NCBI GenBank assembly: GCA_009659925.1
Contig: PUXW01000011.1
Coordinates: 1 to 32,953, forward strand
Direction: 5' to 3'
DNA from: Nitratiruptor sp.
GTDB lineage: Bacteria > Campylobacterota > Campylobacteria > Campylobacterales > Nitratiruptoraceae
Length of the DNA stretch: 32,953 nt
Positions 1-32,953 of the stretch are shown piece by piece (position 1 is the first letter of the stretch; each line of letters begins with the position of its first letter). Under the pieces are notes generated by a model, which was not told the DNA's origin, searched no databases, and was given only the letters and a program-made list of their open reading frames with translations. A program made the position numbers and the translations under genes.

Positions 1-142
1 GGTTCCCATCCACCCGAATCCACGGCAGTACCAGCGATACCACCGTCACCAACACGAAAAAGAGATACCGCTTGTAGCGGTAGGGAATCCAGTTTTTGAG
101 GTAGTCCTTGGCTTTGGACTTAGGGGTTGTTGCTGTTGCCAT
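1..142 (-). CDS. ccoG: Cytochrome c oxidase accessory protein CcoG, N-terminal fragment (cut by window edge)
   Basis: Only the first 47 codons are inside the window. They read as a basic N-terminus (residues 1-26, several Lys/Arg and Tyr), then the first membrane segment (about 27-41) ending in LPWIRVDGN. The pattern 'YRYKRYLFF...LPWIRVDG' matches the start of the CcoG/FixG/RdxA family, membrane proteins with ferredoxin-type iron-sulfur clusters that help mature cbb3-type cytochrome oxidase (copper delivery). The ATG at 140-142 is preceded by an AAAGGA-type ribosome site. The start overlaps the 3' end of the recombinase-like gene by 23 bases, so the two are probably co-transcribed and translationally coupled. 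The rest of the gene and any ccoNOP genes would lie to the left. Confidence 0.72.
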   Translation of the reverse strand, partial: MATATTPKSKAKDYLKNWIPYRYKRYLFFVLVTVVSLVLPWIRVDGN

Positions 143-767
143 TGGCTATCCTTTCGTCGATTTGACAACTTCTCTTTGGCAGTTGTTGTACCAGCGGCCC
201 ACTTCCTTGAGCCACTCTCTTGAGGTTTCTCGATACGATGTAGTCTCGAATGGAGCTTCGGCTCACGCCAAGCTCCTTGGCGATCTCACTCACACTTTTG
301 CCCTCCTTGATCATTTGAACGATTCGATCCCGATAACGATCATATTTGGATTTGGAGATGCTCCCCTTTGGGCGACCCATTTTACCGTTTCGTCTGTTTT
401 CTTCCTGGATGGAGTGGAGTAGCTGCACGAGGGTTTTGGCCGGTGTGGTCTCGTCGATGGTGATGGCGTAGCGAACCACCACGAGCCTCAATCCATGCTC
501 GAAGAGGCAGTTGCAAAACTGCACCAATTCTCCGATCCGATGGCTGATCACACTCAGGTCGTAGACATAGATCGTGTCGCCTCTATCGAGGGAGTGGATG
601 AAGTGTCGAAACTCCGTGCGCTCATCCAGCAGTGCCCCCAGCGAAGCGGTATCGACATGGGTACGATCCGGCTCGATCCCGTGGACGTACATGTAGTCCT
701 TGATGGCATTTTCCTGGAGTGCCAGGGCTGGTCCATCTTCGCTGGATCGAAGATATACGATGTGCAC
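120..767 (-). CDS. Serine-recombinase-like protein with C-terminal HTH, probably catalytically inactive
   Basis: The 215-residue protein starts with GTG at 767-765, with AAGAGG six bases upstream. Residues 1-130 look like the N-terminal resolvase/invertase domain: 'YLRSSEDG' holds a serine (S9) at the nucleophile position, and 'RGDTIYVYDL' matches the family strand. Active resolvases then have a D-R-L-G-R segment with two catalytic arginines. Here it reads S-V-I-S-H, so both arginines appear lost. Residues 137-185 ('GRPKGSISKSKYDRY...VSEIAKELGVSRSSIRDYI') form a resolvase-type helix-turn-helix. The tail is short and Ser/Asn/Gly-rich because the reading frame runs into ccoG. The likely role is DNA binding or regulation rather than recombination, which is an inference. 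No inverted repeats of an invertible segment or transposase were seen nearby. Confidence 0.75.
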   Translation of the reverse strand: MHIVYLRSSEDGPALALQENAIKDYMYVHGIEPDRTHVDTASLGALLDERTEFRHFIHSLDRGDTIYVYDLSVISHRIGELVQFCNCLFEHGLRLVVVRYAITIDETTPAKTLVQLLHSIQEENRRNGKMGRPKGSISKSKYDRYRDRIVQMIKEGKSVSEIAKELGVSRSSIRDYIVSRNLKRVAQGSGPLVQQLPKRSCQIDERIANGNSNNP

Positions 768-805
768 TTATAACCTCTTGCTATGATTTCCATAACTTGG
801 GATGA

Positions 806-834
806 ATTATAGAGCGATTGGCGAAAAAAGTCAA
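806..834 (-). promoter_or_regulatory. Strong sigma70-type promoter for the recombinase-like gene and ccoG
   Basis: Read on the minus strand, TTGACT (834-829) is separated by exactly 17 bases from a perfect TATAAT (811-806). Predicted transcription start is near 799, giving a leader of about 32 bases to the GTG at 767. The -35 hexamer lies inside the left arm of the 12-bp inverted repeat at 821-855. Confidence 0.7.
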
Positions 835-855
835 GAAATTTTCGACTTTTTTCGC
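821..855 (-). terminator. Perfect 12-bp inverted repeat: likely terminator of the DUF4139 gene and possible operator
   Basis: GCGAAAAAAGTC (821-832) and GACTTTTTTCGC (844-855) are perfect reverse complements around an 11-base AT-rich centre. On the minus strand the hairpin begins two bases after the TAG stop of the DUF4139 gene and carries a run of six T in its second arm, as expected of an intrinsic terminator. It also overlaps the -35 element of the next promoter, so it could double as a protein-binding palindrome. Confidence 0.65.
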
Positions 856-857
856 CA

Positions 858-2075
858 CTATTTGAAAAACTGGTAGGTAGCGGTAAAGGAGAGCTTCGAT
901 TTTGCGGGGATCTTGAGCTCGTAAGCGATGGTGCGGGCATCAAGCTTTTTATAGGGTTTTCCACTCTTTGCGCGCCAATTGGAGCCAAGATCCTCCTCGA
1001 TAGAGATCTCTACGCTTTTTCCTTTTGGATTGGTGATGGTGTAGCGTAGGGTGGTTTCGATGGAGTGCCTATCCTCGAAAAAGGCGAGGACCTCCTTTTT
1101 GAGTCGCAGATCGAAATCCTTGCCAATTATCAGGTGTACCCCCTCTCCTTTGGCGCTTTGTGGCATATAGTTCTCGCCGATGAAACTGCCTTGAGCAAAG
1201 AAGCGCACTACCCCTCTAGGAAGTGCCTTAGGCGCTTTAAACTCCACCACTTGGTTGAACCGGTAGGTGCGCGTGCCGAAGTTGTAGCGAAGATCATCAG
1301 ATCGCAGGCGCAGATAGTGACGATACGCAAGCCGCTCATGCACATAGCGCACCACCAGCTCTTGCCGATCTTTAAGATCCCATCTGCCCCGAAGATCGTA
1401 ACGGTGATAGCCCATCACCTCTTTGTGCTTCACCGGTGCCGCTTCGATCGTATCGACACCTATCGCTGCCGTGACGGCGCGAGGGGTCAATCTCCTGCGC
1501 TTTAACTCTCCCGCTACTACCGCCAGGCGCATATTCTCATAATCCCTCCCGCTTTCGTTTTGGATATGGATATTCCCCTCCAATTCCAACTTCCCATCCA
1601 AAACCGCCACATAGGCCGAGTACCAGCGGATCCCCCCAGCCAAAAAGCCCACATCGCACACACTCGCATCGCCGCCTACAAGCTGGAGTTGGGATTGGAG
1701 GGGGGCAAGGGGGAAACTTTTAAGCACCAAATCTTTATACCGCACGTCCCAGTAGATACGGTCGGCCTTTATCAGGAGCGGATCGACGCTAAGAATGGTT
1801 CCGGTGAGCCTCTTTTTTTGGTGGAAAAAGGCGATCTTTTGCCCCTTTTTGAGGCTTTTTTTGACGAGATCTTCCGGAGTTTGCGCCTTAATGAAGCGAT
1901 AGGCCTGTGTATCGCAGCCAAGCCGAATGGAGTCCCGGATAATGGTTCGAGGCAGTGGTGCTATGGTGCCATCTTCGACCTTGAAGGTTTCCTCGATGTA
2001 GGCGATGTTGGGATAGATCACCATCTGGCCAGCGTAGAGCCAGGTGGTGGTAGCGAGCAGGAGGGCCTTTTTCAT
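858..2075 (-). CDS. Secreted DUF4139 domain protein
   Basis: The 405-residue protein starts 'MKKALLLATTTWLYAG', a plausible signal peptide cleaved near residue 16. The N-terminal third (about 17-140) is beta-rich and not recognised further. From about residue 145 to the end it follows the DUF4139 pattern: 'WYSAYVAVLDGKLELEG' then 'NESGRDYENMRLAVVAGE', with a conserved beta-sandwich-like C-terminus ending in '...YQFFK'. DUF4139 proteins are exported, and their biochemical role is not established. The start is supported by a GGGGAAAG site upstream, and a TAAGAT box lies about 35 bases upstream. The gene stands alone between the aldo/keto reductase and the recombinase-like gene and ends directly at the hairpin at 821-855. 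Confidence 0.72.
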   Translation of the reverse strand: MKKALLLATTTWLYAGQMVIYPNIAYIEETFKVEDGTIAPLPRTIIRDSIRLGCDTQAYRFIKAQTPEDLVKKSLKKGQKIAFFHQKKRLTGTILSVDPLLIKADRIYWDVRYKDLVLKSFPLAPLQSQLQLVGGDASVCDVGFLAGGIRWYSAYVAVLDGKLELEGNIHIQNESGRDYENMRLAVVAGELKRRRLTPRAVTAAIGVDTIEAAPVKHKEVMGYHRYDLRGRWDLKDRQELVVRYVHERLAYRHYLRLRSDDLRYNFGTRTYRFNQVVEFKAPKALPRGVVRFFAQGSFIGENYMPQSAKGEGVHLIIGKDFDLRLKKEVLAFFEDRHSIETTLRYTITNPKGKSVEISIEEDLGSNWRAKSGKPYKKLDARTIAYELKIPAKSKLSFTATYQFFK

Positions 2076-2130
2076 GGCTTTCCCCTTGGGAGGTATTTTG
2101 GCAATCTTATCACAAATTGGTTCTCCGGGA

Positions 2131-3150
2131 TTAGCCCATCGGGTAGCAGTACTTTTGCTGCAGCGCGGCGATCTTTTTCATGATCTCGCGATCCAACTTC
2201 ACATCCGCAGCCGCCAGGCTCGCTTCCAGCTGCTCCAATTTTCTAGCGCCGATGATGGTGGAGGCGACGAAATCGAACTGCTTGCTCCAGGCTACCGCCA
2301 AGGTGACCGGGTGGATGCCGGCTTCTTTGGCGATCTGGAGGACCTCTTCGGTCATGGCAAGAGTCTTGTCGTTGTAGAAGCGTTTGGCGTGCTCGCGTAC
2401 CCGCTTGCTGGGGTGTTTGAGGTAGAGACTAAAACGGGCATCCTCTGGTACAAAGGGCTGGTTGTACTTGCCGCTAAGAATACCTCCAGCAATCGGCGAA
2501 TAGGGCAACAGGGAGACTTGCTCCCGTCGGCACAAGGTTTCGAGCTCGTCGAAGAAGCGGGGATTGAGGATGGAGAAGTTGTTCTGGATCGATTCGAATC
2601 TGGCTAACTTCTCGTAACGCGCCACCATGTTGGCCTTGGTGAGGCCATAGGCGGTGTCGTTGGAGGTGCCCACATAGCGGACTTTGCCCTCTCGCACCAG
2701 CTCGTCGAAGGCGCCCATCGTCTCTTCGATGGGGACTACCGTATCCGGCCAGTGCATCTGGTACAAGTCGATGTAATCTGTCCCAAGGCGCTTGAGGGAG
2801 CCTTCCACGGCCCGTTTGATGTGGAAGCGATCCATCGCCGTGAGGCCGTGGCGAATGGGGGGGACGAACCAGCCGCTGGCGGCTCCTGCAACTTTGGTGG
2901 CGAGGATGATGCTATCTCTCGGTTTGCTCTTGAGCCACTCCCCGACGATCTCTTCAGTCCTCCCAGCCCACTTTTCGTCTGGTGGCACTGGGTAAAGCTC
3001 GGCGGTGTCGATGAAGTTCACCCCAGCATCATAGGCCGCATCGAGGATCTTGAAAGCCTCCTCTTTTGGCGTGGTGGAGCCAAAGGTCATGGTCCCAAGG
3101 CAGATCACACTCACCCGAAGTCCACTGCGTCCGATATAGCGAAACTCCAT
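2131..3150 (-). CDS. Aldo/keto reductase family oxidoreductase
   Basis: The 339-residue protein has the full AKR signature: N-terminal 'YIGRSGLRVSVICLGTMTFG', the catalytic Asp/Tyr pair in 'FIDTAELYP', the Lys in 'ILATK' and the His in 'YQMHWPD'. The C-terminal NADPH-binding part contains 'STIIGARKLEQLE'. AKRs reduce aldehydes and ketones with NADPH. The sequence resembles the Tas/YajO-type group of AKRs with 'W-P-D' after the catalytic His, but the natural substrate cannot be read from sequence. The ATG is preceded by GGAGGAT at good spacing. It lies 55 bases downstream of the second prepilin gene with no visible terminator between, so read-through from that operon is possible. Confidence 0.88.
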   Translation of the reverse strand: MEFRYIGRSGLRVSVICLGTMTFGSTTPKEEAFKILDAAYDAGVNFIDTAELYPVPPDEKWAGRTEEIVGEWLKSKPRDSIILATKVAGAASGWFVPPIRHGLTAMDRFHIKRAVEGSLKRLGTDYIDLYQMHWPDTVVPIEETMGAFDELVREGKVRYVGTSNDTAYGLTKANMVARYEKLARFESIQNNFSILNPRFFDELETLCRREQVSLLPYSPIAGGILSGKYNQPFVPEDARFSLYLKHPSKRVREHAKRFYNDKTLAMTEEVLQIAKEAGIHPVTLAVAWSKQFDFVASTIIGARKLEQLEASLAAADVKLDREIMKKIAALQQKYCYPMG

Positions 3151-3205
3151 GGTCTAATCCTCCATCGCCTGAGCTAAATTTTCAACTATGAGGCGCTCCA
3201 TTCCT

Positions 3206-3784
3206 TCACATTCCTTTGTGGTGGACTACCATCTTCCCATCCTCCCACTGGAGATAGATCAGATACTCTCCCCGCGTCCCGTTGTCCTCCTTGGGGGTGG
3301 GGAGGCGCTCTCCAGGCAGAGGGATTTGGCGGCGCTTTTTGCCCCCGCTTTGCCGTTGGATGACGAGGAACTTGTTCACCTGGGAGATCAGGGGATCGGC
3401 GAAGATATACTTGATCCCCTCGAAGTCGACTGGGAAGGTGAACTTATAGGCCGATTCGAGGCGGACCAGGGTGGCGTTGCGTTCGTGGACGAAATAGGCG
3501 ACGTAGGGCATTGGAATCTGGTGGAGGGAGTTGGTGGTTTGAAGCATCAGGATCGAATAGTCCCGGTTGCTCAAGGGGATCACCTGGATGGAGCGGGCTT
3601 TCAAGAGATCTCGGTGCAAGAGGGCAAAGAGGGCCTCTTGGGTGGCGATTCTATGGGTGTGGCGTTGGAGGGAGGCGTTGAGAATCTCCTGGGTGGCCAG
3701 GGCTTTGTAGAGGAAGAGGAGGACCGTAGCGGTCAGGGCGATGGAGATGAGGAGTTCGATGAGGGTGAAGGCCCGCCTATGCAT
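3206..3784 (-). CDS. Prepilin-type N-terminal cleavage/methylation protein (PulJ/PilW-like)
   Basis: The 192-residue protein begins with a very short basic leader followed by 'AFTLIELLISIALTATVLLFL', the type III prepilin peptidase signal with Glu at mature position +5 and a hydrophobic helix to about residue 26. The residue before the cleavage site is Ala rather than the usual Gly. The rest is a globular, mostly polar domain with a lysine/arginine-rich loop near 150 ('GGKKRRQ'). Such minor pseudopilins prime type IV pilus or type II secretion fibres at the inner membrane. The ATG shares one base with the TGA of the upstream prepilin gene (TGATG), so the two are coupled. No other secretion genes are in the window. 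Confidence 0.8.
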   Translation of the reverse strand: MHRRAFTLIELLISIALTATVLLFLYKALATQEILNASLQRHTHRIATQEALFALLHRDLLKARSIQVIPLSNRDYSILMLQTTNSLHQIPMPYVAYFVHERNATLVRLESAYKFTFPVDFEGIKYIFADPLISQVNKFLVIQRQSGGKKRRQIPLPGERLPTPKEDNGTRGEYLIYLQWEDGKMVVHHKGM

Positions 3785-4218
3785 CAGGGCATTTCCAATA
3801 GGTAGAGGTAGTCTCCTCCATCCTCGTTTTGGATCGAGACTTTGATGAGGGAGAGGCCCAGGGGATTTTCATATCTCTCTTCTGGCTCTTCCTGGCTCTG
3901 ATTGAACTCCGTAAGAGTTGGCATGGTGATCTTGACCTCTTGCTCTTGGTATCGGAAGGAGCTTTTGAGGAGGTGGCGCAATTCGTCGTCGAGGACATTG
4001 AGTCCGAGAAAATCCTCTAGACGCTTGCTCAAGCGGTTCCAAGTTGGATTGCGGTGGGCTGCGACAAGGGCGATGTATTCGCTCATACGCCCCTTCGTTT
4101 CGACACGCTGGAGGAGCGTGGCGTTTTCACCACCGCTGCGCAAGAGGGCGACTCCGACCAGGGCTAGGATCATGACGGCGATGACCACTTCGATTAGGGT
4201 GAAGGCTCGGTGTTGCAT
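3784..4218 (-). CDS. Prepilin-type N-terminal cleavage/methylation protein (minor pseudopilin)
   Basis: The 144-residue protein starts 'MQHRAFTLIEVVIAVMILALV', again a short basic leader with Ala before the cleavage point, F+1 and E+5, and one hydrophobic helix. The C-terminal domain is acidic with no recognised motif. It is probably a minor pseudopilin partner of the following gene. The start codon is fixed by the leader signal, yet no purine-rich ribosome site precedes it. A perfect TATAAT box lies only six bases before the ATG, which suggests a leaderless transcript. Confidence 0.78.
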   Translation of the reverse strand: MQHRAFTLIEVVIAVMILALVGVALLRSGGENATLLQRVETKGRMSEYIALVAAHRNPTWNRLSKRLEDFLGLNVLDDELRHLLKSSFRYQEQEVKITMPTLTEFNQSQEEPEERYENPLGLSLIKVSIQNEDGGDYLYLLEMP

Positions 4219-4224
4219 GGAGGG

Positions 4225-4252
4225 ATTATAACACAGGAAGGTTAGGGGCCAA
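4225..4252 (-). promoter_or_regulatory. Predicted promoter of the two prepilin genes, giving a leaderless mRNA
   Basis: On the minus strand TTGGCC (4252-4247), 16 bases, then a perfect TATAAT (4230-4225). The predicted start would fall on or next to the A of the ATG at 4218. The -35 is made of bases of the GC-rich hairpin at 4244-4260. Confidence 0.5.
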
Positions 4253-4260
4253 AGGCCCCT
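4244..4260 (-). terminator. GC-rich hairpin after the cytochrome c peroxidase gene
   Basis: AGGGGCC (4244-4250), loop AAA, GGCCCCT (4254-4260) is a perfect 7-bp stem located four bases past the CDS end at 4264. There is no T-run after it on the minus strand, so it is a pause or weak terminator candidate rather than a classical one. Confidence 0.45.
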
Positions 4261-4263
4261 GGA

Positions 4264-5280
4264 CTAGTCGAGGTTGGGTTTGGGAGTGGCTGGGGTTTCG
4301 GGAGGGAGGATGGGGTAGGTGATGGAGGGCTTTTCCCCGGTGAGGGCTTGGAAAAAGGTGGCGATAGATTCAATCTGCTCTTTGCTCAACTCCTTGCCAA
4401 GCTGGGTTGTCCCCATGATCGCGATGGCCTCTTTGATGTCGTAGGTGGCTCCGTTGTGAAAATAGGGAGCCGTTTCGAGGATGTTGCGCAGGGTCGGTAC
4501 CTTGACCAATCCGTTGGAGTCCCCCTTGAAATCGCCGATATGGGCATACTTGTACTTCCCGATAAGCGGGAACTTCTGCATACTGCCACCTCCAACTCCA
4601 ACACCGTTATGGCAGCTAGCACACCCCACTTCGATGAAGGTTTTGAGTCCCTCTTTTTCGGCATCGCTGAGGGCTTTCGCATCGCCGTTTAAAAAGTCGT
4701 CGAAGCGGCTTGGCGTTACCAGGGTGCGCTCAAAGGCCCCAATCGCCTTTCCGATGGTCTCAATGGTGATGGGTTCATTGGGGAAGGCCTTGGCAAAGGC
4801 CCTCTTGTACTCGGGGATCGACTGGACTACGCGCACCGCATCCTCGGCCTTCATATCCATTTCTGGGGGGGCTTGGATGGGCCCTGTAGCCTGCTCTTCT
4901 AGATCCTTGGCCCGTCCATCCCAGAACTGACGGATATTGAAGACGGCGTTATAGACGGTTGGGGAGTTGAGGTGGTGGGGGTTTTGGCGCCATTTGTGTC
5001 CCGTGGCCACGGGAACATTGTCGTCACCCCCCAGGGCCAGGTTGTGGCAAGTGTTGCAGCTGATAAGACCGCTCTTGGAGAGGCGGGGATCGAAGTAGAG
5101 CTTTTTGCCCAATTCTATCTTTTCGGGGGTGAGGGGGTTTTTGGGGTTGTCGATGAGCTGGTAGAGTTTGGTGAGATCCTTGGGGATAGGTTTGAGCCCT
5201 GCCTCCTTGGCCTGTTGGATCAAGTCGGCACTGGCAAAGGTGGCAAGCAAGGCCGCTACGGTGAGGGTACGCAACTTCAT
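4264..5280 (-). CDS. Di-haem cytochrome c peroxidase, periplasmic
   Basis: With the ATG at 5280 the protein is 338 residues, the usual size for the CcpA/MauG family. A strong AAAGGAGGT site right before it decides the start over an in-frame ATG 12 codons upstream. Residues 1-18 form a signal peptide ending 'TFASA'. The two haem sites are CNTCH (75-79) and CASCH (220-224). A methionine ligand for the high-potential haem is likely in 'AIMGTTQLG', and 'GHKWRQNPHHLNSPTVYNAVFN' residues form the peroxidatic-haem region (from 94). The enzyme reduces hydrogen peroxide to water with electrons from cytochrome c in the periplasm. A good promoter lies upstream, so it can be expressed apart from the multihaem gene. 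The Pro-rich C-terminus (about 20 residues) is unremarkable. Confidence 0.93.
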   Translation of the reverse strand: MKLRTLTVAALLATFASADLIQQAKEAGLKPIPKDLTKLYQLIDNPKNPLTPEKIELGKKLYFDPRLSKSGLISCNTCHNLALGGDDNVPVATGHKWRQNPHHLNSPTVYNAVFNIRQFWDGRAKDLEEQATGPIQAPPEMDMKAEDAVRVVQSIPEYKRAFAKAFPNEPITIETIGKAIGAFERTLVTPSRFDDFLNGDAKALSDAEKEGLKTFIEVGCASCHNGVGVGGGSMQKFPLIGKYKYAHIGDFKGDSNGLVKVPTLRNILETAPYFHNGATYDIKEAIAIMGTTQLGKELSKEQIESIATFFQALTGEKPSITYPILPPETPATPKPNLD

Positions 5281-5306
5281 GGGACCTCCTTTCTCGTTTG
5301 GTGGGC

Positions 5307-5335
5307 AGTATAGCACAAGTGACGAAAAATTTCAA
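5307..5335 (-). promoter_or_regulatory. Sigma70-type promoter of the cytochrome c peroxidase gene
   Basis: Minus-strand TTGAAA (5335-5330), 17 bases, TATACT (5312-5307). The predicted start is near 5300, leaving a leader of about 20 bases that contains the AAAGGAGGT ribosome site. Confidence 0.68.
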
Positions 5336-5390
5336 GTGATAATTTTTTTCCTCTTTATCCCAAGATCAAGGGCTCGGGCCCCTCTGGGCC

Positions 5391-7727
5391 TCACCGGCGC
5401 CGCCTCCACCACCACAATCCCCCGCCAAAGAGGGCCATAGCCCCTAGGAGCTGGACCCAGGCCCCAAGGAGCAAGTTCTTGTGCAAGATCTCCTTGTGGG
5501 TTGGGTTGTCGATTTTCACCCCTGCGGCCTCGGCCACGTGGCTTAGCAGCGAGACGGCCAGATCCTTATCCGGGATAGTCTCGTGGCAGGCAAGACAGAC
5601 ACCCCGGCGATCCAGCTTGGCTAGCTCCGCCGGGCCAAGGGCCCTGGAGCCCTCCCAGTGGTGGCCCACAGTGACCAGCTGGGTGTAGTTCTCGTCGATG
5701 ATCCGGGACCAGTCGAAGGTGAGCTTTGGAATGGCCGGCTTCTGGATCTGGATCCGTTTGGGGATGATCTGGCCATCGGCGCTCATGAGGTCGATCACCA
5801 GATCCCGGCTTGGATCGCCAAAGAGTTTGCCACCACCGATGCCAAAGCCCATGGCCTTGGGGTTATTATGGCAGCTCTCACAGCTTCTCGCCTCCTTTTG
5901 GACCGTGTGGGAGTGGACCGGGGCCATGTCGATGGCCAGGACGCTTTGGTTGTTGTCCTGGACCGAAAAGATGTGGTTTTGCAAGAGGGCCTTGCCATCC
6001 GGAGCGATGACGGTGATGGTGGTCTGGCATCCAGGAATAAGGGGAGAGATGCGCCCTTCCCCGTTGAGGCCGAGGATTGGATCCTCCCAGCGCAGATAGC
6101 TCCTGGTTTCGGTAACATGGCCGTCGATGAGGTAGTCCTTGAGGCTCTTGCGCTTGGCGGCGTCGGTGCCGTGGATGTCGTGGGCCTGGGCTACCGCCAG
6201 CCAGTCGATCCCCTGTTTGCCATCGCTATAGTCGATCTTCACATGGCATCCGTAGCACTGGGGGGCCCAGGTATCGTGGCAGCTGTAGCACTCCATGGTT
6301 TGGAGGTGCCGATCCACCTGCTCCATGGCTACCTGCCCGGCCAAGCTGAGGCGCCCTTCTTGGGCGAGCTTTTTGAGGGGGGTCAGGCGTAGATCCTTGC
6401 CGCTGGCCAGGTGGACCACGACCTCCTCTCCATCCCGGACCACATTGCCAAAGGGGTTGCCCCTGGTGGTGAGCAGATAGCCATCCTTAGGCTCATAAGG
6501 GGTTCCCTTGCCCAGATACTCGGCCAGGGTTTTAGCAAGGCCCCTGGGTTTGCCATCGAGCTGCTTGCCCCGCTCCTCCCCATATCCCAAGGGAAGCTCC
6601 CAAGGGTAGCGCTGGATGGTCCCGTGGCAATCCTCACACTCGATCTCCACCGCCCCCAGGGTTGTGCCCACTAAGAAGCCATCTCCGTGCATCTCCAAAC
6701 TGGTGTGGCAGTCCTGGCAGAGCATCCCCTTCTTGTAGTGGACATCTTCGCGCATGTGGAGGTAGTGTTTGGTGTGGATCTTGGGCTGGCCTCGCCCATG
6801 TTCGTCGAAGGTTGGGTTGTAGGCGGTCTCCATGAGCCCCTGGTAGCTGACCCCGATCCGCTTGCCCCGGTTGTGGCAGGTGGTGCAGGTTTCCACGGGG
6901 ATCCCGCTGTAGCTGAGCCCATGGATGTGGACCTTGGCCTCCCGGGTGGCTTGGATCTGGTGGGTGAGGAGGTGGCCAGGCTCCTTGGGGATGGTGGGAT
7001 CACCCCCCTCGTAGTAGCCTTCGTTGGAGTAGGGGATGTGGCAGCTGCTGCATCCCATCCCCCGATAGTCCCCCCGGCGACTCCGTCCCTTGGAGGCGGT
7101 ATGGCAGCGCAGACACTCCTGGCGCAGGTAGGTATAGGCAGCAAGTTCAGGGTTTTGGACTACCTCCTGGGCACTCGGAGCGGGAGGGAGCTCTTCCATT
7201 TTGGAGACATAGACGTTTGGGTTGGCCTTGGCCCGATCGGCCATGTAGCGCTGGTAGGTGGTGGTTCCCAGACGCTGGTGGAGTCGGTTGGAGAGGGTGT
7301 AGTTGGCATATTTGTGCTCCATCCCCTCCAAGGCGCCGAAGCTCCAGAGGGTCCCCTGGATCTTGCCCGCTTCGGTGTTCATGAGGGAGTTCCACTGGGC
7401 CGCGACCTGCTCCTGATGACACTGGCCACAGGTGTGCTCGTTGATCCAGGCACTTCCAGGATCGGGATAGAACTCCTTGGGCCCCTTGGCTTGTTGGAAG
7501 TAGGGAATAGTACCCTGGTGGGCCCTCTCCTTGGTATGGGCTTCGGGATCGCCCCCGTGGCAGACGATGCAGCTATTGTCCGGATAACCAGCCTTGGCGG
7601 CTACCTGGGCGATGGCTTTGGCCATGCCGCTGGAGGGATCCCGGATCGGTTCGATCCCCTGGTGGCAGGTGAGGCAGTTGTTGGCCCAGAGGGAGAGGGC
7701 AGTAAGGAGTATGAGCAGAATGTGCAT
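5391..7727 (-). CDS. Dodecahaem c-type cytochrome with C-terminal membrane anchor
   Basis: The 778-residue protein has a signal peptide (1-15), twelve CxxCH haem motifs and a C-terminal membrane helix (about 752-773) followed by RRRR, so the bulk should face the periplasm. The motifs start at C18, C53, C100, C205, C226, C281, C337, C364, C480, C491, C616 and C711. Haems 9 and 10 are only 11 residues apart, while 369-479 and 496-615 are long haem-free, beta-rich stretches. Many additional His residues could be distal ligands. I do not recognise a named family. The layout differs from NrfA (5 haems), MccA sulfite reductase and octahaem HAO/OTR proteins. It could be a quinol-linked electron carrier or a reductase of a sulfur or nitrogen oxyanion. 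It sits directly upstream of the cytochrome c peroxidase gene on the same strand. Its ATG has an AAGGGGAA site and a good promoter. Confidence 0.9.
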
Positions 7728-7754
7728 AACTTCCCCTTATCATCTCTACCGCCT

Positions 7755-7783
7755 ATGATACAATATCCACGAACAAAACTCAA
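7755..7783 (-). promoter_or_regulatory. Promoter of the dodecahaem cytochrome gene, in the divergent gap to purT
   Basis: Minus-strand TTGAGT (7783-7778), 17 bases, TATCAT (7760-7755). On the plus strand the same spot reads TATGATACAAT (7754-7764), a possible but weaker -10 for purT with no good -35. The two promoters would therefore overlap. Confidence 0.55.
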
Positions 7784-7802
7784 TGTGTGCCAAAGGAAAA
7801 GC

Positions 7803-9101
7803 ATGGAACTGACCACCCCCCTCAAACACAACTCCATCAAGTTCTTGCTCTTAGGGAGCGGGGAGCTTGGGAAAGAGGTGGCCATCGAAGCCCAGCGTTT
7901 GGGGATCGAGGTGGTGGCCGTCGACCGCTATCCCGATGCCCCAGCCCACCAGGTGGCCCATCGCAGCTATGTGGTGGATATGCAAGATCGGGAGGAGCTC
8001 TTGGAGGTGATCTTCCGGGAGCGACCTACCTACATCCTCCCAGAGATCGAAGCCATCAATATCGACGCCCTCTTGGAGGCGGAGCGTCTTGGGTTCGAAG
8101 TCATTCCCAACGCCGAGGCGGTCAGGAAGACGATGAACCGCAAACATATCCGCCGTTTCGTTGCTGAGGAGTTGGGGCTTCCCACCAGTGCCTACCGGTT
8201 TGTGGCAAGTTTGGAGGAGCTGCGCCAAGCGGCTCAGGAGCTGGGGTTCCCCTGTGTCGTCAAGCCGATTATGAGCTCTTCGGGCTATGGCCAGAGCATT
8301 GTTCATAGAGCTGAAGAGTTGGAAGGGGCCTGGGAGCGGGCCAAGGAGGCCCGGGGCGATGCGAGTGAGCTCATCGTCGAAGAGTTCATCGATTTCGACT
8401 ACGAGATTACCCTCTTGACCGCACGCAATGGGGAGGAGACCATCTTTTGTGAACCCATCGGCCACATCCAAAAGGATGGGGATTACATCTTCAGCTGGCA
8501 GCCCATGGAGATGGCTCCCAAGGTCCTCAGACGGGCCAAGGAGATCGCCAAGGAGGTGACCGATGGCCTTGGAGGACGGGGGATCTTCGGGGTGGAACTC
8601 TTCATCAAGGGGGATCTGGTCTATTTCAGCGAGGTCTCACCCCGCCCCCACGATACGGGGATGGTGACTCTCGTTACCCAGAGTCAGAGCGAATTTGCCC
8701 TCCATGTACGGGCGGTTCTGGGGCTTCCTCTAGGCTATCGCCACATCAGCGGGGGGGCGAGTGGGGCCTACAAGGCCAAATCGGCCAGTGCCAACCCCCT
8801 CTTTCACATCGACCCCGCCCTCTTTGGCAAGGATACTATGGTGCGCCTCTTTGGCAAGCCCCGAAGCCATCCTGGGCGGCGTATGGGGGTGGTCCTGGTC
8901 ATGGGGGAGCCAAAGAGCGCTTTGGAACGGGCCAAGGAGCTGGTGGAGCGCATCGAAGATAGCCCGGCGCCCAAACCCCAACCCCCCGTCCCAGAGGTTT
9001 CCAAAACCCGAGAGAAGGAGGTTGAAGCTTCTCCCGAAGAGGAGCCGACCATCGAGGTGAAGCGGGGTAGCCTCTTGGAGCGGCTCTTAAGGCTCTTTTG
9101 A
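7803..9101 (+). CDS. purT: Formate-dependent phosphoribosylglycinamide formyltransferase (GAR transformylase 2)
   Basis: PurT makes formyl-GAR from GAR, formate and ATP in purine synthesis, in the cytoplasm. The ATG at 7803 follows AAAGGA. The open frame continues far upstream, but that part is antisense to the cytochrome gene. The protein is 432 residues. It has the family N-terminus '[21 protein letters not shown]', 'VPEIEAI'-like '[10 protein letters not shown]', the ATP-grasp region with '[15 protein letters not shown]', and the metal-site segment '[17 protein letters not shown]'. Typical PurT is about 390 residues. Here the last 45 residues are a Pro/Glu/Lys-rich tail ending in a short amphipathic Leu/Arg segment, which is unusual. 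It is the first gene of an overlapping three-gene plus-strand operon (TGATG with the next). Confidence 0.95.
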
Positions 9102-9535
9102 TGGAGATCTACCAGCAGCTCATCGTCTTGGGTGCCCGGGGACGCGGGTGTCACCTCATCACCCAGGAGATCCTCCAGGCCCTTCCCCAGCTGGCTCAAA
9201 TCCGTAAGGGTCTGTGCCACCTCTTCCTGCTCCACACCAGTGCCAGTCTCATGATCAACGAGAATGCCGATCCCAGCGTGCGCCGGGATTTGGAAGCCTT
9301 CACCGAGGTGCTGGTGCCCGAGGATTTTCCCTATACCCATACCCTCGAGGGGCCCGACGACATGCCTGCCCATATCAAGAGCGCCCTTTATGGGGTCTCC
9401 TTGACCATCCCGATTTCCGATGGCTCCTTGGTCCTTGGGACCTGGCAGGGGATCTATCTGTGTGAACATCGGGACTTTGCCACCAACCGCAAAATCTACG
9501 CAACCCTCATCGGGGTACCGAAAGGAGTCACATGA
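9101..9535 (+). CDS. YjbQ / UPF0047 family protein
   Basis: The 144-residue protein has the family pattern 'ITQEILQAL', then the signature 'LLHTSASLMINENADPSVRRDLE', 'GPDDMPAHIKSALYG', and the C-terminal 'LGTWQGIYLCEHRD'. YjbQ proteins are small trimeric enzymes. Some were reported to have weak thiamin-phosphate synthase activity, but the physiological role is not settled. The ATG at 9101 shares a base with the purT stop, and a TTG one codon earlier is less likely. The gene ends in an ATGA overlap with the next, so all three genes of the operon are coupled. Confidence 0.88.
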   Translation: MEIYQQLIVLGARGRGCHLITQEILQALPQLAQIRKGLCHLFLLHTSASLMINENADPSVRRDLEAFTEVLVPEDFPYTHTLEGPDDMPAHIKSALYGVSLTIPISDGSLVLGTWQGIYLCEHRDFATNRKIYATLIGVPKGVT

Positions 9536-10470
9536 TCAAGATCGTCGTTCTCGATGCTAAAACCTTGGGCGATGTGGACTTTTCCCTCTTCGAGCGTTAC
9601 GGGGAGGTTGAGGTATATCCTGTGACCGCTCCCGAAGAGACCCTTGAGCGGATCAAGGATGCTACCATCGTCGTTACCAACAAGGTCGTCCTGGGGAAAA
9701 GGGAGATCGATGGGGCTTCCAAGTTGGAGCTCATCTGCGTCGCGGCTACGGGGATGAACAACATCGATCTCGATTATGCCGCCAAGAAGGGGATCGTAGT
9801 CAAGAATGTGGCCGGTTATTCCACCGAGAGCGTGGTCCAGCATACCTTCGCCATGGCCTTCTACCTCATCGAGCATCTGCGCAACTACGATGAGTTTGTC
9901 AAGAGTGGAGCGTGGAGCAGGAGCGGTCTCTTCACCTCTATCGAGTGGCCCTTCTTCGAACTCTTCAACAAGCGGTGGGGGATCATCGGCCTTGGGGCCA
10001 TTGGACGGCGGGTAGCCGAGGTGGCCAGAAGCTTTGGCTGCGATGTGGTCTACTACTCCACCACGGGAAGCCATGACGATCCGACTTTTAAACGGCTCTC
10101 CCTGGAGGCTCTCCTTTCCACCAGCGATGTGGTCTCCATCCACGCCCCCCTCAATGAGAAGACCGCCAATCTCATCGCCTATCCCCAACTCGAACTCCTC
10201 CAGGAGGGGAGCGTCCTTTTGAATCTCGGGCGCGGGGGGATCGTGAATGAAGAGGATTTGGCCAAGATCTTAGGCTTCAAAGAGATCTATGTGGGGCTGG
10301 ATGTGACCCAGCGCGAACCCATCCCCGCCGACTCCCCTCTCCTGGATCCAGCCTTCAAGGATCGCCTCCTCATCACCCCCCATATCGCTTGGACCTCCAT
10401 CGAGGCGAGGGAGCGCCTTGTGGCTGGGATCATCGAAAATATCGTGGAGTACCTCCAGGAGAGGGGTTAG
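9532..10470 (+). CDS. D-2-hydroxyacid dehydrogenase (NAD-dependent, glycerate dehydrogenase-like)
   Basis: The 312-residue protein has the two-domain D-2-hydroxyacid dehydrogenase architecture. The substrate-domain segment 'ICVAATGMNNIDLDYAAKKG' is followed by the Rossmann motif 'GIIGLGAIGRRVAEVA' and the catalytic Arg in 'LLNLGRGGIVNEEDL'. The Glu ('DVTQREP') and the His ('ITPHIAWTS') complete the catalytic set. It interconverts a 2-oxoacid and a D-2-hydroxyacid with NAD(P)H. Hydroxypyruvate/glycerate is a common substrate in this subgroup, but specificity is not visible. ATGA overlap with the YjbQ-family gene. Its TAG overlaps the stop codon of the opposite-strand YqaA-like gene by four bases, leaving no room for a classical terminator. 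Confidence 0.9.
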   Translation: MIKIVVLDAKTLGDVDFSLFERYGEVEVYPVTAPEETLERIKDATIVVTNKVVLGKREIDGASKLELICVAATGMNNIDLDYAAKKGIVVKNVAGYSTESVVQHTFAMAFYLIEHLRNYDEFVKSGAWSRSGLFTSIEWPFFELFNKRWGIIGLGAIGRRVAEVARSFGCDVVYYSTTGSHDDPTFKRLSLEALLSTSDVVSIHAPLNEKTANLIAYPQLELLQEGSVLLNLGRGGIVNEEDLAKILGFKEIYVGLDVTQREPIPADSPLLDPAFKDRLLITPHIAWTSIEARERLVAGIIENIVEYLQERG

Positions 10471-10886
10471 AGGAGCTTGATGCCGAGGTAGCCTAGGTAG
10501 AGGAGGTAGTAGCGGCCGAATTTGGCGATGAAGACCAGGATGAGGAAGCGCTTGAGGTCGTAGCGCATTAGCCCGGCCACGAAGGTCAGCGGATCCCCGA
10601 TGACCGGAGCCCAGGAGAGCAGGAGGCTCCAGCCTCCCCATTTGGCGAAGATCCGCTCGGCTCGCTCCAACTTCTCCAGATCCACCTTCTTGCGTAGATA
10701 GTGCTCCCCGAGACGTCCAATGTAGTAGTTCACCACTGAGCCCAGGGTATTGCCCACTGCGGCGCAGAGGGTGAGTAGGAGGGGGTGGTCGCTCTTGGGG
10801 AGGTAGAAGAGGTAGACCGCCTCCGAGTAGATGGGCAAAAAGGTGGCGGCCAGGAAACCGGCCCCGAAGACGATGAGACAGCTCAT
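10467..10886 (-). CDS. YqaA/DedA-like membrane protein (SNARE-associated family)
   Basis: The 139-residue protein has hydrophobic segments at about 3-25, 38-56 and 105-135. 'AAVGNTLGSVVNYYIGRLG' and 'WAPVIGDPLTFVAGLMRY' are the hallmark of the small YqaA branch of the DedA/SNARE-associated family. DedA proteins have been linked to undecaprenyl-phosphate or phospholipid translocation, but the function of the YqaA branch is not established. It is last in the six-gene minus-strand operon, with an ATGA overlap to the preceding membrane protein. Confidence 0.82.
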   Translation of the reverse strand: MSCLIVFGAGFLAATFLPIYSEAVYLFYLPKSDHPLLLTLCAAVGNTLGSVVNYYIGRLGEHYLRKKVDLEKLERAERIFAKWGGWSLLLSWAPVIGDPLTFVAGLMRYDLKRFLILVFIAKFGRYYLLYLGYLGIKLL

Positions 10887-12064
10887 GTGGAGGTGGCGAA
10901 GGGAGAGGGGCGCTTCTTGTAGCGGAAATAGAGGAGGATCGGTGCTTTGATGATCCAGAGGAAGAGGAGGTTTTCCGCCAAGATCAATGGAGCCGCACTC
11001 TTGGTGGTGGTGAGCAAGAGGGAGAGGGAGGCGAGATGGATGTAGAGGTGGAGCCAGGCCAGCCGTTCACTGATGAGCTCACGCATCGTCGGGATGTCGA
11101 AGAAGCCTCGGCTGGAGAGGTGAAACCAGACGAGGAAGGGGATGATCTTGTAGAGCATCCCATAGACGACGCTCATGGCAAATCCATATCCGAAGGCCAC
11201 GAGGTAGCGCCAGTCGTGGCCATGGAAGAGACCATACAAGGCGGTGGCAGCCAGGAAGATCATTGCCACCTGGAAGAAGGCGACCGTCGGCTCCTTGACC
11301 GTGCGTTTGCGTTGGAAGAGACGCCAAAAGGTAGCCAGGGCGAAGAGGAGGAAGAGGCCATCGACGACTTTGAAGAGCCACTCTTCTTGGAAGAGGGCGT
11401 ATGAGAGTAAGGCGGCGAAGATTGCTGGGGCCAAGGGGCGGCGCACGATGGCAGGAAGCTCTTGGGTGATGTAAAACATTGGGATTACCTGGTAGGAGAC
11501 GCCGACGATGAGCAGACCGACCCATCCAAATCCGGCCAGGGCTCCATGGAGGGGGAGGAGGGAGAGCTCCTTACCCCGGGCCAGGGCGGCAAGGAGATGG
11601 CCCCCAAGGAGGGTTGCAAGGAGGAGGGAGAGGAGGGCGAGGATCATGGCGATGACCGCGTCGCTCTTGCGGGGAGCTTTGAAGAGTTTGACCAGGGTGA
11701 CGAGGGCGAAGCCTCCAAGGGCCAGGAGAAGGGTAGCTGCAGCGAAAAGTGCCAAGGAGAGCTGACCAAAGCCAAGGGTAGCGATGAGGGCGAGGGTGCC
11801 TCCTACCAGAGGGAGCCAGAAGAGGAGGGCGACCCGCTTGGGCCGCTCGAACTTGACCCCGACCACTACGGGGAGCATTTGCAAGAGAGCTCCCACCATA
11901 ATGAAGGCGAGGAAACCGATGGAAAAGGCGTGGAGGATGGCAAACTCTCCGGCTCCATACTCCAAGAGGATACTCCCGACAATGGCAAAAAGGGGAGCGG
12001 TGAGGAAGAAGAGAAGGGGGGCTTCGAAGGGTGGGGCCTGGTCGAGACTGACTCCGTCAAACAT
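10883..12064 (-). CDS. Polytopic membrane protein, NnrS-like / haem-copper-oxidase-subunit-I-like
   Basis: The 393-residue protein has about 11-12 membrane helices. Histidines sit in membrane segments with recurring patterns: 'LHAFSIGFLAFIMVGALLQM' (H45), 'GGHLLAAL' (H156), 'LPLHGALAGFGWVGLL' (H173) and 'LYGLFHGHDWRYLVAFG' further on. These repeated H-x3-G-F/W patterns resemble NnrS and distant haem-copper oxidase subunit-I-like proteins, which bind haem or copper and are tied to nitric oxide metabolism in denitrifiers. Assignment to a precise family is not possible by eye. It overlaps the DUF2249 gene by eight bases and the YqaA-like gene by four. The neighbouring hemerythrin and DUF2249 genes support a role in NO or oxygen stress. 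Confidence 0.7.
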   Translation of the reverse strand: MFDGVSLDQAPPFEAPLLFFLTAPLFAIVGSILLEYGAGEFAILHAFSIGFLAFIMVGALLQMLPVVVGVKFERPKRVALLFWLPLVGGTLALIATLGFGQLSLALFAAATLLLALGGFALVTLVKLFKAPRKSDAVIAMILALLSLLLATLLGGHLLAALARGKELSLLPLHGALAGFGWVGLLIVGVSYQVIPMFYITQELPAIVRRPLAPAIFAALLSYALFQEEWLFKVVDGLFLLFALATFWRLFQRKRTVKEPTVAFFQVAMIFLAATALYGLFHGHDWRYLVAFGYGFAMSVVYGMLYKIIPFLVWFHLSSRGFFDIPTMRELISERLAWLHLYIHLASLSLLLTTTKSAAPLILAENLLFLWIIKAPILLYFRYKKRPSPFATST

Positions 12065-12311
12065 CGATACGCTCCTCTACATGGCTGCGATCTTCGGGGT
12101 AGAAGTAGTAGATATGGTAGGTGGAACCATCCCGCTTGATGATATACTCGATTCCCATGGGAGCGAGACGGTTGATGAGCATGGTGGGTTCCATCCGGTG
12201 GATCTGATGGATGAAACTCTCGCCAGGCAGCATCGATTGAAGCTCGCTCAAGACCATCTGCATCGGCCCGGGGGGTTCGAGGTCTCGGGTATCGACGACG
12301 ATCTCCCTCAT
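12057..12311 (-). CDS. DUF2249 domain protein (TusA-like fold)
   Basis: The 84-residue protein reads 'VVDTRDLEPPGPMQMVLSEL' followed by a short domain ending in an acidic helix, the standard DUF2249 pattern. 'D-x-R-x-L-E-P-P-x-P-M' replaces the TusA motif, and the sulfur-carrying cysteine of TusA is absent. DUF2249 genes frequently occur beside hemerythrin and nnrS-type genes in denitrifying bacteria, and this arrangement is repeated here. ATGA overlap with the hemerythrin gene and an eight-base overlap with the membrane-protein gene indicate one transcript. Confidence 0.85.
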   Translation of the reverse strand: MREIVVDTRDLEPPGPMQMVLSELQSMLPGESFIHQIHRMEPTMLINRLAPMGIEYIIKRDGSTYHIYYFYPEDRSHVEERIDV

Positions 12312-12742
12312 CGCCCCTCCACCTTTTGCATCTGGGCGAGGATCTGCTCCTTGTCCAGGGGGAGCTGCTCGGCCATGGTGTAGAGGACCTGCTCCTCTTT
12401 CATGTTGTGCTGTTGGGTCATGATCATGAAGGTCTCACCATATCCCAGGGCTTTTTGGCGATCCTTAGCCTCGATGGCCTCTCCCAGGGCGTCGATGATT
12501 CCCCGGATCTGGTTGTGCTCCATCTTCATCACATGGATGGGCCCTTCACCTCCTCCAAGGAACTCCTCCATCTTGGGGAAGAGGACCTCCTCTTCCATGG
12601 CGAAGTGGCGCAGCATCGCCTCCTTGAAGGGGACGAAACGCTCTAGAGCCAGATCCCAGGCCTGGGCTGCAATGGCCTCTTCGAGGGGGGCATAGAGAGC
12701 GTCACAATCCCGATGGTCTTGGGTCATGAATTCCTTGATCAT
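12308..12742 (-). CDS. Hemerythrin HHE domain protein
   Basis: The 144-residue four-helix protein carries the expected di-iron ligands: H10 ('QDHRDCD'), H46 and E50 ('RHFAMEEEVLFP'), H76 ('MEHNQIRG'), and H112 with E116 ('QQHNMKEEQVLY'). Such proteins bind O2 or NO at a non-haem di-iron site. Stand-alone cytoplasmic forms are implicated in NO or oxygen sensing, storage or repair of iron-sulfur proteins. No signal peptide. ATGA overlap with the ArnT-like gene upstream and with DUF2249 downstream. Confidence 0.9.
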   Translation of the reverse strand: MIKEFMTQDHRDCDALYAPLEEAIAAQAWDLALERFVPFKEAMLRHFAMEEEVLFPKMEEFLGGGEGPIHVMKMEHNQIRGIIDALGEAIEAKDRQKALGYGETFMIMTQQHNMKEEQVLYTMAEQLPLDKEQILAQMQKVEGR

Positions 12743-14226
12743 TTCTGCTCCTTGATGAGGGCGATAGCGCCCCGTTGGTAGAGGATGGTGGCCCCGGGAT
12801 AGTTGGGCAGGGCCGATCTCTTGATGAGTATTATAGCACTTTTGTCGTCAGCAATGGTCTCAGCGTAGAAGTAGAAGCTTGGAACATTGATCCCCTCCAT
12901 TTTGATCTTCCACCCTCGCTCCTTGGCTAGCAGAGCCGCCTCTTTGATGGGCCCTTCGGCGGCCTCGGCATAGACCTTGGCGATGAAGAAGTTCAAAGAG
13001 ATCAGCGTGATGAAGGCGGCGACGGTGATGGCCCTCCGTTTGCCAAGACGCAGCAAGGCAACCCCGACCAAGAGGGCAAAAAGAAAGTAGGCCACATACC
13101 CGACTCCAAAATCGAGGGCTTGGATGATGAAGTACTCATAGCTTCCAGGTTTGGTGTACTCCAGAACAATTGGCTTGATGAAGGGGAGCAGGGCGAAGAT
13201 GGCGTGAAAGAGCCAATAGGGCAGCAGCAGTGCCGTTTTGGAGCGAATCTGATCGAAATAGAGGGCCATGAGGATGAAGAGGGGGGTATAGCCGTAAATT
13301 ATATAGTGGGGGAGTTTGGTCTTGGAAAGGGAGAAGAAGATGAAGACGAAGAGAAACCAGATCCCCAGATAGCGTGTGAGGGGTGCGGCAAACCACTCCT
13401 TGATCTTCGTGATGGTCTTGATGGCGATGGAGGTGAAGGGAGTGAGGCCAACCAGCAAGACGATGAGGTAGTAAAAAATTGGTCCCCTGTGGCCCTCCAT
13501 CGCCTGGGAGCTAAAGCGGGAGAGGTTGTGTTTGAGGAAAAACCCTTCGACGAACTTGTGTCCTTGCTCCAGATATTCGGCTATGTACCAGGGGGCGGCG
13601 ATGGCCAGGAAGATGGCGATACCGATGGGATCGAGGATGGAGCGCAGCCACAAGCGCCACTCTTTGGCGAGGAAGAGGCCGCTAACCGCCAGAGGGATTA
13701 AAATGGCCACAGGTCCCTTGGTCAAAGTCCCCAGGGCGATGGCGGCGTAGGTGGCGTAGAGAAAGATCTTTTGGCGGCTCTCATAGTAGCGATAGAAGCA
13801 GAACATCGAAGCGGCGATGAAGAGGTTGAGGAGGGCATCGGCGATAGCCGCCTTGGCGATGATGGAGATCTGGATCGATCCCACCATGAAGAGGGTGGCC
13901 AGGTAGGCTCTTGCTTGGTCGAAATGGCGGACGCTGAAGCGGTAGATCAGATAGGCCCAAGCCGTGGCGACCAGGGCACTTGGCAGACGCATGGCGACTT
14001 CGTTGAGCCCGAAAATCGAAGCGCTCAGAGCCTGGAACCAATAGATGAGGATCGGTTTATCGAAGCGTAGTGCCCCGTTGAGGTAGGTGGTGATAAAGTC
14101 CCTTCGCTCCAACATCTCCCGGGTCGCTTCGCTGAAGGCCCCCTCATCCAGATTGAAGAGGGGGTAGTAGCCAAGGGTGGCGTAGAAGCTGAGGAAGGTG
14201 AGGGCCAGAAGGGCTACTCTATCCAT
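12739..14226 (-). CDS. ArnT-like family 39 glycosyltransferase, inner membrane
   Basis: With the ATG at 14226 the protein is 495 residues (the frame is open 28 codons further but that lies inside the PAP2 gene). The first periplasmic loop holds the Asp-Glu pair 'NLDEGAFSEATREMLER', followed by 'LRFDKPILIYWFQALS'. Ten or more membrane helices follow and a C-terminal soluble domain begins near residue 400. This is the pattern of ArnT/Pmt-type enzymes that move a sugar from undecaprenyl phosphate to lipid A, a glycan or a protein. The donor (aminoarabinose, galactosamine or other) cannot be told. It overlaps the PAP2 phosphatase gene by eight bases, consistent with lipid A or undecaprenyl-phosphate chemistry. 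Confidence 0.88.
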   Translation of the reverse strand: MDRVALLALTFLSFYATLGYYPLFNLDEGAFSEATREMLERRDFITTYLNGALRFDKPILIYWFQALSASIFGLNEVAMRLPSALVATAWAYLIYRFSVRHFDQARAYLATLFMVGSIQISIIAKAAIADALLNLFIAASMFCFYRYYESRQKIFLYATYAAIALGTLTKGPVAILIPLAVSGLFLAKEWRLWLRSILDPIGIAIFLAIAAPWYIAEYLEQGHKFVEGFFLKHNLSRFSSQAMEGHRGPIFYYLIVLLVGLTPFTSIAIKTITKIKEWFAAPLTRYLGIWFLFVFIFFSLSKTKLPHYIIYGYTPLFILMALYFDQIRSKTALLLPYWLFHAIFALLPFIKPIVLEYTKPGSYEYFIIQALDFGVGYVAYFLFALLVGVALLRLGKRRAITVAAFITLISLNFFIAKVYAEAAEGPIKEAALLAKERGWKIKMEGINVPSFYFYAETIADDKSAIILIKRSALPNYPGATILYQRGAIALIKEQK

Positions 14227-14785
14227 CGAAGATCCTCCGGTAAAGCCACCAGGCTGTGAGGGCACCGATGAGGGAGCCAATGAGCACATCGCTTGGGTAG
14301 TGTTTGCCAAGAATGACCCGGCTCAGGGCCACCAGCCCGGCCAGGGCGAGCCAGAGGAGCCGGTAGCGGGGAAAGAGGAGGGCCAGGGAGACCCCGAGGG
14401 CGAAGGCGGTGGCCGAGTGGCCCGATGGCATCGACCAGTAGCTGGCCTTGAAGGTCAAAGGCTCGAAGCCGTAGAACCCTTCGTTGAAGAGGAGCTTGGG
14501 CCTGGCCCGACCGATGAGGGGTTTGAGGATATCGACGATGAGGCCAGAAAGGGCCACCGAAGCCAGGACATAGAGGGCCTTTTTGGCCTGCTGGGGGTTG
14601 CGGGTGCGCCATAACAAATAGAGCCCCAGGGAGATTGCCAGGGCAAAAGCGGCATTTCCCAAAGCGGTGATGGCCCGCCACCCAGGGGAGGCGTAGTGGT
14701 GGAGGATCGTGGCCAGGAGGGGATCGAACCAGAAAAAGGTAACTCCAGCCAGGAGTAGGGTTATTCCAATCACAACGGCAACCAT
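14219..14785 (-). CDS. PAP2 family membrane phosphatase
   Basis: The 188-residue protein with about six helices carries the three acid-phosphatase motifs: 'KPLIGRARP' (88-96), 'PSGH' (120-123) and 'SRVILGKHYPSD' (155-166), with catalytic H123 and H162 and D166. Such enzymes are lipid A phosphatases (LpxE/LpxF-like) or undecaprenyl-pyrophosphate phosphatases acting at the periplasmic face. The ArnT-like partner downstream and the lpxL-type gene divergently upstream favour lipid A or carrier-lipid work. No clear ribosome site precedes the ATG, and a GATAAT box ends seven bases before it, so it may be another leaderless start. Confidence 0.88.
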   Translation of the reverse strand: MVAVVIGITLLLAGVTFFWFDPLLATILHHYASPGWRAITALGNAAFALAISLGLYLLWRTRNPQQAKKALYVLASVALSGLIVDILKPLIGRARPKLLFNEGFYGFEPLTFKASYWSMPSGHSATAFALGVSLALLFPRYRLLWLALAGLVALSRVILGKHYPSDVLIGSLIGALTAWWLYRRIFDG

Positions 14786-14788
14786 AGG

Positions 14789-14801
14789 AGCGATTATCGC
14801 T
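14789..14801. repeat. Short palindrome in the divergent gap between the PAP2 gene and lpxL
   Basis: AGCGAT-T-ATCGCT is a perfect 6-bp inverted repeat with a one-base centre, four bases from the PAP2 start. It contains GATAAT on the minus strand (14798-14793), a -10 candidate for the PAP2 operon. It may be an operator or a chance palindrome. Confidence 0.3.
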
Positions 14802-14807
14802 TAAATA

Positions 14808-14816
14808 TGGTAAGAT
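14808..14816 (+). promoter_or_regulatory. Extended -10 promoter candidate for the lipid A/LPS operon
   Basis: TGG followed by TAAGAT (14811-14816) has the TGn extension. No convincing -35 is seen. The predicted start is near 14823, close to the AAAAAAGGG ribosome site of lpxL. Confidence 0.35.
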
Positions 14817-14835
14817 AAAGCTAAAAAAGGGTCCG

Positions 14836-15669
14836 ATGGGTCGCTGGATCGAATATCTCGCCCTCAAAACCCTCCTCGATTTCGCCAAGATCGCTCCACC
14901 TTCCATGATCTTTAGGATAAGCGATCTTCTAGCCCGGGGACTTTTCCACCTAGATGGGAGGCGGCGCGCTATTACGATAGCCAACCTCCAGATGGCCCTT
15001 GGACTTCCTCCAGCAGAGGCCTTCCAAATGGCCCGGCGCACCTACAGGCAGTTTGGACGCAGTTTGGGAGAGATGGTTCTGCTGGCGGTGGATCGCTTCG
15101 ACTTTGAGGGTATCGATGGGCGAGAACTCCAAAAGATTGCCCACCTCTCCCCTCCCTTCATCTTCATCACCGCCCATATTGGCAACTGGGAGGCCCTGGC
15201 CCACTATATCGCCCAGCGAATCCATCCCATCGCCTTGGTCGGTCGCGCTGGAAACAATCGGCTCATCGAAGAGCGGATCGTCCAGCCCCTGCGCAACCGC
15301 TATGGCAACCGTTTGATCCACAAGCACCAGGCGGCCCGGGAACTTGTCCGGGCCCTGCGCTCTGGGCAAAGTGTGGGGCTTTTGCTAGACCAGCGGGGGG
15401 GTCAAGCCGGGGTGTGGGTCGACTTTTTCAACCGCCCGGCCTCGACCCTGCCCACTGCTTATACCCTACAAAAGCGCTTCCGGGTGCCTATCGTCCCCCT
15501 CTTTCTGGTGCGCCAGGGAGCGAAATTGGTCTTGCGGGTCTTCGATCCCCTTCTCTGGGAGGAGTGTGACGAGATCACCCACACCAGGAGGATCAACCAG
15601 GTCTATGAGGAGATCATCCGGGAGTATCCGGATCAGTGGTTCTGGATGCACGAGCGGTGGCGGACATGA
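14836..15669 (+). CDS. lpxL: Lipid A biosynthesis lauroyl/myristoyl-type acyltransferase (LpxL/HtrB family)
   Basis: The 277-residue protein has an N-terminal hydrophobic anchor, the HX4E catalytic motif 'HIGNWE' (H114, E119), 'GLLLDQR' in the substrate site, and the family ending 'YPDQWFWMHERW'. It adds a secondary acyl chain to the Kdo2-lipid A precursor at the cytoplasmic face of the inner membrane, using acyl-ACP. The length is slightly below the 300 or so typical of LpxL, as is common in small epsilon-type enzymes. The ATG has AAAAAAGGG at good spacing. An ATGA overlap with the next gene starts the chain of seven coupled LPS genes. Whether it is LpxL or LpxM cannot be decided. Confidence 0.88.
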   Translation: MGRWIEYLALKTLLDFAKIAPPSMIFRISDLLARGLFHLDGRRRAITIANLQMALGLPPAEAFQMARRTYRQFGRSLGEMVLLAVDRFDFEGIDGRELQKIAHLSPPFIFITAHIGNWEALAHYIAQRIHPIALVGRAGNNRLIEERIVQPLRNRYGNRLIHKHQAARELVRALRSGQSVGLLLDQRGGQAGVWVDFFNRPASTLPTAYTLQKRFRVPIVPLFLVRQGAKLVLRVFDPLLWEECDEITHTRRINQVYEEIIREYPDQWFWMHERWRT

Positions 15670-16550
15670 GGGCTTTAATTGTTAGTGATGGACGCAGGGG
15701 CCACCTCAACCAGGCCCTGGCCTTTTGTCATTACGCCGGCTTGGAGTATGAGATCGTGGAGGTGCGCTTTCGCTCCCGGCTTGCCAAGGGGCTGGGTTAT
15801 GGGCTGGATTGGCTGGGACTTTACACCAGGAGACTTTTTGAGCCTTTTGCCCTCCGAGGCCCCTTCGATCTGGTGGTGGGAGCAGGAAGCTCCACCTACT
15901 ACGCCCTCAAACTCCTGGCCAGGGAGTATGGGGCCAAGAGCGTGGCCCTCATGAATCCCAAGGGCTTTCGCAAGGATTTCGACCTCATCTTCACCCAGCC
16001 CCACGACAAGGGGGAGGGTATTGAGATCCCCGTCAATTTCGCCTACGCCAAGGCAACCGGCCTCGTCGAACTTGGCCCTCGGGATGTGGCCTTTGTGGTG
16101 GGCGGGCCCAACAAGCGTTTTGCCATGGAGCCAGAAGAGATCGAGCAGGTGGCAGAGTTCCTCTTTGCCAATTTCGATGGCAAGCGGGTTTTGAGCACCT
16201 CCCCCAGAACGCCCCGGGCCATTGAGGAGCTCTTGGAGGGCTACCCGTGGGATTACAAGGTGATCTACTCCAAGAATCCCATCAACCCCATCGGCGACTT
16301 CCTCCAGGCTGGCTATGTTTTCATCACCCAGGATAGCACCTCCATGATCAGCGAGGCCCTCAGTGGCGGTCGGGCGGCGGTGGAGGTGGTGAAGCTCAAG
16401 GGGGATGGGGGGAAGTTCCAGCGCTTCGTGGAGTACTTGGCCCAGGAGGGGTATCTCCACCTCTTCGATGGCGCCCTGGGGAATGCCCGGCGCAAAGTCG
16501 ATTTTGGCTTCGTGCGGGCTCTCGTCGCCGATCTGGAGCAGAGGCCATGA
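15666..16550 (+). CDS. ELM1-like (DUF1022) family protein, putative glycosyltransferase
   Basis: The 294-residue protein starts at the ATG inside the lpxL stop. It begins 'MRALIVSDGRRGHLNQALAF', contains 'LVVGAGSSTYYALKLL' and 'NPKGFRKDFDLIFTQPHDKG', then 'VAFVVGGPNK' and 'VFITQDSTSMISEAL', the diagnostic set of the family named after plant ELM1. Bacterial members have a GT-B-like two-domain fold and usually sit in LPS gene clusters. A sugar-nucleotide-dependent transfer is suspected but not shown. Coupled by ATGA to both neighbours. Confidence 0.82.
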   Translation: MRALIVSDGRRGHLNQALAFCHYAGLEYEIVEVRFRSRLAKGLGYGLDWLGLYTRRLFEPFALRGPFDLVVGAGSSTYYALKLLAREYGAKSVALMNPKGFRKDFDLIFTQPHDKGEGIEIPVNFAYAKATGLVELGPRDVAFVVGGPNKRFAMEPEEIEQVAEFLFANFDGKRVLSTSPRTPRAIEELLEGYPWDYKVIYSKNPINPIGDFLQAGYVFITQDSTSMISEALSGGRAAVEVVKLKGDGGKFQRFVEYLAQEGYLHLFDGALGNARRKVDFGFVRALVADLEQRP

Positions 16551-17608
16551 GGATCCTTCAGCTGTTGCCAGAGCTCAACGAGGGGGGCGTAGAGCGGGGG
16601 GTGGTGGAGTTCAATCGGGAATTGGTAAAACGGGGCCATGAGAGCTATGTCATCAGCGCTGGCGGCAGACTCGTGGAGCAGATCGAAGCCGATGGAGGAG
16701 TCCACATCACAGCCCCCATCGCCTCCAAGAACCCCCTCACCGCCCCGATGCGGGCAGCCAGACTCAAGGAGATTATTGAAGAGATCGATCCCCAGATCAT
16801 CCATGCCAGGAGTCGGGTGCCAGCTTGGCTCGCCTACTGGGTCAAGGGAGAGCGCCCCTTCGTCACGACGGTCCATGGGTTCTACTCGGTCTCGCCCTAT
16901 AGCGCCATCATGGCCAAGGGGGATCGGGTCATCTGTGTCAGCCGCCCGATCCGGGAGTATGTGTTGGCCAACTATCGGGTCGATCCAGAGCGGCTGCGCT
17001 TGGTGCATCGAGGGGTCGATCTGGAGCGCTTCGATCCAACCCGCATCGATTGGGGCTTCGTCCAGGAGTTCAAGAGGCGCTGGGATCTGGAGAATCGCTT
17101 CGTCATCGCCTCCATCGGGCGGGTGACCCAGCTGAAAAACTATGAGCTCCTCATCGAGGCGATGGGGCATATCGATGGGGTGCTGTTGATCGTGGGAGGG
17201 GTCCATCCCAGGCGCCAGGATTATTATCGCCGTCTCCTGGATCTGGTGGATCGGCTGGGGGTGAGGGATAGAGTGCGCTTTGTCGGGAGCCAGCAGCAGA
17301 TGGCGGAAATCTATGCCTTGAGCGATCTGGTGGTCAGCGCCTCCAAGCGGCCCGAGAGCTTCGGGCGCACCCTGGTGGAGGCGATGGCGATGGAGACCCC
17401 GATTCTTGCCGCCAGACATGGGGGGAGCTTGGATATCGTACCCGATAGAAGGTGGCTCTTCGATCCTGGAAGCCTCACCGAGCTTGTGGAGGGCATCAGG
17501 GCCATCCGATCTGGGCCACCTCAAGGATTGCGGGAGTATGTGGCGCGCCACTTCTCCCTGGAGCAGATGGTGGCCAAGACCCTGGAGGTCTACAAGGAGC
17601 TGGTGTGA
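16547..17608 (+). CDS. Family 4 glycosyltransferase (LPS core/outer glycan)
   Basis: The 353-residue GT-B protein begins 'MRILQLLPELNEGGVERGV', typical of GT4 donors/acceptors, with 'IIHARSRVPAWLAY' in the N-domain. The C-domain has 'IASIGRVTQLKNYELLIEAM', 'VRFVGSQQQMAEIYALSDLVVSAS' residues and the E-x7-E motif in 'PESFGRTLVEAM', which binds the nucleotide-sugar. It acts at the cytoplasmic face of the inner membrane. Sugar donor and position are unknown. ATGA overlap upstream, GTGA overlap downstream. Confidence 0.9.
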   Translation: MRILQLLPELNEGGVERGVVEFNRELVKRGHESYVISAGGRLVEQIEADGGVHITAPIASKNPLTAPMRAARLKEIIEEIDPQIIHARSRVPAWLAYWVKGERPFVTTVHGFYSVSPYSAIMAKGDRVICVSRPIREYVLANYRVDPERLRLVHRGVDLERFDPTRIDWGFVQEFKRRWDLENRFVIASIGRVTQLKNYELLIEAMGHIDGVLLIVGGVHPRRQDYYRRLLDLVDRLGVRDRVRFVGSQQQMAEIYALSDLVVSASKRPESFGRTLVEAMAMETPILAARHGGSLDIVPDRRWLFDPGSLTELVEGIRAIRSGPPQGLREYVARHFSLEQMVAKTLEVYKELV

Positions 17609-18600
17609 GGATCGTCCAGTTCATGGCGTCAAAACGCTATGTCGGGGCTGAGCGCAGTTTCGTGGAGCTGTGCAACGAGTTGGCCAAGGAGGATGAGGTG
17701 AGCGCCCTGGTGGTGCGGGGGTGCGAATTCATCGATCGCTTCGATCCCAGGGTCCAGGTGATCGAACTGCGCTCCAACCCCTCCCGATACAACCCTTGGC
17801 TCTACTGGGAGCTCAAAACTCTCCTGCAAAAGCTCGATCCCCACATCCTTCATGTCCACTCCGCCAAGGCTGCCGAGATCGCCTACCGCCTCCAAAAGAT
17901 CCACCCCATCCCCTACATCGCCACCAAACGCAACTCCGAGCGCCGCTCCAAGAAGGCGATCTACTTCGATCGGGCCCCCTTCGCCGTGGGGGTGAGCCAG
18001 CAGGTGAGCGAGACGATCCACAACCCCAACAAGGCCACCATCTCCAACGGCATCGAGCCCGTCGAGTTAGGGGAGGTGGTCAAGGAGCCCGTTTTCACCA
18101 TGGTGGCGGTGGGGGTCCTGGAGCCCCGCAAGGGTTTTGACGATCTCATCGCCCAGGTGGCCCGGCTCGACTTTGACTTTCGCCTCAAGATCGTCGGGGA
18201 GGGGCGAGAGGGAAAGAGGCTCCAAGAGCTCATCGCCAGCTTGGGGCTTGAGAGGAAGGTGGAGCTCTTGGGCCAGCGGGAGGATGTCCCCCAGATTCTC
18301 GCCAGCGCCCATTTGCAAATCATCAACTCCCACAGGGAGGGGCTCAGCCGAGTGCTTATCGAGGGGCTCTTCTACTCGGATCTCATCATCTCCACCAAGG
18401 TGGCGGGAAGCCTGGAGATCTTGGAAGAGGAGTTCCTCTTCGACTATGGTACAGCGGCCAGCAAGATCGCCCAGATCTACCACGACTACGAGGGCTATAA
18501 GCAGGCCTTCGCCCCCATTCGGGCCAAGAGGGAGTTTTTCACCCTCCAACGGGTGGCCCGGGAGTATCGCCAGCTCTATAGGAGGCTTGCCCGTGTGTAG
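17605..18600 (+). CDS. Family 4 glycosyltransferase, GTG start
   Basis: The 331-residue protein is best started at GTG 17605, which gives the GT4-like N-terminus 'MRIVQFMASKRYVGAERSF'. AAGGAG lies five bases before, and the GTGA overlaps the stop of the preceding gene. The C-domain shows 'VAVGVLEPRKGFDDLI', 'VELLGQREDVPQILASAH', and the E-x7-E motif 'EGLSRVLIEGL'. It is only distantly similar to its GT4 neighbour by eye, so a different linkage is expected. Eight-base overlap with the asnB-like gene. Confidence 0.88.
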   Translation: MRIVQFMASKRYVGAERSFVELCNELAKEDEVSALVVRGCEFIDRFDPRVQVIELRSNPSRYNPWLYWELKTLLQKLDPHILHVHSAKAAEIAYRLQKIHPIPYIATKRNSERRSKKAIYFDRAPFAVGVSQQVSETIHNPNKATISNGIEPVELGEVVKEPVFTMVAVGVLEPRKGFDDLIAQVARLDFDFRLKIVGEGREGKRLQELIASLGLERKVELLGQREDVPQILASAHLQIINSHREGLSRVLIEGLFYSDLIISTKVAGSLEILEEEFLFDYGTAASKIAQIYHDYEGYKQAFAPIRAKREFFTLQRVAREYRQLYRRLARV

Positions 18601-20299
18601 GATCTTCGGTTACTGGGGGGATGATGGGCGCTGGCTCGATGCCATGGAGGTGCCCTTGCGCCCTGGGGGGCCGGATCATTATGGGCGCTATGTGGACGAT
18701 CGGGTCAGTTTGGGGCACAGGAGGCTTGCCATCCTCGATTTGAGGGAGGCGGCCAACCAGCCCTTTTCTTTTGAGCATCTGGTCATGAGCTACAACGGCG
18801 AGGTCTACAACTTCCGCCAGATCCGCCAGGAGCTTGGAGAGTACGATTTTTACACCGACTCCGATACCGAGGTCCTCATCAAGGCCTTCCACAAGTGGGG
18901 TTTGAAGGCCCTGGAGCGCTTTGTCGGGATGTTCGCCATCGCCTTGTGGGACAAGAGCTCGGGCAAACTCCACCTCATCCGGGACCGCTTGGGGGTCAAG
19001 CCCCTCTACTACCACCACCATCAAGGCCGCTTCCTCTTTGCCAGCGAGCTCAAGGGTCTTCTGGCCCATCCCGATTTTCCCAAAAGGATCGATCCCAAAG
19101 CGGCGGCCCTCTTTTTCCAGCTGGGCTACATCCCCACCCCCCATACCATCTACCAGCACACCTACAAACTCGAACCGGGCACGATCCTCACCTTCGACGG
19201 AAAAGGGATCCACAAAGAGCGCTATTGGGACTGGGCATCGATCCTCGATAGGCCAAAGCTCGGCTACGAGGAGGCGAGGGAGGCTTTGGAACCCCTCTTG
19301 CGGGAGGCCTTCGAGTTGCGGATGGTAGCCGATGTAGATGTGGGGATCTTTCTCAGCGGCGGGGTGGATAGCGCCCTGGTGAGTGCCCTGCTGGCCCATC
19401 ATCGCCCCAAGACCTTTACCATCGGTTTTGATAATCCCAAGTACGACGAGGCCCCCTTTGCCCGGGAGGTGGCCCACTATCTTGGCTGTGAGCACCATGA
19501 GCGCTCCTTCGATGAAGGGGAGCTTAGAGCGAAGTTACCCGAGATGGTCCAAGTCTTCGACGAGCCTTTTGGCGACCCTTCGGCCCTGCCGATGCTCCTT
19601 CTGGCCCAATTTGCCAAGGAGTCGGTGCGGGTGGCGCTCAGTGCCGATGGGGCGGACGAGCTCTTTTGGGGCTATCCCATCAACTTCAAGTGGGCTGCTA
19701 GGTATCGTTCGTTGCGCAAACTCCGCTCTCTCGCCCCCTTGTTGCGGCGTATGCCCTTGGTGGAGCTCAAAAAGCGGGGCTATCTGGCCAGTGGGGATCT
19801 GCTCGCCTTCAAGTTGGCGATGCGCTACCGCTTCTATCCGGACGAGACCACCCAGGCCTATTTGCTCCAGGAGCCACCAAGCCGAGAGGTCCTGGAGGCC
19901 CTCTTCCTCTTGGATTTGCGCTACTTCCTGATCGACGATGTCCTGGTGAAGGTGGATCGGGCCAGCATGGCCCACTCCCTGGAGGCAAGAGAGCCCTTTT
20001 TAGACCATCGTATCGTGGAGTTTGCCTTGCGGCTGCCGCCAGAGCTCAAGTGGCACAAGGCGATCCTCAAGGAGCTCCTGGAGCGCTATTTGCCTCCCAA
20101 ACTCGTACATCGGCCAAAGCAGGGCTTTAGCGTGCCCATCAAGGAGTGGTTGCGGGAATCGCTGGGAGCGGAGGCCAGGAGAAAGGTGCAAGAGCCTTCG
20201 ATGCTCCACGAGATCTTGCGCACGAGGAAGTTGGGGGGAGATTATAAACGGCTCTGGCTGGCTTACATCTTTCGACTATGGGAGGAGCGATGGGGGTGA
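18593..20299 (+). CDS. Asparagine synthase-like glutamine amidotransferase in LPS cluster
   Basis: The 568-residue protein starts with GTG at 18593 (AGGAGG seven bases upstream), so the nucleophile Cys becomes residue 2, as required in class II glutamine amidotransferases. Residue 3 is Arg where most family members have Gly (MCGI). The glutaminase domain shows 'GHRRLAILDL', 'YNGEVYNF' and 'RDRLGVKPLYYH'. The synthetase domain has the ATP PP-loop 'LSGGVDSAL' (255-260) and 'LSADGADELFWGY'. The family amidates a carboxylate, either aspartate or, in surface-glycan clusters (WbpS-type), a uronic acid. The position between glycosyltransferases and near a UDP-glucuronate 4-epimerase favours sugar amidation, but true asparagine synthesis cannot be excluded. 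Confidence 0.9.
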   Translation: MCRIFGYWGDDGRWLDAMEVPLRPGGPDHYGRYVDDRVSLGHRRLAILDLREAANQPFSFEHLVMSYNGEVYNFRQIRQELGEYDFYTDSDTEVLIKAFHKWGLKALERFVGMFAIALWDKSSGKLHLIRDRLGVKPLYYHHHQGRFLFASELKGLLAHPDFPKRIDPKAAALFFQLGYIPTPHTIYQHTYKLEPGTILTFDGKGIHKERYWDWASILDRPKLGYEEAREALEPLLREAFELRMVADVDVGIFLSGGVDSALVSALLAHHRPKTFTIGFDNPKYDEAPFAREVAHYLGCEHHERSFDEGELRAKLPEMVQVFDEPFGDPSALPMLLLAQFAKESVRVALSADGADELFWGYPINFKWAARYRSLRKLRSLAPLLRRMPLVELKKRGYLASGDLLAFKLAMRYRFYPDETTQAYLLQEPPSREVLEALFLLDLRYFLIDDVLVKVDRASMAHSLEAREPFLDHRIVEFALRLPPELKWHKAILKELLERYLPPKLVHRPKQGFSVPIKEWLRESLGAEARRKVQEPSMLHEILRTRKLGGDYKRLWLAYIFRLWEERWG

Positions 20300-20919
20300 T
20301 CTTGGGACTTGGGGATTGCAACATGGGGGGAGCCAACGGCTACACGGGCCCCACCTACCTCGATCTGGTAGCTGAGGCCCTTGGCATGGAGCTGCGCAAC
20401 CGGGCCATCACCATGTCCACCACGAGGGAGGGACGGATCATTTTCGACGAGGAGAAGGAAGCCGATCTGGTGGTGGTGGCCTACGGCCTGGTGGATAGCT
20501 GGCGCACCTTCCGCTACGCCCCCTATGTCCTCTACTACCCCGACAACCCGTGGCGCAAATTGGCCCGCAAGGCGGTGAAGAAGTACAAGAAGCTGGCCCG
20601 CAGCCTCGGCCTCAACCGGCTCCTTGGCCAGAAGTATGTGGTCCCCCCCGCCGAGTACCTGGACCATCTGGACCACATGGCCCAGTCGAGCCGGCGACTC
20701 CTCCTCGTCGAGACCCCGCCTCATTTGAGTGAGACCTTCCGCAATCCAGACATTCGCTTCTACAACCAGCTCATGGCCCAGATTGCTGGGCGCTACGACC
20801 ATGTCGATCTGGTTCCCCTCTACGATCTTATCGAGCCCCAGCGCCACTACTTGGACGATATCCACCTCAACCGGGCCGGCTACCAACTGGTGGCCCAGGA
20901 GATATTGGAGCTGCTATGA
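20290..20919 (+). CDS. SGNH/GDSL-like protein with altered catalytic residues
   Basis: The 209-residue protein is started at ATG 20290 (GGAGG just upstream). An ATG at 20278 and a GTG at 20296 are alternatives. Block I reads G-D-C-N (C10) where hydrolases have G-D-S, and block III reads 'AYGLVDSW' where G-x-N-D is usual. The C-terminal 'DDIHLNRAGYQ' keeps the D-x-x-H pair (D189, H192). The fold is therefore SGNH-like, but the nucleophile is Cys and the oxyanion Asn is missing. It may be a divergent acetyl-esterase of the glycan or a non-catalytic member. No signal peptide. It sits between asnB and the GT9 gene with overlaps at both ends. Confidence 0.72.
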   Translation: MGVILGLGDCNMGGANGYTGPTYLDLVAEALGMELRNRAITMSTTREGRIIFDEEKEADLVVVAYGLVDSWRTFRYAPYVLYYPDNPWRKLARKAVKKYKKLARSLGLNRLLGQKYVVPPAEYLDHLDHMAQSSRRLLLVETPPHLSETFRNPDIRFYNQLMAQIAGRYDHVDLVPLYDLIEPQRHYLDDIHLNRAGYQLVAQEILELL

Positions 20920-21833
20920 TCGGGGTCTATCGCTACAGCGCCCTGGGAGATATCGCCGCCGCTTTACCCGTCCTGCGGGCTTTCAAAGAGCCTCCCATAA
21001 TCCTCACCTCCCCCATGGGGTACGAGCTGCTCAAAGATGAGTTCGAGGAGTTTATCGTCCTCCCTTCAAAAAGGGTCTGGGATTTGATCCCTTTCATCAC
21101 CAAGGCCCGGAGGCGAATAGACTCCTTCATCGACTTGCAAAACAACGATCGCAGCCGCTTTATCCGCCTCTTCTTCCCCGAAGTCTTTACCAACCGGGCC
21201 ATTCCGTGGAGAGGAGGAGCTAGCGAGTATTTCCATGCCATCGCAGCTCAAAGCGGGGTAGTGGGAGAGCTGGACTACTCCTTCACCCCCAAGGAGCCAA
21301 CCTACATCGTCCTCAACACCGGCTCCAGCCCCAAATGGCACTCCAAACGGCTTCCAGATTACAAGTGGCAAGAATTTAGTCGGATTCTCCACGAGCGTTT
21401 CGGCCTCCCCTTCCTCCTTACGGGGGATCGGAGTGAGCGGGAGTATGTGGAGCATATCGCCCGCCAGCTGGTGGGACGGGTGGAGGTGGTGGCGGGTAAA
21501 ACCAGTATCGCTGAGCTCAAGGAGCTTTTGGGCCAAGCCTTTTTGGTGGTCTCCACCGATTCGGCCCCCATGCACATCGCTGCGGTCCAGAAGACCCCGA
21601 CTATTGGCCTTTTTGGCGCTACCAACTGGATCAACTCCGCCCCCTTCGGTCCCTGGAGCGTAGCCCTTTACGATCGGCGCCTCTTCCCCGATGGCCGCCC
21701 CTTCCCCTCTAATCGGAGGGAGGTGGGTCCCTACTATGAGGGAATCGATCTGGAGGAGGGGTTGCAGCGCTTGGAGGGTTACTTGTACTCGAGAAAGCCC
21801 CCCCGTCCCAGAAGATCGACGCCGTTGATGTAG
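20916..21833 (+). CDS. Family 9 glycosyltransferase (heptosyltransferase-like)
   Basis: The 305-residue protein has the GT9 N-terminus 'MIGVYRYSALGDIAAALPVLRAF', the middle 'IVLNTGSSPKWHSKRLP', and the diagnostic C-domain signature 'STDSAPMHIAAVQKTPTIGLFG', close to the 'DSGPMHIAAA' of WaaC/WaaF. It transfers a heptose (ADP-heptose donor) or related sugar to the LPS inner core in the cytoplasm. ATGA overlap with the preceding gene. The last 18 codons overlap the end of the opposite-strand phosphoethanolamine transferase gene by 55 bases and form a basic Pro/Arg-rich tail that may have arisen by stop-codon loss. Confidence 0.9.
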   Translation: MIGVYRYSALGDIAAALPVLRAFKEPPIILTSPMGYELLKDEFEEFIVLPSKRVWDLIPFITKARRRIDSFIDLQNNDRSRFIRLFFPEVFTNRAIPWRGGASEYFHAIAAQSGVVGELDYSFTPKEPTYIVLNTGSSPKWHSKRLPDYKWQEFSRILHERFGLPFLLTGDRSEREYVEHIARQLVGRVEVVAGKTSIAELKELLGQAFLVVSTDSAPMHIAAVQKTPTIGLFGATNWINSAPFGPWSVALYDRRLFPDGRPFPSNRREVGPYYEGIDLEEGLQRLEGYLYSRKPPRPRRSTPLM

Positions 21834-23332
21834 TAGCTCCCATTGTCCTCGGGATCGACCACCTCATATCCCAGAGTGTTGGCGATGAGTTTGCCAAATT
21901 GGAAATGGGAGCGGATTTGGGGAAGTCGGTTGAGGGTGGCAAGGAGTTTGCGGTCCAACTTGCCGTTATGGTAGATGAGGAAGGGGACTTTGGCGTCGGC
22001 GAAGTCGAGGATCACATGGCCATAACGCCCCTGTTCTTCGGGGGAGCCCAACATCTCCCCATGGTCGGAGGTGAAAAAGACGACGGCAGGGCTTTGGAGT
22101 TTGGCGATGGTGGCAAAGAGGGTGGTCAAGAGCCAGTCGGTATAGCGCAGGGAGTTGAGGTAGCTGTTGAGCATGTAGTCGTGGAAGGGGCGATCCTGGA
22201 AGGGGAAGTGCCAGAAGCGCTGGGGAGTGTACTTCTCGTAGGGGCTGTGGGAGCTGCGCTGGTGGAGGACGATGAAGTTGCGTTGGTTCCAATCGATGGT
22301 CTCCAGAGCCTCCAAGAGGCGTTCGTCGTAGCCCTTGAGGCTGATGAGGCGGTCTAGATAGCCACCTATGTAGCCGCTCAAGAGCATGGGATTTTGCATG
22401 GTGATGAAGGTGGTGCAATAGCCCTGTTCCTTGGCGAGACGAAAGAGGTTGGAGCGGTTGTCGACGATTGGATTGGGGTTGGTCGGCTCCCGCTTGAGGA
22501 GGAAGAAGGTGGGGAGTGCCACATCGGTGGTGACCCCACAGCTATAGCCCTGGTGGTAGAGGAAGTTGGGGTCCCTTTTGAGGCGGACCAGGTTGGGGGT
22601 GGAGGGAGCCGGATAGCCAAAGAGGCTCATATATTTGGCGTTGAGGCTCTCCCCCATGACCACGATCACATTTTGAGGTGGGGTGATGGGGAGGGGGTGG
22701 ATCTGGTAGGGGGGGTATTCGGGGAGTTGACGCTCTTGCCCCAATTTCCCCAGAAACCAACTCAAGACGGTGTAGGTATTGATGGAACCAAGGGCGTGGG
22801 CCTTGGGCATGAAGACGTAGGAGCGAGTGCGCTGGGAGGCGACGAGGGGACCAAGGAGGAGGATGAAGGCGACGATCCAAGGCATGGGACGCCAGGTCCA
22901 AGGGCGCTCGATCTTTCCAAGCAACCACCAGATGAGTAGGAGGATGGCCGGGGTAAGCAGGAGGGGGAGGATGAGGTAGCTCCAGGCGTGGGTGATGGTC
23001 TCGAAGACCTCCTCCCGCTGGGTGAAGAGGAGGGGGATCTCGTAGGGCTTGATATAGCTGTGAAAGTAGCCAAAATGGAGTTGCTGGGCAGTTCCAAGAA
23101 AGAGTAAAATGGCAAAGAAGAGGGTGGCCAGGGATCGGGAAGGGATGGCCAAGATCAGAGCACTGAGGAGCCAGATGATGGCCAGGTGTTTGAGGGTAGC
23201 CAGAGTCGGGTGGAGGTAACCTGGGGTGAGGAGAGCATAGACCAGGTCTGGCAAGACTACCAGAGCGGCGAAGAAGAAGGCTAGGGCGAGATGGCGGCTA
23301 AAGGTTGTAAAACGAGCGATACCACTGGACAA
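21779..23332 (-). CDS. Phosphoethanolamine transferase (EptA-like, alkaline phosphatase superfamily)
   Basis: The 517-residue protein has five N-terminal membrane helices (to about residue 165) and a periplasmic sulfatase-fold domain. Metal and catalytic residues: 'VVMGESL' (E228), the nucleophile Thr in 'SCGVTTDVALP' (T269 by alignment with the C-G-T-A-T pattern of EptA), 'LHQRSSHSPY', and 'TSDHGEMLG' (D423, H424). It moves phosphoethanolamine from phosphatidylethanolamine to lipid A, LPS core or another surface target. The frame has no ATG near the start. TTG at 23332, which overlaps the epimerase gene by 35 bases and has GGAG nine bases upstream, is the best choice. The 3' end overlaps the GT9 gene tail-to-tail. 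Confidence 0.88.
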   Translation of the reverse strand: MSSGIARFTTFSRHLALAFFFAALVVLPDLVYALLTPGYLHPTLATLKHLAIIWLLSALILAIPSRSLATLFFAILLFLGTAQQLHFGYFHSYIKPYEIPLLFTQREEVFETITHAWSYLILPLLLTPAILLLIWWLLGKIERPWTWRPMPWIVAFILLLGPLVASQRTRSYVFMPKAHALGSINTYTVLSWFLGKLGQERQLPEYPPYQIHPLPITPPQNVIVVMGESLNAKYMSLFGYPAPSTPNLVRLKRDPNFLYHQGYSCGVTTDVALPTFFLLKREPTNPNPIVDNRSNLFRLAKEQGYCTTFITMQNPMLLSGYIGGYLDRLISLKGYDERLLEALETIDWNQRNFIVLHQRSSHSPYEKYTPQRFWHFPFQDRPFHDYMLNSYLNSLRYTDWLLTTLFATIAKLQSPAVVFFTSDHGEMLGSPEEQGRYGHVILDFADAKVPFLIYHNGKLDRKLLATLNRLPQIRSHFQFGKLIANTLGYEVVDPEDNGSYYINGVDLLGRGGFLEYK

Positions 23333-24350
23333 AGCGTGCTACTCCATCTTGGATTGGGGTGTTGGGTCGATAGCCAAAGTCGCGCTCCAGGGCACTGGTG
23401 TCGGCCCAGGTAGCGGGAACGTCGCCAGGCTGGATGGGGAGCATATTCTTTTTCGCCTCCTTGCCAAGGGCCTTCTCGATGGCTTTGATGAACTCCATGA
23501 GCTCTACAGGGGCTCCATTGCCGATGTTGTAGACCCGGTAGGGGGCTTTGGAGCTGGCGGGATTCGGGCGCCTGCCACTCCAACAGCCATCTGGTTTTGG
23601 AGGGTTGTCGATGACGCGCACCACACCCTCCACGATGTCGTCGATGTAGGTGAAATCCCGCTTCATCTTGCCGTAGTTGAAGACATCGATTGGCCGATCT
23701 TCCAAAATGGCTTTGGTAAAGAGAAAGAGGGCCATATCCGGCCGCCCCCAAGGGCCGTAGACGGTGAAGAAGCGAAGCCCGGTGGTTGGGATGTTGTAGA
23801 GGTGGGAGTAGGTGTGGGCCATGAGTTCGTTGCTCTTCTTGCTGGCGGCGTAGAGGCTAATGGGGTGGTCCACATTGTCTTCGACGCTAAAGGGCATCCG
23901 CTCATTGAGGCCATAGACGCTGGAGCTGCTGGCATAGGCAAGATGTTCGACTTCGTGGTGGCGGCAGGCTTCCAGGATATTCAAAAAACCCACTATATTG
24001 CTCTGGACGTAGGCCTCTGGATTGGTGAGGGAGTAGCGCACGCCAGCCTGAGCTGCCAGGTGGCAGACCCGATGGATCCGGTGGCGTTTGAAGATCTCCT
24101 CGATGGCCCCTTTGTCCTCCAGGTTGATTCGGTAGAAGGTGTGGTTTGGATACTTTTGGCTTTCATACCTCTTGCCAAACTCAAATTCCCCCTCGCTAAA
24201 GCCAAGCTCCCTGAGGCGGCCATATTTGACCTGTACATCGTAGTAGTCGTTGATGTTGTCCACCCCGATGACCCGGTCCCCCCGCTCCAGGAGGCGTTTG
24301 GCTAGATGGAAGCCGATGAAACCAGCCGTACCCGTTACGAGAATGTTCAT
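23298..24350 (-). CDS. UDP-glucuronate 4-epimerase-like NAD-dependent sugar epimerase
   Basis: The 350-residue short-chain dehydrogenase/reductase has the NAD motif 'VTGTAGFIGFHLAKRLL', then 'VIGVDNINDYYDVQVKYGRL', a signature of the UDP-glucuronate 4-epimerase (CapI/LspL) group. It also has 'HLAAQAGVRYSLTNPEAYV', the catalytic 'SSSSVYG' and Y-x3-K in 'SLYAASKKSNELMAH', and 'FTVYGPWGRPDMALF'. It makes UDP-galacturonate from UDP-glucuronate in the cytoplasm. The ATG has GGAG at good spacing. It forms a two-gene minus-strand operon with the phosphoethanolamine transferase gene and is divergent from the exonuclease gene. Confidence 0.9.
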   Translation of the reverse strand: MNILVTGTAGFIGFHLAKRLLERGDRVIGVDNINDYYDVQVKYGRLRELGFSEGEFEFGKRYESQKYPNHTFYRINLEDKGAIEEIFKRHRIHRVCHLAAQAGVRYSLTNPEAYVQSNIVGFLNILEACRHHEVEHLAYASSSSVYGLNERMPFSVEDNVDHPISLYAASKKSNELMAHTYSHLYNIPTTGLRFFTVYGPWGRPDMALFLFTKAILEDRPIDVFNYGKMKRDFTYIDDIVEGVVRVIDNPPKPDGCWSGRRPNPASSKAPYRVYNIGNGAPVELMEFIKAIEKALGKEAKKNMLPIQPGDVPATWADTSALERDFGYRPNTPIQDGVARFVQWYRSFYNL

Positions 24351-24367
24351 CCCGACTCCAAATTTTT

Positions 24368-24375
24368 AGTATAAT
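24368..24375. promoter_or_regulatory. Overlapping divergent -10 elements
   Basis: TATAAT on the plus strand (24370-24375) serves the exonuclease-to-pssA operon. TATACT on the minus strand (24373-24368) can serve the epimerase operon. Neither has a good -35, but a T-tract (ATTTTTAG) precedes the plus-strand box, as is usual for Campylobacterota sigma70 promoters. Binding of polymerase to one would exclude the other. Confidence 0.5.
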
Positions 24376-24395
24376 TGTAGCAAAAAAGGCTCCCC

Positions 24396-25187
24396 TTGAT
24401 CTGTGTCTTCGATTGTGAGACCATTCCCGACGTGGACCTGCTTCGAGCCCATTTCCACATCGCCAAGGAAGACGACCTGGAAGCCAGCCTCCTGGGACTG
24501 GAGAAATTGAAGGCCGAGACGGGGAGCTCCTTCCCCCCCTTGCCTTTCCATAAGATCGTAGCCATTGGGGCGGTCCTTGCCGAGGATGATGGGAGTTTCA
24601 AGCGGGTCAATACCATCAAGAGCCAAGGGGAGCGGGAGCTCCTGGAGGAGTTTCTCGGATTCATCAATAGCCATAATCCCCAGCTAGTCACCTTCAACGG
24701 CCGCACCTTCGATCTCCCCCTCATTTTCATGCGGGCCCTCAAGTACAACCTCAGCTGTCCCGCCTACTTCGAGCAGGAAAACAGCAAAGTGAAGAAGAGC
24801 AAATGGGACAACTACCGCAGCCGTTATAGCGAGAATTTTCACCTCGATCTGTTGGATGTGCTCGCCAATTACGGGGCGGTTCGGGGGCTCAAACTCGATA
24901 CCATCTGCCAGATGGCCGGTTTGCCCGGGAAGTTTGATATGGCGGGGGGAGATGTCCTCGAGCTCTACTACCAAGGGGAGCTTGGGCGCATCCAGGAGTA
25001 TTGCCAAAGCGATGTCCTCAACACCTACCTCCTCTACCTCAAGTACCGCCTCCTCAAAGGGGAGCTCTCCCAAGGGAGATACTACGAGATCCTGGCCCGA
25101 ATGGCCCAGGATCTCCCCCAGGATCGCGGGTATAGCCAGGTCTTCCTGAACTTTTTGCAAAAGGAGTTGAATGGTCGTCGTTCATGA
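24396..25187 (+). CDS. 3'-5' exonuclease, predicted PolB-associated exonuclease-like family
   Basis: The 263-residue protein starts at TTG 24396, with AAAAAAGG six bases before it. The DEDD-type motifs are ExoI 'FDCETIPD' (D6, E8), ExoII 'TFNGRTFDLPLI' and ExoIII 'YCQSDVLNTYLLY' (Y-x3-D). This is the pattern of the stand-alone family related to the exonuclease domain of DNA polymerase B (Pfam DNA_pol_B_exo2). It would degrade single-stranded DNA or RNA from the 3' end with two metal ions. The cellular role in bacteria is not established. It is first in the long plus-strand operon that carries hisHA, prmA and ftsH, with a 17-base overlap with the next gene. Confidence 0.85.
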   Translation: MICVFDCETIPDVDLLRAHFHIAKEDDLEASLLGLEKLKAETGSSFPPLPFHKIVAIGAVLAEDDGSFKRVNTIKSQGERELLEEFLGFINSHNPQLVTFNGRTFDLPLIFMRALKYNLSCPAYFEQENSKVKKSKWDNYRSRYSENFHLDLLDVLANYGAVRGLKLDTICQMAGLPGKFDMAGGDVLELYYQGELGRIQEYCQSDVLNTYLLYLKYRLLKGELSQGRYYEILARMAQDLPQDRGYSQVFLNFLQKELNGRRS

Positions 25188-26085
25188 GATCGAAGAGTTC
25201 AGTGAGATACGGACCAAAGCCCGAGCCTATTTGTGTTTCCTGCTCCAGCGCTACATTCCCAACTACGTTCCCCAGCCGAGCTTGGACAATATCATCAACG
25301 CCTTGAAGATCTTGAAGAAGGAGCTCCCCCTGGCCGAAGCCTTCTATGTCCTGGACAAGACGGGGATGCAGATTATCGACGCCATCTCCAACAACCCCGA
25401 ATATCGAAAGGGAAAGGGGATCAACAGGAGCCAGCGGGCCTATTACTACCGAGCAGTCCGGGAGAAGCGGTGTATCCTCACCGATCCCTACCCCTCCCTC
25501 CTCACCCACGAGCTCACGGTGACCGCCAGCTATCCAGTCTACGACGATAAGAAGAATCTCCACTACATCGTCTGTGTCGACATTTCCCTCAAAGATTTGC
25601 TGCGGATGTTCCATCCCAGCTCCATCGACTCCCTCTTTGGTCAATTCTCCAAGGTGACCTATGCCTTTTTTACCATGGCCCTCATGCTGGTGGCCGTCCT
25701 CCTCTTCTTCAAGGGGATGATGAGTGTGATGGTCCACGGGATCCACTTCCACAACCTCGATATCAAGGAGATCTTCGAGTCGACCATTTTGATCACCCTC
25801 TCGCTGGCCATCTTCGATCTGGTCAAGACCCTCTTCGAGGAGGAGGTCCTGGGCAAGCACCGCAAGAAGCGGACCAGTGACATCCACAAGACGATGATCC
25901 GCTTCTTGGGGTCCATCATCATCGCCCTTTCCATCGAAGCCCTCATGCTGGTCTTCAAGTTTGCCATCATCGGGCCCGAGAAGATCCTCTATGCGGTCTA
26001 TCTCGTGGTCGGGGTGACCCTCTTGCTCATTGGGCTCGCCTTCTATCTCAAATCGACAGCCAACATCAAAGAGGATGAAGAGTGA
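25171..26085 (+). CDS. PDC/Cache-like sensor domain protein with four C-terminal membrane helices
   Basis: The 304-residue protein starts at ATG 25171 (AAAGGAG upstream). Residues 40-150 look like a single PDC/Cache sensor fold: 'EAFYVLDKTGMQIIDAISNN', 'SQRAYYYRAVREKRCILTDPYPS' residues (88-109), then 'TASYPVYDDKKNLHYIVCVDISL' pieces ending at 140. The membrane helices follow at about 162-182, 201-221, 244-266 and 272-293. There is no N-terminal helix or signal peptide, so the sensor domain should lie in the cytoplasm, unlike classical extracytoplasmic PDC domains. No kinase, methyl-acceptor or GGDEF output domain is present. Function not recognised. GTGA overlap with hisH. Confidence 0.75.
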   Translation: MVVVHEIEEFSEIRTKARAYLCFLLQRYIPNYVPQPSLDNIINALKILKKELPLAEAFYVLDKTGMQIIDAISNNPEYRKGKGINRSQRAYYYRAVREKRCILTDPYPSLLTHELTVTASYPVYDDKKNLHYIVCVDISLKDLLRMFHPSSIDSLFGQFSKVTYAFFTMALMLVAVLLFFKGMMSVMVHGIHFHNLDIKEIFESTILITLSLAIFDLVKTLFEEEVLGKHRKKRTSDIHKTMIRFLGSIIIALSIEALMLVFKFAIIGPEKILYAVYLVVGVTLLLIGLAFYLKSTANIKEDEE

Positions 26086-26696
26086 GTGTCGTCATCGTCG
26101 ATTACAATATGGGAAATCTGCGCAGCGTCCAGAACGCCTTTGAGAAGATCGGTGTCAAGGCTACCATCCAACGGGATCCAGAACGGTTCCACGCCTACGA
26201 TCGGATGGTCCTTCCCGGGGTTGGAGCCTTTGGGGATGCGATGGAGCACCTGCGCTCCACGGGGGCCGACCAGGCCATACGGGAGTTTGCCGCCAGCGGG
26301 AAGCCATTGTTGGGGATCTGTCTGGGAATGCAGCTCCTCTTTGAAAGGAGTTTGGAGTTTGGAGAGCACCGGGGTCTTGGCCTCATTCCAGGGGAAGTGG
26401 TCCCCTTCGATCGCTCCCGATTCCTCCAGCCCCACAAGGTCCCCCACATGGGATGGAACAAGCTCTTTGTCCAGGGCCCAAGCCCCCTTTTTGCCGGCAT
26501 GGCGGACCAGTTCTACCTCTACTTCGTCCATAGCTATCATGCCAAGACCCAAGATTGCTACGCCATCGGCAAGACGGTCTATGGCTACGATTTCGTGAGT
26601 GCGGTGGCCCGGGAAAATGTCTTCGGCCTCCAACCCCATCCGGAAAAGTCCCACGACAACGGGCTGCAGATCTTGCAAAATTTCATGGAGTTGTAA
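26082..26696 (+). CDS. hisH: Imidazole glycerol phosphate synthase, glutamine amidotransferase subunit
   Basis: The 204-residue class I glutamine amidotransferase has its triad in view: C80 in '[12 protein letters not shown]', H186 and E188 in 'LQPHPEKS'. The HisH N-terminus '[14 protein letters not shown]' and '[11 protein letters not shown]' are typical. HisH makes ammonia from glutamine and channels it to HisF for histidine synthesis. HisF is not in the window. The start is GTG at 26082 inside the stop of the preceding gene (GTGA). The hisA ATG uses the last base of its TAA (TAATG). Confidence 0.95.
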
Positions 26697-27418
26697 TGGA
26701 GATATTGCCAGCAATCGATTTGAAGGACGGGAAGTGCGTCCGATTGACTAAGGGTTTGATGGAGAGTGCCAAGATCTATAGCGACGAGCCGTGGCAGGTA
26801 GCCAAGCGGTTCGAGGAGATGGGGGCGAAGTGGCTCCATCTGGTGGATCTCAACGGGGCCTTCGCAGGAGAGCCCAGGAATTTGGAGCAGATTGCCAAGA
26901 TCCGCCGCCACACCGACTTGAAGATCGAGCTTGGTGGGGGAATTCGGGATGAGGAGACCATCAAGCGCTACCTCGATATGGGGATCGATCGGCTCATTCT
27001 TGGCTCCATCGCCGCTAAGGATCCCGCCTTCGTCAAGGAGATGGCCGCCAAGTACCCCATCGCCGTCGGGATTGATGCCATCGATGGCTATGTAGCGGTG
27101 GAGGGATGGGCCCGGCGCTCCACTATCGAGGCGACCCGACTGGCCAAGGAGTTCGCCGAGAGTGGGGTGGAGGCGATCATCTGTACCGACGTCGGGCGGG
27201 ATGGGACCCTTGAGGGGGTTAATATCCCCTTTACCCTCTCCATCGCCAGGGCCAGTGGGGTGGCGACGATTGCCAGTGGAGGGGTGCGAGGCATTGAGGA
27301 TATCAAGGCCCTCTTAGAAACGGGGGAAATAGCCGGAGTCATCGTCGGAAAGGCCTTCTACGAGGGGACCATCGATCTAGCCCAAGCCTTCGCCTTGGTG
27401 GGGGGAGTGAATGGATAG
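26696..27418 (+). CDS. hisA: ProFAR isomerase, histidine biosynthesis
   Basis: The 240-residue (beta/alpha)8 barrel has '[15 protein letters not shown]' with catalytic D8, the phosphate-binding '[12 protein letters not shown]' and '[15 protein letters not shown]' with the second catalytic Asp near 130. It also has '[13 protein letters not shown]' and the C-terminal '[11 protein letters not shown]' phosphate site. It converts ProFAR to PRFAR, the substrate of HisHF. The TAATG overlap with hisH and an eight-base overlap with prmA show coupling. The ATG at 26696 is preferred over longer upstream frame extensions that lie inside hisH. Confidence 0.96.
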
Positions 27419-28268
27419 CCACTATTACGAGTATACCATCGCCACGGACCGCTTCCAGGAGGAAATTAGCTCCTTCTTGATGGATCGCTTCTACAATGGA
27501 ATCGAGGAGGGGGATGGGATTTTAATCTTGCGCAGCCAGGAACCGTTGGATAAGATCATGGAAGAGCTACGCCGCTACGTTGCCAGTTTGGAGGAGCTCT
27601 TCGGGGTTGATGTCGCTTTGACCATCTCCAAGGAGCGAAAGGCCAACATCGATTGGATCGAAGAGTACAAGCGCAGTGTTACCCCTGTGGAGGTAGGGAG
27701 TTTTTACATCCACCCGAGCTGGTACCCTCCCAAGGAGGGGAAGATCGATATCACCATCGATCCGGCCCTTGCCTTTGGCAGTGGCCACCACGAGACGACC
27801 CGGAGCTGCCTCCTGGCCCTCGATCGCTATCTTCGCCCGGGGGCCCACCTTCTGGATGTGGGGTGCGGGAGTGGGATCTTGGCTATCGCCGCTGCTAAGA
27901 AGGGTGGAATCGTGGATATTTGCGATACCGACGAACTGGCGATCCAGGAGAGCTTCAAGAACTTCAAAGCCAATGGGGTCTCCTGGAGGCGGGCTTGGGT
28001 TGGGAGTGCGGCCCAAGCGCAAGGAAAATATGATATAGTTACGGCCAACATCGTCGCCGATGTCCTGGTGATGATCGGCTCCGATCTGAAGAGAGTCTTA
28101 AAGCCTGGAGCCATTTTGATCCTTTCTGGCATAATTGAGAAATATCAAGGTAAGGTTGCCCGGACATTTTCCACCCTCCGTCTCAAAGAGTCCATCGAAG
28201 ATGGGGAGTGGCGGACGATGATCTTCCAAAAGGATGGCGATGGAGAACAAGAGACCCCAAAGGGATAA
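27411..28268 (+). CDS. prmA: Ribosomal protein L11 methyltransferase
   Basis: The 285-residue protein has an N-terminal substrate-recognition domain (to about 95) and the Rossmann methyltransferase domain. The PrmA signature '[21 protein letters not shown]' is present in parts. The SAM site is '[17 protein letters not shown]', followed by '[11 protein letters not shown]' and '[11 protein letters not shown]' (N-P-P-Y replacement typical of PrmA). It trimethylates ribosomal protein L11. The ATG overlaps hisA by eight bases, and the gene runs 29 bases into ftsH. Confidence 0.93.
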
Positions 28269-30276
28269 TCGGAACGACAACTTTTTCAACCGCAACCCCC
28301 TCCTCACCTTCGCGATCTTTAGCGTCATCATCATCTTGCTCTTCAAATCGATTCTGGAGCCCCAGGGCAACATGGGACAAGGGGCCCAGAGCCACATGGC
28401 TGGAGCTCCCATCCAAAAGACCAAGGAGGTGAGCTACTCCGAGCTCAAGCGGCTCATCGAGCAGGGGAAGGTCCAATATGTAGCCATCGGACAGCGTACT
28501 ATCAAGGCGATCGCCAACGAAAATGGCTACAAGGTGATCTATGTCGCCAACCGGGTTCCGGGAGATACGAGTCTCGTTGAACTGCTGGAGCGCAAGAAGA
28601 TCGATTACGGGGGCTTTAGCGAGAGCAACTGGGTCACTGAGATGATCTTTGGTTGGATCATCCCCATCTTCATCTTTTTTGCCATCTGGATGTTTCTAGC
28701 CTCCCGGATGCAAAAGAGTGTGGGCAGTGGGATCCTCGGGATGGGGAGTGCCAAGAAGCTCATCAACTCCGAGCGCCCCAAGGTGAAGTTCTCCGATGTG
28801 GCCGGAGTCGAGGAGGCCAAGGAGGAGGTCAAGGAGATCGTCGACTTCCTCAAACATCCAGAACGCTACATCCGCCTTGGGGCCAAAATTCCCAAGGGGG
28901 TCTTGCTGGTTGGACCTCCCGGAACGGGGAAGACCCTCCTGGCCAAAGCGGTGGCGGGGGAGGCCGACGTCCCCTTTTTCGCTGTGAGTGGGAGCAGCTT
29001 CATCGAGATGTTTGTCGGAGTCGGGGCTGCTCGGGTCCGGGACCTCTTCGAGCAGGCTAAGAAGGAGGCTCCCAGCATCATCTTCATCGACGAGATCGAT
29101 GCCATCGGCAAGAGTCGGGCCGCTTCTGGACCCATCGGAGGCAACGACGAGCGGGAACAGACCCTCAACCAGCTCCTAGCCGAGATGGATGGTTTCGATA
29201 GCTCCCAATCCCCAGTGATCGTCCTAGCGGCCACCAACCGGCCAGAGATCCTCGATCCAGCCCTTTTGCGTCCGGGTCGCTTCGATCGGACGGTGGTGGT
29301 GGATAAGCCGGATTTCGAGGGGCGTTTGGCGATTCTCAAGGTCCATGTGAAAAACATCAAGCTGGCCGAGGATGTGGACTTGAAGGAGATCGCCCGGCTC
29401 ACCGCAGGCCTTGCCGGGGCCGATTTGGCCAATATCGTCAACGAAGCGGCCTTGCTGGCTGGGCGCAAGAACAAGGAACAGGTGGAGCAAGAGGATCTCT
29501 TGGAGGCAGTAGAGCGGGCCATTGCTGGTTTGGAGAAGAAGAGTCGGCGTATCTCGCCCAAGGAGAAGCGTATCGTTGCTTATCACGAGAGTGGCCACGC
29601 CCTCATTGCCGAGACGACTCCCGGAGCCCGCAAGGTGACCAAGGTCTCTATCATTCCCCGGGGCCTCGCCGCTCTTGGCTATACCCTCAATGCTCCCGAA
29701 GAGAACAAGTACCTCATGACCAAGGGGGAGCTGGTGGCCGAGATCGATACCCTCTTGGGTGGACGGGCGGCTGAGGAGCTCTTCATCGGTGAGATCACAA
29801 CGGGAGCGGCCAACGATCTGGAGCGGGCTACCGATATCGTCAAGGCGATGGTGAGCATGTATGGGATGAGTGAGGTGGCCGGTCTCATGGTTTTGGAGAA
29901 AAAGGGGAACATGTTCCTTGGTGGAGGGCTCCAGCAGGTCAAGGAGTATAGCGAGAAGCTAGCCGAGGAGATCGACGAGTTCATCAAGACCTTCCTGGAC
30001 AATCGCTACCGCCATGTCAAAGAGCGCCTCAAAGAGTATGCGCCGGCCATCGAGAAGATGGTCAAAGTCCTCTTCGAAAAGGAGGTGATCGAGGGGAAAG
30101 AGGTGCGCCAGATCATCCGGGAATTTGAGGAGCGGGAGGGCAAAGAGAGCCTCCTCGTGGATGAGGGGGATGACATCGCCCAAGCCAAGGAGGCCCACCG
30201 TACTCAATCAGACAAAGACTCCTCCAGATCTGACGAAGTTCGTGGGGATTCCACGGATGGAGGGGAGAGGGCCTAG
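28240..30276 (+). CDS. ftsH: ATP-dependent zinc metalloprotease FtsH
   Basis: The 678-residue protein (ATG 28240 is preferred over ATG 28234 because AAAAGGA then has normal spacing) is anchored by helices at about 21-38 and 135-154 flanking a periplasmic domain. The AAA+ module has Walker A 'GPPGTGKT' (225-232), Walker B 'IIFIDEIDA' (280-288) and the second region of homology '[20 protein letters not shown]'. The zinc site is HESGH (449-453) with a downstream Asp in '[11 protein letters not shown]'. It degrades misfolded membrane proteins and, in many bacteria, regulates LpxC level, which would tie in with the LPS genes nearby. The last 25 residues are a charged Ser/Asp/Arg tail, likely disordered. 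Two bases separate it from pssA. Confidence 0.97.
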
Positions 30277-30278
30277 CC

Positions 30279-30992
30279 GTGGAGCGTCCCTCCTTTGACA
30301 TCCGCTACCTCTTCCCCAACCTCTTCACCGCCCTGTCCATCTTTGTCGGGATGATGAGTGTCTTCGCCTCGATCCATGGGGAGCTGACCAAGGCTGCCTG
30401 GCTCATCTTCATCTCCCTCATCTTGGATGGGCTTGATGGGCGGGTCGCCCGCTGGACTGGGGGGTGTAGCAAGTTTGGGGTGGAGTTCGATTCCCTGGCC
30501 GATCTGGTGGCCTTCGGGGTGGCTCCAGCCCTCTTGCTCTATGAGAGCATCGGCTTCGAGTATGGGCGGTTCGGTTCGATGGTTTCGGCCCTCTTCGTCG
30601 TTCTGGGGGCCATTCGGCTGGCCCGATTCAACGTCATGGCCCCTGTAAGCGAGCCCAGCGTCTTCCTCGGGGTTCCCATCCCCACGGCGGCCATCTTTGT
30701 AACCACGTGGGTGCTCCTGGCTCGAAAGTATGGGATCGAGGGGTGGGTCGTCCTCGTTTTGACCTTTGGCGTCTCCCTCCTCATGGTCAGCAACATTCGC
30801 TATCCCTCCTTCAAAAAGTTCACCTTCCAGCGCCACAGTGCGGTGCGCTGGCTTACCCTCATGAGCGTTGTCCTCGCCCTCTTCTATCTCTACCCTGCAG
30901 AGGTCCTGGGGGCTCTTGCAACTTTTTACATCTTTTCTGGTATAATACGGGCAATGTACTTCCTCTCAAGAAGAAGGAAACGGAGTGAATAA
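30279..30992 (+). CDS. pssA: CDP-diacylglycerol-serine O-phosphatidyltransferase
   Basis: The 237-residue membrane protein with about seven helices carries the CDP-alcohol phosphatidyltransferase motif D-G-x2-A-R-x8-G-x3-D-x3-D in 'DGRVARWTGG...KFGVEFDSLAD'. It makes phosphatidylserine, the precursor of phosphatidylethanolamine, which is also the donor for the EptA-like enzyme in this window. The start is GTG 30279, two bases after the ftsH stop. The end of the gene holds an internal promoter (30938-30946) and overlaps the first codons of the small Leu-rich ORF. Confidence 0.93.
   Translation: MERPSFDIRYLFPNLFTALSIFVGMMSVFASIHGELTKAAWLIFISLILDGLDGRVARWTGGCSKFGVEFDSLADLVAFGVAPALLLYESIGFEYGRFGSMVSALFVVLGAIRLARFNVMAPVSEPSVFLGVPIPTAAIFVTTWVLLARKYGIEGWVVLVLTFGVSLLMVSNIRYPSFKKFTFQRHSAVRWLTLMSVVLALFYLYPAEVLGALATFYIFSGIIRAMYFLSRRRKRSE
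30938..30946 (+). promoter_or_regulatory. Extended -10 promoter inside the 3' end of pssA, for the leuA leader
   Basis: TGG followed by a perfect TATAAT (30941-30946). A weak -35, TTGCAA (30916-30921), is 19 bases upstream. The predicted start is near 30953, about 32 bases before the small ORF and 167 before leuA. Confidence 0.6.
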
Positions 30993-31068
30993 GATCGCCA
31001 TTGGCATCGTCAAGGCTCGGAAATTCCTGCCCAAGATCGAGATCAAGAACCTCCTCCTATCCCTCTAA
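30985..31068 (+). CDS. Putative leucine leader peptide upstream of leuA (27 residues)
   Basis: GTG at 30985 is preceded by AAGGA at six-base spacing. The frame reads a short basic and Ile-rich peptide that ends in Leu-Leu-Leu-Ser-Leu before TAA at 31066: four Leu codons in the last five sense codons (CTC CTC CTA TCC CTC), plus one Leu earlier. Leu-rich short ORFs before leuA are the hallmark of leucine attenuators in other proteobacteria. No classical terminator hairpin with a U-run is visible between 31069 and 31119. The leuA ribosome site AAAGGATA could pair weakly with TATCC inside the Leu codons (31058-31062) or with ATCCT at 31086-31090, so translational control is an option. This is a prediction only, and part of the ORF overlaps pssA. 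Confidence 0.5.
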   Translation: MNKIAIGIVKARKFLPKIEIKNLLLSL

Positions 31069-31119
31069 CCCTTTTCGCAGCGACAATCCTACCCAACCAT
31101 TCCAGCTAAAGGATATTCC

Positions 31120-32667
31120 ATGGCCGATATTGTGAAGATTTTCGACACGACTTTGCGAGACGGGGAGCAGAGCCCAGGGGCTTCGATGAACACCGAGGAG
31201 AAGATTCAAATAGCAAAACAGCTCGAAAAGCTCGGGGTTGATATTATCGAGGCCGGGTTTGCGGCGGCAAGTCCTGGGGATTTCGAGGCGATCAAGAAGA
31301 TCAGCGAGGTTGTGACCAAGAGTACCGTCTGCTCCCTGGCCCGGGCTTTGGAAAAGGATATCGAAGCGGCCGGGAAGGCGGTGGCTCCAGCCCGCTTCAA
31401 ACGGATCCATACCTTCATCGCCACGAGCCCGATCCACATGGAGTACAAGTTGCGTATGTCTCCAGAGGAGGTGGTGCGCCGGGCTGTTGAGGCGGTTCGC
31501 TATGCCCGGGAGTTTGTGGAGGATGTGGAGTTTAGTTGCGAAGATGCTGGACGGAGTGAGATGAGCTTTTTGAAGGAGATCATCGACGAGGTCATCAAAG
31601 CCGGAGCCTCGACCATCAACATCCCCGATACCGTCGGCTATCGCTTCCCCCACGAGATGGGGGAGATGATCAAGGAGCTCAAGGAGTTCGTCGGCGAGCG
31701 GGCGATCATTAGCGTTCATTGCCACAACGACTTGGGATTGGCGGTGGCCAACTCCCTCTACTCCATTCTCAACGGAGCGCGCCAGGTGGAGTGTACTATC
31801 AACGGCCTTGGAGAGCGGGCTGGCAATGCCGCCATGGAGGAGATTGTCATGGCCATCAAGACCCGCAAGGATATCTTTGGCCAAATTGACACCAACATCA
31901 ACACCAAGGAGATCTACCCTACCAGCCGACTGGTCGCCGCCATCACGGGGATCGAACCCCAGCCGAACAAGGCTATCGTCGGGAAGAACGCCTTCGCCCA
32001 CGAGAGCGGAATCCACCAGGACGGGGTCCTCAAACACAAGCTCACCTATGAGATCATGCGGGCCGAAGATATTGGGCTCGATCGCAACGCCATCGTCCTT
32101 GGCAAACATTCGGGACGACACGCCTTCAAAGAGCGGGTTCGAGAGCTCGGCTTCGACTTGAGCGATGAGGAGCTCAACAGGGCCTTCCAGCGGTTCAAGG
32201 TCTTGGCCGACAAGAAGAAGGAGGTAAGCGACGACGATATCCGCATGCTCATTACCAACGAACTCTCCAGCGCTCCGGAGATCTTCAAGTTGAAGAAACT
32301 CCAAATTAGCGGGTGCAGCGCAGGGGTTCCCAGTGCCGCGGTCACCATTGAACACAACGGAATCGAGATGACCGACGCTGGGATTGGGGATGGAACGATC
32401 GATGCCATCTTCAAGACCATCGACCGTATCAGCGGCCATCGGGGGCGGCTCATGGATTACCAGGTGAGTGCGGTCACCCAAGGCAAAGATGCCCTGGCCA
32501 AAGTGGTGGTCAAAGTCGTCTTCGAAGATGGAAAACCGGCGGTGGTGGGCCATGGGTTGAGTATCGACACGATGGTAGCCAGTGCCAAGGCCTATTTGGG
32601 GGCCCTCAACGCCTATCTCTCCATGGGAGAGATCCTGGAGCGAAGGGGCAAGGGCAATGGAGTGTGA
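31120..32667 (+). CDS. leuA: 2-isopropylmalate synthase
   Basis: The 515-residue enzyme catalyses the first committed step of leucine synthesis, joining acetyl-CoA and 2-oxoisovalerate. It shows '[17 protein letters not shown]' with the metal-binding Asp and catalytic Arg, '[12 protein letters not shown]' with the metal His pair, 'NGLGERAGN', and '[14 protein letters not shown]'. The C-terminal LeuA_dimer regulatory domain begins near residue 390 and binds leucine for feedback inhibition. The length matches the long bacterial form. The ATG follows AAAGGA at six bases. Synteny with pssA and ftsH fits Campylobacterota. Confidence 0.97.
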
Positions 32668-32870
32668 GGGAGGTTCGACGAGAGTGGGGAGGAGTTGGAT
32701 AGAGGATCACACTGTGGAGGAATGGTGGATGGGGGCAATTGTCGGGTGGTGTGGGATTTTCTACTTCGAGGGTGGGTCTGGACTATGGTGGAATGGAGAG
32801 CATAAAAAAGGGTTGCTTTCTCTCGATTTGGAAGGGGTTTTTGGGGATAGATGGTGGCAAAGAGGGTGTC
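32668..32870. other. G-rich gap between leuA and tRNA-Met
   Basis: About 200 bases with strong G over C skew on the plus strand and many GG/GGG runs (for example around 32690-32760). No clear hairpin terminator, and no ORF supported by a family pattern. An open frame crossing it ends inside the tRNA gene and is judged spurious. Confidence 0.6.
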
Positions 32871-32947
32871 TGGTAGCTGGGGACGGACTCGAACCGTCGA
32901 CCTCCGGCTTATGAGACCAGCGCTCTCACCAGCTGAGCTACCCAGCC
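32871..32947 (-). tRNA. tRNA-Met (anticodon CAT), elongator type
   Basis: The 77-base minus-strand sequence folds as a full cloverleaf. The acceptor is GGCTGGG/CCCAGCT with a discriminator A and an encoded CCA (32873-32871). The D-stem is GCTC/GAGC, the anticodon stem is CTGGT/GCCGG with loop CTCATAA (anticodon CAT), and the T-arm is GACGG-TTCGAGT-CCGTC. The first acceptor pair is G-U. The loop CTCATAA matches elongator tRNA-Met. An Ile-type CAT tRNA (lysidine-modified) is a less likely alternative. Initiator tRNA is excluded because the acceptor end is paired and the anticodon stem lacks three G-C pairs. Confidence 0.93.
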
Positions 32948-32953
32948 ATTGTG

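Follow-up and report, generated by a model that had tools for sequence, protein, structure and literature searches.

A stand-alone 12-haem cytochrome related to ExtM in Nitratiruptor sp., a putative periplasmic multihaem reductase

Background

ExtM (GSU2935) of Geobacter is a 12-haem cytochrome (PMC5877670) which has been tabulated as an extracellular protein (PMC13194489). It belongs to the ext gene cluster, which is associated with selenite and tellurite. In the literature searched, no published activity was found for ExtM itself, the only gene knocked out there being extI. Multihaem reductases with unusual haem sites may be matured by dedicated enzymes; the extra SirEFG and NrfEFG sets of Shewanella and E. 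coli serve catalytic proteins of this type (PMC6976685). Our literature search found no paper describing a stand-alone ExtM-like family.

Here, we analyze a cytochrome gene in a stretch of 32,953 nucleotides from the vent bacterium Nitratiruptor sp. (in the following, the window). An earlier note on this DNA had described its product as an unassigned, membrane-anchored cytochrome c with 12 haems, possibly a new respiratory reductase or an electron conduit. Geobacter ExtM enters the comparison through its NCBIfam model and through ExtM-like proteins of other Campylobacterota only.

Results and discussion

Architecture of the predicted protein

The reading frame begins with ATG (Table 1). The 12 CxxCH motifs counted in the earlier note were all located, at residues 18, 53, 100, 205, 226, 281, 337, 364, 480, 491, 616, and 711, corresponding to spacings of 35, 47, 105, 21, 55, 56, 27, 116, 11, 125, and 95 residues. 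Their occurrence by chance is excluded, because the Cys and His content predicts far fewer than one CxxCH per 778 residues and full-length relatives keep 12 haem sites. The 11-residue spacing of the pair at 480/491, likewise remarked upon before, is kept across the family alignment. Instead of the two long haem-free, beta-rich inserts proposed earlier, there are four haem-free stretches of at least about 90 residues: 369–479 and 496–615, which are beta-rich in a haem-less AlphaFold model (mean pLDDT 78.7, pTM 0.80; strands at 416–448 and 487–602, terminal helix at 741–777), 105–204, which is mostly helical in this model, and 621–710.

Table 1 Features of the cytochrome locus in the window
Feature	Position	Strand	Basis or remark
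Dodecahaem ExtM-like cytochrome c gene	5391..7727	minus	778 aa, with a signal peptide, 12 CxxCH motifs and a membrane helix at the C-terminus
Probable N-terminal signal peptide/hydrophobic segment (residues 1–17, to first CxxCH)	7677..7727	minus	Sequence; inference
Haem 3 CxxCH (residues 100–104) with invariant M116/T118/E119/G121/K122 (residues 100–125)	7353..7430	minus	Family alignment
Tight haem pair (residues 480–495; CxxCH 480/491)	6243..6290	minus	Sequence, family alignment, ExtM-like alignment
Cys567, sole non-haem Cys	6027..6029	minus	Invariant in family (58 members) and in ExtM-like proteins
C-terminal membrane helix (about residues 741–778), Arg-rich end	5394..5507	minus	AlphaFold model, hydropathy
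Dihaem cytochrome c peroxidase gene (CcpA/MauG-type)	4264..5316	minus	74 bp downstream of cytochrome gene, same strand

From the signal and the CxxCH motifs, the cytochrome is clearly predicted to be secreted to the periplasm; AxA-type cleavable signals are visible in relatives in the family alignment. The membrane helix reported in the earlier note is present, ending in WWWRRRR, and its hydropathy peak (19-residue window) is 1.62, as compared to 1.8–3.0 in anchored relatives. Judging from this topology, the C-terminal anchor would place the haem domain in the periplasm. Part of the cytochrome gene is also covered by a long reading frame on the plus strand (6687–9101). Similarity of this frame to a real gene, of the PurT/ATP-grasp family, is confined to its 3' half, and its 5' portion probably lacks stop codons by chance.

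Searches against Pfam returned only generic cytochrome c domains and the MtrC/MtrF domain II/IV (PF22113). That the haem layout fits neither NrfA, MccA nor octahaem HAO had been stated before and is borne out by the sequence: with a single Cys (C567) outside the CxxCH motifs, neither the CxxCK of NrfA nor the CX11-17CH of MccA/SirA is possible, and the HAO model PF13447 has no match in the protein or the genome. PDB sequence searches with the window protein and with a family profile gave no match. Structural comparison of the 778-aa model by Foldseek and VIA-align returned only noise, as did Foldseek with the beta-rich fragment 372–612 (model pTM 0.46), which does not show a new fold.

Relationship to ExtM

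The protein does not remain unassigned. Its best curated match is the NCBIfam ExtM model NF040943 (E = 2.7e-72), covering residues 187–629 and an N-terminal stretch; the score of 244 bits does not reach the curated cut-off of 800 for this equivalog. Other Campylobacterota encode ExtM-like proteins (loci L116, L117, and L118) of 583–607 aa with 12 CxxCH motifs each, which score 264–278 bits against the same model and thus likewise stay under the cut-off. All 12 CxxCH motifs of the window cytochrome are co-linear with theirs at 28% identity, as are Met116 and Cys567, and BLASTP aligns residues 53–721 with the L118 protein (1e-50). The ExtN and ExtO models (NF040967, NF040968) match only partially, around residues 467–624 (E about 1e-20); a Campylobacterota ExtN-like protein, unlike the window cytochrome, has eight CxxCH motifs, lacks the N-terminal haems and has no equivalent of Cys567.

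Partners of the extHIJKLMNOPQS-type cluster were found neither among the neighbours in the window nor among those of the Campylobacterales orthologues. Given the score of 244 against 800 bits and the lack of an ext operon, the protein is a relative of ExtM, not ExtM itself. By its full-length homology to the broad ExtM superfamily, it classifies at the sequence level as a dodecahaem c-type cytochrome of this superfamily, forming a separate, stand-alone branch.

The ExtM-like genes in L116, L117, and L118 each adjoin an ExtN-like cytochrome gene. A scan of the neighbours in L118 showed that genes for an ExtP-like cytochrome b and a Rieske protein follow there, and an ExtH-like rhodanese is encoded near the ExtM-like gene in L116. 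The ext-like clusters of Campylobacterota (L116:7976-19215, L117:6777-10696, L118:255-9348) contain 12-haem ExtM-like and 8-haem ExtN-like cytochromes. Further components, which differ between the loci, are an ExtP-like cytochrome b, a Rieske protein, an operon for a PhsA-like molybdoenzyme and a rhodanese resembling ExtH. Such clusters could constitute a respiratory module for thiosulfate/polysulfide or selenium compounds.

Distribution and phylogeny

Identity within the family is 46–76%. Orthologues (49–76% identity) turned up both in Campylobacterales, where 22 of 59 further genomes searched had one, in part on contig fragments, and in a broad range of GTDB species. The GTDB search yielded 138 confirmed stretches, of which the best 80 were retained; holders belong to the Campylobacterota, Aquificota (Hydrogenothermaceae), Bacteroidota, Planctomycetota, Deinococcota/Thermaceae, and many Alpha- and Gammaproteobacteria. 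The family is common to many sulfur-oxidising and marine bacteria. Only partial matches turned up in the plasmid collection; they come from Sphingobium/Sphingopyxis and cover 24% of the length with an identity of about 29%.

In a quick maximum likelihood tree, the ExtM-like proteins split off on a very long branch, whose position is unsure given its length. The C-terminally anchored forms of Campylobacterota, Aquificota, Bacteroidota, and Planctomycetota cluster apart from the soluble forms (SH-aLRT 94), and the anchor is absent from proteobacterial and Deinococcota members. The lone soluble-looking protein in the anchored group (L026) ends at a contig end. Phyla are mixed inside the anchored group, suggesting horizontal transfer, with the reservation that several of the sequences come from metagenome bins. 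A soluble branch occurs in Campylobacterota (L109 in G045, L110 in G048), flanked by genes for small proteins which, judged by sequence, are thioredoxin-like.

Among 60 Campylobacterales genomes, presence of the cytochrome outside the genus tracks NirS (p = 0.03) and NosZ (p = 0.02) and, more weakly, SoxB (p = 0.09), in tests that ignore phylogeny, count related genomes separately and give p values per family with several families tried. No association with HAO was found in these genomes. Of 37 holder genomes from many phyla, reached through phyla other than Campylobacterota and counted as holders only, 21 have SoxB over the cut-off and 12 a NosZ propeller domain; the Bacteroidota and Planctomycetota holders have no SoxB over the cut-off. 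The SoxB count leans towards sulfur-oxidising bacteria.

Gene neighbourhood

The peroxidase gene downstream of the cytochrome gene (Table 1) is located five to nine genes away in relatives, or is absent from the neighbourhood read there. Since direct adjacency is not kept, CcpA is probably not a functional partner, and no conserved partner gene was found in the Campylobacterota neighbourhoods. Beside the cytochrome region, positions 3206–4218 carry two minor-pseudopilin-like genes (GspI-like and GspJ-like, with weak scores). Further along the window, lipid A/LPS and glycan genes (12739–24350) code for ArnT-like, acyltransferase, glycosyltransferase, asparagine-synthase-like amidotransferase, heptosyltransferase-like, and sugar epimerase proteins.

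The setting differs by group. In Alphaproteobacteria, a Rap1a-like small protein is encoded downstream, always at position +1 in the 36 loci where this family was found, and in most loci genes of a Crp/Fnr regulator and of CcmF/NrfE, CcmH/NrfF, and CcmI are located upstream in divergent orientation (the CcmF/CcmH/CcmI set, usually with the regulator, in L056, L057, L058, L061, L082, L083, and L100). In Gammaproteobacteria, the downstream genes instead encode a TPR protein and a protein of 202 aa. A count of CcmF covered 12 holder genomes, eight of them alphaproteobacterial, and in seven of these eight at least one further full-length CcmF is encoded elsewhere, so the neighbouring Ccm set is an extra one there; a single full-length CcmF occurs in L040 (Alphaproteobacteria), L079 (Thermaceae), and three gammaproteobacterial genomes. 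The alphaproteobacterial arrangement of a Ccm set and a Crp/Fnr regulator recalls, by analogy, the sirA and nrfA neighbourhoods.

Conserved residues

Across 58 family members, nine His residues outside the CxxCH motifs (H70, H256, H318, H330, H347, H474, H607, H690, and H744) are at least 98% conserved, and H439 is conserved at 91%; Met35, Met116, and Lys122 are invariant, as is Glu119 of the haem-3 motif. Because 12 bis-His haems would need 12 distal His residues and only nine or ten are conserved, a different group, or nothing, probably occupies the distal position of two or three haems.

Haem 3 is followed by a near-universal S/A-L-M-x-T-E-x-G-K stretch. When its motif was tallied across 94 relatives, 28 were found to have CX4CH instead of CX2CH at this site, namely most gammaproteobacterial and some alphaproteobacterial members (e.g., L058, L059, L067, and L080). 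Many members from Alphaproteobacteria have canonical CxxCH at each of the 12 sites, so an odd motif does not explain the extra lyase of this group.

Proposed function

We tentatively favour a role as a putative multi-electron periplasmic reductase of the ExtM superfamily; our first guess for the substrate, and the weakest step of the proposal, is a sulfur or selenium oxyanion. From the features described above we infer a periplasmic multihaem reductase, inner-membrane-anchored (or soluble), possibly acting on sulfur or selenium oxyanions. Electrons would enter from the periplasmic cytochrome or quinol pool, travel along the haem chain of the dodecahaem cytochrome, and pass, more than one at a time, to a small-molecule acceptor at a single haem that is not bis-His-ligated. 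The best candidate for this site would be haem 3 with its M116-x-T-E-x-G-K motif; Cys567, as a haem ligand or a sulfur- or selenium-binding group, would be the second. On this view, its role might be that of a multi-electron reductase of the periplasm or of a detoxifying reductase. Four observations argue for catalysis: non-haem residues are strongly conserved, distal His residues are too few, haem 3 has its characteristic motif, and Alphaproteobacteria have an extra lyase set. The arguments for sulfur or selenium chemistry are each weak: the protein is related to ExtM, the ExtM-like proteins have rhodanese and PhsA-like neighbours, Cys567 is invariant, and the holders are biased towards SoxB. 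Counting against the proposal, the 12 sites are all canonical in many alphaproteobacterial members, one alphaproteobacterial holder has a single CcmF, the Bacteroidota and Planctomycetota holders have no SoxB over the cut-off, and within Campylobacterales NirS and NosZ co-occur with the cytochrome no less strongly than SoxB does.

A more specific version, which we consider unlikely to hold as a whole, would define a new class of multihaem reductases with the active site at haem 3 (Met116/Glu119/Lys122) or at a Cys567-associated haem, with its own NrfEFG-like lyase in Alphaproteobacteria, horizontally spread through vent and marine sulfur oxidisers, and reducing a sulfur or selenium oxyanion.

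Nearly as likely as a reductase is a pure electron-transfer or charge-storage cytochrome, which would pass electrons from quinol or bc1 to peroxidase, NosZ, NirS or SoxXA and have no substrate chemistry of its own. The stand-alone gene with no conserved partners found in Campylobacterota, the adjacent peroxidase gene, the co-occurrence with NirS and NosZ within Campylobacterales, and the existence of both anchored and soluble variants are all consistent with such a relay. Electron-transfer cytochromes, however, usually drift faster, whereas here the non-haem residues are unusually conserved (about 50% identity between phyla), among them the invariant Cys567 and the motif at haem 3; the extra alphaproteobacterial lyase set moreover suggests a special cofactor site, and the adjacency of the peroxidase gene is not kept in relatives.

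A selenite or tellurite reductase in the strict sense of ExtM, doing the same job as in the Geobacter ext cluster, is improbable, although NF040943 is the best curated match and the Campylobacterota ExtM-like proteins are accompanied by ExtN-, ExtP-, Rieske-, and ExtH-like genes: the score lies far under the cut-off, none of these genes neighbours the window gene, a long branch of the tree separates it from the ExtM-like proteins, and the literature searched offered no activity for ExtM. There is just as slim a chance of a denitrification-linked enzyme or electron donor (for NO, N2O or nitrite), for which the co-occurrence with NirS and NosZ in Campylobacterales speaks, but which has to contend with the NosZ propeller domain being found in only a third of the holders reached through other phyla and with a co-occurrence test that is blind to phylogeny. 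An extracellular electron conduit of the outer membrane is the least probable role, since the PF22113 match (E = 1.5e-12) and the extracellular listing of Geobacter ExtM are set against the lack of a lipobox ahead of the first CxxCH, a C-terminal helix of the inner-membrane type, soluble orthologues in several phyla, and no porin recognised adjacent to the gene in the window or in Campylobacterota neighbourhoods.

In the multi-electron reductase that we prefer, one haem would be special, as indicated by the second lyase set found in Alphaproteobacteria and by the exchange between CX2CH and CX4CH at haem 3. The stand-alone gene offers a compact system for testing the function of the ExtM fold outside the ext operon, and it links a Geobacter cytochrome of one gene cluster to a widespread family of microaerobic, denitrifying and sulfur-oxidising bacteria which are not known metal reducers.

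Comparison with known systems

With the decahaem outer-membrane cytochromes MtrC/MtrF, the window cytochrome shares the PF22113 stretch (residues 203–370), but it differs in haem count, has no lipoprotein anchor, and no porin partner was seen nearby. The octahaem sulfite reductase MccA/SirA and the pentahaem nitrite reductase NrfA are also periplasmic multihaem proteins, and their neighbourhood of an NrfEFG/SirEFG-like lyase set and a Crp-type regulator is shared with part of the family only; in contrast to them, the window cytochrome has 12 haems, and no sequence similarity to them was detected. Compared with ExtM, by way of the Campylobacterota ExtM-like proteins, it is about 170–195 residues longer than the latter, C-terminally anchored, placed in a separate clade and encoded without an ext operon, whereas the 12 haems, their order including the tight pair, and the residues M116 and C567 are shared with these ExtM-like proteins.
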